A stretch of 64,000 nt of DNA. Origin: Flavobacterium sp. 102 (lineage in GTDB: Bacteria; Bacteroidota; Bacteroidia; Flavobacteriales; Flavobacteriaceae). Under the pieces are notes generated by a model, which worked only from the letters and a program-made list of their open reading frames with translations, was not told the DNA's origin and made no database searches. This document shows, in pieces, positions 1-64,000 of this stretch. Position 1 is the first letter of the stretch, and every line of letters begins with the position of its first letter. Position numbers and translations under genes: made by a program. The stretch spans positions 124,001 through 188,000 of the forward strand of contig NZ_RBKX01000001.1 in NCBI RefSeq assembly GCF_003634615.1. Reading direction: 5' to 3'.

Positions 1-1
1 C

Positions 2-100
2 GGAACACATTTGATGCAAATTAAAATCCCACAAGGTTTGCCTGAAGGCGGAAGTTTCAGTTCGTGGAATGTTTCGGGCGTTCTGATTGGAGAACAATAA
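2..100 (+). CDS. C-terminal fragment of an unidentified protein
   Basis: An open frame enters from the left edge and stops with TAA after 32 codons, ending in the residues SGVLIGEQ. The reading frame has ordinary codon use for this window and no stop before its end, so it is probably the tail of a real gene. The fragment is too short to assign to a family. The product is unknown. Confidence 0.5.
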   Translation, partial: GTHLMQIKIPQGLPEGGSFSSWNVSGVLIGEQ

Positions 101-246
101 AACAAAAACGTTATTTCTTTAATTTTAATTATATTTTTTATGATTTTCGTAAAACTATCTTTATTAAAATAACAAATAAACCAAATTTATCTCAAAATTT
201 ATAGGAAAAAAAACATCATATTTTTCAATAAAATTAAAAAAAACAA
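101..246. other. AT-rich intergenic region
   Basis: Very AT-rich spacer between the truncated left-edge gene and the T9SS gene. No hairpin with a U-tract and no coding potential is visible. It presumably carries the upstream part of the promoter of the gene starting at 282. Confidence 0.5.
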
Positions 247-254
247 TACCTTTG
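247..254 (+). promoter_or_regulatory. -7 box of the T9SS gene
   Basis: TACCTTTG matches the Bacteroidetes primary sigma -7 consensus TAnnTTTG. It lies 27 nt before the ATG at 282. No good TTTG -33 box is seen at the usual distance. Confidence 0.45.
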
Positions 255-281
255 AGTTAATTAACTTTAAATCAATTTACT

Positions 282-1085
282 ATGAAGAAAATTTACTTAA
301 TTTCATTTATTTTATCAAACTTTTTCTCTTACGCACAGTTAAGCGAAAATTTTGATGCCGCGGCAACTTTACCAGCGGGCTGGACAAGTTTCATTGGAAC
401 AAATGGCATAGGAACTGCTCAAAACTGGGGCACTTCAACCACTCGTAGTTATTCTCCAACTAATTCAGCCTTTGTAAGGTATGAAAACGTAACCGGTGGA
501 CCAGCAGAAGACTGGTTAATCACTCCTTTGGTAGATTTAACCAACTATACCGAAAGCACTTTGACTTTTTACGGAGGTCAGCAATATACTGATGATTATG
601 CAACTGATTATAGCATTAGAGTTTCTACAACATCGGCAACAGATCCATTAACTTTTGAGATTGTCAGCACTTATGCAGAGAGTGATTTTTCAAATGTTAC
701 GATTCCGGCATTACAACCGGGCGATCTAAAAACCGTTGATTTATCAATATATGATGGTCAACAAATTTATATTGCTTTTGTAATGATACAAGATGATGGC
801 GACAATTGGTTCGTTGACGATGTAAACGTTACCGGAACTTTGTCTACTACAAACTTCGATAACGCCACTATTTCATTTTACCCAAATCCGACAAAAAATA
901 TTTTAAATGTCAATAGTTCGGAATCGATTACAAAAATCGAAATCTATAGCATTTTAGGGAATCTGATCAAAACAGCTACAGCGTCAACTCAAATTGATTT
1001 AACAGAACTGTCAAGTGGATCGTATGTTGCGAAAGTTACCGCAACTGACGGAAGAGTTAAGACTGAAAAAGTCATTAAAATCTAG
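282..1085 (+). CDS. Secreted choice-of-anchor J protein with T9SS sorting domain
   Basis: 267 residues. A signal peptide (about residues 1-19, ending SYAQ) is followed by a cleaved-adhesin/choice-of-anchor J-like beta-sandwich at about 20-185. Typical landmarks are SENFDAAATLPAGW, EDWLITPLVDL and WFVDDVNVTG. Residues 195-267 form a T9SS type A sorting domain with the start signature FYPNPTKNILNV and the end KVIKI. The protein should be exported by Sec, then moved across the outer membrane by the type IX system and attached or released. Ligand or substrate is unknown. It stands alone, convergent with the next gene, with a shared terminator between them. Confidence 0.85.
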   Translation: MKKIYLISFILSNFFSYAQLSENFDAAATLPAGWTSFIGTNGIGTAQNWGTSTTRSYSPTNSAFVRYENVTGGPAEDWLITPLVDLTNYTESTLTFYGGQQYTDDYATDYSIRVSTTSATDPLTFEIVSTYAESDFSNVTIPALQPGDLKTVDLSIYDGQQIYIAFVMIQDDGDNWFVDDVNVTGTLSTTNFDNATISFYPNPTKNILNVNSSESITKIEIYSILGNLIKTATASTQIDLTELSSGSYVAKVTATDGRVKTEKVIKI

Positions 1086-1105
1086 AGAAAAAATCTCGTT
1101 CAAAT

Positions 1106-1139
1106 AAAAAGTCTCGTTCAGAAAACGAGACTTTTTTTT
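1106..1139. terminator. Bidirectional terminator
   Basis: An 11-bp perfect stem (AAAGTCTCGTT with AACGAGACTTT, loop CAGAA) is flanked by an A-run on the left and T7 on the right. It can terminate both the T9SS gene at 282 and the convergent synthase gene. Confidence 0.9.
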
Positions 1140-1141
1140 AT

Positions 1142-2503
1142 TTATTTAATCGAACTAATAATATCGTGTTTGGTAATAATGTGATGTTTTCCATTCCCTA
1201 AATCGACTAAGACCGCTTGATTGTCTTTATTGATTAGTTTGGAAATTTCCTCGATTGGCGCATTCGCATTTACGATTGGATAAGGTTTTCCCATAATCTC
1301 TTTGATTGGCTTTTCGGCTATGTTTTTATCTTCGACATAGCTTCTGAACAAATCGGTTTCGTCTATACTTCCTACGAATCCTGTTGTGTCGATAACCGGA
1401 ATTTGAGAGATGTTGTATTTTTTCAAACGCTCAATAGCATGTGAAACTAATTCTTCGGTACGCACAATTACCAATGGTTTGTCCTTATGGTCTTTAATCA
1501 CATCTTCCGCTTTGGTGATTTCTTCTTCTAAGAAACCTCTTTCACGCATCCAATCATCGTTGAACATTTTGCCAACATAACGGCTTCCGCTATCGTGGAA
1601 CAACACAACCACTACATCGTCTTTAGTGAAATGTTCTTTTAATTGGTGCAAACCTTTCACACAAGACCCGGCTGAATTCCCGACAAAAATTCCTTCTTCT
1701 AAAGCAATTTTTCTGGTGTACACGGCTGCGTCTTTATCGGTAACTTTAGTAAAACCATCTATAATTGAGAAATCAACATTTTTAGGTAAAATATCTTCAC
1801 CAATGCCTTCTGTGATATAAGAATAGATTTCGTTTTCGTCAAAGATTCCGGTTTCATGATACTTTTTAAATACAGAACCGTAAGTATCGATTCCCCAAAC
1901 TTTGATATTTGGATTTTTCTCTTTTAGATATTTTCCAATACCTGAAATCGTTCCGCCTGTTCCAACACCAACTACGAAATGCGTTATTTTTCCATCGGTT
2001 TGCTCCCAAATTTCAGGTCCGGTTTGCTCGTAATGGGCTTGTGCATTGCTTGGATTATCGTATTGATTGACATACCATGAATTTGGAATTTCAGTTCCTA
2101 ATCTTTTAGAAACCGAATAATAGGAGCGCGGATCAGTTGGTTCAACATCGGTTGGGCAAACAATTACTTTGGCGCCAACAGCACGCAAGATGTCCATTTT
2201 TTCTTTGGATTGTTTGTCGGTGATTACAAAAATACATTTGTAACCTTTTACGATGGCCGCTAAGGCCAAACCCATTCCGGTGTTTCCCGAAGTACCTTCA
2301 ATAATAGTTCCACCCGGTTTTAATCGGCCGTCGGCTTCTGCGTCTTCTACCATTTTGAGTGCCATTCTGTCTTTGGTAGAATTGCCCGGATTAAAGGTTT
2401 CTACTTTGGCTAAAACCAAAGCATCGATACCTTCTACAACTTTGTTCAATTTTACTAAAGGCGTGTTGCCGATAGTTCCTAATATGTTTTCTGCGTATGT
2501 CAT
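1142..2503 (-). CDS. PLP-dependent cystathionine beta-synthase / cysteine synthase with tandem CBS domains
   Basis: 453 residues. The N-terminal ~330 residues are a fold-type II PLP enzyme of the cysteine synthase/CBS family. Lys44 in FNPGNSTKDR is the expected Schiff-base lysine, GTSGNTG (70-76) binds the phosphate, and GVGTGGTISG is the second glycine loop. Residues about 335-453 form two CBS modules that may sense an adenosyl ligand. Length and domain order fit bacterial cystathionine beta-synthases, which make cystathionine from homocysteine and serine; O-acetylserine sulfhydrylase activity cannot be excluded. Cytoplasmic. Single-gene unit with a good promoter upstream. Confidence 0.88.
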   Translation of the reverse strand: MTYAENILGTIGNTPLVKLNKVVEGIDALVLAKVETFNPGNSTKDRMALKMVEDAEADGRLKPGGTIIEGTSGNTGMGLALAAIVKGYKCIFVITDKQSKEKMDILRAVGAKVIVCPTDVEPTDPRSYYSVSKRLGTEIPNSWYVNQYDNPSNAQAHYEQTGPEIWEQTDGKITHFVVGVGTGGTISGIGKYLKEKNPNIKVWGIDTYGSVFKKYHETGIFDENEIYSYITEGIGEDILPKNVDFSIIDGFTKVTDKDAAVYTRKIALEEGIFVGNSAGSCVKGLHQLKEHFTKDDVVVVLFHDSGSRYVGKMFNDDWMRERGFLEEEITKAEDVIKDHKDKPLVIVRTEELVSHAIERLKKYNISQIPVIDTTGFVGSIDETDLFRSYVEDKNIAEKPIKEIMGKPYPIVNANAPIEEISKLINKDNQAVLVDLGNGKHHIITKHDIISSIK

Positions 2504-2536
2504 TATGAAGTTTGCTCTATATTTTTTTTGAGTTTG

Positions 2537-2567
2537 TAAAGGTATCGAATATAATATTGTTTACAAA
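2537..2567 (-). promoter_or_regulatory. Promoter of the CBS-like gene
   Basis: On the minus strand, TTTG (2567-2564), 19 nt, then TACCTTTA (2544-2537). One mismatch to the TAnnTTTG box and exact N19 spacing. It lies 33 nt before the ATG at 2503. Confidence 0.55.
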
Positions 2568-2588
2568 AATTCGAATAATTTATCCTTT

Positions 2589-2660
2589 AACCCTGACTGG
2601 AGAAGTTACCGTGTAACTCGGAAGGCAGGAATTGCCATAGCTGATAAAGCCCGAACGTTT
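2589..2660 (+). repeat. Dispersed intergenic repeat, copy A (diverged)
   Basis: Resembles the family seen at 13951, 34275 and 55724. A left arm like CCCTGACTGGAG is followed by a small hairpin (GTTAC CGT GTAAC at 2605-2617), then GGAAGGCAGGA and AAAGCCCGAAC. Not coding. It lies between the CBS-like gene and the porin gene. Confidence 0.5.
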
Positions 2661-2715
2661 TGTTTCTAAAAATAAAAAACGAATGACCACTGAACATTCT
2701 CCTCTTAATCTCAAA

Positions 2716-4653
2716 CTACTGGAAGAAATTCCACACCAATCCGAAGCGAATCATGAAATCGCGATACGGATAATTGGATGCGGTATAGAAATCATTACCG
2801 GTCATTCTGGAATTGAAATGTTCCGCTTTTAGAAAAATTCGGGTTTGGCGAATTCTGGCGTTAACAAAGAAATCGATCATTGGAAAATCGCCTATTTCTC
2901 TTTGATTCTGAACAAATGCTTCGGCGGTTACCGGATTATAATCGTTGGCGTAGTATTTTGTAAAATAGTTGAATGTAAAGCCGGTTTGGAGATACAATGC
3001 TTTTTTGAAGAAATAATCGGTAAAGTAAAGCGAGTTTCTGGTGACGATTTTCGGCACATTGAGAATATCGTCTTCTTGGTCTACTTGTTGGTAAAGGATA
3101 GTGTTATCTAAAGCCAATTTCCACCATTTGAATTCGCGACTGACTTTTACCGACAGGTAATTGATGGTTTTATTGTATTGTTTTGGCGAAATCAATTGTT
3201 GTTGCGGATCGGTGGAATCATCGCTGAAATACAAGTGATCATTCATAGAACTCACTTGTAATGAAGCTTCGAACCATTGGGTTTTGGCGGTTGCTTCCAA
3301 GTTGTTAATCTTTTCGTTTTTGAAATTGTTGTACCAATTGTAGTTTATGAAACTGCTTTGGTATAAGTTATACGTATGGTCGGGAATTTTGTTCAGCATT
3401 TGGTATTGGAACAAAAACTCATTTTTATCGTTGAGTTTGTACCTCAATTGGGCATCAAAATTGGACAGCGATTGATTTGAAATGGAATTGGAGTATTGAA
3501 AAGTCCCGTTCCATTTATTTTTACGGTATTGGTATTGTCCGCCAACGGTATTAATTTCGTCATTAATGGAACTTGGCACAACTCCGGAAGGCAAAATCAG
3601 AATTCTGTTATAATAGTAATTGTACCTGAAATCTTCGGCGAAGAATTGGAATTTTCCGAGTAGTGAATTTTCATAAATTGCTCCGACTTTGTTGTACATT
3701 CGGTTATAACGCGTTTGGTCATTGACTCCTGAAGACACAAATGAGTCTCCAAATCGGTATACCTGTTCTTCATTTTCTCCTACCGTAGACACCACTGTTT
3801 GCTGATTGTATTCGAAGAATTTATTTTCGTAATTGAATTGGTGGGTTAAATAAAGATTATTGTTTCCTGCTTTCGGATTGATTCTGAAGTTGTGGTCGAG
3901 GAAAAACCTTTTCCCTTTCATAAAAGTTTTGGCGTCTCTGAGATATACTTCTAATCGAGCTCTGTTTTGAAAAGCAGCGTCTTCACCTTCAAAATCCTCC
4001 AAAGTTGTAATTCCTCCGTTTTCACCATTTAGAAAATCCTGTCCGGTAAAATGGAAGTTTAGGTAATATCTTTTGTTTAAAGTATTATAGCTTAACGTGA
4101 ATCGGAAGTTTCCGGTGCTTGACAATTGATTGATATATTTTCCAAGGGAACGCAAGCCTTTGAACGCAACCGACATGTTAAATCGTTCGGATGTATTCAC
4201 GGTAATAAAAGCATCAACAGATTGTCCTTGTTGCATTACGGTCTTGAAATACAACTCGGTTATCGGTGTGGCAACTGAATAATACTTTATATCGTCCGGT
4301 TTCATGTAATTGAAGTGTTTTCCGGAGAAACCTATTTCGGGAAAAGAAGAAAACCTTTTATAACCATAATCTAAAACTGTGTAAGTTTGTCCTTCATTGG
4401 CGAACGGCAGCAAACCGAAGATGTCTTTTCTTAGATAATTGTATTCGTATTCTTTTTTGATGGTCAATGAGGTATCAACATAGGTTGTATCTCTTTGCAA
4501 AGTGATAATTCTATATTGGTCAAAAGTGGCTTTCGGTGTTTCGTTTTGAACTCCTTCTTTAGCATTGCCTTCTTTGGGCGTTCCGTTTGTTCTCGTTTGA
4601 GAAAAACCGACATAAGAAGTCAATAAAAAGATAGCGATAATTAAGTTTCTCAT
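2716..4653 (-). CDS. Putative porin, outer membrane beta-barrel
   Basis: 645 residues from the ATG at 4653. A longer frame reaches 4704, but the residues from 4653 (MRNLIIAIFLLTSYVGFSQ) are a clean signal peptide. A -7 box lies at 4671-4678 and a terminator of the preceding gene at 4704-4740, so 4653 is the likely start. The mature part is rich in alternating aromatic and polar residues and ends in Phe-Gln (VWNFFQ), typical of a Bacteroidetes putative porin of about 650 residues. Role: outer membrane channel with unknown substrate. No partner gene is obvious. Confidence 0.75.
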   Translation of the reverse strand: MRNLIIAIFLLTSYVGFSQTRTNGTPKEGNAKEGVQNETPKATFDQYRIITLQRDTTYVDTSLTIKKEYEYNYLRKDIFGLLPFANEGQTYTVLDYGYKRFSSFPEIGFSGKHFNYMKPDDIKYYSVATPITELYFKTVMQQGQSVDAFITVNTSERFNMSVAFKGLRSLGKYINQLSSTGNFRFTLSYNTLNKRYYLNFHFTGQDFLNGENGGITTLEDFEGEDAAFQNRARLEVYLRDAKTFMKGKRFFLDHNFRINPKAGNNNLYLTHQFNYENKFFEYNQQTVVSTVGENEEQVYRFGDSFVSSGVNDQTRYNRMYNKVGAIYENSLLGKFQFFAEDFRYNYYYNRILILPSGVVPSSINDEINTVGGQYQYRKNKWNGTFQYSNSISNQSLSNFDAQLRYKLNDKNEFLFQYQMLNKIPDHTYNLYQSSFINYNWYNNFKNEKINNLEATAKTQWFEASLQVSSMNDHLYFSDDSTDPQQQLISPKQYNKTINYLSVKVSREFKWWKLALDNTILYQQVDQEDDILNVPKIVTRNSLYFTDYFFKKALYLQTGFTFNYFTKYYANDYNPVTAEAFVQNQREIGDFPMIDFFVNARIRQTRIFLKAEHFNSRMTGNDFYTASNYPYRDFMIRFGLVWNFFQ

Positions 4654-4670
4654 TCGAATAAATTTCAAGG

Positions 4671-4678
4671 CAAAAATA
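4671..4678 (-). promoter_or_regulatory. -7 box of the porin gene
   Basis: TATTTTTG on the minus strand, 17 nt before the ATG at 4653. It supports the shorter start. No clear -33 box. Confidence 0.35.
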
Positions 4679-4703
4679 CACAAAACAATTTGTAATAAAA
4701 TCA

Positions 4704-4736
4704 TAAAAAAACCATCCCTTTTTATGGAGATGGTTT
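4704..4736 (-). terminator. Terminator of the subtilase gene
   Basis: On the minus strand AAACCATC pairs with GATGGTTT and is followed by a T-run. It lies 20 nt after the subtilase stop codon. Confidence 0.75.
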
Positions 4737-4756
4737 AAAATATTTTGGGAGAAAAA

Positions 4757-6613
4757 TTATTTCTTGATAAACTTCTTCGTTACAGAATTTCTATCTGATT
4801 GGAAAGTTATAAAATAGACTCCTGAAGAAAGGTTTGAAACATTTATAGCACTTGAATCCACTACGCTATCATTTCTAAATAATTCCTTTCCTGAGATGTC
4901 ATGAATATTGATTGAGGTAATTTCAATATTATTCTTTATGTTGTAATTTAATATGTCATTAGTTGGATTTGGATAAACAAAAATGTTATCCTCCAAATTG
5001 TAGTCTCTGGTATTCAAACTTAATCCATCTACTCCATTGGCAATGAGAGAAAAATCTTGTTGACCACCTAATAATGTGCCTTTGTGAGTAACTTGAATCG
5101 TATAAACTCCCGGTTCCGCTCCAAACAACTGCACTTTTTCAATATTATCGACATCATTATCTGAATCATTTGTAGCACCTGCGGCCGGGTCAGACGGATC
5201 TAATTTCCATGGGTAGTAAGTAATCCCATCTTTAAAGATTTTTAAATCTAGATTATTTTTTAATCTTGGGGTTCTGTTATCATTATCACCTGAAGCATTA
5301 GAATTTCCAGTAGGATCAGTCCAGCAGATAGTCGCTGTAATGTCTTGTGTTGAAGTAATTGAAATTTGCTTTGTAAATACTTGCGCATTCAAAAGTGTGT
5401 TTTGCTCTAGCAAAGTTGTAACATCTTTACCTGATATAATTTCGGCACCTAACTCAGCATTACCTAAACCCCAACCATATTCATAATCCGGACCAAGATT
5501 TAATCCGGCTTCTTTTGCAGAATGACATACTAAGCCTCTAACGGTAGCAGCTTTCATAAATTCGCCGTTCAAATCATTATAATGTTGTTGCAATAACATA
5601 ATCATCCCCGTAATTGCCGGTGTAGCCATCGAAGTACCTTGATAAGAACTGTATGAAGAATTTGATGGTCCTGTACAAGAACTTACTGCTACTCCTTTTG
5701 CTGCAATGTCCGGTTTAATTCTACCATCGTCTGTAGGTCCAAAATTGCTAAAACTTGACATGATTACACTGGATTCATCCAAATAATTAGGAACCCCATT
5801 TACTGCAGCTACAACAATACTGTTTTTAGAAACACTGGCACCGGTTAACATATCATAACCGCCCTTAACACCAAGTTGAGGAATAGTGTTATCATTTCTA
5901 TCATTACCAGCCGCAATAACCATTTGATAATAGGGAAAAGCATTGGAAGCATCATCGATTTCTATTGATGATATATCATAAGAACCAAATCTCCAATTAG
6001 GAAAATTGGTTACAATATACCCATAAGAGTGATTAGAAACTATATTACCATTTTCTGCAAATGTTATCATTTCTGGATAATCTCCAGCAAAACTGTAGGT
6101 CACTGCAATACCGTCATAGGCAATACCTTTTCTAGTTGGACTAACTCCTGTAGCTAGAATAGTTCCTGCCACATGCGTAGCGTGATCACTATTAGTAGGG
6201 TTTTCATCTCCGAAAATTATTTTGCCTCCTGTTAGTTCTTGATGAGAATCTTTAATTCTTCCTCCATCCCAAATTCCGCAAACCATTCCTGCTCCCGTTA
6301 AACTCAAACCTAAGCTTCCACCAGGATACAATTTATCAGCTGCTAAAGTAATAGCAGAGCCTTGATTATTTACAGTGTAAAACAACGGGAAACCATTGTC
6401 AAATTTTTGCAATAAATTGGTTTCACTTTCTACATAAGGATGATTCTTTTTATACTGTTCAATAAGCAACTGCTGTGAACGATAATAAGCTTCTGTTTTA
6501 TTTTTTAAAAGAGCGATTTTTTCTTGGTCATATCGGGCAATAATTTTGTTTCTGTCTGAAACAGTTTGTGAAAAACCAGAGATAGAAACTAGTAATAATA
6601 ATAAATATTTCAT
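4757..6613 (-). CDS. Secreted S8 subtilisin-like peptidase with T9SS sorting domain
   Basis: 618 residues. Signal peptide 1-16 (ISGFSQ). The catalytic triad is visible: Asp116 (GIWDGGR), His144 (SDHATHVAG) and Ser328 (GTSMATP), with oxyanion Asn237 (AAGND). A propeptide-like stretch covers about 17-95, and a jelly-roll (CUB/P-like) domain follows the protease at about 410-530. Residues about 545-618 are a T9SS type A sorting domain starting VYPNPTNDILNY and ending KKFIKK. A secreted or surface endopeptidase. It lies just after the SusCD pair in the same direction, but a terminator separates them, so a shared role in peptide use is only a guess. Confidence 0.9.
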   Translation of the reverse strand: MKYLLLLLVSISGFSQTVSDRNKIIARYDQEKIALLKNKTEAYYRSQQLLIEQYKKNHPYVESETNLLQKFDNGFPLFYTVNNQGSAITLAADKLYPGGSLGLSLTGAGMVCGIWDGGRIKDSHQELTGGKIIFGDENPTNSDHATHVAGTILATGVSPTRKGIAYDGIAVTYSFAGDYPEMITFAENGNIVSNHSYGYIVTNFPNWRFGSYDISSIEIDDASNAFPYYQMVIAAGNDRNDNTIPQLGVKGGYDMLTGASVSKNSIVVAAVNGVPNYLDESSVIMSSFSNFGPTDDGRIKPDIAAKGVAVSSCTGPSNSSYSSYQGTSMATPAITGMIMLLQQHYNDLNGEFMKAATVRGLVCHSAKEAGLNLGPDYEYGWGLGNAELGAEIISGKDVTTLLEQNTLLNAQVFTKQISITSTQDITATICWTDPTGNSNASGDNDNRTPRLKNNLDLKIFKDGITYYPWKLDPSDPAAGATNDSDNDVDNIEKVQLFGAEPGVYTIQVTHKGTLLGGQQDFSLIANGVDGLSLNTRDYNLEDNIFVYPNPTNDILNYNIKNNIEITSINIHDISGKELFRNDSVVDSSAINVSNLSSGVYFITFQSDRNSVTKKFIKK

Positions 6614-6638
6614 TTAGTTTAGTCGTTTAATTATATCG

Positions 6639-6646
6639 CAAATATA
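6639..6646 (-). promoter_or_regulatory. -7 box of the subtilase gene
   Basis: TATATTTG on the minus strand, 25 nt before the ATG at 6613 and just after the SusD terminator. No -33 box at the expected place. Confidence 0.35.
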
Positions 6647-6656
6647 AAAATATAAT

Positions 6657-6690
6657 TTAAAAAAAAAGCTACCCTCAATGGGTAGCTTTT
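6657..6690 (-). terminator. Terminator of the SusCD operon
   Basis: AAAAGCTACCC (6664-6674) pairs with GGGTAGCTTTT (6680-6690) around a 5-nt loop, followed on the minus strand by a T-run. It lies 22 nt after the SusD stop codon. Confidence 0.88.
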
Positions 6691-6711
6691 ATAAATTACT
6701 GAATTTTGATA

Positions 6712-8505
6712 TTAGTAACCAGGATTTTGAGTTGCTAAAATAGCAGCGTTTGGATTTGTTTCATCCGTTGGTATTGGTAAAGCAAATCTGTAATCTGATA
6801 CCGGTAATGAACAAGCACCATTTACTGCACAATCTAATGGATCTCTAAGAATTCCTTCATTAGCCAAAGCACCTAAACGTTTTAAATCAATAAAACGGTA
6901 ACCTTCTGCTAAAAACTCAAGTCTTCTTTCTTTCAACACGTCTTTATAGCCCTCAGTTGCATTAGCGTAAACCGGCAATGGTTGAAGTCTGTTAGTACGC
7001 GCATCTCTAACTGCTTTAACAGCAGCAGCAGCACCAGGTAAATCGCCTGTAGCAATTAAAGCCTCTGCTTTAATTAAATACATTTCAGACAATCTACAGA
7101 TTTTGATATCATTAACTAATAATCCATTTGTAGTAGTACCAGGATATTTTCTAAAAGTGATTTTATCTGTATTTCTAAAATCAGTACTCGTTTGGTAATT
7201 GTAATCGATAATTGATGTAGGGTGAACATTTGTAGTGTAACGAATATCACCATAATTTGCTTTTACAGCAACTGCAAGACCAGTACCGTTAGCACCCGCA
7301 AAATTAGCAGCTACAGGAGTAGCAACCGTTGGATCAACAGTCAATGTTATATTATCACCAACTACAGTTCTAACATAATAAACTTTACCTCCTAACAATG
7401 AATTCGCAGGAGATGTTGTAGTACCGTTAGCCGAAGTAGCGTTAGCCGGTCTGCTTACAGTTGAAACAAACATGTCTCCAACTGCTAAAGTATTACCAGG
7501 AATAGTCAATGTAGTACCAGCAATAGCAGTAATTTGCAAATCAGTTGCAGATGTCAAATTAGTAGTATTCAAAACATTAAACAATGACCTACCCATTTCA
7601 AAGAAAGGAGAACCATTTAAAGTAGTATTAACACTAGCCCAAATAGCACCCGTTCTTGTTTGACCTGTTTGCTTTTTCAATTTGAAAATAACCTCAACAT
7701 TCGCAGGATTAGAATCTGTAAGGAAAACAGATGGATAATTAGCAAAAGATGCCAAAGACAATCCTGAAGTATTGATTACTTGATCAGCAAAAGTGATAGC
7801 ATTAGCATAATCACCTCTCATATTGTTTACTCTAGCTTTTAAAGCAATAGTAAAGTTTTTGTTAGCAAAAATGGAATTAGGCGTACCTGTAACTCCAGCA
7901 TATAATGCTTCAGCTGCTGCTAAATCGGCATCAATTAAATCATAAACCGCTCCGTTTGTAGCTCTAACTCCAAGATATGAAGCCGGAAACACATCATCAG
8001 CTAAAATTGGACCCAATGCATTTCTATCTTTTGGATTAGTAGAGAAATAAGTAATCAATTGCATATGGCAATGAGCTCTCAAAGTGTAAGCTTCAGCTTT
8101 TAATCTATCAACAACCATTTGATCGGCAGCATCTACCGGCACAAAGTTGTCAGCAAATTTAATAACCCTGTTAACACGTGACAAACAAACGTAATTTGTT
8201 GTCCAAATATCATTTGGTGAAACCGAAGCTGAATTCAGAAAGAAATCATAGTTATCACCTAAACCTTGTCCTCCATTGGCATAACCAATACTTGCCTCAT
8301 CAGTAAAAATAGAATTAAATTCTATTTCACCGGTAGGTTCTAAAAGTATATATGCTGCATTCATCAACTTAGCTAAATCCTCACTGGATTGAACAGCAAC
8401 TTCTTCTGTAAGCGCTCCGGGTGCAAATTGCTCAATTAAACTTTCGTCACATGAAGTAACAAGCAAACCGGCACCCAAAATAAAAAAACTTAAATATTTT
8501 TTCAT
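6712..8505 (-). CDS. RagB/SusD family outer membrane lipoprotein
   Basis: 597 residues. Lipoprotein signal with lipobox LVTSC (Cys19). The N-terminal TPR-like helical region, the RLKAEAYTLRAHCHMQL segment and the C-terminal ERRLEFLAEGYRFIDLKR motif are typical of SusD proteins, which cap SusC transporters and bind the substrate at the cell surface. Residues about 316-416 look like an added beta-rich segment (with KVYYVRTVVGDNITLTV) that interrupts the normal fold. It begins 23 nt after the SusC stop and forms an operon with it. Substrate is not predictable from sequence. Confidence 0.9.
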   Translation of the reverse strand: MKKYLSFFILGAGLLVTSCDESLIEQFAPGALTEEVAVQSSEDLAKLMNAAYILLEPTGEIEFNSIFTDEASIGYANGGQGLGDNYDFFLNSASVSPNDIWTTNYVCLSRVNRVIKFADNFVPVDAADQMVVDRLKAEAYTLRAHCHMQLITYFSTNPKDRNALGPILADDVFPASYLGVRATNGAVYDLIDADLAAAEALYAGVTGTPNSIFANKNFTIALKARVNNMRGDYANAITFADQVINTSGLSLASFANYPSVFLTDSNPANVEVIFKLKKQTGQTRTGAIWASVNTTLNGSPFFEMGRSLFNVLNTTNLTSATDLQITAIAGTTLTIPGNTLAVGDMFVSTVSRPANATSANGTTTSPANSLLGGKVYYVRTVVGDNITLTVDPTVATPVAANFAGANGTGLAVAVKANYGDIRYTTNVHPTSIIDYNYQTSTDFRNTDKITFRKYPGTTTNGLLVNDIKICRLSEMYLIKAEALIATGDLPGAAAAVKAVRDARTNRLQPLPVYANATEGYKDVLKERRLEFLAEGYRFIDLKRLGALANEGILRDPLDCAVNGACSLPVSDYRFALPIPTDETNPNAAILATQNPGY

Positions 8506-8527
8506 ATCTTTTATTATTATTTATTTA

Positions 8528-11500
8528 TTAAAATTTAAGATCTACACCAAAACTAAAAATCCTTGGTGTTGGATATTGAGCTTGATCATTACCTCTATTA
8601 CTTTCCGCATCTAAACCTTCCCATTTGGTCCAAGTGTATAAGTTTTCTCCTTGAACATAGAAACTTAAACCTGTAATAAATGTTTTATCAAGGAATTTCT
8701 TAGGCACTCTATAACCTACTTGAAGGTATCTTAATCTAACATAGGAAGCATCCTTCAAAAATCTGTCTGAATTAGCCTCAGCACCATAATTAGTAGCATT
8801 TAACGAAGGGACATTAGTGTCTGTATTGGTAGGCGTCCATGCATTTAATAAATCATCTGACACTACAAATTGCCCTAAGGATCCCGGATCGTATAATCCT
8901 TGTAAATCGTAATCAAAACGATAAACATCTTGAACAAAAGTGAAGTTAGTAGAAGCAAAGAAACCTTTATAGTCTAAATCAAACCCAAATCCACCTTGGT
9001 AAATCGGTGTAGATGTTTTTCCTGTAGCTCTACTGTCATCAGCAATACTTGGTGTTTCAGTTAAAGTCCCGTCAGCCGCTTCGAATAACAAGTTACCATT
9101 ATCAGGATTTACACCTGCATAAGGATAAAGGTAGAATTCATAAGGTTGCAAACCATTTCTATTAATAGTAAGTCCTAGATTCTGTTCTCCCCCTTGTGCT
9201 TCAGGTATACCATTTACAGTAGTATTGTTTTTGGAAACATTCCCTCTTACTGTAAACTTAAAGTTTTCATTACGCACCACATCATATGCTAAAGACAATT
9301 CAAAACCTTTATTAGTTAATTCAATATCAGAATTTCTGTTAATCAGCGTTTGACCAGTAATTGGAGATATAGGTTCAGTATTAAGCAAATCTACAGTTAA
9401 TCTATTGTAATAATCTAAAGTACCTCTTACCCTGTTTTTGAAAAATTCAAAATCTATACCAACATTCCATTGCGTAGTAGTTTCCCATCGTAAATCATCA
9501 ACACCTAAAGTTACTGCATAACTTGCGGCACCATTGTATTGACCCGGAACAGTAGCACTATTAGCATAAGTATCTCTAGTTAGCGGTGGTTGTAAACTTG
9601 TCCATTCAGTACCCGCTTGGATTCGTTCATTTCCAGTTGTACCATAAGAGGCTCTTAACTTTAAAACTTGAAACCCACTGTTTTCCATGAATTTTTCTTT
9701 GTTGATATTCCATCTACCTGCTACAGACCAAAAAGTACCCCAGTAATAGTCTTCTGCAAATCTATTGGTACCATCATATCTTACTGTACCAACTACTCCT
9801 AAACGGTCATTAAAGTCATAATCTAAAACCCCAAAATAAGAAAGCAAAGCATATTTTATTTTAGAAGCATTTCCAGTTGGCCCATAAAAATCATGAGCCG
9901 TAATGTCGGCTAAATAACCGGCACCTGTACCCGGAACAAAGGTTCTTGGGTCAAGACCTCTTTGGTTTTGGAAGTCAGTATTTACTTGAGAACCATAGTA
10001 TTCCGCATTACCCAAAGCCGTTACAGTGTGTTTTTCAGCAAATGTTTTTTTCCACTCTACTTGCCATAATTGGTTGAAACGGAACTCTCTTCTGAAGGCA
10101 ATACTTTCTGTACCCCCAAATTCTTGTCCCGGATTTAAAAACAAAAACGAGTTAAAAGAAATTGGATGTTGCCACTGAACGATTCTAGTTTCAATATTTT
10201 CAAAAGAAGTTCTAGATCTTGCTGTTACATTTTTGAATAGATTATAACCTAAATCAACGCCGGCACTCATCCTAACCTCATCAGTATCATTAGAGAAAGT
10301 ATTAGCTTTGTCAATCAAAAACAAAGGCGTATACAATAAAGTACCATCAGTATTGTACAAATCAAAAACCTGTTGAGAACTAACATATTCATCAGGACTA
10401 ATATATGGCGCACCCAAAGTAGCGCCTAACACATAGTTTTGATTGATACTTCCCGTACCTAAGCTAACTGCTTGTTGGCTTTTAGAAAAACCTAAACTCG
10501 TATTAAGAGAATAAGTAAATTTATCATTATTTGATTTTCCTGATAAATTATTTCTTAGAGTAAAACGCTTTAAACCTGTATTCTGCAAAATCCCTTCTTG
10601 ATCTAAATAACTTACAGAAGTGTAAGAATTTAAATTTTTTCCCGAAGTTTCAATACTCAATTGGTGATCTGTTGATTTTGCTTGACTGAAGAAGTAGTTA
10701 ACCCAATCAGTATTAATACCATAGGCAGCAATCTCATCATCTGTTAATGAATTACCTCTACCTACACCGTATCTCTTTTCTAAAGTCAATAATTCTCTAG
10801 AATCCGCAAATGAATATTTCGCTTTTTGCAATTCAGTATACCCTGTAGTAGAAGAGTATCTAAAACTTGTCTTAGCATCACCAGTTCCTCCACGTTTCGT
10901 TTTAACAATAATTACACCACCAGAACCTCTATTACCATAAATAGCAGTAGCTGCAGCATCTTTCAACACTGTAACAGATTCAATATCCGTAGGATTGATT
11001 GATCTAAAGTTAATTGCATTGGTAGGTATCCCATCAATTACATACAACGGATCTGTATTACCAGTTAACGAACCAGCACCACGGATAACTACCGAACTTG
11101 CCGCACCCGGTTGACCAGTCCCTGAAGTAATATTCAAACCGGCTACTTGCCCTTGTAATGTTTGGATAAAGGACGCATTTGGACGGTTTTCAATAGTTTT
11201 AGCGTTAACCGTAGTTTGTGCCACTACTGTTGTCCCTTTAGTAGTATTTCTATATCCTTCTACTACTACTTCATCCAATTTAATACCGTCAGTTAATGTA
11301 ACGACATAATTATTGGCCGCACCTACAGTTACACTAGAATTGTTGTAACCTGTAAATGAAATTACTAAAACCTCTCCGGCTTTAGCAGTGATGCTGAATT
11401 TACCATCAAAATCTGCTTGCGCAGAACGAGTAGTACCTTTAACAACAACATTTGCCCCAGGAAGTGGTCCAGTTTTATCTGAAACAACTCCGGTTACAGT

Positions 11501-11575
11501 TTTCTCTTGTGCAAACGAAAACTGCATTGATAACGCTAGTAAAAGCGTAAAAATCCATTTGAACTTCGATCTCAT
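8528..11575 (-). CDS. SusC/RagA family TonB-linked outer membrane transporter
   Basis: 1015 residues. Signal peptide about 1-23 (FSFAQ). Residues 25-100 are a carboxypeptidase-D-like regulatory domain (VTGVVSDKTGPLPGANVVVKG). LDEVVVEGYR follows, then the plug with the SusC signature (PLYVIDGIPTNAINFRSINP, SVTVLKDAAATAIYGNRG) at about 150-225. The rest is a 22-strand barrel ending FGVDLKF. The protein imports a large nutrient with energy from TonB; the SusD partner follows at once. The length is normal for the smaller SusC proteins. No regulator or glycan enzymes adjoin, so the locus is not a classical polysaccharide utilisation locus. A subtilase lies downstream. Confidence 0.93.
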   Translation of the reverse strand: MRSKFKWIFTLLLALSMQFSFAQEKTVTGVVSDKTGPLPGANVVVKGTTRSAQADFDGKFSITAKAGEVLVISFTGYNNSSVTVGAANNYVVTLTDGIKLDEVVVEGYRNTTKGTTVVAQTTVNAKTIENRPNASFIQTLQGQVAGLNITSGTGQPGAASSVVIRGAGSLTGNTDPLYVIDGIPTNAINFRSINPTDIESVTVLKDAAATAIYGNRGSGGVIIVKTKRGGTGDAKTSFRYSSTTGYTELQKAKYSFADSRELLTLEKRYGVGRGNSLTDDEIAAYGINTDWVNYFFSQAKSTDHQLSIETSGKNLNSYTSVSYLDQEGILQNTGLKRFTLRNNLSGKSNNDKFTYSLNTSLGFSKSQQAVSLGTGSINQNYVLGATLGAPYISPDEYVSSQQVFDLYNTDGTLLYTPLFLIDKANTFSNDTDEVRMSAGVDLGYNLFKNVTARSRTSFENIETRIVQWQHPISFNSFLFLNPGQEFGGTESIAFRREFRFNQLWQVEWKKTFAEKHTVTALGNAEYYGSQVNTDFQNQRGLDPRTFVPGTGAGYLADITAHDFYGPTGNASKIKYALLSYFGVLDYDFNDRLGVVGTVRYDGTNRFAEDYYWGTFWSVAGRWNINKEKFMENSGFQVLKLRASYGTTGNERIQAGTEWTSLQPPLTRDTYANSATVPGQYNGAASYAVTLGVDDLRWETTTQWNVGIDFEFFKNRVRGTLDYYNRLTVDLLNTEPISPITGQTLINRNSDIELTNKGFELSLAYDVVRNENFKFTVRGNVSKNNTTVNGIPEAQGGEQNLGLTINRNGLQPYEFYLYPYAGVNPDNGNLLFEAADGTLTETPSIADDSRATGKTSTPIYQGGFGFDLDYKGFFASTNFTFVQDVYRFDYDLQGLYDPGSLGQFVVSDDLLNAWTPTNTDTNVPSLNATNYGAEANSDRFLKDASYVRLRYLQVGYRVPKKFLDKTFITGLSFYVQGENLYTWTKWEGLDAESNRGNDQAQYPTPRIFSFGVDLKF

Positions 11576-11772
11576 ATTAATTTTATTTGAGTTAGTTATT
11601 CCGCAAACTTCTTAATTTTTTCTTAAATAAACAAATATTACTTCGGAATAATACAATTTATTTGTGTTAAAAAATTCGCGATTAAGTTGATGCCAACAAC
11701 TCAACACTTAATTGACGCGCATTATTGCAAATGGTTGCGTAAGTTTTTATATTTTTATCAAAATTAATTTTT

Positions 11773-12372
11773 ATGTTAAAATTAAGATTCTCATCTCTCA
11801 CTCAAGAATGCGGAACCGATGAAGCCGGAAGAGGATGTTTGGCGGGACCTGTGACCGCTGCCGCAATCATTTTACCTGAAGATTTTAAATTGGATTTGCT
11901 CAATGACTCCAAACAACTTTCAGAAAAAACAAGAGAGCTATTAAAGCCCATGATTGAAGCCCAAGCCATCAGCTATAGCGTTACCCATCTTGATCATACA
12001 GTTGTTGATGAAATCAATATTTTGAATGCCTCTATTAAAGCCATGCAAGAGTCTATTCTTAAACTAAATCCTCTACCTAATTATATAATAGTAGACGGAA
12101 ACCGATTTAAACCTGTAAATGAGATTCCATTTACCACTATTGTTAAAGGAGACAGCAAATACCTCAGTATAGCAGCCGCCTCTGTTTTAGCAAAAACCTA
12201 CAGAGACGAATACATGAATAAAATTCACGAAGAATTCCCAATGTACAATTGGAAAAAAAATAAAGGCTATCCCACAATAGAACATAGAGAGGCGATAAGA
12301 AAATATGGTGTAAGCAAATACCATCGAAAGTCTTTTCGATTATTGCCGGAACAGTTAAAATTAGAATTTTAG
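11773..12372 (+). CDS. rnhB: Ribonuclease HII
   Basis: 199 residues. The N-terminal motif [13 protein letters not shown] carries the first two acidic active-site residues (Asp16, Glu17). [33 protein letters not shown] and the C-terminal [18 protein letters not shown] are standard RNase HII blocks. It cleaves RNA in RNA-DNA hybrids, including single ribonucleotides in DNA, in the cytoplasm. Length is normal. It is convergent with lipB, with only 13 nt between the stop codons and no visible terminator there. Confidence 0.96.
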
Positions 12373-12385
12373 ACTTCTTAGATTT

Positions 12386-13078
12386 TTAGACAAAAACAGA
12401 ATCAAAAAGGATTGCAAAATGTTTAACAATTTTTTCCTTTATTTCTGTTTCATCGATTTCTCGCCCCAATTCTACATGAAGTGACGTTACTGCCTTGCCT
12501 TTGATACCACACGGAATGATATTGTCAAAGTAACCTAAATTGGCATTGACATTTAAAGCAAAACCATGCATCGTTACCCAACGACTGGCTCGAACACCCA
12601 TCGCACAAATTTTTCGGGCGAATGGTGTACCAACATCTAACCAAACCCCCGTTTCGCCTTCGCTTCTTGTACCGATTATACCATACTCGGCTAAAGTCAG
12701 AATAATAACTTCTTCTAAAAACCTTAAATACTTATGTATATCGGTGAAAAAGTTTTCTAAATCCAAGATTGGATAACCTACAATTTGCCCCGGACCATGA
12801 TAAGTGATATCGCCACCGCGATTGATTTTATAAAAAGTAGCGCCTTTAGCTTCCAATTGTTTTTCGGAAAGCAACAAATTAGAAATATCACCGCTTTTTC
12901 CTAAAGTGTAAACATGCGGATGTTCTACAAAAAGGAAATAATTAGGTGTTATCAAATCAGGATTATTCCTTTTTTGTATTTTGATATCGACAATTTCTTT
13001 AAAAAGTTTTTCTTGGTAATCCCAAGTTTCTTTATAGTCTTTGTTGCCTAAATCTTGGAGCTTGATTATGTTGTTCAT
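12386..13078 (-). CDS. lipB: Octanoyl-[ACP]:protein N-octanoyltransferase LipB
   Basis: 230 residues. RGGDITYHGPGQIVGYP is the LipB signature. The expected catalytic pair is present: Lys156 in RKICAMGVR and Cys190 in IIPCGIKGKAVTSL. It transfers octanoyl from acyl carrier protein to lipoyl domains, the first step of lipoate synthesis. Cytoplasmic. The start codon lies 2 nt after the stop codon of the upstream lipoprotein gene, so translation is probably coupled, although no functional link is known. Confidence 0.96.
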   Translation of the reverse strand: MNNIIKLQDLGNKDYKETWDYQEKLFKEIVDIKIQKRNNPDLITPNYFLFVEHPHVYTLGKSGDISNLLLSEKQLEAKGATFYKINRGGDITYHGPGQIVGYPILDLENFFTDIHKYLRFLEEVIILTLAEYGIIGTRSEGETGVWLDVGTPFARKICAMGVRASRWVTMHGFALNVNANLGYFDNIIPCGIKGKAVTSLHVELGREIDETEIKEKIVKHFAILFDSVFV

Positions 13079-13080
13079 TA

Positions 13081-13902
13081 TTATTCGAATTCCACGTCAA
13101 AGTTTAATTTCTTTGGACTGTCCATATAATCTTTTAACGGATACTCTATCGTAATTGTTTTTCTGTCTTCACTATACAAAGCGTTTTCAACGGAAACTTT
13201 CTTTACTGCTTTTGGAAATTGGTATACTACCTTGTAGTTTGATTGTTCAAAAAACATGTTTAACGATTCTTTTAATTTCAATTCTTCAGAAAGCGCAGCA
13301 CTTTCTTCACTAATTTCACCGGTCGGTTCTTCTTCTTTTTTCTTCTCTTTTTCGGAAACTATCTTTTTGAACATTTTACCATCATAAAAAAATTGGGTAG
13401 CAGAATTATCTTCCAAAGCACTTGGCGCCATGCCCATTCCTCCGGCTTGACCTGTCGGAGATAATGTTTTCATTGATTCTACCGGAGACATCATATCTTG
13501 TAATTCGGCAACCGAATTAAAATCGGTAAACATAGAATAGTTCATGATTCCTTTTTCTTCATTCATAACCATATGAACAGTGAATCTTTCCATTTTTTTG
13601 ATTTTCGCTTGTTCTTCAGGAGATAGCTTGGCAATACTGTCTTGTTTATCGGCAAACATTTCTTTGAAGGTAAAAGTGCTGTCAATATCTTTACTTGGTT
13701 TGTCTTTTTTCTTCTTGCTTTTTTTACTTGGCTTTTCATCCCCTTTAAAAGCGCTTCCCATCATCGACATCATTTTGGCGCCGTCGATATCATAAGCAAA
13801 TTTTCCGCCACCATTTTCGTTAACGATTAATTTTTCGGTAATGGTACAACTGCTGAAATTAAAGAGAATGGTCAGTACTAAAAGTAATTTTATAATTTTC
13901 AT
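13081..13902 (-). CDS. Lipoprotein of unknown function
   Basis: 273 residues. Lipoprotein signal with FNFSSC (Cys19). The N-terminus (TEKLIVNENGGGKFAYDIDGAKMM) suggests a conserved beta-rich domain seen in Bacteroidetes lipoproteins. A Lys-rich low-complexity tract (KKSKKKKDKPSK) lies at about 60-73, and the C-terminal half is mixed alpha/beta. No catalytic motif is recognised. It is first in a two-gene unit with lipB, with a -7 box 23 nt upstream of its ATG. Confidence 0.75.
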   Translation of the reverse strand: MKIIKLLLVLTILFNFSSCTITEKLIVNENGGGKFAYDIDGAKMMSMMGSAFKGDEKPSKKSKKKKDKPSKDIDSTFTFKEMFADKQDSIAKLSPEEQAKIKKMERFTVHMVMNEEKGIMNYSMFTDFNSVAELQDMMSPVESMKTLSPTGQAGGMGMAPSALEDNSATQFFYDGKMFKKIVSEKEKKKEEEPTGEISEESAALSEELKLKESLNMFFEQSNYKVVYQFPKAVKKVSVENALYSEDRKTITIEYPLKDYMDSPKKLNFDVEFE

Positions 13903-13925
13903 GGTTTGGATTTTAAAATTTTCCC

Positions 13926-13933
13926 CAAAGATA
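13926..13933 (-). promoter_or_regulatory. -7 box of the lipoprotein-lipB unit
   Basis: TATCTTTG on the minus strand, 23 nt before the ATG at 13902. It matches TAnnTTTG exactly. Confidence 0.45.
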
Positions 13934-13950
13934 CAAATGATTTACCAATT

Positions 13951-14060
13951 AGCCCCGATTGCAGTGGAAATCAACTTTGCCAAAGTTTTGAGCTTTGACA
14001 AAGTTATTGTAACGAAAAGCGGGAAAAAGGCTAACCGATAAAGCCCGAACTATTCGCTCC
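13951..14060 (+). repeat. Dispersed intergenic repeat, copy B
   Basis: Begins AGCCCCGATTGCAGTGG, then has a variable hairpin core (AACTTTG ... CAAAGTT), then AAAAGCGGGA and AAAGCCCGAAC, and ends TTCGCTCC. The outer parts recur at 34275 and 55724 with a different core each time. It lies between the divergent lipoprotein and lysS genes. Confidence 0.7.
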
Positions 14061-14091
14061 AAATATTTAAAATCATTTTCAAATTTTCAAA

Positions 14092-14122
14092 TTGTCACAT
14101 TTTCAAATTATACCTATCTTTG
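14092..14122 (+). promoter_or_regulatory. Promoter of lysS
   Basis: TTG (14092-14094), 20 nt, TATCTTTG (14115-14122). It lies 21 nt before the ATG. Confidence 0.6.
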
Positions 14123-14143
14123 CACGCTTAAATACAATACGAT

Positions 14144-15835
14144 ATGCAACTTTCGGAACAAGAAATCATTAGAAGAGAGAAACTAAACACTTTACGCGAA
14201 TTAGGAATTAACCCTTATCCTGCGGATTTATTCCCAGTGGATCATACTTCCAAACAGGTTAAGGAAAACTTCGAAGAAGGAAAGAAGGTTGTGTTGGCCG
14301 GTCGAATGATGAGCGACAGAGATATGGGAAAAGCTTCGTTTGTAGAATTACAAGATAGCGAAGGCAGAATTCAGTTGTATTTTAACCGTGATGTGCTATG
14401 TCCGGGCGAAGACAAAACTTTATATACTCAGGTTTTTAGGAAACTGACCGACTTAGGGGATTTTATAGGAATTGAAGGCGAAATGTTTTTAACCAAAGTA
14501 GGTGAAAAATCAGTTCGTGTAGACAAATTCACTTTCTTAAGTAAAACTTTACGTCCGTTACCGTTACCCAAAAAAGACGAAGACGGAAATGTACATGATG
14601 CTTTTAACGATGCCGAATTGCGATACAGAATGCGCTATGTAGATTTAGTCGTAAATCCACAAGTGAAAGAAGTGTTCATTAAAAGAACCAAATTGTTCAC
14701 AGCGATGCGTAACTTTTTCAACGCTGCCGGTTATATGGAAGTAGAAACTCCGGTATTGCAATCCATCGCCGGTGGTGCAGCAGCGCGTCCGTTTATTACG
14801 CATCACAATAGTTTGGACATTCCTTTGTATATGAGAATTGCCAACGAATTGTATTTAAAAAGACTAATCGTAGGTGGTTTTGACGGTGTGTATGAATTCT
14901 CGAAAAACTTCAGAAATGAAGGAATGGACAGAACGCACAATCCGGAATTTACCGCGATGGAAATTTATGTTTCTTATAAAGATTACAACTGGATGATGGA
15001 ATTTGCCGAAAACTTATTGGAATATTGTGCCAATGAAGTAAACGGAACGACAGAATCGGTTTTTGGAGAACACAAAGTAAATTTCAAAGCGCCTTATGCT
15101 CGTGTAACGATGACCGATGCTATCAAACAATTTACCGGCTTTGATATTTCGGGCAAAAGCGAAGCAGAGATTTTTGCGGCAGCTCGCGGAATGAATATCG
15201 AAGTAGATGAAACGATGGGCAAAGGCAAATTGATCGATGAGATTTTTGGCGCCAAATGTGAAGGCAACTTTATCCAACCGACCTTTATTACTGATTATCC
15301 AAAAGAAATGTCTCCGCTTTGTAAAGAACACCGAGACAATCCTGAATTGACAGAGCGTTTTGAATTAATGGTTTGCGGAAAAGAAATTGCCAATGCCTAT
15401 TCTGAACTAAACGACCCAATTGACCAAAGAGAACGTTTTGAAGCCCAATTGCAATTGGCAGAACGCGGCGATGATGAAGCAACACAATTCATAGACAACG
15501 ACTTTTTAAGAGCTTTAGAGTATGGAATGCCACCAACATCCGGAATGGGAATTGGAATGGACCGATTGATTATGTTCTTAACCAATAATCCTTCGATTCA
15601 GGAAGTATTGTTCTTCCCACAAATGCGCCCGGAGAAAAAGCAATTGGATTTAACCGAAGATGAAAAAGTAATCATTGGTTTATTGAAAACAGAAAACAAC
15701 CAAGCTTTAGGACTATTAAAAGAACAATCTCAATTGAGTGGTAAAAAATGGGATGCAGCGATTAAAGGTTTAGCTAAGCATGGTTTAACGAAAGTAGTTG
15801 TTGACGGCGATAACAAAACGGTGGTTTTGAACTAA
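14144..15835 (+). CDS. lysS: Lysyl-tRNA synthetase, class II
   Basis: 563 residues. The N-terminal anticodon-binding OB fold covers about 50-150. The class II core follows: motif 1 around FFNAAGYMEVETPVLQ, motif 2 at FRNEGMDRTHNPEFTAMEIY, and motif 3 at PPTSGMGIGMDRLIM. An extra C-terminal segment of about 60 residues, after FFPQMRPEKK, is common in Bacteroidetes LysRS. It charges tRNA-Lys in the cytoplasm. Single-gene unit with its own promoter and terminator. Confidence 0.97.
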   Translation: MQLSEQEIIRREKLNTLRELGINPYPADLFPVDHTSKQVKENFEEGKKVVLAGRMMSDRDMGKASFVELQDSEGRIQLYFNRDVLCPGEDKTLYTQVFRKLTDLGDFIGIEGEMFLTKVGEKSVRVDKFTFLSKTLRPLPLPKKDEDGNVHDAFNDAELRYRMRYVDLVVNPQVKEVFIKRTKLFTAMRNFFNAAGYMEVETPVLQSIAGGAAARPFITHHNSLDIPLYMRIANELYLKRLIVGGFDGVYEFSKNFRNEGMDRTHNPEFTAMEIYVSYKDYNWMMEFAENLLEYCANEVNGTTESVFGEHKVNFKAPYARVTMTDAIKQFTGFDISGKSEAEIFAAARGMNIEVDETMGKGKLIDEIFGAKCEGNFIQPTFITDYPKEMSPLCKEHRDNPELTERFELMVCGKEIANAYSELNDPIDQRERFEAQLQLAERGDDEATQFIDNDFLRALEYGMPPTSGMGIGMDRLIMFLTNNPSIQEVLFFPQMRPEKKQLDLTEDEKVIIGLLKTENNQALGLLKEQSQLSGKKWDAAIKGLAKHGLTKVVVDGDNKTVVLN

Positions 15836-15839
15836 TATT

Positions 15840-15868
15840 AAAGGAACTCAATTGAGTTCCTTTTTTTA
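15840..15868 (+). terminator. Terminator of lysS
   Basis: A self-complementary AAAGGAACTCAATTGAGTTCCTTT followed by more T, just after the lysS stop codon. Confidence 0.85.
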
Positions 15869-15884
15869 TAAAGTTTTGTTAACG

Positions 15885-15911
15885 TTTAAACCTTTTGAAA
15901 TTGCCGGCGTC
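15885..15911 (+). promoter_or_regulatory. Possible ECF-sigma promoter
   Basis: TTTAAAC, 16 nt, then CGTC, 30 nt before the ATG at 15942. This resembles ECF promoters (AAC at -35, CGTC at -10). No TAnnTTTG box is present. ECF control would suit the Spy/CpxP-like product. This is inference from sequence only. Confidence 0.35.
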
Positions 15912-15941
15912 CTAACTGCATAATCTTAAAAAATAGAAAAA

Positions 15942-16433
15942 ATGAAATCAACGATTCACGAACACCAAAAAAACAATTTTACAACGGTGAGTAAAAATGT
16001 ATTTTTAGCCCTATTATTGTTTGTTGGCATAACTGCAATGGCACAAGAAAAAAAAGAAAGAAGACCTGAAAGAGAAAAATTAACTACAGAACAAAAAGTT
16101 GATTTGCAGGTCAAAAAAATGACCCAAGATTTGAGTCTTAATGACAAACAAGTAAAAGAAGTTCGCGCTATTGTAACTAAGCAAGTAGAAAAAAGGGAAG
16201 AAAAAAGAGCTGAAATGGAAGCCAAAAAAGCAGAGATGAAAATAAAAAAGGCTGAAATGAAAGCTAAAATGACAGAGGAACAAGCAGCTTTAACTACTGA
16301 AATGAAAAAAGTACTGACTCCTGAACAATTCACTAAATGGGAAAAAATTCGTGAAGAGAAAAAAGCCAATGTTAAAGAAAAAATGAAGGAAAGAAGAGGA
16401 AAAAAGGACTCCAAAGAACTTCCTAATGATTAA
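15942..16433 (+). CDS. Spy/CpxP-like periplasmic protein, Lys/Glu-rich
   Basis: 163 residues. An N-terminal signal segment (FLALLLFVGITAMAQ, about 20-35) is preceded by an unusually long polar n-region. The mature part is highly charged and helical, with two LTxxQ-type motifs: KLTTEQKVDLQVKKM (about 47-61) and LTPEQFTKWEKIREE (about 126-140). This pattern is typical of Spy/CpxP and DUF4890-like proteins that act as periplasmic chaperones or metal/stress sensors. The helix between the motifs repeats AEMKxKKAEMK. No cognate ECF sigma or anti-sigma gene adjoins. A second small protein follows, driven by its own promoter. Confidence 0.7.
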   Translation: MKSTIHEHQKNNFTTVSKNVFLALLLFVGITAMAQEKKERRPEREKLTTEQKVDLQVKKMTQDLSLNDKQVKEVRAIVTKQVEKREEKRAEMEAKKAEMKIKKAEMKAKMTEEQAALTTEMKKVLTPEQFTKWEKIREEKKANVKEKMKERRGKKDSKELPND

Positions 16434-16447
16434 TTAAGAAAATAAAT

Positions 16448-16478
16448 TTTGTGTTTCCATTAAAATAAATTAGTTTTG
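16448..16478 (+). promoter_or_regulatory. Promoter of the small periplasmic protein gene
   Basis: TTTG (16448-16451), exactly 19 nt, TAGTTTTG (16471-16478), 30 nt before the ATG. It is the best match to the Bacteroidetes consensus in the window. Confidence 0.7.
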
Positions 16479-16508
16479 GTATTGATATTCAACTAAAAAT
16501 TTATACCA

Positions 16509-16880
16509 ATGAAAAAATTAATTGCTGCTTTAACAATCATGTTAGCATTCACTATCAATGCAAATGCACAAGATAAAAAGAGTGCTACCGCTGCTGAAAA
16601 AGCAAAAAGCGAATCCATAAACAAACAATTTACATCTGTTGAAAAAGCAAAAAAAGAAGCTACAGAGTTAACACTATTATTAGGTTTAAGCGACACTCAA
16701 AACGCTGATTTCTATAGACTTTTTGAACAAAAGCACAGAACTTTGGAGAGCAACTTAACTCCAGAAAGAAAAGCTGAATTGGCTAGAGTGATAGAGGCTA
16801 AAATCAGAGCTTCATTGGACGAAAACCAAATGGGAAAATTAGAAAAAAATCCTGAATTACTTCAAAAATTAATTAACTAA
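16509..16880 (+). CDS. Small periplasmic helical protein
   Basis: 123 residues. Signal peptide 1-20 (MLAFTINANAQ). The mature part is about 100 residues, helical and charged, with LLGLSDTQNADFYRLFEQKH and LTPERKAELARVIEAKI. These resemble the paired helix motifs of Spy-like proteins and the upstream 163-residue protein, although overall similarity is weak. Function unknown; a periplasmic stress or chaperone role is a guess. It has its own strong promoter and shares a bidirectional terminator with hemL. Confidence 0.65.
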   Translation: MKKLIAALTIMLAFTINANAQDKKSATAAEKAKSESINKQFTSVEKAKKEATELTLLLGLSDTQNADFYRLFEQKHRTLESNLTPERKAELARVIEAKIRASLDENQMGKLEKNPELLQKLIN

Positions 16881-16896
16881 GGTTAATATATGATAC

Positions 16897-16928
16897 AAAA
16901 AAGCCCTTTTCGATGAAAAGGGCTTTTT
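16897..16928. terminator. Bidirectional terminator between small protein gene and hemL
   Basis: A 12-bp stem AAAGCCCTTTTC / GAAAAGGGCTTT with loop GAT, with A-run before and T-run after. Confidence 0.92.
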
Positions 16929-16933
16929 TTATT

Positions 16934-18220
16934 TTATAATTTTTGGGCAACTTTATTGATTGCATTAATCGTAAAATCTAAATCTTCATAAGTCAACGCA
17001 TCAGTAATAAACCAGGTTTCATATGCCGATGGCGCAATATAAACTCCTTCGTTCAACAACCCGTGAAAGAATTTCTTAAAGGTTTCATTATCGCCATTTT
17101 TAGCCGTTTGAAAATCGACAACCGGATTCGCATCAAAATGAACTGAAATCATCGATCCTACTCTGTTAATGGTAAACACAATATTATTATCACTCAAAAC
17201 TTTGTGAATACCTTTGTACAAATAAGCGGTTTTTTCTTCCAGTCTTTTAAAAATATCGACATCGTTATTTAAAGCTTCCAACATAGCCAAACCGGCAGCC
17301 ATCGCCAACGGATTTCCTGACAAAGTCCCGGCTTGATAAACCGGTCCAAGCGGCGCTAAATAATCCATGATTTCATGGCGTGCTGCAAAAGCACCAACCG
17401 GCAAACCACCGCCAATAACTTTTCCAAAACAAGCAATATCTGCAGTTACACCATATAATTCCTGCGCGCCACCTTTAGCCAAGCGAAAACCAGTCATGAC
17501 TTCATCAAAAATCAGCAATGCGCCATTGGCATCACAAACTTCACGAAGTGATTGTAAAAACCCATTTTTTGGAGGTACACAACCCATATTTCCGGCAACC
17601 GGTTCGATGATAATAGCAGCGATTTCATTTTTACTGGCTTCGAATAATGCTTTTACATTTTCTAAATCATTGTAGTTCGCCAATAAGGTATCTTTGGCTG
17701 TTCCTTGCGTAACTCCCGGACTGTTTGGTACGCCAAATGTACTTAATCCGCTTCCTGCTGCTATCAAAAAAGAATCCGAATGACCGTGATAACAACCTGA
17801 AAATTTGATAATTTTATCTCTTTTTGTAAATCCTCTGGCGAGACGAATTGCGCTCATACAAGCTTCGGTTCCTGAATTTACAAAACGAATTTTGTCAATA
17901 TTCGGCACCATAGCAATGGCTAACTGAGCGATTTTGGTTTCTAATTCGGTAGGCATTCCGAAGGAAGTTCCTTTTTTAGCTTTTTCAACAACGGCATCCA
18001 CTACAGGTTGGAAAGCATGCCCTAAAATCATTGGCCCCCAAGAATTGATATAGTCAATCAATCGGTTATCATCTTCATCATACAAGTAAGCGCCTTTGGC
18101 ACTTTTGGCAAAAATAGGCGTTCCGCCTACTCCTTTAAATGCTCTTACAGGTGAATTCACACCACCTGGAATCACTTTTTCAGCTTCAGCAAACAACTGA
18201 CTGCTTCTTTGATAAATCAT
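16934..18220 (-). CDS. hemL: Glutamate-1-semialdehyde 2,1-aminomutase
   Basis: 428 residues, normal length. The PLP lysine is Lys267 in [39 protein letters not shown] and FDEVMTGFR are family signatures. It converts glutamate-1-semialdehyde to 5-aminolevulinate in the C5 pathway of tetrapyrrole synthesis. Cytoplasmic. It is the last gene of a three-gene run with the glucosaminidase gene 27 nt upstream; the link between them looks positional only. Confidence 0.96.
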
Positions 18221-18247
18221 ATCTTAAATGGGGTTTTTATTTGGAAT

Positions 18248-19147
18248 TTACTTAACGATAATAGTTTGCCCAAGAGACAATGAATTATCGTTCATATTGT
18301 TTTTTCTTTTTAATTCTTCAATCGAAATATTGAACTTTTTAGATAATGAATATAAGGTATCACCTTTGACCACAGTGTATCTTTCAACTTCTTCAGCATA
18401 CACTATTTCTTTTTTGGCAACAGCCATAGAAACATAGTCTTTGCCTAAAACTTCAGCATCATATTTAGCCAACTGATAACGCTCAATCAAACCAATCAAT
18501 TTTTCAGGATATTTAGGATCCGTAGCATAACCGGCAGCTTTTAAACCTCTCGCCCAAGCCGCATAATCATTTTTACCCAGTTGGAATAAGGAAGCATAAC
18601 GCGGACGACTAGTTAAAAAATAAGAATGATCACGGAATGAACCACTTGGATCATCATATTTTCTAAAACACTCATTTTCTTCATCATCAGTATATCTTAT
18701 ACTTGGTCCGGTCCATTCTTTATGGCATTTGATTCCAAAATGATTATTAGCCTGCATGCTTAACGGACCTGTTCCAGCACCTGATTCTAAGATAGCTTGT
18801 CCTAAAGTAACGCTGGCCGGAATTCCGGTTTTTTCCATATTTTCTTTGGCGATGGCTTTGTATTTATCTATATAAGCCAAGACCATTTCAGTAGTTACTC
18901 TAACTCTGGTTGTTGCTTCTAAAATCTCTGTAGAACTAGAATTGTTCGGAATAGTTGTGGTTGTTTTTTGCGCAACTGCTTCCGGTTTTTTAGGTTGATT
19001 TGGTCTGTAAATCGGTTTCTTGACTCTTTGCGCAACCGGAGTTGTTGCTTTTCTTGGATCAGGTTGTGACGTTCTGACTACTGATTGGTTTGAACCACAA
19101 GAAGCCACAAAAATCATAAGGAGTAATAAAAAAAGTTTCTTAATCAT
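18248..19147 (-). CDS. Lipoprotein N-acetylglucosaminidase with LysM domain
   Basis: 299 residues. Lipobox FVASC (Cys17). A low-complexity linker covers about 20-75. A glucosaminidase (FlgJ-type) domain at about 85-235 contains GIPASVTLGQAILESGAGTG with the expected catalytic Glu, then NNHFGIKCH and YATDPKYPEKLI. A C-terminal LysM (about 252-299, YTVVKGDTLYSLSKKF) binds peptidoglycan. It should cut the glycan strands from the outer membrane or periplasmic face. Its start overlaps the end of the upstream PLP enzyme gene by 8 nt, which indicates an operon. Confidence 0.9.
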   Translation of the reverse strand: MIKKLFLLLLMIFVASCGSNQSVVRTSQPDPRKATTPVAQRVKKPIYRPNQPKKPEAVAQKTTTTIPNNSSSTEILEATTRVRVTTEMVLAYIDKYKAIAKENMEKTGIPASVTLGQAILESGAGTGPLSMQANNHFGIKCHKEWTGPSIRYTDDEENECFRKYDDPSGSFRDHSYFLTSRPRYASLFQLGKNDYAAWARGLKAAGYATDPKYPEKLIGLIERYQLAKYDAEVLGKDYVSMAVAKKEIVYAEEVERYTVVKGDTLYSLSKKFNISIEELKRKNNMNDNSLSLGQTIIVK

Positions 19148-20042
19148 AGGTTTTTATTTCGATTTGGTTTTTTTGTTTTAATAAGCGGTTCATACCTTTA
19201 ATTCCTTGCAAACCGCCAGTGTGAATCAATAGTATTTTTGAGCCTTTTGGAAACCATTCTTTTTCCATTAAATCTAAAACACCATAAACCATTTTTCCGG
19301 TGTAAATCGGATCTAAAGGGATTTGATGTGTTTGATAAAAATTATTGATGAATTGTACTAATTCCGTTGTGACTTTGGCGTAACCACCAAAATGATACTC
19401 TGTGAACAATTCCCAATTTTGATTCTGAACAAATTTACGAATATCTTCCCTTAAAAAATCACCTTTCAAAGCAGGAAATCCCAAAACTTGTTGACTACTT
19501 TTTGAACAATTTATAATTCCTGAAATCGTACCACCAGTTCCTATTGCACAACAAATATAGTCGAAGATACCATCGGATTCAGTTAAAATCTCTTCACATC
19601 CTTTTATGGCTAAATCATTGGTTCCGCCTTCGGGCAAGAGATAAAAATCACCAAATTTCTCTTCTAATTTCAGTATAAAATCACAGTTGCTCTTTTGGCT
19701 GTAAACTTCTCTGGAAACAAACTCAAAAACCATTCCGAAATCTTGGGCTTTTTGCAAGGTAGGATTTTCAGTGATTTTGTCTCGCAACTCATCGCCTCTA
19801 ATTACGCCAATGGTTTTAAAACCATTTTCCTTTCCGGCAGCAGCAACCGCTAAAATATGATTGGAAAAAGCACCTCCGAAAGTCAATAAAGTTGGCTTGT
19901 TTTCATTTTTGGCTTGTGCCAAATTGTATTTCAGTTTTCTGAATTTGTTACCTGAAATATAAGGATGCAGCAAATCTTCGCGCTTGATGTAAAGCGAATA
20001 ATCCGGGTTCTCGATTTCAATTTTTTGATTATAACTTTCCAA
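19140..20042 (-). CDS. ACC deaminase / D-cysteine desulfhydrase family PLP enzyme
   Basis: 300 residues. A fold-type II PLP enzyme with KREDLLHPYISGNKFRKLKYNL; Lys36 is the likely Schiff-base lysine. Further marks are TFGGAFSNHILAVAAAG, GTGGTISGII and HTGGLQGI. Family members deaminate 1-aminocyclopropane-1-carboxylate or desulfhydrate D-cysteine. In Bacteroidetes lacking plant contact the D-cysteine or another D-amino acid role is more plausible, but the sequence alone does not decide. First gene of the run to hemL, with a -7 box 46 nt upstream. Confidence 0.85.
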   Translation of the reverse strand: MESYNQKIEIENPDYSLYIKREDLLHPYISGNKFRKLKYNLAQAKNENKPTLLTFGGAFSNHILAVAAAGKENGFKTIGVIRGDELRDKITENPTLQKAQDFGMVFEFVSREVYSQKSNCDFILKLEEKFGDFYLLPEGGTNDLAIKGCEEILTESDGIFDYICCAIGTGGTISGIINCSKSSQQVLGFPALKGDFLREDIRKFVQNQNWELFTEYHFGGYAKVTTELVQFINNFYQTHQIPLDPIYTGKMVYGVLDLMEKEWFPKGSKILLIHTGGLQGIKGMNRLLKQKNQIEIKTYD

Positions 20043-20064
20043 AAAGTGGTTTTTACTTTGTACA

Positions 20065-20086
20065 GTTCGACCTAAAGGTCTCGGGT
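20065..20086 (-). repeat. Short palindromic element ACCCGAGACC-n4-GGTCGAAC, copy 1
   Basis: On the minus strand the element reads ACCCGAGACC, TTTA, GGTCGAAC. The same element with a 3-nt loop occurs at 33599-33619. Here it falls in the predicted 5' leader of the ACC-deaminase-like gene, right after its -7 box. Confidence 0.5.
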
Positions 20087-20088
20087 AA

Positions 20089-20096
20089 CAAAGGTA
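20089..20096 (-). promoter_or_regulatory. -7 box of the ACC-deaminase-like operon
   Basis: TACCTTTG on the minus strand, 46 nt before the ATG at 20042. Confidence 0.5.
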
Positions 20097-20152
20097 CGAA
20101 ACACTGTTCTCTCTCCATAAAAAAGCGATTATAAATCTCTTTTAAAAATTTC

Positions 20153-21952
20153 TTATTGGTTAGAAACTATGATTTTCTGTGCCATTTTCCGATTGTCATT
20201 AGTTACAACCTCAACCAAATAAACTGCTCCGGCCAAACCATTTGTTGAAAATTCGTAGCTGTTTTGAACCCCTAAATTTTGTTTGTCAAAAATTTGCTTT
20301 CCGGTGATATCGTATAGCTTAACCGATTTTAAATCTAATGCATTTGGGTTAGAAACCGTAAAAGTTTGCACCGCATTATTTTGAAAAATAACTAAATCCG
20401 ATTTTATATTTGACTCATTATTTAAGTTGGCATCTTTAAAGGTGATTTCGAATCGATTGTTATAAACACCGGTAGGCAAAACCACTTCGTAAGTACTATT
20501 TCTAATATCGTGATAAATATTATCTTGAGCATCATACATGAAAACATCCTGAGACTCATCAAAATTTGATATCATCGAAGCATCAAACTTGAAAGTAGCA
20601 TTATTAGTAGATTTCACACCGACTGGAATTCTTTTGTTCACATCAAATGCTACGCCTTGAATAACAAATTTGCTGTTGTCTAAAAAGAAATAAACATCAT
20701 TCGGAATAGTTTCTTCAACAGGCGATTTCGCATCGATTCCTCTATCAATACCATCAGTAGCTGTAGGCATTAAAACCAAAGCGATTTGTCTGGTAAATTG
20801 ATTGTCCATTATAGTATTCAAACGTATCTGTGCGATGTGATTTATCGGTTCGGACTGAGTAACATTATTTTGACTATTCCCATTTCTTTCAAATTCAGAA
20901 TAAGCGTCTGATTCTTTATAAAAAGTTCTGTGGCTGTTTTTTAAAGTTATGGATGTTGGTGATCCTGATGCAATTCCTCTAACCATAAACCCTTGCCCGA
21001 CAGGAGCGTATTTTCTTTGAATTGATGTCAGTCCCGAAGAAGCGCCAACAGTATTTAAAGTTCCGTCAATATTATACGAATTGAAAGTAGCCGGCACATA
21101 AACTCCATATTCAGTTGGACTTATGCTAATCGGCGCATAGGTTCCATATCCTCCACGATAAGCTAACAGCAAATGAGAATTTACCGTTTTATCGTGTTCC
21201 CAATAATAGGCAATCCCGGTGCAATCAACATTAGAAGCATCTAACAAAAAAGCATTAACATGTAAAGCTGAAGGATAAGGATTTCCGGTTAAGGTGAAAT
21301 TATCAGCAGCAACTCCAACCGTTATATTTCCGTCATTAGGTTTTCCTCTAAAATCGTATCTCTGAGCACTTCCGGGATTATTTAAAGCTACTTCTCCGAC
21401 ATTGGTATTATCACTTCCACTGGTTCCTTTCATGGTAAAACCTTGTCCGGCTTCAATATCTGTATTGGCTTCGGAATGTATCCATTGAGAATAAGTAGCA
21501 CTAGACAAAAATCTCCAAATCCAATAAGTCGCTATTGATAATGAGCCATTATCTGAAACACCATCATAACCAGAAGAAAGCATAGTGGCAGGATTGCTAT
21601 TAATTACAGACGACGGTCGATGTAACATAGTGATTCCAAAATTTTCGTTCCCATCTGAATTAGAAGCATTTCCAACAGGAGAACACCAATAATTATAATC
21701 ATAATTATCGGAAGTTCCTTCTTGAAAAACAGACAAGACACCTTCCCCTTTGTTTAATGAAGTACTTGTGGTTCCTTGCAAAAATTGCCCTTCATTTCTT
21801 AGATAAACGTTACCGGCACTTTGAAGATTGACATCTTGATTTACAAAAACGTATCGATCTTTTACAAACATGTAGCTGTTAGAACTAACGTATAATTGAG
21901 CCAAAAGAACATTTGAAACGAATAAAATAAATACACAAAAAAGCTTTTTCAT
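20153..21952 (-). CDS. T9SS surface protein with GNPYPSA-type module
   Basis: 599 residues from the ATG at 21952; a longer frame to 22006 exists, but MKKLFCVFILFVSNVLLAQ is a clean signal peptide. The mature part has a start YVSSNSYMFVKDRYVFVNQDV, then blocks NYWCSPVGNAS, GNPYPSALHVNAFLL, GQGFMVRG and IPVGVKSTNNATF. The C-terminus (about 525-599) is a T9SS type A sorting domain (LYDITGKQIFD, AQKIIVSNQ). It is closely similar over its whole length to the 590-residue protein at 27895, and shares its C-terminal module with the 1778-residue protein between them. Secreted surface protein of unknown role. Confidence 0.82.
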   Translation of the reverse strand: MKKLFCVFILFVSNVLLAQLYVSSNSYMFVKDRYVFVNQDVNLQSAGNVYLRNEGQFLQGTTSTSLNKGEGVLSVFQEGTSDNYDYNYWCSPVGNASNSDGNENFGITMLHRPSSVINSNPATMLSSGYDGVSDNGSLSIATYWIWRFLSSATYSQWIHSEANTDIEAGQGFTMKGTSGSDNTNVGEVALNNPGSAQRYDFRGKPNDGNITVGVAADNFTLTGNPYPSALHVNAFLLDASNVDCTGIAYYWEHDKTVNSHLLLAYRGGYGTYAPISISPTEYGVYVPATFNSYNIDGTLNTVGASSGLTSIQRKYAPVGQGFMVRGIASGSPTSITLKNSHRTFYKESDAYSEFERNGNSQNNVTQSEPINHIAQIRLNTIMDNQFTRQIALVLMPTATDGIDRGIDAKSPVEETIPNDVYFFLDNSKFVIQGVAFDVNKRIPVGVKSTNNATFKFDASMISNFDESQDVFMYDAQDNIYHDIRNSTYEVVLPTGVYNNRFEITFKDANLNNESNIKSDLVIFQNNAVQTFTVSNPNALDLKSVKLYDITGKQIFDKQNLGVQNSYEFSTNGLAGAVYLVEVVTNDNRKMAQKIIVSNQ

Positions 21953-22501
21953 AATATAAACACCATAAAAACAAGCATTAAAAATACTAATATATAAAAA
22001 AAGCATAACACATCAATAAATAAAAAACAAATCCTTTAACTCCAAATAGATTTCCTTTAATTAACAAGACCATTCTTAAAAATGACACTCTAAAACATTG
22101 AAAAATTATTTATTTAAAGCCAATGCTTTTTTTTGCAAACTTATTCTGTAGTTTTTATTCTAAGTTACTTCATATCAAATTAGTATTGAATACTAAATTA
22201 TATTTTTAACTTTAACTTTTCTTTTTTACAATTATTTAATTATTTCTAAAAAAAAGATATAGCAAAAAAAATACAATAAATTGATTAACAGAATTTTATT
22301 TAGTTTTTTTCAATATAAACAATACAGATTTCGAATGTATTTTTGCAATTATTATTTTTGTGACATTTCATAAAATTAACTGAGAATATTTACACTATAT
22401 CCGTTAATTTATTGAGTTTTAATGTTTTTATTTAAACTATTTGCAAAATATTATTACTTTGCACCCGTATAAGCTTAGCATCTTATCATTAATAATTAAA
22501 C
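21953..22501. other. Long AT-rich divergent promoter region
   Basis: 549 nt without a gene, about 80 percent A+T. It separates the divergent genes at 21952 and 22502. Two TATTTTTG boxes on the plus strand lie at 22338-22345 and 22353-22360, without good -33 boxes. No hairpin-plus-T terminator, RNA gene or coding stretch was found. Confidence 0.55.
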
Positions 22502-25500
22502 ATGAAACATAAATACTTTTTTTCAAATTCCGAATCTAAAATTTGTAGGTTTATTTTTTATTTTTCATTTCTAACAATTCTTTTGCATTCGGGCAAAGTA
22601 CAGTCTCAAGGAGCAGATTGTTTAAATGCGACACTTTTAACTGTAAACGGGGCAGCTGTAGGAGGAACTATATCCGACGCTGTTATAAATGACCCGACTA
22701 TTGCCACTGGTTGTTCAGGAGGCTCAACATCACGAGATGGTTGGTATAAATTTGTAGCCACAAGTTCTATCGCCACTGTGACTGTGACTTCAACCAACAG
22801 ACAACTTGTAATATATGCATATTCTGGTGCTTGCGGCTCTCTTACACAGTTCAACTGTTCTAATACTAATACGACTGCTGGTCCCCAAACAGAAGTAATG
22901 AATTTAACTGGTCTTGTCGCAACTAACACCTATTATATTAGAGTTGTTAATTCAGCAAATAATATAATGAATTTAAGCGCAGTAACCGTTACCACTAGCC
23001 AATGTGATGCTGCAGTGTCACTACCTTGCGGAACTACAAATCTTGCTGGGACTACTGTAGGCACAACTAACATTCCACATGGATTAGGATGTTCAATAAG
23101 TAATTATGGCAAATGGTACACTTTTGTTGGAAACGGACAAGCCACTACTATTTCATCTACGGCTTCATTTGACCATGAAATGTCAATTTCTTCGGGAAGC
23201 TGTGGGTCTTTTACCAGTATTGATTGCGTAGACAATAGTACTGCAGGAGAAACATACACATTCACCTCAGTAAACGGAACTACCTATTATGTTTATCTTG
23301 CACATTACTTATCAGGCTCAACCACAACCGGAACCTTCACCATTTCAAGAAGTTGTGTAGTACCACCATCAAATGACGATTGTAGTACTTCTGTTGGTTT
23401 AACTGTAAACCCAACTGCTACTTGTACAACCAGTACAAATGGAAATACTTCCGGCGCCACGCAATCATCTACGAGCTGTGATGGAAACTCTGATGATGAT
23501 GTATGGTATCATTTTACGGCTACCTCAACTAATCATGTAGTTACTGTTACACCAAACACACTTAACAATGCCGTTTTTCAAGTTTATAGTGGAAATTGTG
23601 GAGGATTAACCAACATAGCTTGTGTCAATACTACAACAGGTTCTTCCGTTGAAACAACAACTTTAAGCGGACTTACCATTGGCAACACTTATTATGTTAG
23701 AGTTCACAGTAACGCAAATACTATCGGATCACAGGGTTCGTTTGCCATTTGCGTGACAACGCTACCCAATTGTACAGCACCAAGCTCACAAGCGACAGGT
23801 TTTACAACAGGCACAGTAACTTCTTCAACCTTCCCGGCAACATTTTCAGGAACCGCAAGTGGCTATTTGGTGATACTATCTACTTCATCAACACCTCCGA
23901 CTTCACCTTCAAACGGAACAATTTACGATGCTACTAATATTGCAACATTAGGTTCAGGTTTGACTTTTGTTCAAAGTAGTAATTCCACCTCTATTACAAC
24001 GTCAGGCTTAAATGGCAATACCCGCTATTATTACTATATCTATGCTTACAACAACTCAAGTTGTATAGGAGGACCAATTTATCATTTATCAGCTCCATTA
24101 TCCGGAAATGCTGTTACTTGTCCTGTTGCGCCCTCGCCAGTTTCTACAACTGCTACATTAACAAGTATCAATTTTAGTTGGCCAACATCAATAGGTGGTG
24201 GTGCCAATGCCGTAACATATACACTTCAAGTAACCACAGATGCCGGTTATACCTCAAACGTAGTCGGTTCACCATTCACAATAAGTAACCCAACTACATC
24301 TTACAACTTAGCAGGATTAACAGGAAACACCATTTATTATTATAGAATTAGAGCATCCAATGGTTGTAACAGCACTTATACTCAAGGCTCAACAACAACG
24401 GGATATTGCTCCGCAACTTCATATTATACAGGAGAATATATAGATAGTTTTTCAACTACTGGCGGTGTAGCGAATATTACCAATAACAGTACTGGGTTTT
24501 CTACATCCGGATATGGTGACTTTACAGGAATGACTGTTAGTCAATTACCTTATGGTACGATTAATTTTTCCGCCGATTTTTATTACGACTATTATGGTTT
24601 TTCTATATGGGTAGATTGGAATAATGATTTAGACTTTGATGATGCAGGAGAACGTGTTTACACCTCTGCTGGCACAGTATTAGATGCAACAGGTAGCTTT
24701 GCTGTTTCTTCGTCTGCATTACCTGGAAATTATAGAATGAGGATAAGAATAGACTATGATGATTCAAGTCCGGAATCTTGTGGTGAAATTAGCTTTGGCG
24801 AAACCGAAGATTACACTTTAACAATTTTATCGCTGCCTTGCTCGGGAAATCCTTCTGCAATAACAGCTTCTTCATTAACAACAACTACTGCAACAGTCTC
24901 TTGGACTGCCGCTTCACCTGCTCCGGCAAATGGTTATGACTATTATCTATCAACCTCTGCTACAATCCCAACAGCCGGTACAACCCCAACAGGGGATACA
25001 GCGGCCGGAGTAACTTCAGTAAATTTAACAAGTCTTGTTGCCGGAACGAACTACTTCATTTGGGTTCGTTCAGATTGTGGTGGTGCAACCGGTCAAGGCA
25101 TATGGATACCCTATACATTTTCTACTCTAATTGCCCCACCCATAACGACAGGGGCAACAATATGCCAAGGAGCAAGCACAATAATTTCCGCTACTGCTAG
25201 TTGTGCTGCTTCTACCAATTTAGGGAATACTATAAATGGTTCGTGGAACGCGGCAACAGATCCAATCGCGCTTCAGCCTCTAATTTTCATATCGAGTGAA
25301 GATCCTTGCGCTTTTGATACTGAAACCGCAAATTACACCACTCTTAACTTCCAGGTTAGTGTATCAGGCACATACGTTTTTGCCATGGCTGACACATCAG
25401 CTTATGATGGAATGGGGTATATCGTAACAGGTGGTTTCACCCCAGGAAGTTGCGCAACCGGAACATGGATAGCAGGAGATGATGATGGAGGAGCTACTTC

Positions 25501-27838
25501 TTTGGAGTCAGAAATCTCCGCAAACTTAACTGCAGGAGTTACTTACACTTTAATTACTACAGTTTATTCATTTAGCAACACAACCATTACAAATAATTAC
25601 ACTTGGAACATCACTGGACCAGGAACACTAGCATCAGGAACTAACGGCATACTTCAATGGTATACTTCAGCTTCAGGGGGAACTCCCATAGGCACAGGAA
25701 CACCTTTTAATCCTGTTGGAGTATCCGGTTCAGGACTTTCAAACACCAACACACCGGGAACCTATACTTTTTACGCAGCTTGTTCTGCCTATCCAAGTAT
25801 TAGAACTGCAGCGAATATTGTTATTCAAGGCCCAACAGCTGTTATTTCAGGAGCGGGTTCAATTTGTGACACAAGCACCACTATAAGTGTAGCCTTAACA
25901 GGAAATCAGCCTTGGAGTGTAACTTACACTGACGGAACTACGCCAACAACTGTATCCGGAATTACAGCAACTCCCTATACATTTACTGTTTCACCTACCA
26001 CTACTACCTCTTATACTTTAACCGCTACAAGTGACAGTAATTGTCCTGCTGTAGCGGCTAACGTTAGCGGAAGTGCAATTGTCTCCTATGGAAAAACTTG
26101 GCTCGGCGGTTCATCAGATTGGAATGCAACTTCAAATTGGTCAGGAGGAACATTACCTACTGCAACAGATTGTGTAGTAATACCTGATACCGCAAACGAT
26201 CCTATTGTTTCAGGAACTGGCTACAATGGTTTAGCAGGTTCGCTAACTGTTTTAGACGGAGCCGTATTAACCATCAATTCAAACAATAGCATAACCGTTA
26301 CTGACTGGGTAAATGTCCAAGCCAATGGAACTTTCTTAATCAACAATAATGCGAGTTTAGTTCAAATAAATAACAATGCTAATACCGGTAACATTGTTTA
26401 TAGACGGAATGCTTTTATCAGAAGTCTTGACTATGTTTATTGGTCATCACCAGTAGCCGGTTTCAACGTGAGTAATATTGCATCACCCTTGACTTCATGG
26501 GGAATTTATAAATGGAACACAACAGTAGTAAACCCTAACGGCGGTCAAGGCAATTGGGAAAATGCCGCCGGTAATACAATGATAGCCGGAAAAGGATATA
26601 TCGCCAGTGGCCCATCAAGCTTTAGTTCTTCTACTGCGGCAACTTTAAATGGTATTTTTACAGGAGTACCCAACAACGGAAACATAACCGTAGCTATAGA
26701 AAGAGGAAATGACACCAACACAGGGTTGCATTATGGCACTAATGGTGTTCAAATAACCAACTATAGTGACAACTGGAATTTACTCGGAAACCCTTACCCA
26801 TCAGCTATTCGAGGGAGTCAGTTCTTGTTTGATAACAACACCAAACTTATGGGCAATATTAGACTTTGGACGCATGGAACTTTACCCACTGCGATTGCCA
26901 ATCCGTTTTACGATTCTTTTGTTTATAACTATAGTCCTGGAGATTATTTGACTTACAATTTTACCGGCACCAGTTGCTGTCCAGCGGCAGCGGCGGATTT
27001 ATTTATTGGCTCCGGACAAGGTTTCTTTGTACAAATGATTGACGGAACTGCCGGAAGTGACACTGTAACTTTTACAAATAATTTGAGAAGCGCCACTTAC
27101 AGCAATAGTTCTTTTTACAGATTTTCTTCTAACACAACTAATAGTTCAAGCGGTAATAATGTTGAGAATTTAGAAAGAAACAGAATTTGGCTAGACATCA
27201 TTAGCGCAACTGGTCAGTCTGAAAGAACTTTATTTGGCTATATACAAGAAGCAACAATGGACGAGGATAATTTCTTCGATTGCAAGACCCAAAATACCGG
27301 GAGTACACAAATCTACTCTTTAATTGATGATAGCTTGTACTCTATTCAAGGTCGCTCACTACCATTCAATATTTATGACGAAGTGCCAATTGGCGTAAAC
27401 ATTCCAAACTCAGGAATTTACACTATTGCCTTGGCAGCCATTGACGGTTTATTCAACGAACAAGATATCTACCTTAAAGATAATTTATTGAATATTACCC
27501 ACAATTTAAAAGCCAGTCCTTATCAATTCTCCGCTTCAAACGGTTTGATCAAGGATAGATTCAAAGTAGTTTATCTTAACAACACACTTGGGAATCCTGA
27601 GTTCTCTACAGACAACAACGTCAGAGTTGTAATTAAAGATGTTGTAAGTGTAAGTTCTAACAATCTTCAAATGGAATCCATAATTGTTTATAATCTTTTA
27701 GGCCAAAAACTAGATACTTATCCAAACATCAATACCAATTATTTCACCCTTTTTAACTTGAGAAAAAACAATGCAGGTTTATTGTTAAAGATAAAATTAC
27801 AAACGGGCGAAACCGTAATCCGGAAAGTGGTTTACTAA
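22502..27838 (+). CDS. Large secreted multidomain adhesin-like protein with GEVED, Fn3 and T9SS-type modules
   Basis: 1778 residues. Signal peptide about 1-36 (GKVQSQ). Three PPC-like beta domains follow (about 38-430; landmarks DGWYKFVATSS, GKWYTFVGNGQ and DDVWYHFTATS). Fibronectin type III-like domains lie at about 540-640 and 785-880, with a GEVED domain between them (IWVDWNNDLDFDDAGE, SFGETEDYTLTI; about 645-785). Another PPC/Ig-like region covers about 900-1200. Residues about 1200-1680 carry the WSSPV / GNPYPSA / GQGFFVQ / VPIGV module shared with both flanking proteins, and the end looks like a sorting domain (VYNLLGQKL). Probably a cell-surface or secreted adhesin or matrix protein. 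Confidence 0.82.
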   Translation: MKHKYFFSNSESKICRFIFYFSFLTILLHSGKVQSQGADCLNATLLTVNGAAVGGTISDAVINDPTIATGCSGGSTSRDGWYKFVATSSIATVTVTSTNRQLVIYAYSGACGSLTQFNCSNTNTTAGPQTEVMNLTGLVATNTYYIRVVNSANNIMNLSAVTVTTSQCDAAVSLPCGTTNLAGTTVGTTNIPHGLGCSISNYGKWYTFVGNGQATTISSTASFDHEMSISSGSCGSFTSIDCVDNSTAGETYTFTSVNGTTYYVYLAHYLSGSTTTGTFTISRSCVVPPSNDDCSTSVGLTVNPTATCTTSTNGNTSGATQSSTSCDGNSDDDVWYHFTATSTNHVVTVTPNTLNNAVFQVYSGNCGGLTNIACVNTTTGSSVETTTLSGLTIGNTYYVRVHSNANTIGSQGSFAICVTTLPNCTAPSSQATGFTTGTVTSSTFPATFSGTASGYLVILSTSSTPPTSPSNGTIYDATNIATLGSGLTFVQSSNSTSITTSGLNGNTRYYYYIYAYNNSSCIGGPIYHLSAPLSGNAVTCPVAPSPVSTTATLTSINFSWPTSIGGGANAVTYTLQVTTDAGYTSNVVGSPFTISNPTTSYNLAGLTGNTIYYYRIRASNGCNSTYTQGSTTTGYCSATSYYTGEYIDSFSTTGGVANITNNSTGFSTSGYGDFTGMTVSQLPYGTINFSADFYYDYYGFSIWVDWNNDLDFDDAGERVYTSAGTVLDATGSFAVSSSALPGNYRMRIRIDYDDSSPESCGEISFGETEDYTLTILSLPCSGNPSAITASSLTTTTATVSWTAASPAPANGYDYYLSTSATIPTAGTTPTGDTAAGVTSVNLTSLVAGTNYFIWVRSDCGGATGQGIWIPYTFSTLIAPPITTGATICQGASTIISATASCAASTNLGNTINGSWNAATDPIALQPLIFISSEDPCAFDTETANYTTLNFQVSVSGTYVFAMADTSAYDGMGYIVTGGFTPGSCATGTWIAGDDDGGATSLESEISANLTAGVTYTLITTVYSFSNTTITNNYTWNITGPGTLASGTNGILQWYTSASGGTPIGTGTPFNPVGVSGSGLSNTNTPGTYTFYAACSAYPSIRTAANIVIQGPTAVISGAGSICDTSTTISVALTGNQPWSVTYTDGTTPTTVSGITATPYTFTVSPTTTTSYTLTATSDSNCPAVAANVSGSAIVSYGKTWLGGSSDWNATSNWSGGTLPTATDCVVIPDTANDPIVSGTGYNGLAGSLTVLDGAVLTINSNNSITVTDWVNVQANGTFLINNNASLVQINNNANTGNIVYRRNAFIRSLDYVYWSSPVAGFNVSNIASPLTSWGIYKWNTTVVNPNGGQGNWENAAGNTMIAGKGYIASGPSSFSSSTAATLNGIFTGVPNNGNITVAIERGNDTNTGLHYGTNGVQITNYSDNWNLLGNPYPSAIRGSQFLFDNNTKLMGNIRLWTHGTLPTAIANPFYDSFVYNYSPGDYLTYNFTGTSCCPAAAADLFIGSGQGFFVQMIDGTAGSDTVTFTNNLRSATYSNSSFYRFSSNTTNSSSGNNVENLERNRIWLDIISATGQSERTLFGYIQEATMDEDNFFDCKTQNTGSTQIYSLIDDSLYSIQGRSLPFNIYDEVPIGVNIPNSGIYTIALAAIDGLFNEQDIYLKDNLLNITHNLKASPYQFSASNGLIKDRFKVVYLNNTLGNPEFSTDNNVRVVIKDVVSVSSNNLQMESIIVYNLLGQKLDTYPNINTNYFTLFNLRKNNAGLLLKIKLQTGETVIRKVVY

Positions 27839-27859
27839 TTTTTAAAATTTACTTAGAAA

Positions 27860-27895
27860 AACAAAAGACCTTACAAACTAAGGTCTTTTGTTTTT
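27860..27895. terminator. Bidirectional terminator
   Basis: AACAAAAGACCTTA pairs with TAAGGTCTTTTGTT (5-nt loop CAAAC), with A-run before and T-run after. It serves the convergent genes at 22502 and 27895. Confidence 0.92.
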
Positions 27896-29667
27896 TATAA
27901 AGAGGTAATCATTACTTTTTGAACCATTCTCCTTTTATCACTTGCAGTTACTTCAATCAGATAAACACCATTACTCAATCCGCTGGTTGAAAATTGATAG
28001 TTTTCCCGAGAATCTAAATTTTCTTTATTGAAAATCAACTTTCCGCTTAAATCATAAAAACTAAGCGAACGCAATGCAATCGAATTTGGATTAGAGATGA
28101 TCAGCATTTGAGCGCTATTATTTTGAAAAACACCAACATCAGATTTAATGTCGTTATTATTGTTATTCAAAGAATTGTCTTTAAATGTAATCTCAAAACG
28201 ATTATTGTAAATTCCGGTTGGCAAAACTAGTTCATAGGTGTTATTTCTAATCTCATGATACGATTCATCTTGCGCATCATACAGGTATATCGGTTGGGTT
28301 TCATCAACATTCAAAACCTGAGAAGCATCAAACTTAAAAGTAGCATTATTAGTTGATTTAACACCTAAAGAAATTCTTTTATCAACATCAAAAGCCACTC
28401 CCTGAATAACAAATTTTTCATTATTCAAAAAGAAATAAACATCATTAGGAACGTTGTTATCAACTGGACTTTTAGCATCAATACCAACATCAACTCCGTC
28501 TGTTGCCGTTGGTACAAATGCTAATGCAATTTGGCTGGTATATTGATTGTTCATAATCGTATTGATATGAATTTGCGGAATACCAATCACTTCATTGGTC
28601 TCTGTAGTCAAATTACCCATCTGACGTTGAAATTGCGAATAGTCACCTTCTTTCTTATAAACGCGATACTCATTTTTGAGTGTCAAATTCCCGTCAAAAA
28701 CACCCTTCACCATGAACCCTTGTCCAATAGGCGCATATTTTCTTTCCACACTCAATCCGGAAGAAGCTCCGGCATTATTCAACGTTCCATCTACATTATA
28801 AGTATTGTATGTTGCAGGAACATAAACGCCATCGGATTCCAAACTAATAGGCGAATAAGTTCCGTAACCGCCTTGGTACTCTGACAAAACATGCGAATTG
28901 ACCGTTTTATCTTGTTCCCAATAATAAGCTACTCCATCACAAGCCGAATTAGCTTCATCCAATAAAAAAGCATTCACATGCAGTGCTGAAGGATAAGGAT
29001 TTCCGGTCAAAGTAAAACCATTAGCTGCTACATTAACAGTAATATTTCCATCATTAGGCTTACCTCTGAAATCGTATCTTTGGGCATTTCCAAAATTATT
29101 TACCGCAGTTTCACCAACGTCTGTAAGATCATAACCGCTTGTTCCTTTCATTGTGAAGCCTTGTCCCGCACTTATATTGGTATTGGCACCTGAATGAAAC
29201 CATTGCGAATAACTGGAAGAAGATAAAAATTTCCATATCCAATAACTCGCAATCGACAAACTTCCTGTACCGCTAACACCATTTAAACCACTATTCATCG
29301 TTGCCGGATTGCTCATTGTCTTGGAAGTCGGCACATTTAACATGGTTATCCCAAAATCTTCATTGCCGGAATTCGTTGAAGCATTACCCACCGGAGAACA
29401 CCAATAATTATAACAAAAATTATTGACGGTACCCTCTTGAAAAACAGACAATTTCCCAGTTCCTGTGTTGACTGAAGCGCTTGTAGTTCCCTGAATCAAT
29501 TGGCCGTTATTTCTCAAATACAAATGACTTGCACCGTTAAGTTCAATTTTTCCTTTCACATAAATCAGCCTTCCCTTATTGTATATAAAGCTGTTGTCAC
29601 TCACATAAAGTTGCGATGTAGACACAAAGGAAACAGATAAAAGTAATATGCAAAGTAGGTTTTTCAT
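27895..29667 (-). CDS. T9SS surface protein, paralogue of the protein at 20153
   Basis: 590 residues. Signal peptide 1-19 (VSFVSTSQ). It carries the same block order as the 599-residue protein: YVSDNSFIYNKGRLIYVKGKI, YNYWCSPVGNAS, RYDFRGKPNDGNITV, GNPYPSALHVNAFLLDE, GQGFMVKG, and a T9SS sorting domain ending QKVMITSL. Identity is high enough to see block by block, so the two probably arose by local duplication; the large 22502 gene now lies between them. A tail-collar-like gene lies upstream in the same direction but is separated by a terminator. Secreted; function unknown. Confidence 0.83.
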   Translation of the reverse strand: MKNLLCILLLSVSFVSTSQLYVSDNSFIYNKGRLIYVKGKIELNGASHLYLRNNGQLIQGTTSASVNTGTGKLSVFQEGTVNNFCYNYWCSPVGNASTNSGNEDFGITMLNVPTSKTMSNPATMNSGLNGVSGTGSLSIASYWIWKFLSSSSYSQWFHSGANTNISAGQGFTMKGTSGYDLTDVGETAVNNFGNAQRYDFRGKPNDGNITVNVAANGFTLTGNPYPSALHVNAFLLDEANSACDGVAYYWEQDKTVNSHVLSEYQGGYGTYSPISLESDGVYVPATYNTYNVDGTLNNAGASSGLSVERKYAPIGQGFMVKGVFDGNLTLKNEYRVYKKEGDYSQFQRQMGNLTTETNEVIGIPQIHINTIMNNQYTSQIALAFVPTATDGVDVGIDAKSPVDNNVPNDVYFFLNNEKFVIQGVAFDVDKRISLGVKSTNNATFKFDASQVLNVDETQPIYLYDAQDESYHEIRNNTYELVLPTGIYNNRFEITFKDNSLNNNNNDIKSDVGVFQNNSAQMLIISNPNSIALRSLSFYDLSGKLIFNKENLDSRENYQFSTSGLSNGVYLIEVTASDKRRMVQKVMITSL

Positions 29668-29693
29668 AATACACTTTTTTAAATATTTATAAG

Positions 29694-29727
29694 TTACAAA
29701 AAATACACTTTTGGGGGAAAGTGTATT
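29694..29727 (-). terminator. Terminator of the tail-collar-like gene
   Basis: AATACACTTT pairs with AAAGTGTATT around a 6-nt C/G loop and is followed by T6 on the minus strand. It lies directly after the stop codon of the gene at 29730. Confidence 0.82.
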
Positions 29728-29729
29728 CT

Positions 29730-30491
29730 TTATAAGCCTAGATAAATAAATCCGTTTATCGCTAAATAAGGGTTTTGAACCGTAACCGATTGCTGAGCAA
29801 CACCTCCGTTGATAGAGGATGTTGTATGCGAATGTGAACCACTCGAAGTGGTAGAGCGACTTTCACTTGTAGGCCGAACTACTGATCCTAATGATATCCC
29901 CAAAACCGATGTTAACAGAGCACTTCCATCCGCTCCTGTATTGTGCGTATGATCTCCATTAGTACTAGTTGTCAAAGTAACATTGGGCAATTGATTCTGG
30001 TCGATAGTTACCGAAGAACTTCCTCCGATAGTATTAAGTGTTTTAGTATCACTAACACCAACAATGCTTTTATCAGCAAGATTAGGCAGGTTAGTTCCAA
30101 TACCTAAAGCGGTAGCGGCAGCTTGTTGATTGACAGTCAAACTACTTTTAGCTCTTCCATCTAACAAAACCCATCCATTGTGATCACCCGTTTGAAAACC
30201 ATGTTTGACATCACCAAAATTGTAAACCTGAGCATACATCGGCTTCCAGTCAGAACCGGCATAAAAGCAATAAGTATTATTGGAAGTTAAAAAAACAATT
30301 TGCCCGGATCTATTTCCCGAGGAAGGCAAAACACTTACCTGTGGAATAGCGATGCCCGCTTCGGCGGTTGGTGTGGCAGGATCTATTTCTCTTACATCTA
30401 AAGTAGCAACTGGTGTGTCAGTACCAATTCCTATTTGAGAATGAGCCTGAAATGATAACAAGATTAAGGTTAAGTAAAGATTTTTTTTCAT
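29730..30491 (-). CDS. Secreted tail-collar-like protein
   Basis: 253 residues. Signal peptide 1-19 (LSFQAHSQ). The N-terminus QIGIGTDTPVATLDVRE is typical of exported Bacteroidetes proteins with phage-tail-fibre-like regions. The second half resembles the phage tail collar / microcystin-dependent-protein fold: GWVLLDGRA, LPNLADKSIVGVS, several His pairs (DHTHNTG, GSHSHTTS) and the terminal PYLAINGFIYLGL. In phages such His clusters bind metal in trimeric fibres. There are no other phage genes nearby, so this is probably a domesticated surface fibre. No T9SS sorting domain is visible at the end. Confidence 0.7.
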   Translation of the reverse strand: MKKNLYLTLILLSFQAHSQIGIGTDTPVATLDVREIDPATPTAEAGIAIPQVSVLPSSGNRSGQIVFLTSNNTYCFYAGSDWKPMYAQVYNFGDVKHGFQTGDHNGWVLLDGRAKSSLTVNQQAAATALGIGTNLPNLADKSIVGVSDTKTLNTIGGSSSVTIDQNQLPNVTLTTSTNGDHTHNTGADGSALLTSVLGISLGSVVRPTSESRSTTSSGSHSHTTSSINGGVAQQSVTVQNPYLAINGFIYLGL

Positions 30492-30855
30492 GTCTTTTAA
30501 ATTTAGGGGTTAATTCAAAAGGTGGTATTTAAAACTTACAGCCCAATTATTGCCGAATTAAAATAGGAGATTCATTTTTTGAATATTTCATTTTAGCAAG
30601 CTTCAATTGGCCTATAATTTTCTTTCTGATTTCTTCAACAAACCTACAATATAATATTTAATGAAACAAAAATAATGTCGACAAATTGCGATTTTTATAG
30701 TTTAATTACATTATTTTAATTGCAATATGCACCATTTTTTACTTCTTAAAACAACTTAACTTCCATTTTTGTTTAACTTTGCGAATGTCAAATTCACAAA
30801 TACAATCTATTACTAAAGGAAAAATCGAACTATGAATTTATAAAAAAAGAGGTGT
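30492..30855. other. Gene-poor region with an orphan promoter and mini-ORF
   Basis: 364 nt between two minus-strand genes. AT-rich, no terminator. On the plus strand TAACTTTG (30774-30781) is a perfect -7 box, followed at 30785 by a 16-codon ORF (MSNSQIQSITKGKIEL) that stops at 30835. This could be the stub of a decayed gene. Otherwise nothing recognisable. Confidence 0.45.
30774..30781 (+). promoter_or_regulatory. Orphan -7 box
   Basis: TAACTTTG matches TAnnTTTG but is followed only by a 16-codon ORF. No TTTG at N19. Confidence 0.25.
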
Positions 30856-31182
30856 TTAAAGAAACTTTAAAAACGAAAACAACTTACGCTCGGAAAAATA
30901 AATTATATTGTTCTCGTTCTGATAAGCTTCCTTTTCAAAGGAAATAGATCTGTAGGCAAGATGTCTATTTTTCAGCAATGAAAGTCGGATCAAAAACTCC
31001 AGTCCATACCAAATAAAAAAAGGCAAAACCAACAACTCCAATTGCTGGCGCAAATGAATCTTTTCATGATTCATTAAAGTCAAATCGCTTGTACTTTCCC
31101 GATACTTCAAAACCACAAACGGAAAAACAGTCAGTCCTCTGAAACCTTTTGGAATTAAATATTTCGAAACGATTATAATCAT
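30856..31182 (-). CDS. Mini HExxH membrane protein
   Basis: 108 residues. HEKIH at about 39-43 (LMNHEKIHLRQQLELL) is an HExxH zinc-peptidase motif. A hydrophobic helix follows (VLPFFIWYGLEFLIRLSLL), then FEKEAYQNE, whose Glu could be the third ligand. The layout recalls the HExxH and helix core of M48/M56 peptidases but is far shorter. Small proteins of this type occur in Bacteroidetes without known function. Its start lies only 28 nt from the divergent DUF5522 gene, so the two probably share a control region. Confidence 0.65.
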   Translation of the reverse strand: MIIIVSKYLIPKGFRGLTVFPFVVLKYRESTSDLTLMNHEKIHLRQQLELLVLPFFIWYGLEFLIRLSLLKNRHLAYRSISFEKEAYQNENNIIYFSERKLFSFLKFL

Positions 31183-31210
31183 TACTGATAAAGTCTTTAA
31201 ATTTGTGCCT

Positions 31211-31390
31211 ATGAACGAGCAAAATAATGAAAATAAATTAATCGAAGGCGAAGATTATTACTTAACACCCGAAGGTTACCGATGTTTCACTGAAAAATAC
31301 CATTTAAAACGCGGCTATTGCTGCCGAAGCGGTTGCCGTCATTGTCCGTACGGATTTGATAAGAAAACAGGAACAATTAAAAAAAAGTAA
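31211..31390 (+). CDS. DUF5522 small cysteine-rich protein
   Basis: 59 residues from the ATG at 31211. A GTG two codons upstream (31205) is in frame but overlaps a -7-like TAAATTTG, so the ATG is preferred. The core DYYLTPEGYRCFTEKYHLKRG is followed by CCRSGCRHCPYGF, a Cys-rich knuckle that probably binds zinc or an Fe-S cluster. This is the DUF5522 family; its function is unknown. Divergent from the mini HExxH gene. Confidence 0.8.
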   Translation: MNEQNNENKLIEGEDYYLTPEGYRCFTEKYHLKRGYCCRSGCRHCPYGFDKKTGTIKKK

Positions 31391-31441
31391 ACAGCGTTCA
31401 GTCGCAGTGTTCAGTAATAAAAAAAATGGCGTTCCCTTTCA

Positions 31442-31492
31442 GGTCGGGCTATCGGCTTTATCTCTTCGAGGATATCGCCTCTATCCCTAACG
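31442..31492 (-). repeat. Dispersed intergenic repeat, related element
   Basis: Read on the minus strand: AGGGATAGAGGCGATATCC, a short core, then GATAAAGCCGATAGCCCGACC. The layout (left arm ending ATCC, core, GATA..., right arm with GCCCGA) parallels the 34275 and 55724 elements, but the arms differ, so it may be a second family. It lies upstream of hutU. Confidence 0.45.
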
Positions 31493-31557
31493 CAACAACT
31501 TAGAAACACAAAAAAACTCAGAACCTTAGTCCCTCAGAACCTCAGCAACTAAAAAAT

Positions 31558-33540
31558 ATGACTTTCCAAGAACAAATACTACAAGGAATCCCAACGGTTT
31601 TACCAAATCCAAAACCTTACGAACCCGAAATCAATCACGCACCCAAACGCAAAGAAATACTCTCTGATGACGAGAAAAAATTAGCGTTAAAAAATGCCTT
31701 ACGCTATTTCGAACCGCATCACCATGCGACTTTAATTCCGGAATTCAAAGCCGAACTGGAAACTTACGGTCGCATCTACATGTACCGCCTTCGCCCCGAT
31801 TACAAAATGTATGCGCGCCCTATTTCAGAATACCCGGGAAAATGCGAACAAGCGAAAGCCATCATGCTGATGATTCAAAACAATTTGGATTACGCCGTGG
31901 CACAACACCCGCACGAGTTAATCACTTATGGCGGAAACGGAGCGGTATTCCAGAACTGGGCGCAATATCTTTTGACCATGAAATACTTGTCCGAAATGAC
32001 CGAAGAACAAACTTTAGTCATGTATTCCGGTCACCCAATGGGATTATTCCCATCGCATACTGAAGCACCAAGAGTCGTAGTGACCAACGGGATGGTCATT
32101 CCAAATTATTCCAAACCGGATGATTGGGAAAAAATGAATGCGTTGGGCGTTTCTCAATATGGTCAAATGACCGCGGGAAGCTATATGTATATCGGTCCGC
32201 AGGGCATCGTTCACGGAACAACCATTACGGTTTTAAACGGCTTCCGAAAAATAAAAAAATCGCCAAAAGGCGGTTTATTCGTGACTTCTGGACTTGGCGG
32301 AATGAGTGGTGCCCAACCCAAAGCCGGAAACATAGCAGGCTGCGTAACCGTTTGTGCCGAAGTCAATCCAAAAATTACACACATTCGCCATTCCCAAGGT
32401 TGGATCAACGAAGTAATTGAAAAAATAGAAGATTTAGTACCAAGAGTTAAAAAGGCATTAGACAATCAAGAGGTAGTTTCGATTGCTTATTTAGGAAATG
32501 TCGTTGATGTTTGGGAACGCTTTGACCAAGAGAATTTACACATCGATTTAGGTTCCGACCAAACATCACTTCACAATCCTTGGGCTGGTGGTTATTATCC
32601 TACCGGATATACTTTCGAGGAGTCCAATGATTTGATGGCGAATAATCCGGAGAAATTCAAAGAAGAAGTCCAAAAAACACTGCGCCGTCACGCCGCAGCC
32701 ATCAACAAACACACCGCCAAAGGAACTTATTTCTTTGATTACGGAAATGCATTCTTATTGGAAGCTTCTCGTGCCGGAGCTGATATTATGGCAGAAAATC
32801 ACATCGATTTCAAATACCCAAGTTATGTGCAGGATATCATGGGACCCATGTGTTTTGACTACGGATTCGGACCATTTCGATGGGTTTGTGCTTCAGGAAA
32901 TCCGGATGATTTAGCCAAGACTGACAAAATTGCCTGTGATGTTTTGGAAAAAATGATGAAAAACTCCCCTGAAGAAATCCAACAACAAATGGCCGATAAC
33001 ATCCAATGGATTAAAGGCGCACAAGAAAATAAACTAGTCGTAGGTTCACAAGCTAGAATCCTTTACGCCGATGCGGAAGGTCGAATCAAAATAGCCGAAG
33101 CTTTCAACCAAGCGATTGCTCGTGGCGAAATTGGTTACGTAGTTTTAGGTCGAGATCACCATGACGTTTCCGGAACGGATTCTCCATACAGAGAAACTTC
33201 CAATATCTATGACGGTTCCAGATTTACTGCTGATATGGCGATTCACAACGTTATCGGAGACAGTTTCCGTGGCGCAACTTGGGTATCGATTCATAACGGC
33301 GGCGGTGTTGGTTGGGGCGAAGTTATAAATGGTGGTTTTGGTATGGTTCTTGATGGTTCAAAAGAAGCGTCAAGGCGTTTAGAATCAATGCTTTTCTGGG
33401 ATGTAAACAACGGGATTTCCCGAAGAAGTTGGGCCCGAAATGAAGGTGCCATTTTCGCTATTAAGAGAGCGATGCAGACGCAACCTTTATTAAAAGTTAC
33501 CATCCCTAATATAGTTGATGATGGATTGTTAGAATTTTAG
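31558..33540 (+). CDS. hutU: Urocanate hydratase
   Basis: 660 residues, about 100 longer than the proteobacterial enzyme; Bacteroidetes homologues are also long. Landmarks are YGGNGAVFQNWAQYLL, MYSGHPMGLFPSH, the glycine-rich NAD-binding TSGLGGMSGAQPKA, and the C-terminal VSIHNGGGVGWGEVINGGFG. It converts urocanate to imidazolone propionate in histidine breakdown. Cytoplasmic. No hutH, hutI or hutG is present in the window, so the pathway genes are dispersed or lie elsewhere. Confidence 0.95.
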   Translation: MTFQEQILQGIPTVLPNPKPYEPEINHAPKRKEILSDDEKKLALKNALRYFEPHHHATLIPEFKAELETYGRIYMYRLRPDYKMYARPISEYPGKCEQAKAIMLMIQNNLDYAVAQHPHELITYGGNGAVFQNWAQYLLTMKYLSEMTEEQTLVMYSGHPMGLFPSHTEAPRVVVTNGMVIPNYSKPDDWEKMNALGVSQYGQMTAGSYMYIGPQGIVHGTTITVLNGFRKIKKSPKGGLFVTSGLGGMSGAQPKAGNIAGCVTVCAEVNPKITHIRHSQGWINEVIEKIEDLVPRVKKALDNQEVVSIAYLGNVVDVWERFDQENLHIDLGSDQTSLHNPWAGGYYPTGYTFEESNDLMANNPEKFKEEVQKTLRRHAAAINKHTAKGTYFFDYGNAFLLEASRAGADIMAENHIDFKYPSYVQDIMGPMCFDYGFGPFRWVCASGNPDDLAKTDKIACDVLEKMMKNSPEEIQQQMADNIQWIKGAQENKLVVGSQARILYADAEGRIKIAEAFNQAIARGEIGYVVLGRDHHDVSGTDSPYRETSNIYDGSRFTADMAIHNVIGDSFRGATWVSIHNGGGVGWGEVINGGFGMVLDGSKEASRRLESMLFWDVNNGISRRSWARNEGAIFAIKRAMQTQPLLKVTIPNIVDDGLLEF

Positions 33541-33598
33541 ATTATTGGACTGACTTAGACAAGATAATCATGATTAATTTCGAATCTAACAATCTAAG

Positions 33599-33619
33599 AC
33601 CCGAGACCGAAGGTCGAAC
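33599..33619 (+). repeat. Short palindromic element ACCCGAGACC-n3-GGTCGAAC, copy 2
   Basis: ACCCGAGACC, GAA, GGTCGAAC. Same arms as at 20065-20086, here in the leader of the DUF4136 gene. Confidence 0.5.
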
Positions 33620-33657
33620 AGAGCGAAGCTAAGCCTAAAATCTAAAAAAAAACAAAT

Positions 33658-34191
33658 ATGAAATCAATTAAAATTTTACCGTTACTCCTACTCTTTGTTC
33701 TCGCATCGTGTAGTTCCATCAAAGTGAATTCCGATTATGACAAGCAAGTAGATTTTGCACCTTATAAAACTTATGCTTTTCACAAAACCGGAATTGACAA
33801 AGCCGAGATTTCCGATTTGGATAAAAAACGAATTCTTCGCTCTATTGACGAAACCATGGAAGCCAAAGGATTTTCTAAAAGCGAAACACCAGACTTATTA
33901 GTTTCTTTTTTTACTAAGGAAAGAGAAGAAGTTAATGTAAACCAATTCAATGCCGGCTGGGGTTATGGCTGGGGCTGGGGTTGGAATCCTTACTTGTGGG
34001 GCGGAAACACTTCTGTATCGAGACACACCGAAGGAACACTTTACATCGATATTATTGATGCCAAGAAAAAAGAACTGATTTGGCAAGGTGAAGGCGAGGG
34101 TGTTTTAACCAAAGACACCAATAAAAAAGACGAAGTGATTAAGGAGTTTGTGACTAAAATATTAGAGCAATATCCACCGCAGAAAAAGTAG
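33658..34191 (+). CDS. DUF4136 lipoprotein
   Basis: 177 residues. Lipobox FVLASC (Cys18). The mature protein fits DUF4136: VDFAPYKTYAF near the start and GTLYIDIIDAKKKELIWQGEGEG toward the end. A Gly/Trp-rich tract (WGYGWGWGWNPYLWGG) occupies about 100-116. Outer membrane lipoprotein of unknown function. It follows hutU by 117 nt that hold only repeats; a terminator follows the gene. Confidence 0.85.
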   Translation: MKSIKILPLLLLFVLASCSSIKVNSDYDKQVDFAPYKTYAFHKTGIDKAEISDLDKKRILRSIDETMEAKGFSKSETPDLLVSFFTKEREEVNVNQFNAGWGYGWGWGWNPYLWGGNTSVSRHTEGTLYIDIIDAKKKELIWQGEGEGVLTKDTNKKDEVIKEFVTKILEQYPPQKK

Positions 34192-34226
34192 GCAGTGTTC
34201 AATATTCAGTTGGCAGATTAAGCTAT

Positions 34227-34258
34227 AAACCGTAACCAAGACGTTACGGTTTTTTTAT
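34227..34258 (+). terminator. Terminator of the DUF4136 gene
   Basis: AAACCGTAAC pairs with GTTACGGTTT (loop CAAGAC), followed by T7. Confidence 0.88.
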
Positions 34259-34274
34259 TACGACAGATTTTCCT

Positions 34275-34347
34275 AGCCCGGATTGCAATGGCATCCTTTT
34301 TCTTTGCAAAAGAAAAAGATATAATGGAAAGCCGGATTAAGCTCCTA
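34275..34347 (+). repeat. Dispersed intergenic repeat, copy C
   Basis: AGCCCGGATTGCAATGGCATC, then a perfect core hairpin (CTTTTTCTTT at 34296-34305 with AAAGAAAAAG at 34309-34318), then GGAAAGCCGGATTAAGCTCC. Outer parts match copies B and D. It lies between the DUF4136 and hydroxylase genes. Confidence 0.7.
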
Positions 34348-34437
34348 AAAATATTGCTGTTCAAAGTTTTTTATGATTTTTATCACACTTGTTTGTCCTA
34401 AGATTTGTAAATTTACGAACACAACAAAACCAGATTT

Positions 34438-36201
34438 ATGGAAGCCCATTTTGAAAGCAACCCTTTGATTGACAGATTACCAAAGCACTTGAAACAGTTT
34501 ATCAAACCGCAAGATTATGACGATTACACTCCGATTAATCAGGCTGTTTGGCGTTATGTGATGCGTAAAAATGTAGATTATCTTTCAAAAGTTGCCCATG
34601 AATCTTATTTAGAAGGCTTGAAAAAAACCGGTTTGGAAGTGGATAATATTCCGAACATGTATGGCATGAATCGTATTTTGAAAGAAATCGGTTGGGCTGC
34701 CGTAGCTGTGGACGGATTTATTCCACCCAATGCATTTATGGAATTTCAAGCGTATAACGTTTTGGTGATTGCTTCAGACATTCGTCAACTAGAACACATC
34801 GAATATACTCCGGCTCCGGACATCATTCACGAAGGCGCGGGTCACGCTCCTATTATTGCCAATCCGGAATACGCGGAATATTTGCGTCGTTTTGGGGAAA
34901 TTGGTTGTAAAGCCATTTCGTCTTCGCGCGATTATGAAATGTATGAAGCGATTCGTTTATTATCTATCCTAAAAGAAGCGGAAGGAACACCTGCCAGCGA
35001 CATAAAGAAAGCCGAAGACCAAGTCGAGTTTCTGCAAAATAACATGGGAGAACTCTCTGAAATGTCCCGCATCAGAAACCTGCATTGGTGGACTGTAGAA
35101 TATGGCTTAATCGGAACGGTTGATAACCCAAAAATTTATGGTGCCGGTTTGCTTTCCTCGATAGGCGAAAGTGCTTGGTGCATGACAGACAATGTCACCA
35201 AAATCCCTTATGATATTTCGGCAGCAGACCAAAGTTTTGACATTACTAAACCGCAACCACAGTTGTATGTAACGCCTGATTTTGCTGAATTAAGTTTGGT
35301 TTTGGAAGAGTTTGCTAACACGATGGCATTGCGTACCGGAGGTTTATCTGGTATTCAAAAATTGATTAATTCCAAGTCATTAGGAACGATTGAATTGAGT
35401 ACCGGAATTCAGATTTCAGGTTTGTTTACCAATGTTATTGAACATGAAGGAAAACCGGTTTATGTGCAAACTAACGGCAAAACTGCTTTGTCCTATCGTG
35501 AAAAAGAATTAGTAGGCCACGGCACACAATACCACGCGGAAGGTTTTGGTTCTCCAATTGGAAAACTAAAAGGCATCAACTTGGCGATTGAAGATATGAG
35601 CCCAAGAGATTTAAGAGCTTATGACATTTATGAAGCCGAAAAAGTGACTTTAGAATTTGAAGGCAACATTACCGTTACCGGAGAAATTATTACCGGTTCA
35701 AGAAACCTTCAAGGCGAAATCATCATCATTAGTTTTAAAAATTGTACTGTAACACACAACGATATTGTTTTATTCCAACCTGAATGGGGTGTTTATGATA
35801 TGGCTGTAGGCAAAAAAGTAACTTCTGCTTTTTCAGGTCCGGCTGATGTGAATAGTTTTGACATGGTTAATCATGTACCTTCAAGTCATACTATTAAAGC
35901 TAAAAAATCGCCTGAAAGGGAAGAATTAGAAGGCTTATACCTCAACATCCGAAACATTCGCGAAGGAAAACCTGCGGTAATTTCAATCGAAAAAACATTT
36001 GATATTCTAAAAGAAAAGCATCCTAATGATTGGTTACTTGGTGTTGAAATTGCAGAATTTTGCGATAAAACCAATAATACTACTTTACTTCATGATGTGT
36101 TAGTACAACTCGAAAAAGTAAAACAAAATCGTCCAGAAATTGCCCATTTAATCTCGGGCGGACTGGGGCTTTTTTTAGAAAAAGTAAGTTTACAGCACTA
36201 A
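34438..36201 (+). CDS. phhA: Aromatic amino acid hydroxylase (phenylalanine 4-monooxygenase type)
   Basis: 587 residues, about twice the usual bacterial length. Iron ligands are visible: His131 and His136 in IIHEGAGHAP, and Glu221 in WWTVEYGL. The pterin-dependent catalytic domain occupies about 20-330. Residues 330-587 are an additional region with beta-rich character (VTLEFEGNITVTGEIITGS, VLFQPEWGVYDMAVG) and a helical end. Family members oxidise phenylalanine to tyrosine (or act on tryptophan) with tetrahydropterin. Long forms are typical of Bacteroidetes, and the role of the extension is unknown. Single-gene unit after a repeat-filled spacer. Confidence 0.9.
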   Translation: MEAHFESNPLIDRLPKHLKQFIKPQDYDDYTPINQAVWRYVMRKNVDYLSKVAHESYLEGLKKTGLEVDNIPNMYGMNRILKEIGWAAVAVDGFIPPNAFMEFQAYNVLVIASDIRQLEHIEYTPAPDIIHEGAGHAPIIANPEYAEYLRRFGEIGCKAISSSRDYEMYEAIRLLSILKEAEGTPASDIKKAEDQVEFLQNNMGELSEMSRIRNLHWWTVEYGLIGTVDNPKIYGAGLLSSIGESAWCMTDNVTKIPYDISAADQSFDITKPQPQLYVTPDFAELSLVLEEFANTMALRTGGLSGIQKLINSKSLGTIELSTGIQISGLFTNVIEHEGKPVYVQTNGKTALSYREKELVGHGTQYHAEGFGSPIGKLKGINLAIEDMSPRDLRAYDIYEAEKVTLEFEGNITVTGEIITGSRNLQGEIIIISFKNCTVTHNDIVLFQPEWGVYDMAVGKKVTSAFSGPADVNSFDMVNHVPSSHTIKAKKSPEREELEGLYLNIRNIREGKPAVISIEKTFDILKEKHPNDWLLGVEIAEFCDKTNNTTLLHDVLVQLEKVKQNRPEIAHLISGGLGLFLEKVSLQH

Positions 36202-36238
36202 TGTAACCTTTGTTACTGCGAAACAAATCTCAACCAAA

Positions 36239-36246
36239 TACCTTTG
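36239..36246 (+). promoter_or_regulatory. -7 box of the rhodanese gene
   Basis: TACCTTTG, 16 nt before the ATG at 36263. Confidence 0.5.
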
Positions 36247-36262
36247 CTGAAAAAATTACAAT

Positions 36263-36571
36263 ATGGGACTATTAAGCATGTTTGGTTTAGGAAGCAAATC
36301 AGAAAGTATTCAAGATTTTGTAAACAAAGCCGCTGTTATTATTGATGTAAGAACCGTTGGTGAATTTCGTGACGGACACATCAAAGGATCTAAAAACATT
36401 CCGTTAGACACTATTAACGGTAAATTAAACGAAATCAAAAAATTAGACAAACCGGTCATTGTTTGTTGTCGCTCCGGAATGCGCAGTGCACAAGCAGTTT
36501 CAATCTTAAAATCTGTCGGCGTTGAAGTAATTAATGGTGGTGGTTGGCAAAGTTTGGAAAATAAGTTATAA
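36263..36571 (+). CDS. Rhodanese-like domain protein
   Basis: 102 residues, one rhodanese domain. The CRSGMRSA loop starts at Cys69, the likely persulfide-forming residue, and IDVRTVGEFRDGHIKGSKNIPL is the usual N-terminal block. Cytoplasmic, without a signal peptide. It probably moves or detoxifies sulfane sulfur; the substrate is unknown. Convergent with the Ig-repeat T9SS gene, with a bidirectional terminator between them. Confidence 0.9.
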   Translation: MGLLSMFGLGSKSESIQDFVNKAAVIIDVRTVGEFRDGHIKGSKNIPLDTINGKLNEIKKLDKPVIVCCRSGMRSAQAVSILKSVGVEVINGGGWQSLENKL

Positions 36572-36600
36572 AAAAAGCCACCTTTACAGGTGGCTTTTCC
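36571..36600. terminator. Bidirectional terminator
   Basis: AAAAGCCACCT (36573-36583) pairs with AGGTGGCTTTT (36588-36598), loop TTAC. The left side is A-rich and the right side ends in T4, so it is strongest for the minus-strand gene. Confidence 0.85.
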
Positions 36601-36614
36601 ATTTAAATTATTAA

Positions 36615-39600
36615 TTATTTTTTAATCACTTTAACGGTTTTGACATTATCGTCTATTGTTATTCTTATTAAATAGGTACCACTAGCCAGTCTTGACATAT
36701 CGATTTGACTTTCAGTAGCATTGTTAAACTTGGCGTCAACTAATTGACCAAGTAGATTCACCACTTCAACTTTAGCTATAATACCTGTAAAAGAGATGTT
36801 TAAGACATCAACAACAGGATTAGGATAAACCTTTAAATTATTCGCTTCAAATTCTTCTCTTCCCAAACAACCACCTAAAGTCATCGTAACAGCAATTCTA
36901 GTTGGACTTTCGCAAGCACCTACCGTTTGCGAACCATAATAAACTGTTCCCGAAACTAATGGTGTTCCTGATGAAACAACATTACCATTTGAAGGCGCAT
37001 CATACCAAATGACGTTGGCACCAACAACATTGATTAACCCTACTGTTTCACCTGCACAGAATGTTTGATTTGCCAATCCTGTCGGAGCATCAGTTGGAAC
37101 AATCGAAGCGGTAACTGCCACTCGTGATGATGTACAAGTTCCATTCGTTGCTTCTACATAATAATTTGTAGAAACAGAGATACTTGGTGTGGTAAAGCTA
37201 GTACCTGTTCCTACCAAATTCCCTAATGTTGGTGCATCATACCAATTTAAAGTTCCTAAATTAGCAGTTGCATTCAAGGTCAAAGTTCCTGTATCACATC
37301 TGCTTCCCGGAGTTGTTGATGTTATTGTTGCCACAATATAAACAGTAGCTGTCACAGTAGTTCGCGCAGAAGCACAAGTGCCATTTACTACTTCAACATA
37401 ATAAGGTGTTGTCATGCCTAAAACAGGAGTAGTAAAACTTCCACCTGTAGCAACTAGTGTACCGCCAGTTGGAGCATTATACCAATTTATTGTTCCGACA
37501 TTTGCCGTTGCTTGTAATGTTACTGAACCATTTCCACATCTACTTGCCGGAATGGTCGAAAGTAATATTGGCTGTTCATTTACAGTGGCAGTAACCGCAG
37601 TTCTAACCAAAGAAGTGCAACTCGCATTAATGGCTTCCGCATAATAATTTGTCGTCACAGATAAACTTGGTGTGGTAAAATTTGAACCTGTTCCTACTAA
37701 GTTTCCTAATGTTGGCGCATCATACCAATTAACTGTTCCCGAAGAAAAAGTAGCCGATAACGTTACCGAACCATTGCCACATCGTGAAGCCGGAGTTGAA
37801 GATGTATTTGTAGGTCTGTTGGTCACTGTTACTTCCACCGCCGTTCTTCCTGATGAACAATTTCCATTAATGGCCTGCGCATAATAAGTAGCAGTAGCTC
37901 CCAAACTTCCCAAAGAATAATTACTACCGGTTGCCAATAACGTTCCTCCCGCAGGTAAATTATACCAGTTTACAGTTCCTGCACTTGCTGTAGCAACAAT
38001 TGTAAATGAGTCGCCACTACAAATACTCATTGGAGTTGTTGACGTAATCGTTGGACTGTTATTAACTGTGGCAACAACCAAAGTTCTTGCAGAAGAACAA
38101 AGACCATTTACCGCTTCCACATAATAATTTGTTGTTGCAGCTATACTAGGAGTCGTAAATGAATTTCCGGTGCCAACTAATGTTCCTAATGTTGGTGCAT
38201 TGTACCAATTTAAAGCCCCAACACTTGCGCTTGCTTGTAGAGTTACTGTACCGGCATCACATCGGCTGTTAGGTGTAGTGGAAATAATAATTGGCGTAGC
38301 ATTTACTGTTGCTGTGACTGCTGTTCTTACAGAATTACAGATACCCGAAGTAGTTTCAACATAATAAATAGTAGTTGCTGAAATACTTGGCGTTATAAAA
38401 GTGGTTCCGGTTCCAACTAAATTTCCTAATGTAGGTGCATCATACCAATTTAAGGTTCCACCAGAAGCTGTTGCTTGCAATGTTAAAGTTCCTGAATCAC
38501 ATCTACTCGCTGGTGTTGTTGAAGTTACGCTTGGAACCGAATTAATCGTAGCTGTAACTGCAGTTCTTGGCGATGTACAGAAACCATTCGTCACTTCAAC
38601 ATAATAAATTGTTGTTGTAGTGAGGCCAACTAAATTCAACGTGCCACCTGTGGCAAGCAGGGTTCCGTTTGTTGGTAAATCATACCATCTTATGGTTCCT
38701 GTTGTTGCTGTAGCAGTTAACGAAATATTACCTGTTCCACATCTGGCGGCAGGGGTTGTAGCAGTCAATGAAGGAGTAGAATTTACCGTTGCAGTAACTG
38801 AAACTCTTGTTGACGTACAAGAACCAACCACTGATTCTACATAATAAATGGTAGTGGTTGAAATACTCGGCGTGGTAAAACTTGTGCCTGTTCCTACTAA
38901 GTTACCTAATGTTGGTGCATCATACCAATTTAAGGTTCCTATCGTAGCCGTTGCTTGTAAAGTTACTGTACCGGCATCACATCTACTCACTGGAGTTGTA
39001 GTACTAATTACAGGAACAGCAGTTACTGTTATATAATTAGTAAAAGTAACGTTGTCACCGCCATTGTAATTGGTAGCAGTAAATGTTACTGCATAAGTCC
39101 CTGCAGTGTTGTATGTAACCGTTGGATTTTGTGCTGTTGATGTTGCTGGTGTTCCACCTTCAAAAATCCAACTCCACACAAATGGTATATTCGTAGAGGT
39201 ATCTGTAAACGTTACGGATTGACCTACGCACAAGGCCGTTGTAGAAGCAGTAAAACTTGCTACTGGCGGTTGTGTTGGGCAAATTGGTGCCGTAACATCC
39301 ATAGTGTAGCCATCGCCATCTCCTCCAAAATAAGCATAGAAATGTGGGGGAAATGCACAAACTGAATTCTCTATAGTTTCTACTCCGGCACCATCATTAT
39401 CACCTCCCATGTAGGCATAGAAAGAAGGCGGAATTCCACAGGCAATTGCGCTTAATTCTTCTGTTCCTGCACCATCATTAATCCCACCCATATAGGCATA
39501 TTGAGATGGCGCAGTTCCACACGCTGTTGTACTTAATTCTTCAACACCTGAACCATCATTAATTCCTCCAAAATAGGCATAAAAATGCGCTGGAATTGAA

Positions 39601-39728
39601 CAACTGGCTCCACTTAACTCATTAATTGTAGCTCCGCCGGAGTTTCCTCCGTTATATTGAGCAAATGTGTTAAACTGTGTCAAAAGAAATGTTAAGCAAA
39701 CAACTAAATATATTTTTGTTGTTTTCAT
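36615..39728 (-). CDS. T9SS surface protein with 27-residue Cys repeats, PKD and nine Ig-like repeats
   Basis: 1037 residues. Signal peptide 1-24. Residues 38-150 hold four units of 27 residues (Cys at 43, 70, 97, 124, then 150) with FYAYFGGINDGSG-type cores. A PKD domain lies at about 155-237. Eight closely similar Ig-like repeats of about 79 residues follow from 239, each with SRCDxGTxTLxATA, LNWYDAPTLGNLVGTG and YYVE blocks, then a ninth diverged one. The end is a T9SS type A sorting domain (VYPNPVVDVLNI to KTVKVIKK). Likely an elongated surface adhesin. Second gene after SUMF1 in a unit driven by operator R1. Confidence 0.88.
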   Translation of the reverse strand: MKTTKIYLVVCLTFLLTQFNTFAQYNGGNSGGATINELSGASCSIPAHFYAYFGGINDGSGVEELSTTACGTAPSQYAYMGGINDGAGTEELSAIACGIPPSFYAYMGGDNDGAGVETIENSVCAFPPHFYAYFGGDGDGYTMDVTAPICPTQPPVASFTASTTALCVGQSVTFTDTSTNIPFVWSWIFEGGTPATSTAQNPTVTYNTAGTYAVTFTATNYNGGDNVTFTNYITVTAVPVISTTTPVSRCDAGTVTLQATATIGTLNWYDAPTLGNLVGTGTSFTTPSISTTTIYYVESVVGSCTSTRVSVTATVNSTPSLTATTPAARCGTGNISLTATATTGTIRWYDLPTNGTLLATGGTLNLVGLTTTTIYYVEVTNGFCTSPRTAVTATINSVPSVTSTTPASRCDSGTLTLQATASGGTLNWYDAPTLGNLVGTGTTFITPSISATTIYYVETTSGICNSVRTAVTATVNATPIIISTTPNSRCDAGTVTLQASASVGALNWYNAPTLGTLVGTGNSFTTPSIAATTNYYVEAVNGLCSSARTLVVATVNNSPTITSTTPMSICSGDSFTIVATASAGTVNWYNLPAGGTLLATGSNYSLGSLGATATYYAQAINGNCSSGRTAVEVTVTNRPTNTSSTPASRCGNGSVTLSATFSSGTVNWYDAPTLGNLVGTGSNFTTPSLSVTTNYYAEAINASCTSLVRTAVTATVNEQPILLSTIPASRCGNGSVTLQATANVGTINWYNAPTGGTLVATGGSFTTPVLGMTTPYYVEVVNGTCASARTTVTATVYIVATITSTTPGSRCDTGTLTLNATANLGTLNWYDAPTLGNLVGTGTSFTTPSISVSTNYYVEATNGTCTSSRVAVTASIVPTDAPTGLANQTFCAGETVGLINVVGANVIWYDAPSNGNVVSSGTPLVSGTVYYGSQTVGACESPTRIAVTMTLGGCLGREEFEANNLKVYPNPVVDVLNISFTGIIAKVEVVNLLGQLVDAKFNNATESQIDMSRLASGTYLIRITIDDNVKTVKVIKK

Positions 39729-39801
39729 CTAATTTGATTTTAAATTATTATAATTCATTTTATTACATTTCAGAAATCGAAATGCACATCAAATCAGAAT
39801 G

Positions 39802-41250
39802 TTATCTTACGCCACGTCCGCCATAAGTATAATTTCTGGCAGCATTTGTAGTACTGGCATAAGTTCTATCAGAAGTTCTAACATTAGTTGCCACATTAAC
39901 ATAATCTCCTCCTCTTTGTCCTATACCCGTTGCTGTTGTAACTGAAGGCCAAGTTGCCTGATTAGCATCTCCTATTGAAGTTAAAGTTCCGTCTCCAAGT
40001 GTTCCATTAAAAGCAGTTCCAGATGCATTAGCAACACATACTGTTCTCTCAACAACATTTCCTCCCATTTCCATTGCTCCATAATAAGAAGCACCTGCGG
40101 AAGATCGCCCAGAAGAAGCAGTTGCAAAAACACCCACTTTCAATGGACCATACGCTCCACTTGAAGTTCCTAAAGCGTGAGCACATCTTCCATTCAAAAC
40201 AGTATTTGCCATTTCATTTGGCTGCAATGGATTAATAACTGTAGTACTGTAATAAGGATTAATGTTAGTATCTCCCCATGGATATTCACCAGACACACGA
40301 GGTGTTATACCACGGCAAATTTTTTCAAATTCCAACTCTGTCATTGGTCTTAAAGCCGACCAATCTAAATAAGCTGCTAAATCTGCCCAGCTCAAATTGT
40401 TCATGGCTACACTTTGTCCGTCATTATTATTGTTGACCACATTAGCAGTGGCATCACAAGCAAAAATAGCCGGAATTGCAGCATTATTCCCTGGTGTTTC
40501 AATTACGATTCCGTTTCGGTAAGCATAACTACCAAAAGCAACATACGTTCCCGAAGCACTCGTTGGATCTGAGGTAACTCTTGACTGTTGTTGCGCAAAA
40601 GTTAATGAGTTTAAAAATTCAACATATTGTAATTGAGAGATTTCATATTTCATCACATAAAATGAATTATATCCCATTGGAAAAGTTGCCGGCACTGGTG
40701 GTCCGCCACCTCCGATTACTGAAGAAGTTACTCCCGCAGATTGAGTAGTAGCCGTAACACTTATACTGTTAAATGTTGCTACACTCAAACCATCTCCAAT
40801 TTCGAAAGCACTTTGAGGTACGTTTACCATTTCAATTCCAAAAACTTTATAATTATATGTTCCTGCCGGAATAGTCATTTTTAATGTAATACTTGTTGCA
40901 GAAACATTACCGCCACCGATAGCACTTCTTCTAATGAAAACGCCTTTTCCGTCAGTTACTGGATCTACTTGCAACGGCGAAGCTGCCGAATGATCCCCTG
41001 CAACCGAACTTAAACCTGCATGCGCCCACAAACGTGTGTTACAATCCTGAAATTTGACAAATACCCATACGGCATCCCAATTAGCCGGAGCAACACTGGC
41101 ATTCCAACTGTTTTCCCAACTGATATTGAAAGTAATATTTGAACCCGAAACGGACGTTCCCGTAATCTCGACGTTATTTGCTTTACTATTGAATGCCAAT
41201 AAAAAAAATAGTGCCGTAACCATTTTCGAAAAATAATTTTTTGATTTCAT
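39802..41250 (-). CDS. Secreted SUMF1-fold (formylglycine-generating-enzyme-like) protein
   Basis: 482 residues. Signal peptide about 1-24. An Ig-like N-terminal domain (VEITGTSVSGSNITFNISW) covers about 26-175. Residues about 195-482 are a SUMF1/FGE fold: FYVMKYEISQLQYVEFLN, RPMTELEFEKICRG, YPWGDT, GAMEMGGNVVERT and the terminal GGRGVR. No Cys pair typical of true formylglycine-generating enzymes is evident, so it is more likely a structural or binding member, as are GldJ/GldK of gliding motility. Operator R1 lies 56-75 nt upstream of its start. The T9SS Ig-repeat gene follows 73 nt later in the same unit. Confidence 0.85.
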   Translation of the reverse strand: MKSKNYFSKMVTALFFLLAFNSKANNVEITGTSVSGSNITFNISWENSWNASVAPANWDAVWVFVKFQDCNTRLWAHAGLSSVAGDHSAASPLQVDPVTDGKGVFIRRSAIGGGNVSATSITLKMTIPAGTYNYKVFGIEMVNVPQSAFEIGDGLSVATFNSISVTATTQSAGVTSSVIGGGGPPVPATFPMGYNSFYVMKYEISQLQYVEFLNSLTFAQQQSRVTSDPTSASGTYVAFGSYAYRNGIVIETPGNNAAIPAIFACDATANVVNNNNDGQSVAMNNLSWADLAAYLDWSALRPMTELEFEKICRGITPRVSGEYPWGDTNINPYYSTTVINPLQPNEMANTVLNGRCAHALGTSSGAYGPLKVGVFATASSGRSSAGASYYGAMEMGGNVVERTVCVANASGTAFNGTLGDGTLTSIGDANQATWPSVTTATGIGQRGGDYVNVATNVRTSDRTYASTTNAARNYTYGGRGVR

Positions 41251-41276
41251 TGTATTTATATTTTTATGTTATGAGA

Positions 41277-41325
41277 CAAATCTACCTTGCCTTTAAACAA
41301 AAAAAAATACGACAGTTGCCGTATT
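41277..41325 (-). promoter_or_regulatory. Operator-promoter R1 (SUMF1/T9SS unit)
   Basis: On the minus strand the palindrome AATACGGCAACTGTCGTATT (41325-41306) is followed by exactly 21 nt and the -7 box TAGATTTG (41284-41277). No TTTG -33 box is present; the palindrome covers that position. The ATG is 26 nt further on. The same layout occurs at R2-R5. Confidence 0.75.
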
Positions 41326-41327
41326 TT
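41299..41327 (-). terminator. Terminator of the response regulator gene, coincident with R1
   Basis: The R1 palindrome forms an 11-bp hairpin in RNA (with one G-U pair), followed by U9 on the minus strand, 26 nt after the regulator stop codon. Confidence 0.7.
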
Positions 41328-41352
41328 AAGAAAAATATTCTTTCAATTTACT

Positions 41353-42000
41353 TTAAATCAAATTGTTGTTCTTGGCTTTTTGAATCGCTTCGAGTTTATT
41401 ATGCACCTGCAATTTGGTATAAATATTCTCAATATGCTTTCTAACGGTTGATGGTGAAAGATAAAGATTGTCGGCAATTATATTGTAGTTTAATCCTTTG
41501 CTGAGTTGTTCTAAAACCTCAACTTCTCTTGTGGTTAGTTTAATTTCTTGTTCCGATTTTTGTTCAAAATCAACCGGATTTCTTAGTAATTTCAATGTTT
41601 TCAAAGCAATAGAAGGATTCATAGCGGCGCCACCATTTAAGGTTTCTATAATGCCTTGATGTAATTCTTTCGGATTGACTTCTTTGAGCAAATAACCGTC
41701 TGCTCCGGCTTTGATGGCATTGAAAATATTTTCATCGTTATCAAAAACCGTCAGCATAATGATTTTAATTTGAGGGTATTTGGTTTTGATGATTTTGGTA
41801 GCTTCGATTCCGTTACAAACGGGCATTTCGATATCCATCAAAATCAAATCGATGCATTTATTGACCTCTAATTTTTTCTGCAAATCAATGCCGTCGATGG
41901 CCGTAAATTTTAAAATCAAATCGTCAAAAAAAGATAGCTTTTCAGCAACTGCTTTTTGTAAAAAAACATTATCGTCTACTATGGCTATTCTTGTTGACAT
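41353..42000 (-). CDS. LuxR/NarL-family response regulator
   Basis: 215 residues. A receiver domain (1-122) has acidic pocket residues Asp9-Asp10, phospho-acceptor Asp56 (LILMDIEMP), Thr at TVFDND and Lys in LLKEVNP. A LuxR-type helix-turn-helix (about 150-212; LTTREVEVLEQLSKG, LYLSPSTVRKHIENIYTKL) ends the protein. It is a typical activator paired with HisKA_3 kinases; two such kinases are encoded directly upstream in the same direction. NarL/LuxR regulators bind inverted repeats, so the five palindromes of this cluster are its likely sites. The spacer before its start holds R2 and a terminator. Confidence 0.93.
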   Translation of the reverse strand: MSTRIAIVDDNVFLQKAVAEKLSFFDDLILKFTAIDGIDLQKKLEVNKCIDLILMDIEMPVCNGIEATKIIKTKYPQIKIIMLTVFDNDENIFNAIKAGADGYLLKEVNPKELHQGIIETLNGGAAMNPSIALKTLKLLRNPVDFEQKSEQEIKLTTREVEVLEQLSKGLNYNIIADNLYLSPSTVRKHIENIYTKLQVHNKLEAIQKAKNNNLI

Positions 42001-42057
42001 GGCTTGAGATTGTATAACAAATTTGGTTATTTTTTTTCAAGTAACATACTGATTTGC

Positions 42058-42116
42058 AAAAAAAGTCCTTTTCAAACCAGTGATTTAGCTTGAATAAATC
42101 CCAGAATGAAAAGGAC
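42058..42116 (-). terminator. Terminator between operator R2 and the regulator gene
   Basis: On the minus strand GTCCTTTTCA (42074-42065 side) pairs with TGAAAAGGAC over a 32-nt loop that contains a smaller GATTTA/TAAATC hairpin, followed by U7 at 42064-42058. It ends any transcript that starts at R2 before the regulator gene. Confidence 0.7.
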
Positions 42117-42168
42117 AACAATAAAAACAACCTAAGTGTTTTTTTCTTTGAAAAATCAATACCACTTG
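42058..42168 (-). ncRNA. Candidate ~110-nt small RNA or attenuated leader
   Basis: Operator R2 with its -7-like box predicts a start near 42168 on the minus strand. An intrinsic terminator with U7 ends the transcript near 42058. There is no convincing ORF; only a 26-codon GTG frame. The RNA would be 5'-AAGTGG..., with a long terminal hairpin. It may be a small RNA of the regulon or a leader that limits expression of the regulator gene at 42000. No RNA family is recognised. Confidence 0.45.
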
Positions 42169-42174
42169 ATTAGT

Positions 42175-42223
42175 CAAATTTGACCATTTAAAAGGATAAA
42201 AAAAATACGTCAAATGACGTATT
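42175..42223 (-). promoter_or_regulatory. Operator-promoter R2 (small RNA / regulator)
   Basis: On the minus strand the near-perfect palindrome AATACGTCATTTGACGTATT (42223-42204), 21 nt, then CAAATTTG at the -7 position (42182-42175), which keeps the A and TTTG of the box but lacks the T of TA. It lies 175 nt before the regulator start. Confidence 0.62.
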
Positions 42224-42224
42224 T
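42198..42224 (-). terminator. Terminator of the kinase operon, coincident with R2
   Basis: AAATACGTCA pairs with TGACGTATTT, followed by U8 on the minus strand, 25 nt after the stop codon of the second kinase. Confidence 0.75.
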
Positions 42225-42248
42225 ATCTTAGACCGTTGGATTCAGAAT

Positions 42249-44201
42249 TTAATGCTTTTCCAACTTTATACTTATAGCTGTTCCTTTATCTACACTTGAT
42301 TTTATATCAAATAAACCACCGATATCAGCAATGCGTTTTCGCATATTATTGATGCCGTTTCCGAATTCTGTGTTTCCTATCTCAAAGCCTTTTCCGTCAT
42401 CTATTATAGTAATTAAAACATCTATTTCAGTTGGTTGAATGCTTATAGCAATACTTCTTGCATTCGCATACTTGATACTGTTGTTAATGGCTTCTTGAAT
42501 CGTTCTGTACAAATTCATTCCTTCAACAGAAGTGAATTTTATTTTTTTTAGTGAGTGATTAACTTCAAAATTGAATTGAATATTTTCCTTTGCTTCTTGT
42601 GCTTTGTCAATAAAATTATGGATTCTGGCTTGTAAATCTTCAAAAGTGATTTCGCTCTTGTTCATTGCCCAAATCGTATCTCGTAGCTCAATAATCGTCG
42701 ATTTTGCAAAATTACTAATACCGGAAAGTTTCGAATCCAGCTTGTCATTTTGAATGTCAAAAGCATATTTAATATTGTCGACAGAGGAAATAATAAAAGT
42801 CAATTGCGACCCAATATTATCATGCAAATCTCTGGAAATATCAAGACGCTGTTCTTGTAATTTGTTTTGGGTTTCAATTTTGGCTATTGCCGATTTGAGT
42901 TCAAATTCTTGTTCTTGTTGTTTGTTTTTGAGCTTTTGTTGGCGATAAACCAAATAAACAATGATTAATAATGCCAATGAAATTAAGCCTAAAATCAAAA
43001 ACTGGGTTTCTTTTTTTCTGATTTCCAATTCGCGCGTAGCAATTTCGGCTTTTGATTTTTGGAGTAATCTTTCTTTCTTTTCGGTTTGGTATTTGGTTTC
43101 TAATTCGGTCGTTTGTTTTTCGACTTTACTGAGTAATAATTGTTCATTTAAAACCGCCAATTTGTCCAAATAATAGTCAACGCTGTCGGGTTTGTTTAAA
43201 TAAGCATAAACAGTGATTAAAGATTTGTAGTTCTTCTGTAGTTTTTCGTTGTGATTGGTTTGCTCAAAAAATGGTTTGGTGGTCAATAACAACTTTTTGG
43301 CTTTCTCATATTTTTTGTTCCTGGCAAATTCTAGAGCCAAATTCAAATCGAAATTGGCTTTGTCTAAATTGGAATTGAGTTCTTCTCTGACTTCTTTTGA
43401 CTTTTGATAGAGTGCCAAAGCATCTTTAGACTTTTTTTGTTCCGATTTGATAGAAGCAATGTTGTTAAATCCACTCGAAATCCCTTTTTTGTTACCAACA
43501 GCCGTGCAAGCTTTTACACTTTTGTCATAAAACTTCAAGGCGTTAATCGTGTCTTGCATGTGCAAATAAACATTCCCGAGGTTCAAACAAGAAACACATA
43601 ATTCTTCCTTAAAATCATTTTTTTCTTGATACTGAATTACATCGCTGATGTATTGCAACGCTTTTGGATAGTTCTTTAATTTGAGATGAATCAGACCGAT
43701 GTTGCCTTTGATAATACTCGTGTTTTTTTCGTCTTTTGTATTTTCAAAATAGGCTAAGGCTTCTAAAAAAGAAGTCATAGCTTGCTTATACTGATGTGTT
43801 TTTTCGTAGATATTGGCTAAATTATTATTGATTTTAGCTAAGCCTTTCTGATCATTTCTGAGTTTTCTGATTTTGTATGCTGATAAATAATTGGTTTTCG
43901 AATTGACAAAATCACCTTTGATAAAATAAACCGCCCCTATATCGCTGTAAACCTGCGCCATTAAGGTCGAATCATTTAATTTCTTGGATTCAACAGCTGC
44001 TTTTCCACCATAATGTAACGCAGAATCAATGTCGATTTTAGAATAGTACCAAGTCAAATCAGAATAGATGGTTGCGGTTCTTTTGGCATCCGGATTGGCT
44101 TTTAAATCTTTCTTTAAACCATCAATAACATTTTGAGCATTTTGCGCCCTAACCGATATTGAAATCAGGAACAAAAAGAATAAAACCAAACCTTTTTCCA
44201 T
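42249..44201 (-). CDS. TPR sensor histidine kinase, HisKA_3 type (second of pair)
   Basis: 650 residues from the ATG at 44201; a longer frame to 44309 would overlap the preceding gene, and MEKGLVLFFLFLISISVRAQ is a good signal peptide. Several TPR repeats (about 50-340) lie in the periplasm, followed by a coiled coil, a membrane helix (FLILGLISLALLIIVYLVY) and the kinase part. Phospho-acceptor His460 is in RDLHDNIGSQLTF; the ATP-binding lid is DDGKGFEIGNTEFGNGINNM. The kinase half is nearly the same as in the preceding gene. It should phosphorylate the LuxR regulator encoded downstream. Confidence 0.9.
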   Translation of the reverse strand: MEKGLVLFFLFLISISVRAQNAQNVIDGLKKDLKANPDAKRTATIYSDLTWYYSKIDIDSALHYGGKAAVESKKLNDSTLMAQVYSDIGAVYFIKGDFVNSKTNYLSAYKIRKLRNDQKGLAKINNNLANIYEKTHQYKQAMTSFLEALAYFENTKDEKNTSIIKGNIGLIHLKLKNYPKALQYISDVIQYQEKNDFKEELCVSCLNLGNVYLHMQDTINALKFYDKSVKACTAVGNKKGISSGFNNIASIKSEQKKSKDALALYQKSKEVREELNSNLDKANFDLNLALEFARNKKYEKAKKLLLTTKPFFEQTNHNEKLQKNYKSLITVYAYLNKPDSVDYYLDKLAVLNEQLLLSKVEKQTTELETKYQTEKKERLLQKSKAEIATRELEIRKKETQFLILGLISLALLIIVYLVYRQQKLKNKQQEQEFELKSAIAKIETQNKLQEQRLDISRDLHDNIGSQLTFIISSVDNIKYAFDIQNDKLDSKLSGISNFAKSTIIELRDTIWAMNKSEITFEDLQARIHNFIDKAQEAKENIQFNFEVNHSLKKIKFTSVEGMNLYRTIQEAINNSIKYANARSIAISIQPTEIDVLITIIDDGKGFEIGNTEFGNGINNMRKRIADIGGLFDIKSSVDKGTAISIKLEKH

Positions 44202-44211
44202 GTTCTTAAAC

Positions 44212-46101
44212 TTATAATAATATGCTGATTTTGGTTCCTGAACTTGAACTTTGCAGTTCGAATTTTCCATTGATTTCGGCGATTCGCTTTTGCATATTGA
44301 GCAAGCCATTTCCTTTTTCTGTGGTGTTTAAATCGAAGCCATTTCCGTTATCTTCAATGGTAATTTGGATGTTGTCCTCGGATTTTTTCACTTGAATTTC
44401 AATCTTTTCGGCATCGGCATATTTAATGCTGTTGTTGATGGCTTCCTGAATAGTTCGATAAATATTCATGCCTTCAATGGAAGTGAATTGACGCTCTTTT
44501 AATTCGGCATCGACTACAAAATTGAATTGAATTTCGTTCTTTGCTTCTTTGGCTTTATCGATAAAATTGTGGATTCGAGTTTGCAAATCTTCGAAGGTGA
44601 TTTGGCTTTTATTCATTGCCCAAATTGTATCACGAAGCTCTATAATGGTGGATTTGGCAAAATCGCTAATCCCGGAAAGTTTCTTGTCGAGTTTGGCATT
44701 TTGAATATCAAAAGCATATTTGATATTGTCTACCGAAGAAATAATAAACGTTAGTTGCGAACCAATATTATCGTGCAAATCTCTGGATATTGTTAATCGT
44801 TGTTCTTGTAACTTGTTTTGGGTTTCAATTTTGGAAATCGCCGATTTGAGTTCAAACTCTTGCTCTTGTTGTTTGATTTTTAGCTTTTGTTGGCGGTAAA
44901 CCAAATAAATAATACACAACAATGCCAATGAAATTAACCCAAGAATTAGGAATTGGGTGTTCTTGTTTTTGATTTCCAATTCTCGTTCTATAACTTGTGC
45001 TTTGGACTGTAAGAGCTGTTTTTCTTTTTTCTCATTTTGGTATTTGGCCTCCAGTTCAGAAAAGGTTTGGGCGCGTTCTATGTCAAAAACTGAATCCCTA
45101 ATATTGATATAACGTTCTTGATCAAGAACGGCTTTAGACAAGTTATTTCTTTTCTTGTTGAACTGTGCTCTGTGGTAATAAAAATCTCTTAATTTCTCCG
45201 CATTTTTGCTTTTTTCAGCATATTCACGAGCCGTTTCAAATAATTTTTCTGCCCTATTAAAATCATCCAATTCATAGGCTATGGTTGCCAAATTAGTATA
45301 ATTGGTTGCTCTTGTGTAATAATAATTTCCGTCTTTAATACCATTATTGATTTCAAAGTTCTTATCATTGATTTTAAGAGCTGTGCTAATCCATTTTTGA
45401 GCTTCTTTGTATTTTTTTTGCTTCAACAAAGTATTCCCGATATTATTGTAGGTTTCACCAATATGAAGTGTATCTTTTCCTTTATAGTATTTGAATACTT
45501 TTTTGTGGTAAAAAAGCGCACTATCAGGTTTGTTCCAATCATCAAAATTGATGGCGATAGCATTTAATGAATTGCTAATCATACTTGGGTCTTTCTTTTT
45601 TTGACTTTCCCAGTATTTTAAAGATTTTTTGCCATAGAAAATACCTTTTTCATAACTTTCAAAATCGTGATAGGTTAATGATAAATTGGCGTTAAAAAAA
45701 GCTATCCAGTTGTTCTTTTTTTCTTTTTCTGCTACTCTGATGCCTTTGAGAGAATAATCTATTGCTTTGTCATACTGACCTTGCTTTCTGTATACTTTAG
45801 AGAGATTGTTGTAAAGTGTCAAAAGCGAATTTAAATCGCCATTTAGTAGAAGTTTCTCCGCTTTTAAACCATAAACTATCGAGCTGTCTAATTGGTTATA
45901 ATCACAACAACGGGCATTTTTACAAAAATAGTATTGTGCTTCATCGGCTGTGTTTTTAATGCTTTTCTTGGCTACTTTAAAATAGTAGTCGGAGGAATCC
46001 TGCGAAGTAAATGCTTTGATCAGTATTTTTTGAATATCTTGAGCATTTGTCTCAAACGAAAACAGCAATGCAATGATTGTGAAGTAGTAAAATTTTTTCA
46101 T
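44212..46101 (-). CDS. TPR sensor histidine kinase, HisKA_3 type (first of pair)
   Basis: 629 residues from the ATG at 46101 (MKKFYYFTIIALLFSFETNAQ is the signal peptide). TPR repeats cover about 60-330, then a coiled coil, a membrane helix (FLILGLISLALLCIIYLVY), His443 in RDLHDNIGSQLTF, and an ATPase domain with EDNGNGFDLNTTEKGNGLLNM. From the coiled coil onward it closely matches the next kinase, while the TPR halves differ. This suggests two inputs feeding one regulator. The stop codon lies 10 nt before the start of the second kinase. It is in an operon with the 93-residue protein upstream. Confidence 0.9.
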   Translation of the reverse strand: MKKFYYFTIIALLFSFETNAQDIQKILIKAFTSQDSSDYYFKVAKKSIKNTADEAQYYFCKNARCCDYNQLDSSIVYGLKAEKLLLNGDLNSLLTLYNNLSKVYRKQGQYDKAIDYSLKGIRVAEKEKKNNWIAFFNANLSLTYHDFESYEKGIFYGKKSLKYWESQKKKDPSMISNSLNAIAINFDDWNKPDSALFYHKKVFKYYKGKDTLHIGETYNNIGNTLLKQKKYKEAQKWISTALKINDKNFEINNGIKDGNYYYTRATNYTNLATIAYELDDFNRAEKLFETAREYAEKSKNAEKLRDFYYHRAQFNKKRNNLSKAVLDQERYINIRDSVFDIERAQTFSELEAKYQNEKKEKQLLQSKAQVIERELEIKNKNTQFLILGLISLALLCIIYLVYRQQKLKIKQQEQEFELKSAISKIETQNKLQEQRLTISRDLHDNIGSQLTFIISSVDNIKYAFDIQNAKLDKKLSGISDFAKSTIIELRDTIWAMNKSQITFEDLQTRIHNFIDKAKEAKNEIQFNFVVDAELKERQFTSIEGMNIYRTIQEAINNSIKYADAEKIEIQVKKSEDNIQITIEDNGNGFDLNTTEKGNGLLNMQKRIAEINGKFELQSSSSGTKISILL

Positions 46102-46151
46102 CCGGAGATTGTATAGCATAAATGTATTAAAAATGTTAAAATTTTCAATGG

Positions 46152-46433
46152 CTAAATCTCTTTTTTTGGATACAAATCTTCCAAGAGTTGATAATTTAAC
46201 TCGAAAACATTTTTGCTCAAAGCGACATTGACTTCTTTCATCTTTATTTTTAAATCATCTGAAAGTTGGAGCTGAATTGATTGCTTTTGGTGTTCACTAT
46301 TTAATTCAATGATAAATTCCTCTAAAGGTTTTAGCTTAGATTGAAACTCATTTCGCTCTGAGAGCATCTTGTTTCTCAGATAGAAGATGAGCCCAATTTG
46401 AATTAAAAAAACGAGTATTAGAAAAAAAGTCAT
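46152..46433 (-). CDS. Small membrane-anchored coiled-coil protein
   Basis: 93 residues. One N-terminal membrane helix (FFLILVFLIQIGLIFYL, about 3-19), then a charged helical region (LSERNEFQSKLKPLEEF ... VNVALSKN) likely to form a coiled coil. No family recognised. It is the first gene of the kinase operon: the first kinase starts 50 nt after its stop, and operator R3 lies upstream. It may be an accessory factor of the kinases, but this rests on position only. Confidence 0.6.
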   Translation of the reverse strand: MTFFLILVFLIQIGLIFYLRNKMLSERNEFQSKLKPLEEFIIELNSEHQKQSIQLQLSDDLKIKMKEVNVALSKNVFELNYQLLEDLYPKKEI

Positions 46434-46453
46434 ACTGAGTCGAATATAAATTT

Positions 46454-46502
46454 CAAAATTCGGTTAAAAAGAAGCCAAAAAAAATACGGCGTTTGCCGTA
46501 TT
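46454..46502 (-). promoter_or_regulatory. Operator-promoter R3 (coiled-coil / kinase operon)
   Basis: On the minus strand AATACGGCAAACGCCGTATT (46502-46483), 21 nt, then GAATTTTG at the -7 position (46461-46454; one mismatch to TAnnTTTG). The ATG at 46433 is 20 nt further. It implies that the kinases are under control of their own regulator. Confidence 0.7.
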
Positions 46503-46504
46503 TT
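46477..46504 (-). terminator. Terminator of the lipoprotein gene, coincident with R3
   Basis: A perfect 10-bp stem AAAATACGGC / GCCGTATTTT with a 4-nt loop, followed by U8 on the minus strand, 22 nt after the lipoprotein stop codon. Confidence 0.8.
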
Positions 46505-46525
46505 CATATGAGATGTTTCTATGAA

Positions 46526-47056
46526 TTAGTTTTGGAAATTCACATTGAATGCCCCATTAGTCACTGCTTTCGTATCAGTTCCGTTTTGGTTTTTACCGGT
46601 AAAGTTGAATGTTCCTTTTACATTAGTATCGCTTATTTCACTGATGGTAATAGAACCTACTACACCTGAATCCTCATAAGGAGCTGCCCAAGTTGGCGAA
46701 TTCATAGGATTACTTTGGTTAAGCTCTGTATAACTTGCAACAGCAGAAATAGCTGCATCATCGCTGATTTCAAAAGTTCCCGGCTGACCGTTAGTTCCGT
46801 TAAGAATCAATTGAATTGCCTTGCCCTGCGCTGTACTGCCTTGAACAATAATAGTGGTTGTTCCGCCTGCAACGATTTTTTGGGCAAAGGTTGCTACTTC
46901 CATAGAGCTAAAACTGGAACCCGCTACTTTGGCTTTTACTTGTCCTAACGATGCATTTCCACCTCCGCCACCGCCATCATCGCTTCCGCTGCATGATGAT
47001 AATAAAGTAGCCAATGCCACTGTTAAAACGATTCCGAATTGTTTAATTGTTTTCAT
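46526..47056 (-). CDS. Small lipoprotein with DUF6252-like beta domain
   Basis: 176 residues. Lipobox LLSSC (Cys22) followed by a SGSDDGGGGG spacer. The rest is a beta-rich domain of about 145 residues (VKAKVAGSSFSSMEVATFAQ, IQLILNGTNGQPGTFEIS, VVGSITISEISDTNVKGTFNF), resembling small Bacteroidetes lipoproteins often labelled DUF6252. The assignment is by general pattern only. Surface or periplasmic. It has its own operator R4 and ends in the R3 terminator. Confidence 0.7.
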   Translation of the reverse strand: MKTIKQFGIVLTVALATLLSSCSGSDDGGGGGGNASLGQVKAKVAGSSFSSMEVATFAQKIVAGGTTTIIVQGSTAQGKAIQLILNGTNGQPGTFEISDDAAISAVASYTELNQSNPMNSPTWAAPYEDSGVVGSITISEISDTNVKGTFNFTGKNQNGTDTKAVTNGAFNVNFQN

Positions 47057-47083
47057 AATATTTAAAGTTAAAGGTTATTACTG

Positions 47084-47132
47084 CAAATTTTCACTTTTAT
47101 CAAATGGCAAACAATAAGGCATTTGTCGTATT
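47084..47132 (-). promoter_or_regulatory. Operator-promoter R4 (lipoprotein gene)
   Basis: On the minus strand AATACGACAAATGCCTTATT (47132-47113; the weakest palindrome, one arm CTTATT), 21 nt, then AAAATTTG (47091-47084). The ATG at 47056 is 27 nt further. The palindrome begins inside the last base of the preceding stop codon. No U-tract follows, so it is not a terminator. Confidence 0.6.
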
Positions 47133-48559
47133 TAGTTAGTTTTCATCAAATTGGCTTTTGGAACACTTACATATTTTAAAACATTGGTTTCATTTTCACT
47201 AGAGATGAAATACAGCACTTCATTTTTTTCGTCATAAAAAGGTAATCCGTCAAAATCTGTGGTATTCACTTTACTACCAAGATTGATGGGTTCCGACCAA
47301 TTTTTCCAAGTCTCATCTAATCGATAAGAAACAAAAATATCATAACTACCAAAAGCGCTGAATCCGTCGCTGCTAAACAACATCGTTTTGTTATCAGACA
47401 GCAATTGGCACATCCCTTCATCAGCCGCTGAATTGATTACTTTGCCCATATTTTGCAATAAGCCATAATTACCGTCTTCTTTTTGTTGTGCGAAATACAA
47501 ATCGCTGGCGCCTTGAGAAAAATCGGTTTCAATACCCATAATTAAAATCTTTCTGTCAGCAGTTAGAAAAGCCTCTGCTGTTTCGTCATAATTGTTATAA
47601 GCTGTCACTTTTACTGGTTCCAAAGCTTCATAATTTCCATTATTGATTACAAACAATTCAAACCCGGTTTCTGTCGTACCCTTGGTATAGCGATTACCAC
47701 CTTTTAACAAATAATGAGTTCCAATAGATTTTACGTGATTATAACGTTCTCCGGTATTGAGCGAAGATTCTAGTTGCTTGTTAGCCCATTGTCCTGAAGT
47801 ATTTCTGGTAAAAGAAAAAATCTCATTTTTCACCTCACTGATTCCGGTTACAAAAAGTTTTAATCCATCACAAGACACCGATGGACTAGTGGGAACAATA
47901 TCCGGTAATTGTAGTGTTTTGGCAGTTGATAAACTTTCAAAAGCCGCTGTAGTATTGACTGTAGGTTGAATTGGTGTTTCAGTATCGGAAATCCCGATAG
48001 CATCAACTTCTTTTTGTCCCGGTAACAAAGCAAAATTAAATTCCACGCGAACCGCCACAACACCTGAAACTGCTTCGTCTAGAATAGCATATTCTACTCC
48101 TGGATTAATAACATCCGGGCTTTCCTGAATCTTTCTTCTTTTGCGTTTGAAATAGTAGTTTCTGTCTGCCGGAATAGTCGCTTTGAACATTACCGTTTTA
48201 TAATTGGGCCTTCTCGACCAAACACGTTTGTATTTTCCTGATCCGTCATCAACAGAAATACTTACAACACAACCTGCATTTAGATTCTCAAAAACAGCAA
48301 CCTGTTTTACAGTCTGCGGCTTTTCGAAACCAACTTGCACCCATTCATAACCATCCAAAGCATTTTTGGGCGTCCAAGCATTTGGGCTACTGCCACCTTG
48401 AGGAAAAGCATCGGGCTTTCCTAAAATTCTTTTAATCCCATGCTGTTTACCTCCTAAATCTGATGAAAATTTAATTAGTTTATTGGCCCATTGCACTTGT
48501 TGCGCATTGGCAGAATAAAAGACTAATAAGAATGAATAAAGAAATAGTATTTTTCTCAT
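47132..48559 (-). CDS. Secreted discoidin-like plus PD40 propeller protein
   Basis: 475 residues. Signal peptide 1-19 (VFYSANAQ). Residues about 25-190 look like an F5/8-type C (discoidin) domain (PNAWTPKNALDGYEWVQVGFEKPQ split over the domain, TVKQVAVFENL). Residues about 200-470 carry WD40-like PD40 repeats (LFSSDGFSAFGSYDIFVSYR, WSEPINLGSKVNT, LYFISS) as in OmpA-associated peptidoglycan proteins, but there is no OmpA domain. Probably periplasmic or surface and ligand-binding. Third gene of the R5 unit; 67 nt separate it from the propeller gene. Confidence 0.72.
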   Translation of the reverse strand: MRKILFLYSFLLVFYSANAQQVQWANKLIKFSSDLGGKQHGIKRILGKPDAFPQGGSSPNAWTPKNALDGYEWVQVGFEKPQTVKQVAVFENLNAGCVVSISVDDGSGKYKRVWSRRPNYKTVMFKATIPADRNYYFKRKRRKIQESPDVINPGVEYAILDEAVSGVVAVRVEFNFALLPGQKEVDAIGISDTETPIQPTVNTTAAFESLSTAKTLQLPDIVPTSPSVSCDGLKLFVTGISEVKNEIFSFTRNTSGQWANKQLESSLNTGERYNHVKSIGTHYLLKGGNRYTKGTTETGFELFVINNGNYEALEPVKVTAYNNYDETAEAFLTADRKILIMGIETDFSQGASDLYFAQQKEDGNYGLLQNMGKVINSAADEGMCQLLSDNKTMLFSSDGFSAFGSYDIFVSYRLDETWKNWSEPINLGSKVNTTDFDGLPFYDEKNEVLYFISSENETNVLKYVSVPKANLMKTN

Positions 48560-48626
48560 AATGATTGTTATTTAAAATAGAAAGGACCGCAACGAATTGC
48601 AGTCCCAACCAACTTCCTCAAAAAAC

Positions 48627-50468
48627 TCAATTGTTAACTTTAATTTTTTCTACTTTTTTTCCTTTAAAAGCGAAGATGAATTCACCATCATCTGAAATAT
48701 CGATACCGGCGCCATATTTTGGGCTTCCGCCTTTACCCTTAGATTGAACAGAACCTTTGGTTTCTCCATTGGTCATATCAATACCATAGATAATATTTTT
48801 GCTGTTTCTTTGATCTCTCAAATAGTAATTTCCTTCAATCTCATAGAAATAATCTACACCTCTTATCTTTTCTGTAGCATAAACTCTTGAACCGTCTTTT
48901 TTATTATAAGACGCTAATCCTTTTTCGGAAAGTACAACTACTTTATCTCCAAAATCGATAACATCAGTTGCTTTTCCAACTTTAGCATCGTTGTGTTTTA
49001 CATCAAATAATTGATTTCCTGAAGCAATATCATAACCATAAAATTCATCTCCGTCACCTACAAATAATGTTTTATCATTTTCGAGAATAAAATCGGTAAT
49101 ACGTTTGTCAAATTTCTCAGAACGCCAAGCTGTTTTTCCGGTTTTGTCATCCAAACACAATACAGAGTTTTTTTGCGCTTTATAATCCCAGTAGATATAA
49201 GGAACCCATTGTTTCATGGAACCGCCACCAAAACCGCCAAGTGCCATTCCGGCTGAGAAGCCATTGGAAACTTCTTCTAATCTGAACTCCTGAACTTGGA
49301 CTTTTCCACCAACTTGAACTAAAACTTTGTCTCCTGATTTATAAATATTCGGCATACAAAATGAACCCGTGATTTTCTCTGAAGCCCAAAGTAATTTTCC
49401 TGAAGCCAAATCGTGTTTTTCAACATACTTAGTTCGGTCTCTGGTTCCCAAGATTACAATGTAAACTGCATCGTCTGTAAACAAAGGATCCGCTATAGTT
49501 CTGTATATCTTAGAACGTTTTCCACCGCTGAACATTCCTCCTCCGGCGCCCTTCATGTCATTCTCATAAGTCACTTCCCAAAGTTTTTGTCCGTTATTGA
49601 TGTTGTAAACCTGCAATCCATCTAAGTACATGTATAATTTATCCTCTTTAATCCATAAATCGACAATCGCTCTGCGAGTAACCAATTCTTTTTCGATAGT
49701 TCCGAGAAAAGTTGCATCCCAAAGAATATCTCCATTAGTAGCATTAATCTTTACCAATTGATTCTTAAAACCGGCAAATAAAGCACCAAGAGCGGTTGGT
49801 TTAAAATTAATCATGATGATTTCGTTTCTTTTACCATCATAAATATATTTGCCGACACCACCTTTGAAACGATTGGTTTCCCAAACTTTTTCTCCTGTGT
49901 TGGCTTTAACCAAAATCACAGAAGCCTTTTGTGAAATTAAAAAAGCATCTAATTCGAAAATGTACTTAACCGTTTCCAATTCGCCTTCGTCAGAACCTTC
50001 TTTTGCAGCAGTTCCTTTAGGAATAAGATTTTGGTATTCTTCTGAATTCCATAGCTCTTTCCCAGTGGCAACATCAAGGACTGCAACCCTATCCGTTCCT
50101 AATTTTCTTTCGTCAAAGAGAAATAAATAACCGCCTTTCCCCTTGCCTTTGTGGATAATGTATTGGTAATCACATTTGTTGGTTTTATTGGTTGTGATTT
50201 TTTTGTAATCACCACTCCAAACTTGTTTTCCATTGACATCTAATACCGTAGCAGAATTATCATCTGTTGCTAAAACATATTCTCCTCCGTTTACAGCCAC
50301 TGCTAATTGCGTCGCTTTGTTGTCAAATTCTGATTCCCAAACGGTACCAAAACTTCCTGATTTTTTTCCGGCGCCTTTGCCTTTACCCATTAATTTACCA
50401 AACTGGGCGTTTGCCGGTAATGTGATGGCTAGAGAGAGCATCAGCATTACTAAAGTAATTTTCTTCAT
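48627..50468 (-). CDS. PQQ-like beta-propeller protein
   Basis: 613 residues. Signal peptide 1-21 (ITLPANAQ), then a Gly/Lys-rich stretch (FGKLMGKGKGAGKKSG). The rest repeats propeller blades with A/G-x-D-x-x-T-G-K-x-x-W motifs: VLDVNGKQVWSG, VLDVATGKELWNS, KINATNGDILWDA, HDLASGKLLWASE, CLDDKTGKTAWRSE. Fold as in PQQ or BamB proteins, but there are no visible PQQ-binding residues or enzyme motifs. Exported; role unknown. Second gene of the R5 unit, 26 nt after the TonB-C-like gene. Confidence 0.8.
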   Translation of the reverse strand: MKKITLVMLMLSLAITLPANAQFGKLMGKGKGAGKKSGSFGTVWESEFDNKATQLAVAVNGGEYVLATDDNSATVLDVNGKQVWSGDYKKITTNKTNKCDYQYIIHKGKGKGGYLFLFDERKLGTDRVAVLDVATGKELWNSEEYQNLIPKGTAAKEGSDEGELETVKYIFELDAFLISQKASVILVKANTGEKVWETNRFKGGVGKYIYDGKRNEIIMINFKPTALGALFAGFKNQLVKINATNGDILWDATFLGTIEKELVTRRAIVDLWIKEDKLYMYLDGLQVYNINNGQKLWEVTYENDMKGAGGGMFSGGKRSKIYRTIADPLFTDDAVYIVILGTRDRTKYVEKHDLASGKLLWASEKITGSFCMPNIYKSGDKVLVQVGGKVQVQEFRLEEVSNGFSAGMALGGFGGGSMKQWVPYIYWDYKAQKNSVLCLDDKTGKTAWRSEKFDKRITDFILENDKTLFVGDGDEFYGYDIASGNQLFDVKHNDAKVGKATDVIDFGDKVVVLSEKGLASYNKKDGSRVYATEKIRGVDYFYEIEGNYYLRDQRNSKNIIYGIDMTNGETKGSVQSKGKGGSPKYGAGIDISDDGEFIFAFKGKKVEKIKVNN

Positions 50469-50494
50469 GACTTATTGTTTTTATTGTTATGGTG

Positions 50495-50866
50495 TTAAAA
50501 TGTAATCGTGTAACGAATTTTATATCGCTGTTGTTTTTGCAATTTGAATTTGAATTTGTGGTCTAAGATGTAGCCCGACATGAAATTGATAAAATCGATA
50601 TTCTTGATGTCGCTGTCTACTTTGAAGAAGGAAGAAACCTTCCCGTTTTGCACTACGCCAATATCTACGACCATTGTGCCTTTGACGTCTGCGTATTTTT
50701 TGCTTTTCTTTTTTTGGAAATCGTCTGCTTGAAAAACCTCATCAATTTCCTTAGTCACGGTTTCAGTCACCGCTTCTTCATCTGTTAGTACCGGTTTTTG
50801 TGCCAATACATTTTGAGTAGACAACAAGAGAAATGTGAATACTAATAATGCCTTAATTGTTTTCAT
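50495..50866 (-). CDS. Small exported TonB C-terminal-like protein
   Basis: 123 residues. Signal peptide 1-22 (TQNVLAQ). The second half (GTMVVDIGVVQNGKVSSFFKVDS ... ILDHKFKFKLQKQQRYKIRYTITF, shown in parts) resembles the TonB C-terminal fold. The membrane anchor and Pro-rich spacer of energy-transducing TonB are missing. It therefore probably acts as a soluble periplasmic binding domain, not as an energy transducer. First gene of the R5 unit, followed by the propeller and discoidin/PD40 genes. Confidence 0.65.
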   Translation of the reverse strand: MKTIKALLVFTFLLLSTQNVLAQKPVLTDEEAVTETVTKEIDEVFQADDFQKKKSKKYADVKGTMVVDIGVVQNGKVSSFFKVDSDIKNIDFINFMSGYILDHKFKFKLQKQQRYKIRYTITF

Positions 50867-50890
50867 GGTTTTAGGTTGTTAAATACATAA

Positions 50891-50939
50891 CAAACCTATT
50901 GCGAAATACTGAAGAAGGAAATACGGCAAATGTCGTATT
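50891..50939 (-). promoter_or_regulatory. Operator-promoter R5 (TonB-C-like / propeller / PD40 unit)
   Basis: On the minus strand AATACGACATTTGCCGTATT (50939-50920), 21 nt, then a perfect -7 box TAGGTTTG (50898-50891). The ATG at 50866 is 24 nt further. No -33 box. No U-tract follows the palindrome, so it is not a terminator here. Confidence 0.75.
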
Positions 50940-50942
50940 TTG

Positions 50943-51899
50943 TTAAAATTGGATGTACGGGAACCGTTCTTGAAGTTTGATAATCTTTTGATTAAGAGAA
51001 GTTAAGAACAGCTGATGAGCTGAAGTGTTAGGATTAAAAGGACGATGGGCTAATCCTTTTTGAATGTTGCAAACTTCTTGCATCGTGTCAAAATATTTTG
51101 AATCAACATAATTTTCGAAAAAACGTATCCAAATATAATCGATCGCGGCTTGGCTTGGATGCAACATGTCATCAGCATAGAATCGATAGTCACGAAGTTC
51201 GTCCATCATGATTTCGTAGCTAGGAAAGTAGCACTTCGACAAGCTCAGTGTGACATCTGCAAGAAGATTATGTATGGCGGTAATGAGATGCGCTTTGCTG
51301 CGTTGGTTTTCAGGGAAACCGTCTTTGATATGTCGTACCGGTGAAACCGTGAATATAAAACGACAATCGGGATTGACTTTTTGAATTAAGGAGATTGTAT
51401 TCTGAATTGATTTCTGAATGATTTCAGGCGATAGGATTTCTTTGGCAAATTCTTTTTGCGGTACTTTATGACAGTTGGCTACAATTTCATTAGTCAGATT
51501 ATGTCGGTAAACCCAAGAAGTTCCATAAGTAATGATGATGTGGCTCGCTTGAATTATTAGATGGTTAGATTGTTGGATTGTTAGATTTAGTCTTTCTAAG
51601 AACTCCTTTTTGTCAGGATGACTCAACTCTGAATGGACATCGTAGCAATGCCACAAATCATTGTGAAAGAAAATATCAACTTCCGTAAACAGTCTTTGAT
51701 TCACTATTCTTTCCACCAACTTCTCAATCGAAACCGGATTGAAAATTATTCCAAATGGATTGGTTGTCATTTGGAATTTAAAATAATTGAACTTTTCTCC
51801 CATATTCTCGGCAAAGCACGATCCAAGAGACAATATTTTAGAGTTATAATCTATTGGATATTCATAAGCGGCAACAGGAACTTTGGTGGTGAAATTCAT
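50943..51899 (-). CDS. GSCFA family protein carrying repeat-derived segments
   Basis: 318 residues. The N-terminal ILSLGSCFAENMGEKF is the GSCFA signature; FGIIFNPVSI, IITYGTSWVYRH, FTVSPVRHIKDGF and LRDYRFYADDMLHPSQAAIDYIW are further family blocks. GSCFA proteins have an SGNH-hydrolase-like fold; their substrate is not established. Cytoplasmic. Two segments are encoded by sequence that resembles dispersed intergenic repeats: VTLSLSKC (51232-51255) and TIQQSNHLIIQ (51551-51588). The gene is not part of the palindrome regulon: it has a -7 box of its own, and R5 lies after its stop. Confidence 0.88.
   Translation of the reverse strand: MNFTTKVPVAAYEYPIDYNSKILSLGSCFAENMGEKFNYFKFQMTTNPFGIIFNPVSIEKLVERIVNQRLFTEVDIFFHNDLWHCYDVHSELSHPDKKEFLERLNLTIQQSNHLIIQASHIIITYGTSWVYRHNLTNEIVANCHKVPQKEFAKEILSPEIIQKSIQNTISLIQKVNPDCRFIFTVSPVRHIKDGFPENQRSKAHLITAIHNLLADVTLSLSKCYFPSYEIMMDELRDYRFYADDMLHPSQAAIDYIWIRFFENYVDSKYFDTMQEVCNIQKGLAHRPFNPNTSAHQLFLTSLNQKIIKLQERFPYIQF
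51232..51255 (-). repeat. Repeat element inside the GSCFA gene
   Basis: Plus-strand CACTTCGACAAGCTCAGTG followed by TGACA. Related to TCTCGACTGCGCTCGA...TGACA at 55763 and CCTCGACTGCGCTCAG...TGACA at 55849. Here it is translated in frame as VTLSLSK. Confidence 0.6.
51551..51588. repeat. TTAGATTGTTAGATT-type tract inside the GSCFA gene
   Basis: A low-complexity tract built of TTAGAT/TTGGAT units. A similar tract (TAGATTATTAGATGTTTAGA...) lies in the alaS leader at 55661-55702, and a shorter one lies after hutU at 33541. Confidence 0.45.
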
Positions 51900-51943
51900 T
51901 TATTTTTGATTTGTTTACTTCGTCTGTTCGTTATCACTCGGGT

Positions 51944-51951
51944 CAAAAGTA
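51944..51951 (-). promoter_or_regulatory. -7 box of the GSCFA gene
   Basis: TACTTTTG on the minus strand, followed by ACCCGAG, 44 nt before the ATG at 51899. Confidence 0.4.
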
Positions 51952-51963
51952 CAAAATCTGAAT

Positions 51964-51998
51964 AAAAAAACCCTTTCATTGACAGTTGAAAGGGTTTT
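51964..51998 (-). terminator. Terminator of the 265-residue lipoprotein gene
   Basis: AAAACCCTTTCA (51967-51978) pairs with TGAAAGGGTTTT (51987-51998), followed by T-run on the minus strand. Confidence 0.9.
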
Positions 51999-52025
51999 GG
52001 GTTTGATTATGGTGTTTGATCTAAT

Positions 52026-52823
52026 TTATTTATAATATTCGAAATTGTAGCTGAAAGGTCCCGGAGAAGTTTCTGAAGAATATCTTGTCAAAGGATAATT
52101 ATTTTCATCGTATACCAATTCGAAATCTACTTGCGAACTTTGAACCGTTGCAAAATAAGTTGTTACTTTTTTAAGGTTTTTAGTAATTCCATATCTTCCA
52201 TCGCTGTCGTAAGTATGCAATTTAATTTTATCCATTCCGGTTACATTGCGCATCGGGTTATTGGCTGCATCATACTCGAAATCCATTGCCGTTTGTGATA
52301 TTGAACCGGTAAATTCAATTCGTACGATATCATTATTTTCAATGAAGTACTTTTCACTAACTGCAGTAAGTGTTGTTTGGCTTTCCAAAGTTCCGGTATA
52401 ATTTAAAGCATCAACCGTTCCATTTGAATTATAAGTGAATACCATTTTTGTAGCAGTACTGTTCTGTAAATTCAATTTAACAACTTGTTCCAATTGATTA
52501 TTGGCGTTATAAGTAAAAACTGTACTGAAAGTATTTTGATTGCTACCGTTAAAAGTTTTAATCTCAGTAATTAATTCACCAGTGTAAAAGTATTTATCAT
52601 AACCTGTTTGAATACCAGGCGTATGAATTTCGTAGTTCACCTTTGTCAACTTTCTTCCGCTGTAACTAAAATTATAGACTCCGTGATTGCCCATCACATC
52701 AGATTCCATCTTTTTTAGCAATACAACACTAGTATCCGGCTGATTTCCATTATCATCCGAAGAACATGAAGTAAACGTTAAAACTAAAAGGGAAACTAAA
52801 AGAATTTGTATAACTTTTTTCAT
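52026..52823 (-). CDS. Lipoprotein with RHS/YD-like strands
   Basis: 265 residues. Lipobox TFTSC (Cys20), followed by SSDDNGNQPD, a surface-export-like acidic spacer. The mature part has repeated short beta units that resemble YD/RHS strands: YNFSYSGRKLTKVNYE, TVFTYNANNQLEQVVKL, MVFTYNSNGTVDALNY, MDFEYDAANNPMRN, ELVYDENNYPLTRY. Such lipoproteins are common in Flavobacteria; function unknown. Single-gene unit with its own promoter and terminator. Confidence 0.75.
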   Translation of the reverse strand: MKKVIQILLVSLLVLTFTSCSSDDNGNQPDTSVVLLKKMESDVMGNHGVYNFSYSGRKLTKVNYEIHTPGIQTGYDKYFYTGELITEIKTFNGSNQNTFSTVFTYNANNQLEQVVKLNLQNSTATKMVFTYNSNGTVDALNYTGTLESQTTLTAVSEKYFIENNDIVRIEFTGSISQTAMDFEYDAANNPMRNVTGMDKIKLHTYDSDGRYGITKNLKKVTTYFATVQSSQVDFELVYDENNYPLTRYSSETSPGPFSYNFEYYK

Positions 52824-52876
52824 AATTGCATTAGTAGTTTATCATATCAACTTGCTGGGGCTTTGTTAATACGGCT

Positions 52877-52906
52877 CAAATGTAAATAAGCACTTCCCAA
52901 ACCAAA
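52877..52906 (-). promoter_or_regulatory. Promoter of the 265-residue lipoprotein gene
   Basis: TTTG (52906-52903), 18 nt, TACATTTG (52884-52877) on the minus strand; 53 nt before the ATG. Confidence 0.55.
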
Positions 52907-52969
52907 AAAACATTCGATATACTACTAAAATATCTGTTGTTTAGCACTTTTTGACCTATGATACCAATA

Positions 52970-53004
52970 AAAAAACCCTTTCATCTCAAAAATGAAAGGG
53001 TTTT
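52970..53004 (-). terminator. Terminator of alaS
   Basis: AAAACCCTTTCAT (52972-52984) pairs with ATGAAAGGGTTTT (52992-53004), loop CTCAAAA, followed by T-run on the minus strand. The stem resembles the one at 51964. Confidence 0.9.
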
Positions 53005-53023
53005 AAAATGAGTATTTTAGGTG

Positions 53024-55660
53024 TTATTTCACAAAATCGATTGCTTTTTCTAATGCTTCTTTGATACCGTTTATATTTTTCCCTTTTCCGGAAGCAAAAA
53101 ATGGTTGTCCTCCACCATTACCATCGATATATTTCCCTAAATCTTTGATAACCACATTGGCGTTTAAGCTTTTGTCAGCCACCAATTCCTTAGCAATATA
53201 ACAATGAATGTTAGGTGCGTTATCTTCAATCGATGCTAAAACCACAAACGAATTTCCTTTTGAAGTTCCTAAGGCTTGCGCCAATTCTTTAGTGGAACTC
53301 ATAGATAAATCGACTTGTTTTGCTAAAAAGTTAACACCATTGATTTCTTGAAATTGGGAAACTAAATCATTTTTCAGTCCTTCTATTTTTTCTTTTAACA
53401 ACAACTCGATTTGCTTTTTCAATTTCGAGTTCTCATCTTGCAACGAAACGACAGCTTTGATGGTATCTTGGGGATTTTTCAAAGTTTCTTTGATTGTTGC
53501 CAAGGCATTTTCTTGTTGTGTAAAGAAATCTTTAACGGCATCTCCCGTTATCGCTTCAATACGACGAATTCCCGCCGCAACTGCGCCTTCGGAAACGATT
53601 TTGAAATGCCAAATCTCGGCGGTATTTTTCACGTGAATTCCTCCACAAAGTTCTTTACTATCTCCAAATTCAATCATGCGCACATTATCGCCATATTTTT
53701 CTCCAAATAAAGCCATCGCGCCTTTTGCCAAAGCTTCTTGAATTGGAATATTTCTGTATTCTGTTAATTGCAATTGGGCTTCAATTTGGGCATTTACGCT
53801 TGCTTCTACCTGACGTAATTCTTCATCACTAACTTTAGCAAAATGCGAAAAGTCGAAACGCAAATAGTTTGGATTCACCAACGATCCTTTTTGCTCCACA
53901 TGCGTTCCTAAAATATTTCTCAAAGCCAAATGCATCAAATGCGTAGCCGAGTGATTTTTGGAGGTTGATGTTCTTAAATCGGTATTAACTTTCGCTACAA
54001 AAGCTCCGTTTATATTTTCCGGCAATTGCTTCGCGAAATGTAAAATCAGATTATTTTCTTTTTTGGTGTCAATAATATCAATGGTTTCATTGGCGGAAAC
54101 TAATGTTCCTTTGTCACCAACTTGTCCACCGCCTTCCGGATAGAACGGCGTGTTGTCTAAAACGATTTGGTATAAAATCCCGTCTTTTTTACTGTTTACT
54201 TTACGAATACGAGTAATTTTCACTTCGTTTTCTGTTTGGTCATAACCTACGAAAGTTTCTACATTTCCCGGAATTAATACCGACCAATCTTCTGTCGAAA
54301 CTTCTGAAGCGGCGCGTGAACGGTTTTTTTGTTCTTGCATAGACGCATCGAATTCACTTTCGTTAAACGACATGCCTTTTTCTTTCAGAATCAAAGCGGT
54401 TAAATCTCTCGGAAAACCGAAAGTATCATATAATTCAAAGGCTTTTGCACCCGAAACTTCCGTTCCTTTGGTTTGAGCCACTACATTTTCCAATAATTGT
54501 AAACCTTGGTCTAACGTTCTTAAGAAAGAAGCTTCTTCTTCGCGGATTACATTGGTAACCAATTGCTGTTGCGATTTTATTTCCGGGAAAAATTCGCCCA
54601 TTTGATTCGCCAAAACTTCCACCAATTTATTGATAAAAGGTTCTTTGGTATTCAAAAACGTAAAGCCATAACGGATTGCGCGACGCAAAATTCTGCGGAT
54701 TACATAACCTGCGCCGGTATTGGATGGCAATTGTCCATCAGCAATAGCGAAAGCTACGGCACGCACGTGATCCACAATTACACGAATGGCGATATTGGTT
54801 TTGTTTTGTTCTTCTGATATATTTTTGACTTCGTTGGAAGTGTATTTTAATCCTGTAATTTGTTCAATTTTAGCAATCAGTGGCGTAAAAACATCAGTGT
54901 CATAGTTCGACGTTACGTTTTGCATCGCCATACACAAACGCTCAAATCCCATTCCGGTATCCACGTGTTGTGCCGGAAGTCTTTCTAACGAACCATCGGC
55001 TTTGCGGTTGAATTCCATGAAAACGTTGTTCCAAATCTCGACTACTTGCGGATGATCGGCGTTTACCAAACTTCTACCTGAAACAGCTGCTCTTTCAGCA
55101 TCGGTTCTTAAATCGATGTGGATTTCGGAACACGGACCACATGGTCCTTGGTCACCCATTTCCCAGAAGTTGTCTTTTTTGTTCCCCAAAATAATTCGGT
55201 CTTCGGGAACGTACTGTTTCCAAATGTCCCAAGCTTCTTGGTCGAATGCCACATTTTCGGCAGGATTGCCTTCAAATACGGAAACGTACAAACGGTCTTT
55301 GTCCAATTTCAAAACTTCAGTTAGAAATTCCCAAGCCCAATCGAGTGCTTCTTTTTTGAAGTAATCGCCGAACGACCAGTTGCCCAGCATTTCGAACATG
55401 GTGTGATGATACGTATCGAAACCTACATCTTCCAAATCGTTGTGTTTTCCTGACACACGAAGACATTTTTGCGTATCGGCTATACGTTTGCTTTTAGGCG
55501 TGCCGTTTCCTAAAAAGTATTCTTTGAATTGTGCCATACCCGAGTTGTTGAACATCAGGGTTGGATCGTCTTTCAGGACGATTGGAGCCGAAGGAACAAT
55601 TAAATGTCCTTTGCTTTCAAAGAATTGTAAATACGCTTTTCGAATGTCTTGTGATTTCAT
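53024..55660 (-). CDS. alaS: Alanyl-tRNA synthetase
   Basis: 878 residues, full length. The class II catalytic core comes first ([41 protein letters not shown]), then the editing domain with the zinc-site residues [12 protein letters not shown] (HxxxH) and ELCGGIHV (C...H). The C-terminal Ala/DHHA1 domain ends [14 protein letters not shown]. It charges tRNA-Ala and clears mischarged tRNA. Cytoplasmic. Single-gene unit with a repeat-rich leader. Confidence 0.97.
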
Positions 55661-55702
55661 TTTAGATTATTAGATGTTTAGATCTTTAGACTGGTTAGAT
55701 TT
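55661..55702 (-). repeat. AATCTAA-type low-complexity tract in the alaS leader
   Basis: Repeated AATCTAA/ATCTAAA units on the minus strand directly before the alaS ATG. Similar units occur in the GSCFA coding sequence. Confidence 0.45.
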
Positions 55703-55723
55703 TAAAAAAATGGTTTACTATTT

Positions 55724-55844
55724 AGCCCCGATTGAAGCAAGTATCCTTTTTTATTAATCGCATCTCGACTGCGCTCGATTTGACAAAAAGATACTGCGAA
55801 AAGCAGGAATAGCATTTACTAAAATGCCCGAACCATTCGCTCCT
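55724..55844 (+). repeat. Dispersed intergenic repeat, copy D
   Basis: AGCCCCGATTGAAGCAAGTATCC, a core that contains a TCGACTGCGCTCGA element (55763-55785), then GCGAAAAGCAGGAATAGC, AATGCCCGAACC and TTCGCTCC. Outer arms match copies B and C. It fills most of the 325-nt gap between alaS and the divergent M23 gene. Confidence 0.7.
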
Positions 55845-55848
55845 AATC

Positions 55849-55871
55849 CCTCGACTGCGCTCAGGATGACA
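55849..55871 (+). repeat. TCGACTGCGCTC repeat element
   Basis: CCTCGACTGCGCTCAGGATG followed by ACA. Same family as 55763-55785 and the element inside the GSCFA gene at 51232. Confidence 0.55.
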
Positions 55872-55923
55872 ATTAATTTGAACTACTTCAAATTAAAATT
55901 TAGGGTTTGACTGAAACATTTGT

Positions 55924-55931
55924 TAAATTTG
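55924..55931 (+). promoter_or_regulatory. -7 box of the M23 peptidase gene
   Basis: TAAATTTG, 54 nt before the ATG at 55986. A TTTG at 55906 is only 14 nt upstream, so the -33 is doubtful. Confidence 0.35.
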
Positions 55932-55985
55932 TTCGTATAACCATTGTTTTCTTAAAACAAGCACAAAAATAGTATAAAATAAAAG

Positions 55986-56966
55986 ATGGCGAAAAAAGTA
56001 AAGTATTATTTCGATACCGAAAGTTTGGCTTACCGAAAAATCAAGCCAAAATTATCCAAAAAACTGGGTTACATCGGTTTATTTTTACTCGCATCAGGAT
56101 TATTTGGTTTTCTGTGTTTTGTGGTTTTATTGAATAGTTCCTATTTAGAAACTCCCAAAGACCGATTGCAAGCGCGTGAAATTGAAACGATGAAATTGCG
56201 TTATGCTATTTTGAATAAAAAGATAGACCAAGTTCAGGAAGTTTTAGCTGATGTTGAAGAAAGAGACAATAATATTTACCGCGCTTATTTTAATACGTCA
56301 CCGATTCCTGCAGAACAGAGAAAAGCGGGATTTGGTGGTGTGAATCGCTATAAAGAATTAGAAGGATTTGACAATTCTGAATTGGTAGTGAATACTTCCA
56401 AAAGAGTAGATATCATTTCTAAAGAATTGGCAATTCAATCAAAATCATTAGATGAAATTTTGAAATTGGCCAAAGAGAAAAACAAATTACTTTCGGCGAT
56501 TCCGGCAATTCAACCGGTAAAGAATGAGCAAATGAAACGAATTGCTTCCGGTTTTGGCTATCGAAGTGATCCGTTTACCAAAGTTCGTAAAATGCACGAA
56601 GGCATGGATTTCACGGCGAAAACCGGAACCCCTATTTTTGCTACCGGCGATGGTGTTGTTATTAATGCTGACAATTCGAAATCAGGTTTTGGTAATCATA
56701 TTGAAATCAGTCACGGTTATGGGTATTTAACTTTATATGCGCATTTGAGTAAATACAAAGTCAAACGTGGACAACGAGTAAAGCGTGGTGACATCATTGG
56801 TTACGTTGGAAGTACAGGCCGAAGTGAAGCGCCGCATTTGCATTATGAAGTACACAAAGACGGAAAAGTCGTCAACCCGATTAATTTTTATTACGGGAAT
56901 ATTTCGGCGGCAGAGTATACAGTTATTTCTAAATTGGCTAATCAGGAAAATCAATCACTGGATTAA
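55986..56966 (+). CDS. M23 family metallopeptidase, membrane-anchored
   Basis: 326 residues. One N-terminal membrane helix (about 28-51), a coiled coil (about 60-100), and a lysostaphin-type M23 domain in the last ~140 residues. Zinc ligands are visible: His204 and Asp208 in HEGMD, and His286 in HLHYEV (His284 is the catalytic partner). It should cut peptidoglycan cross-links or act in cell division or elongation. First of a co-directional set with MerR, LemA and two TPM genes; alaS is divergent, as is often seen in Bacteroidetes. Confidence 0.93.
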   Translation: MAKKVKYYFDTESLAYRKIKPKLSKKLGYIGLFLLASGLFGFLCFVVLLNSSYLETPKDRLQAREIETMKLRYAILNKKIDQVQEVLADVEERDNNIYRAYFNTSPIPAEQRKAGFGGVNRYKELEGFDNSELVVNTSKRVDIISKELAIQSKSLDEILKLAKEKNKLLSAIPAIQPVKNEQMKRIASGFGYRSDPFTKVRKMHEGMDFTAKTGTPIFATGDGVVINADNSKSGFGNHIEISHGYGYLTLYAHLSKYKVKRGQRVKRGDIIGYVGSTGRSEAPHLHYEVHKDGKVVNPINFYYGNISAAEYTVISKLANQENQSLD

Positions 56967-57021
56967 TTTAAAAAAGTGGTCAGTGATCAGTTTTTAGTGT
57001 TCAGTTAAAAAAATAAAACAT

Positions 57022-57354
57022 ATGCATATAGAGTTAAAAGAAGGAAAAAGATATTACAGCATTGGCGAAGTAGCCAAAGCTTTTAATGTGAATGCTTCGT
57101 TGATTCGTTTTTGGGACAAGGAATTTGACATTCTGAAACCAAAAAAAAATGCCAAAGGCAATCGGATGTTCACGCCCGAAGATGTAAAAAATCTGCAACT
57201 GATTTATCATTTGGTCAAAGAAAGAGGCTTTACGCTTGATGGTGCTAAAACACATTTGAAAGAAGGACAAAAGAAAACTTTGGACAAGTATGAAATCATC
57301 AGCAAACTGGAAACGGTGAAAGCGCAATTATTAAATATCAAGAACCAACTTTAG
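57022..57354 (+). CDS. MerR family transcriptional regulator
   Basis: 110 residues. A MerR winged helix (YYSIGEVAKAFNVNASLIRFWDKEF split over about 11-35, then MFTPEDVKNLQLIYHLVKERGFTLDGAK) is followed by a short coiled coil. There is no C-terminal effector domain and no Cys cluster for metals, so the signal is unknown. It lies 55 nt after the M23 gene, a spacer with TCAGTG-rich low-complexity sequence. Probable regulator of the neighbours, by position only. Confidence 0.9.
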   Translation: MHIELKEGKRYYSIGEVAKAFNVNASLIRFWDKEFDILKPKKNAKGNRMFTPEDVKNLQLIYHLVKERGFTLDGAKTHLKEGQKKTLDKYEIISKLETVKAQLLNIKNQL

Positions 57355-57359
57355 GTTTG
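57352..57359 (+). promoter_or_regulatory. -7 box of the LemA gene
   Basis: TAGGTTTG overlaps the MerR stop codon, 60 nt before the LemA ATG. No clear -33. Confidence 0.35.
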
Positions 57360-57419
57360 GTTTTTGTAACAAACAAAAAGAATTAAAAACTAATAACAAA
57401 CCTTAAATTAAAAACAAAC

Positions 57420-58013
57420 ATGGATTTTAGAAAATTTTTACCTTGGATTATTGGAGCAGTTGTAATTTTTGGAATTTACAGCTGGGTTAAAGGAATTAAT
57501 AATACGGCAGTTGGTTACGAACAAACAATCAATGAATCTTGGGGTAACGTAAACACTGCATACCAAAGAAGAAATGATTTAATTGGCAATTTAGTTAACA
57601 CTGTAAAAGGTGCTGCAGAGTTTGAAAAAGGAACTTTAACAGCAGTTATTGAAGCCAGAGCAAAAGCCACTTCTGTAAAAATTGATCCTACAAACATTAC
57701 TCCGGAGCAGTTGGCCGCTTTTAACTCAGCCCAATCAGGCGTAACATCATCATTATCAAGATTATTGGTAACGGTTGAAGCTTATCCTGAATTAAAAGCC
57801 AATCAAAATTTCTTGAAATTACAAGACGAATTGGCAAGTACCGAAAACCAAATTTTAACGGCAAGAACACGTTTTAACGAAGCGGTTAAACCTTACAACA
57901 CGCACATCAAAACATTCCCTAACAGCCTATTTGCAGGACTATTTGGCTTTAAAGAAAAAGCTTATTTCCAAGCTGTTGAAGGTGCTGAAAAACCGGTAGA
58001 AGTAAAATTCTAA
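57420..58013 (+). CDS. LemA family protein
   Basis: 197 residues. An N-terminal membrane helix (WIIGAVVIFGIYSWV, about 9-23), then the LemA helical domain: AYQRRNDLIGNLVNTVKGAA, ALLVTVEAYPELKANQNFLKLQDEL-type block, NQILTARTRFNEAVKPYNTHIKTFP in parts. The family sits in the cytoplasmic membrane with most of the protein outside; its function is uncertain. It precedes two TPM genes, a conserved arrangement. Confidence 0.95.
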   Translation: MDFRKFLPWIIGAVVIFGIYSWVKGINNTAVGYEQTINESWGNVNTAYQRRNDLIGNLVNTVKGAAEFEKGTLTAVIEARAKATSVKIDPTNITPEQLAAFNSAQSGVTSSLSRLLVTVEAYPELKANQNFLKLQDELASTENQILTARTRFNEAVKPYNTHIKTFPNSLFAGLFGFKEKAYFQAVEGAEKPVEVKF

Positions 58014-58025
58014 AAAAATAAATCT

Positions 58026-58085
58026 AACACAGATTTCACCAATTAAGACAGATTGAAGTTTGCGGTAATTTGGAAATCTGATGTT
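58026..58085. repeat. Imperfect inverted repeat between lemA-like and TPM genes
   Basis: AACACAGATTTCACCAATTA (58026-58045) is nearly complementary to TAATTTGGAAATCTGATGTT (58066-58085) over 20 nt. It could fold in RNA as a long hairpin in the operon. No U-tract follows. Confidence 0.5.
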
Positions 58086-58099
58086 TAAAAAACTAAACA

Positions 58100-58540
58100 A
58101 TGTCTAAAGTAGAAGATTTTTTAACCAAAGAAGAAGAGCAAGAAATTGTTGAAGCTATTCGCGTGGCCGAAAAAAATACTTCCGGTGAAATTAGAGTACA
58201 TATTGAAAAACACACTTCCATCGATCCTTTCGAGCGTGCGATGGAAGTTTTCCATCTGTTAAAAATGGATGAAACTGAGTTGAAAAATGGTGTCTTAATT
58301 TACTTGGCTGTCAAAGACAAACATTTTGTGATTTGTGGCGATAAGGGCATTAACGATTTGGTTCCGAATGATTTTTGGGATTGTACTCGTGATGTGATGA
58401 CCAAAAACTTTAAAAAAGGACAATACAAACAAGGTTTAATTGACGGCATACTCAGAGCCGGAGAACAGCTTCAGAAATACTTTCCTTACCAAGATGGTGA
58501 CACTGATGAATTATCAAACGAAATATCAAAAGGAGAATGA
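58100..58540 (+). CDS. TPM domain protein, cytoplasmic
   Basis: 146 residues. A single TPM (TLP18.3/Psb32/MOLO-1) domain: FLTKEEEQEIVEAIRVAEKN, SGEIRVHIE, NGVLIYLAVKDKHFVICGDKGI. No signal peptide. The last 4 nt overlap the start of the next TPM gene (ATGA), so they are translated together. Function unknown; partner of the exported TPM protein and LemA. Confidence 0.9.
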   Translation: MSKVEDFLTKEEEQEIVEAIRVAEKNTSGEIRVHIEKHTSIDPFERAMEVFHLLKMDETELKNGVLIYLAVKDKHFVICGDKGINDLVPNDFWDCTRDVMTKNFKKGQYKQGLIDGILRAGEQLQKYFPYQDGDTDELSNEISKGE

Positions 58541-59340
58541 ACTATAAAATAACTATTCCCGTTTTCCTTAAACTCATTGTTTGTCTTTTGGTTTCACAAA
58601 TAGGTTTTGCACAATTTACGATACCTAAAAAACCTGATTTTCAAACTTCAGTATATGACTATGCTAAGCTATTAAGTCCTCAAGAAAAAATTCAATTAGA
58701 AGAAAATCTTGTTAGATATTCAGATTCTACTTCGACCCAAATTGTAGTTGTTACGATAGAAGATTTAAAAGGAGAAAGTATTGATGTAGTTTCCACCAAT
58801 TGGGCACAAAATTGGGGTATTGGTCAAGCCAAAGAAGACAATGGTGTATTCATTTTAGTGTCAAAAAACAACAGAAAAATAAGTATTCGTCCGGGTTATG
58901 GATTAGAAGACAGACTCACCGCAGGAATTTGTGGTGAAATCATCAGAAATGTGATTACACCCGAGTTCAAAGCCGGCAGTTACTATAATGGTTTAAGCAA
59001 AGGTGCTGAGACTATTATAGAAGTTGTCAAGGGCAAATACAAAGGCGAAAGAAAAAAATCTAAGAAAGGAAGCCCGCCTATATTACCTATTATCATCATC
59101 GTTATCGTTATCATATTCATCATTGCCAAAAATAAAGGCAAAGGCGGTAGCGGTGGAAACTCGGGTAATCGTGGCGGTGGCTTTGACTTAGCTGACATAA
59201 TTATCTTAAGCAGTCTTGGTCGCGGCGGTGGCGGATTTGGCGGCGGAAGTTTTGGTAGTGGCTCTTCCGGCGGTGGCGGATTTGGTGGTGGTTTTGGCGG
59301 CGGTGGATTCTCCGGCGGCGGCGCAAGCGGCGGTTGGTAG
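58537..59340 (+). CDS. Exported TPM domain protein with glycine-rich tail
   Basis: 267 residues. Signal peptide about 1-25 (SQIGFAQ). TPM domain about 34-160 (VYDYAKLLSPQEKIQLEENL, GVFILVSKNNRKISIRPGYG). A membrane helix lies at about 182-198 (LPIIIIVIVIIFIIAKN), then a very Gly-rich tail (about 200-267) ending SGGGASGGW. Similar to E. coli YgcG. Membrane-bound with the TPM domain outside. Third gene after LemA. Confidence 0.92.
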   Translation: MNYKITIPVFLKLIVCLLVSQIGFAQFTIPKKPDFQTSVYDYAKLLSPQEKIQLEENLVRYSDSTSTQIVVVTIEDLKGESIDVVSTNWAQNWGIGQAKEDNGVFILVSKNNRKISIRPGYGLEDRLTAGICGEIIRNVITPEFKAGSYYNGLSKGAETIIEVVKGKYKGERKKSKKGSPPILPIIIIVIVIIFIIAKNKGKGGSGGNSGNRGGGFDLADIIILSSLGRGGGGFGGGSFGSGSSGGGGFGGGFGGGGFSGGGASGGW

Positions 59341-59381
59341 TTCATTCCTAGACCGCAGTTGCAGTCAGCAGATTTAATAAC

Positions 59382-59412
59382 AAAAAACTCGGTCAAATTG
59401 ACCGAGTTTTTT
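59382..59412. terminator. Bidirectional terminator
   Basis: AAAACTCGGTCAA pairs with TTGACCGAGTTTT with A-run before and T-run after. It serves the TPM gene and the convergent outer membrane protein gene. Confidence 0.9.
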
Positions 59413-59415
59413 TAT

Positions 59416-62187
59416 TTAATCCATAAATATCATTCCACCTTCTTTTTTCTTTCCTCCAAACTTCTCAAGTTTATAGGTTAGTGAAAACATTACGTAGCGT
59501 TTTAACACCGTATTTTCTGCATCAACAATAGCTGTTGGGGAAATCGTACGGGTAGCATTTTGGTTTTGGTCTAATAAATCGTAGACTTTTACTTTGGCTA
59601 AGAATTGGTCTTTGAAAAAGTTGTAGCCTAAACTCACATTCCACAAATAAAAATCTTTCTTAAATCCATCGGCGATATTTGAATTGTAAGTGTAACCAAA
59701 GTCGCTTCCGATTACGAATTTCTTTGGCACATAAGAAGTGATTTCCAATTTGGCATTGTGAATAAAATTTTGCGCCTTATCAATAACATAGTTTTTATAA
59801 TCCGTACTATTTAAAGTATAGCGATAGCTAGGTGAAACGGTAATCAATTCGTCTATACTCCAAGTCAGATTGACTTTTGGATTCATTTGTAAACCTTTTG
59901 ACTCAAACGCAACAGCATTGGTTAAACCTTTATTAGAATCATAGTTAAAGTTAATTCCAGCACCAAAACGCAACGTTCTCTTTTCCTTTTTAAAAGATTT
60001 ACTCCAGCTAAGACCTAGATAGGAATTGTAAACCATATCCACATTTTGATAAGTCGTTGTAGATTTAAAATTATCATCAAAAACAGTCGAGGAAACTACG
60101 GCATCTCGGCTCAAATTGAATCCGGAATAAATATAATATCCTGAACGCGATTGATAGTCGTAATCATTGAAACTGAAGTATAAATTGTGTCTTTGCGTAG
60201 GGCGAAGATTTTCATTACCAACAAAAGTGCTTAAAGGATTTGACAAATTCTCTACCGGCAAAACCTGATTGGCTTGTGGCAATTGCACACCATAATCATA
60301 GAAAGAATAAATCGATTTTGATTTGCCCATTCGGTGACTGATGTAACCTTTCACTCTAGGAAAAACGTAATTTTTATTTCTATTGGTAGTCAATCCCAAA
60401 TAGTTGGAACGAGCATCAAAAGTGACAAATTCAGGTCCGAAGTTGATTCTACCGTTGGTTTTAGATTTGCCGATAATCAATCCGGTTGAAGGGAAAAAAG
60501 TAGTTGCTTTTGACGATGTACCGTTTGACTGCAAATCATTAAAATCATCATAATTTGCACCGTCAAAATCAAAGGTATTCAAATTGTTTTTGACCCTTCG
60601 ATACGTTACTTCAGAAGTTAAACTCAGTCGAAGTGAATCGGTTAAAGGTTCGCCAAAACGTACTTCCAATTTGATAAAATCATTGTTGTCTTTTTCAAAT
60701 CGATTCTGATTCCGGATATCATCCGGCGTGGCATCGGCAAAAAGCGTAGCCGAATTGGTATTGACAAAATCATTTCTTCTTTGAAATTCTGATTCCAAAT
60801 TAACCGATAAACCACGGTTCTTCTTTAAAAATCTTTTGCTAAAACTGGCTTCTGTACCAAAAGAAGTAAATTCATTATCATTGTAATCTTCATTGGTACT
60901 GCTATTCAACTCATCAAAAGTTTCACTAGTCGTAATTTGATTTCTGGAAGATTTACTATAGCTTTTATTTCTTTGAAAACTTGGATTAACATAAATAGTC
61001 GACAAGGAATCAATTTTGATTTCAAAATCTAAATCGAGGTTATGTCCATTACTACCGTTTTTGGTGATTGCATTAGAATTGGTAAATGTTCTACCTTCCG
61101 GCAAAAGGTTGACTCTATCCGTTCGGTTGGCATTCTCAGTTTCGGCATTTGAAAAATAATAACTGCCGCTTTGGTCAATTTTTTTCAACCATTTGTCTTG
61201 GTAATTAATTCCAACCATATTGGAACGTGTAATTCCGCGATTGCCGCCAAATGACATATTGTTGATTCCAAAACTTCCATCGTCGTTATAATAAATCGAA
61301 GAATTTCTTCCACCGCCCATATTATCAAAAACCTCATCCATAGAGAATCCGATGGAATTGATGTTATTGGATGAAGCCAAGACACTTACTTTCTGTTCGC
61401 CTTTAAAATAATTGAGCAACAAACTGGATTCATACCGTTTGTCTGAACCATGTCCGGCGACGACTTTCCCGAACAGTCCTTTATTTTTATCTTCTTGTAT
61501 GGTTAAATTGATGGTTTTTTCCTGAGAACCGGAAGCTTCACCTGAAATTTCTTCCGATTTGGTTTTCGTATCAACGACTTGCACTTTATCAATAATTTCA
61601 GCCGGTAGATTTTGGGTGGCGATTTTACCATCTTTTCCAAAGAACGGTTTACCATTGACCAAAATATTATTGACTTCTTGACCATTGACTGTGATTTTAC
61701 CTTCCGGTGTGATTTCAACTCCGGGTAATTGTTTGAGCAAGGCTTCAACATTGGCATCGGCACCAACTTTAAACGAAGCGGCATTGAACTCCAAAGTGTC
61801 CTTTTTAATTCTAATCGGTGGAATTTCAGATTTTATCACTACCTCGTTAAGAGCGTTTACCGCTTCTTTTAATTCGATAATTCCAAAATCTTTGTCAACC
61901 TCTAAAGAAACTTTGTCTTCTTTAAAATCCTGATAACTGACGTAAGAGATTTTAAGATAAACCGGCTTATCCGATTTTTTGATCTTGAAATTAAAACCAC
62001 CCACTTTATTAGTAATGGTATAATCAACCACGGAAGAATCTTTGACAGAAGTCAAATAGACGGTAGCCGATTCGATAGGTAATTTGTTGGTTTCATCAAC
62101 TACTTTTCCTTTGAGTGAAATGGTTGATTGTGCAAAAGTAATAGAGGTAATAAAAAAGGCTAAAACAAGGTAGAGAGATTTTGGCAT
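59416..62187 (-). CDS. Outer membrane beta-barrel protein, TonB-dependent receptor-like
   Basis: 923 residues. Signal peptide 1-19 (FITSITFAQ). A carboxypeptidase-regulatory-like domain (about 22-105, ISLKGKVVDETNKLPIESATV) is followed by a plug-like domain (EVVIKSEIPPIRIKKDTLEF, EALLKQLPGVEIT, KITVNGQEVNNILVNGKPFF) and a large beta-barrel. This is the outer membrane beta-barrel family of Bacteroidetes, related to TonB-dependent receptors. The transported substrate is unknown. The ATG lies immediately after a hairpin with T7. Confidence 0.85.
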   Translation of the reverse strand: MPKSLYLVLAFFITSITFAQSTISLKGKVVDETNKLPIESATVYLTSVKDSSVVDYTITNKVGGFNFKIKKSDKPVYLKISYVSYQDFKEDKVSLEVDKDFGIIELKEAVNALNEVVIKSEIPPIRIKKDTLEFNAASFKVGADANVEALLKQLPGVEITPEGKITVNGQEVNNILVNGKPFFGKDGKIATQNLPAEIIDKVQVVDTKTKSEEISGEASGSQEKTINLTIQEDKNKGLFGKVVAGHGSDKRYESSLLLNYFKGEQKVSVLASSNNINSIGFSMDEVFDNMGGGRNSSIYYNDDGSFGINNMSFGGNRGITRSNMVGINYQDKWLKKIDQSGSYYFSNAETENANRTDRVNLLPEGRTFTNSNAITKNGSNGHNLDLDFEIKIDSLSTIYVNPSFQRNKSYSKSSRNQITTSETFDELNSSTNEDYNDNEFTSFGTEASFSKRFLKKNRGLSVNLESEFQRRNDFVNTNSATLFADATPDDIRNQNRFEKDNNDFIKLEVRFGEPLTDSLRLSLTSEVTYRRVKNNLNTFDFDGANYDDFNDLQSNGTSSKATTFFPSTGLIIGKSKTNGRINFGPEFVTFDARSNYLGLTTNRNKNYVFPRVKGYISHRMGKSKSIYSFYDYGVQLPQANQVLPVENLSNPLSTFVGNENLRPTQRHNLYFSFNDYDYQSRSGYYIYSGFNLSRDAVVSSTVFDDNFKSTTTYQNVDMVYNSYLGLSWSKSFKKEKRTLRFGAGINFNYDSNKGLTNAVAFESKGLQMNPKVNLTWSIDELITVSPSYRYTLNSTDYKNYVIDKAQNFIHNAKLEITSYVPKKFVIGSDFGYTYNSNIADGFKKDFYLWNVSLGYNFFKDQFLAKVKVYDLLDQNQNATRTISPTAIVDAENTVLKRYVMFSLTYKLEKFGGKKKEGGMIFMD

Positions 62188-62230
62188 AAAAAAATAGCTG
62201 TTATTAAGTTAGAAAGATTAATAACGGCTA
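62188..62230 (-). terminator. Hairpin with T7 between der and the barrel gene
   Basis: TAGCCGTTATTAA pairs with TTAATAACAGCTA (one mismatch) on the minus strand, then T7 runs straight into the ATG at 62187. It can terminate der transcription or act as an attenuator of the barrel gene. Confidence 0.6.
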
Positions 62231-62284
62231 AATTCTTATTTTAGTATGTGATGTGAAAATTTCTTACGAAAAATTTAACATTTT

Positions 62285-62314
62285 CAGATAATACTAACTG
62301 ATTAGTGTTATCTG
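62285..62314. promoter_or_regulatory. 13-bp-arm palindrome downstream of der
   Basis: CAGATAATACTAA and TTAGTGTTATCTG around CTGA, one mismatch, no U-tract on either strand. It lies about 100 nt upstream of the barrel gene, so it may be a protein-binding site. No regulator adjoins. Confidence 0.35.
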
Positions 62315-62327
62315 GAAACACTTGACT

Positions 62328-63638
62328 TTACTTTTCTCTGATGTAAATATCAATCGGCACGCCCGAAAAATCCCAGTTTTCTCGGATTTTATTTTCTAAG
62401 AAACGCTTGTATGGTTCTTTTACATATTGCGGCAAATTGGCAAAAAACACAAATTGTGGTGTTGGTGTTGGCAATTGCATACAATATTTGATTTTCACAT
62501 ATTTTCCTTTCAAGGCCGGCGGCGGATAAGCTTCAATCAATTTCAACATAAAGTCGTTGAATTTTGAGGTTGCAATACGCTGTTTTCTGTTTTCAAAAAC
62601 TTTTACCGTTTCTTCCAAAGCTTTTAGCAAACGTTGTTTGGTTGTTACCGAAGTAAAAATAATAGGCACATCGGTAAACGGTTGTAATTCTTCACGAATT
62701 TTGGCTTCGTAATCACGGGTTGACATGGTGTCTTTTTCTACCAAATCCCATTTGTTTACTAAGATGATAACGCCTTTTCTGTTCTTTTCGGCCAGCCAAA
62801 AAATACTTTGGTCTTGTCCTTCAAATCCACGAGTCGCATCAATCAAAAGAATACAAACATCAGAATGCTCAATCGCACGCACTGAACGCATTACGGAGTA
62901 AAATTCTAAATCTTCTTTTACTTTGGCTTTTCTACGAATTCCGGCGGTATCAACCAAGTTGAATTCGAAACCAAAACGATTGTATCTGGTATCAATCGAA
63001 TCACGAGTTGTTCCGGCGATATCGGTCACTACAAATCGGTCTTCACCGATTAACGCATTGATAAAAGATGATTTTCCGGCATTGGGACGACCTACTACAC
63101 AAAATCTTGGCAAAGCTTCCTCTTCATCAGTAACTTCGGGTAACTCCGGCAAAACTTCTACCAATTTATCTAACAAATCTCCAGTTCCGCTTCCGCTGAT
63201 ACTGGCAATGGTAAAATATTCCCCTAAGCCTAAATTATAAAATTCGATAGCGTCTTTTTCACGCATCGCATTGTCTACTTTGTTTACAGCTAATAAGATT
63301 GGTTTGGTTACTTTTCGCAACAACTTAGCTACTTCGGCATCCATAGGCGTGATACCTTCTTCCACATCGACTACGAAAATAATCGCATCGGCTTCATCAA
63401 TCGCTAACTCAACCTGACGGCGAATTTCACCTTCAAAAATATCATCCGAACCTTTGATATAACCACCTGTATCAATTACAGAAAACTCTTTTCCATTCCA
63501 TTCGCTTTTACCGTAATTTCTATCACGAGTTACACCGCTAACCGAGTCGACGATAGCTTCTCTTCTTTTGATTAAACGGTTAAAAAAAGTCGATTTCCCA
63601 ACATTTGGTCTTCCAACTATGGCTACAATATTGTTCAT
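62328..63638 (-). CDS. der: Ribosome-assembly GTPase Der (EngA)
   Basis: 436 residues from the ATG at 63638; a second ATG two codons upstream (63644) is possible, but [17 protein letters not shown] is the usual start. Two tandem GTPase domains: G1 GRPNVGKST and [10 protein letters not shown]3 DTGG and DTAG, G4 NKVD and NKWD. A KH-like C-terminal domain ends [13 protein letters not shown]. It acts in maturation of the 50S ribosomal subunit. Cytoplasmic. Good promoter upstream. Confidence 0.96.
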
Positions 63639-63657
63639 AATCATTTTAAATATGCTG

Positions 63658-63687
63658 CAAAGGTAGTATTAAAGAGCACAAATTCAA
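63658..63687 (-). promoter_or_regulatory. Promoter of der
   Basis: TTG (63687-63685), 19 nt, TACCTTTG (63665-63658) on the minus strand; 19 nt before the ATG at 63638. Confidence 0.6.
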
Positions 63688-63735
63688 TTATTTTATTACT
63701 TTTAGTAACGTATTAACATCCAAAAAATCGTTTTT

Positions 63736-64000
63736 ATGGATACCCAACATGAGGTTAGACTTCGTCCACGGTTTTTTAAAGACCTCGAACAAAACATAGC
63801 TGTCGTCAGAGAGAAATTTGTCAATTACAGACAAAAGAACCAATCTACTGACTTCGTAATGAAAGTGAGAAACAACCACGTTCAGTTTACCTTTTCGAGT
63901 GAAAAAAAACACTATTGGTCGCCGCATTTAAGCGTAGAGTTAGAGGAAAAAGAAGGTAATGAAAAAAACGCCACTCACATTAGAGGATTGTTTGGTCCGG
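63736..64000 (+). CDS. N-terminal part of a conserved hypothetical protein (runs off the window)
   Basis: An ATG at 63736 opens a frame of 88 codons without a stop to the window edge (MDTQHEVRLRPRFFKDLEQN ... THIRGLFGP). Residues VRNNHVQFTFSSEKKHYWSPHLSVELE form a likely beta-rich domain. No signal peptide or membrane helix is visible so far. I believe such proteins are conserved in Flavobacteria, without known function. Divergent from der. Confidence 0.75.
   Translation, partial: MDTQHEVRLRPRFFKDLEQNIAVVREKFVNYRQKNQSTDFVMKVRNNHVQFTFSSEKKHYWSPHLSVELEEKEGNEKNATHIRGLFGP

Follow-up and report, generated by a model that had tools for sequence, protein, structure and literature searches.

Promoter-coupled inverted repeats as candidate operators of a NarL/FixJ-type response regulator in Flavobacterium sp. 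102 and related bacteria

RESULTS

Five 20-bp operator-like sites lie in a minus-strand gene cluster of Flavobacterium sp. 102, at 41306-41325, 42204-42223, 46483-46502, 47113-47132, and 50920-50939 of the window (the whole 64,000-nucleotide stretch of DNA that was analyzed). From the letters of this genome and comparison with its relatives, we consider it probable (roughly 0.83) that these repeats are operators of autoregulated class II activation by the NarL/FixJ-type response regulator encoded at 41353-42000, with TPR histidine kinases acting upstream and envelope proteins, both local and distant, as targets. The cluster comprises the following genes.

50495..50866, minus strand: small exported protein that opens unit 1; its AgmX/PglI C-terminal match is weak, at 25.2 bits against a cutoff of 40
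48627..50468, minus strand: PQQ_2/BamB-like beta-propeller protein, unit 1 (domain match)
47132..48559, minus strand: unit 1 protein with weak PD40 and PorE-like matches, all below cutoff; its end meets operator 2
46526..47056, minus strand: DUF6252 protein with a lipoprotein-like N terminus (domain match)
46152..46433, minus strand: small protein of 93 aa with a hydrophobic N terminus, unit 3 (ORF)
44212..46119, minus strand: TPR-HisKA_3-HATPase histidine kinase, unit 3 (domain matches)
42249..44309, minus strand: second TPR-HisKA_3-HATPase histidine kinase, unit 3 (domain matches)
41353..42000, minus strand: NarL/FixJ-type response regulator, predicted operator ligand (domain matches)
39802..41250, minus strand: exported protein with an FGE-sulfatase (SUMF1) domain, unit 5 (domain match)
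36615..39728, minus strand: surface protein with Ig_7/PKD domains and a sorting domain for type IX secretion; presumably the second gene of unit 5 (domain matches)

Each operator is followed by a candidate -7 box fitting nAnnTTTG.

50920..50939, minus strand: operator 1, AATACGACATTTGCCGTATT, 3 nt past the end of the upstream gene (50943-51899)
50891..50898, minus strand: -7 box TAGGTTTG, 21 nt from operator 1
47113..47132, minus strand: operator 2, AATACGACAAATGCCTTATT; the next base, G, makes a TTG ending at -33
47084..47091, minus strand: -7 box AAAATTTG, 21 nt from operator 2
46483..46502, minus strand: operator 3, AATACGGCAAACGCCGTATT, then a T-run; stop codon 23 nt upstream
46454..46461, minus strand: -7 box GAATTTTG, 21 nt from operator 3
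42204..42223, minus strand: operator 4, AATACGTCATTTGACGTATT, then a T-run; kinase stop codon 25 nt upstream
42175..42182, minus strand: -7 box CAAATTTG, 21 nt from operator 4
41306..41325, minus strand: operator 5, AATACGGCAACTGTCGTATT, then a T-run; regulator stop codon 27 nt upstream
41277..41284, minus strand: -7 box TAGATTTG, 21 nt from operator 5

The original prediction had described five 20-bp palindromes, each separated from its box by exactly 21 nt. The distance is the same at all five sites, which are quasi-palindromes rather than perfect ones, with 7 to 9 of 10 base pairs matching as read from the letters. With up to 3 mismatches allowed, the operator pattern gave 13 strand hits in the window versus a mean of 2.63, and at most 9, in 100 shuffled sequences; the remaining matches were three, with 3 mismatches each and on a single strand only, and the claim that the window holds no other copy is thus correct at up to 2 mismatches.

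A genome-wide scan, proposed with the original prediction, returned six strict copies in the 3.8-Mb genome, versus none with a reversed-pattern control, and all six were coupled to N21-nAnnTTTG. At 3 mismatches the scan was uninformative (2,299 hits versus 2,230 in the control, per strand). The sixth strict copy, at 2,019,397-2,019,416, precedes its box TAGTTTTG by the same N21 and stands in front of an outer-membrane beta-barrel gene. Because this operator is about 1.85 Mb from the cluster (genome of 3,817,109 bp, one contig), the regulon would be mostly, not wholly, local; a wholly local regulon is ruled out, and the description of the unit as self-contained is contradicted.

The same operator-promoter arrangement, with the same spacing, recurs in many related bacteria. 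Across the window and 111 related-genome stretches, 199 repeats had the box at 21 nt, versus 0 to 18 at any other spacing from 5 to 40. A further 79 loci, which overlap the same species so that the counts are not added together, gave 155 repeats at 21 nt versus at most 12 elsewhere. At least one site was present in 14 of 14 loci from nine named genera outside Flavobacterium. These 14 are the loci whose records name another genus, a single MAG (Algibacter, L276) among them; L278 (Flavobacterium restrictum) and some unplaced MAG loci do not enter the count. An ORF of at least 60 aa starts no more than 350 nt downstream of 211 of 219 de-duplicated sites, a figure without a control, with family medians mostly of 10 to 30 nt. 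DUF6252 proteins are the most frequent targets, with 32 of these 211 pairs of operator and ORF, and the family of the 50495-50866 protein comes first behind the operator in 19 of them.

A site lay in the same stretch at 77 of 88 regulator loci; site numbers in L111-L229 are not a blind sample because these loci were partly picked by motif. In the scan, no site accompanied six regulators that belong to a divergent RRH clade. A de novo repeat search of nine site-less loci found a related repeat with 22-nt spacing in two RRH clade loci (L150 and L195) and one related repeat in L120, with nothing convincing in L191-L193 (RRH clade) and little else.

The operator consensus, AA-TACGRCA-NN-TGYCGTA-TT, is a NarL-type 7-2-7 inverted repeat, in which columns 3-9 and 12-18 form the 7-mers and the variable columns 10-11 the gap. 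Most of its fixed letters were imposed by the search pattern, those free of it being A9 (86/86) and T12 (77/86), and the operator profile was trained on the strict sites that it then recovers. The NarL heptamer is TACYYMT; the majority half-site, TACGRCA, does not match it, differing at positions 4, 5, and 7.

With the -7 box numbered as -12 to -5, the operator spans -53 to -34, and its computed center is at -43.5, 31 bp upstream of the box; class II activation calls for an activator centered near -41 to -45 relative to the start. A TTTG at -33 had been described as missing from all five promoters. This is correct for a TTTG ending at -33, the motif ending instead at -29 (47113 site), -26 (41306), or -27 (46483) in the same numbering, but operator 2 does place a TTG there. 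Such a TTG ending at -33 occurs at 89 of 219 operator sites versus 5 of 116 TAnnTTTG control promoters. The proposal that the palindrome simply replaces a missing -33 box therefore does not hold, since the operator edge often makes the TTG itself and T-runs follow three of the five window sites. One study describes the -33 element as weak in F. johnsoniae (PMC6847099). T at -12 was found in 70 of 219 operator promoters, the others having mostly C or G, versus 116 of 198 control boxes; these boxes, like the 116 control promoters above, were chosen by position before ORFs and are not mapped promoters. The absence of this T from 149 of 219 is as expected of activator-dependent promoters.

The protein encoded at 41353-42000 combines a receiver with a LuxR helix-turn-helix (Pfam Response_reg, 78.7 bits; GerE, 60 bits) and matches ChrA, VraR, and NarL chains along its length; it is not a NarL equivalog (117.5 bits versus the NCBIfam NarL cutoff of 250). 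We detected orthologues in 78 of 299 Flavobacterium and 76 of 299 Flavobacteriaceae genomes sampled. Of the 299 congeneric genomes, 44 carry the strict N21 motif, and 41 of these encode the orthologue, versus 37 of the 255 that lack the motif (both, 41; motif only, 3; regulator only, 37; neither, 218). This table omits as motif-positive eight genomes of a AATATGAC-N4-GTCATATT class and G255, whose only match has 18-nt spacing; with them kept, the counts are 43, 10, 35, and 211, respectively. The AATATGAC-N4-GTCATATT class, which has 19-nt spacing, was set apart, as seven of its eight genomes lack the regulator and other genes lie downstream. The strict motif without a detected regulator occurred in three draft genomes, or in 11 by a union definition whose looser pattern also gave 10 reversed-control hits.

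Operator subtype appears to follow regulator clade, with exceptions. The recognition helix was Gly-type in 27 of 27 single-regulator loci with only non-C8/G13 operators and Ser-type in 19 of 25 with only C8/G13 operators; nine single-regulator loci had mixed operators. Three Gly-type loci (L124, L143, and L188) have C8/G13 operators only; among the 79 further loci, 28 are Gly-type and have sites, and the same holds for 7 of them. Because Gly-type regulators belong mainly to one clade, the covariation represents few evolutionary switches; the regulator tree is quick and unfinished, with 39 of 97 inner branches open. A single Ser/Gly residue was rejected as the specificity determinant, given that L124 and L188 are Gly-type yet have only C8/G13 operators and that the switch falls mostly in one clade.

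DISCUSSION

Spacing, co-occurrence, clade covariation, and the 7-2-7 layout together strongly support the original prediction that the regulator at 41353-42000 is the ligand, that it would act from a class II position near -43, and that each transcription unit has one operator. We propose that one or both TPR histidine kinases phosphorylate the regulator, as their domains and linkage suggest; in NarL/FixJ-type regulators, such phosphorylation governs DNA binding. A regulator dimer would then occupy two TACG-type half-sites in 7-2-7 arrangement, centered about 43.5 bp upstream of the computed start, and would probably recruit RNA polymerase with the housekeeping sigma factor to weak promoters. 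Predicted targets in the five local units are the genes for the regulator itself, for the two kinases, and for envelope or surface proteins; a further one is the outer-membrane barrel encoded at a distance of about 1.85 Mb. With its own gene and the kinases among the activated targets, the circuit would therefore be positively autoregulated.

The same palindrome might also serve the unit upstream. A T-run follows 27 of 35 operators that lie 21 to 45 nt past a stop codon (the 27 include the three window sites from which the idea arose), 7 of 102 that abut one, and 24 of the remaining 82. With target families as strata, the comparison gives a Mantel-Haenszel odds ratio of about 18. The 27 of 35 suggest dual use, in which the palindrome would activate the downstream unit and, as an RNA hairpin, act as intrinsic terminator of the upstream one, wherever the stop codon is distant enough (mode, 24 nt) that ribosomes leave the hairpin uncovered. 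We hold this tentatively, at somewhat less than an even chance. That the repeats are nothing but intrinsic terminators of upstream genes would account for these T-runs, including those at the three window sites with stop codons 23 to 27 nt upstream, but a T-run of at least 6 is absent at two window sites and at 161 of 219 overall, and a terminator requires no conserved AATACG and no constant 21-nt spacing from a promoter element, which makes this reading very improbable.

Autoregulated operators are often repressive, and the same regulator could bind these sites and repress the promoters. We regard this as unlikely, since the site is found ahead of the core promoter, close to the position from which NarL activates and at a base-exact distance from the -7 box, and the T at -12 is mostly missing, as activator dependence would predict. 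Binding by a different regulator, such as a paralogous NarL-type protein encoded elsewhere, seems similarly doubtful. In its favor, genomes without this regulator family, such as G231 (with seven AATACG-type sites) and G149, carry related AATACGTAT-type sites with 20- to 22-nt spacing, so paralogues may share the geometry; against it stand the tight co-occurrence and linkage of the sites with the 41353-42000 family and the covariation of subtype with its clade. Five similar palindromes within 10 kb could also be taken for a mobile or REP-like family, an explanation that hardly survives a genome-wide total of six strict copies, all of them coupled to promoters, and the location of 174 of 176 related sites on the regulator's strand. 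Activation by the regulator at 41353-42000 is thus the reading we prefer.

This reading would provide an operator prediction that is base-exact relative to the core promoter for a TPR-kinase/LuxR-regulator system present in about one-quarter of the sampled Flavobacterium and Flavobacteriaceae genomes. The sequence could then reveal the targets of such signaling systems, and the pairing of operator subtypes with regulator clades would supply natural specificity swaps. The DUF6252 protein, whose family name was absent from papers in a search of the PMC literature, gains a predicted regulator and partners. Among the matches listed in that literature, whose scope mostly leaves out subscription papers, we found no description of the operator or regulon.

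Within the Bacteroidetes, the FimS/FimR system of Porphyromonas gingivalis likewise couples a TPR histidine kinase to a LuxR-type regulator. The kinase at 42249-44309 resembles FimS (79.9 bits to the NCBIfam FimS profile) and is not a FimS equivalog, its score being far under the cutoff of 600. The operators resemble those of Escherichia coli NarL at simple promoters (yeaR and ogt derivatives) in having inverted 7-bp half-sites with a 2-bp gap, a NarL-family regulator, and a single site immediately ahead of the core promoter. One report describes most E. coli NarL sites as 7-2-7 repeats and finds a lone site sufficient at ogt1052, where it lies 32 bp upstream of the -10 element (PMC9314961). 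That site, centered at -44.5, is the nearest geometric parallel to the Flavobacterium operators at -43.5 and 31 bp from the -7 box. The ogt1052 promoter needs NarL or NarP yet is uncoupled from nitrate, as a second report describes (PMC7419079), which counts against the proposed activation, as does the departure of the half-site from the NarL heptamer. Unlike E. coli NarL, the Flavobacterium system has a half-site that is mostly TACGRCA (or TACGNA-type), a -7 box of the Bacteroidetes kind, TPR kinases in place of nitrate sensors, and envelope targets. In the Bacteroidetes sigma-A promoter (TTTG/TAnnTTTG), a -7 box containing TTTG precedes the gene by a few tens of bases (PMC6847099, PMC9723704); the operator promoters differ in their infrequent T at -12 and in having an operator at -53 to -34. 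PorX/PorY-SigP is reported to be a two-component system tied to type IX secretion that acts through an ECF sigma factor (PMC4800418), whereas the targets predicted here have -7 boxes of the sigma-A type and include just one local type IX cargo.

Candidate operators and their transcription units

The source genome is a single contig of 3.817 Mb, of which the window covers bases 124,001 to 188,000. Among named records, the nearest relatives of the NarL/FixJ-type response regulator encoded in the window (here, the regulator) are from Flavobacterium. The original prediction described five 20-bp palindromes in the minus-strand cluster at 36.6 to 50.9 kb, each separated by 21 nt from an nAnnTTTG sequence (the -7 box). 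They are more exactly quasi-palindromes, and the coordinates, spacers, and boxes of all five were reproduced. Each of these candidate operators precedes one presumed transcription unit, whose extent we infer:

Unit 1, minus strand: small exported protein (weak AgmX-type match), BamB/PQQ-like propeller, and a protein with weak PD40/PorE-like matches (AgmX, PD40, and PorE matches all score under curated cutoffs)
Unit 2, minus strand: DUF6252 lipoprotein-like protein
Unit 3, minus strand: 93-aa protein and two TPR histidine kinases
Unit 4, 41353-42000, minus strand: the response regulator
Unit 5, minus strand: FGE-sulfatase-domain protein and an Ig/PKD surface protein (1,037 aa) that carries a type IX sorting tail

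In unit 3, the two kinase ORFs overlap by 98 nt (window 44201-44309); the second probably begins at an internal signal-peptide methionine (MEKGLVLFF, at about 44201), which would remove the overlap.

The genome contains six matches to the strict 20-mer pattern and none to the reversed control. In all six copies the box lies 21 nt away, and a search of this genome for further zero-mismatch operator-box composites found none. The sixth copy, absent from the original prediction, obeys its palindrome-N21-box rule exactly and precedes a gene for a 158-aa outer-membrane beta-barrel protein. With up to two mismatches, the looser AATACG-N8-CGTATT composite recovered the same six and one reverse reading (control, 2).

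Co-occurrence of motif and regulator in related genomes

We searched 299 congeneric genomes, drawn from a larger group and counting the source genome among them. The strict motif with 18- to 24-nt spacing matched in 53 (reversed control, 3 matches), a looser motif matched in 69 (control, 10), and the regulator was found in 78 (E below 1e-45; listed identities of 62% or more). Strict N21 motif and regulator were both present in 41 genomes and both absent from 218; 37 had the regulator only and 3 the motif only (G021, G071, and G220, each <88% complete). For the union of motifs, the corresponding counts were 70, 210, 8, and 11. The Fisher values (4e-25 for strict N21, 8e-47 for the union) overstate the evidence because the genomes are phylogenetically nonindependent.

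In the window and the loci L111 to L221, 199 AATACG-type repeats lie 21 nt from a box, versus 0 to 18 at each other spacing from 5 to 40. A 28-column profile found 250 sites at ≥12 bits versus 1 in reversed DNA, and 227 versus 0 at 14 bits. At least one site is present in 77 of 88 regulator loci; the 11 loci without a site are L120, L151, L158, L160, and L166 (short contigs or contig ends) and six RRH-type loci. Sites occur in 75 of all 79 loci of a second regulator set and, among these, in 14/14 loci from named relatives belonging to other genera than Flavobacterium (Winogradskyella, Algibacter, Xanthomarina, Planktosalinus, Formosa, Hanstruepera, Mariniflexile, Moheibacter, and Marinirhabdus), 13 of which have a DUF6252-like protein, judged on its N terminus alone, behind a site. 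Operator sequence, spacing, conservation, and co-occurrence with the regulator are direct observations. Judged from sequence, the regulon is real, conserved, and of NarL type, with predicted operators.

Operator subtype and regulator type

Among the 88 loci, 25 encode a single regulator and carry C8/G13 operators exclusively (named for the bases at columns 8 and 13); their recognition helices are Ser (19), Gly (3), Asn (1), KKH (1), and truncated (1). In a further 27 single-regulator loci, every operator carries other inner bases, and all 27 helices are Gly type. The remainder have mixed operators (9), no site (11), or two regulators (16, of which 12 have both operator types). Outside Flavobacterium, C8/G13 sites accompany the three Ser types (L280, L298, and L307) and none of the 11 Gly types. 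In the 75 site-bearing loci of the second set, Ser types have C8/G13 (30) or mixed (4) operators; Gly types have other (18), mixed (3), or C8/G13 (7) operators, and the pairing is therefore not strict for Gly types. These counts are suggestive of regulator type and operator subtype changing together; the regulator tree has mostly a single split and a nested KKH clade, and the covariation therefore does not represent many independent trials. The KKH clade (L127, L131, L135, L142, and L148) pairs with AATAMGYCAAACGGCKTATT-form operators, possibly a third specificity.

T-runs downstream of the operator

A run of at least six T's follows 58 of 219 operators. By distance to the upstream same-strand stop codon, T-runs occur at 7/102 sites with an abutting stop, 7/25 at 9 to 20 nt, 27/35 at 21 to 45 nt, 5/26 at 46 to 100 nt, 5/14 at 101 to 400 nt, and 7/17 with none within 400 nt; these counts include orthologous, nonindependent sites. 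The commonest stop distance is 24 nt for sites with a T-run and 0 nt for those without. The association persists inside target families (Mantel-Haenszel odds ratio, ~18, omitting the 8/219 sites without a family). This pattern fits an operator that doubles as a putative terminator.

Other repeat classes

A second palindrome class, AATATGAC-N4-GTCATATT, lies 19 nt upstream of nAnnTTTG (center, about -41.5; L222 to L229) in 8 genomes, of which 7 lack the window's regulator. It resembles a Crp/Fnr-type class II activator site. Downstream ORFs, listed for 7 of the 8 loci, encode CcoS-like small proteins (4), YceI-like proteins (2), and a heavy-metal P-type ATPase-like protein (1). Repeats of the AATACGTAT/AATACGTGT type stand 20 to 22 nt from nAnnTTTG, with 4 to 12 occurrences in each of the genomes G061, G231, G277, and G149, and probably mark a regulon under a related NarL-type regulator; G231 and G149 lacked the window's regulator family in the 299-genome search.

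Promoter geometry and proposed mechanism

Placing the -7 box at -12 to -5, following PMC6847099, puts the operator at -53 to -34 (center, -43.5). The base just past it is G or T at 216/219 sites, and TTG ends at -33 at 89/219; the operator can therefore share bases with the -33 element. T at -12 is present in 70/219 operator promoters versus 116/198 control boxes, a scarcity consistent with activator dependence. Median box-to-ORF distances are 10 to 30 nt for most target families, 170 nt for the regulator family, and 199 nt for the kinase family; the ORF picker may have passed over small upstream ORFs. The regulator's own promoter (window 42000-42182) has a long leader, with 174 nt from box to ATG. 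In the proposed mechanism, the regulator would be phosphorylated, bind the operators, and activate transcription from the predicted start sites.

The operator is without description in the literature searched, and the mechanism is of a known kind. Majority columns 3 to 9 and 12 to 18 read TACGRCA-NN-TGYCGTA, a 7-2-7 inverted repeat. NarL acts at sites of the 7-2-7 type, and at yeaR one site immediately before the -35 element is enough (PMC7419079). The engineered ogt1052 promoter is described there as uncoupled from nitrate (PMC7419079), and its NarL site lies 32 bp from the -10 element (PMC9314961), compared with 31 bp from operator center to -7 box here.
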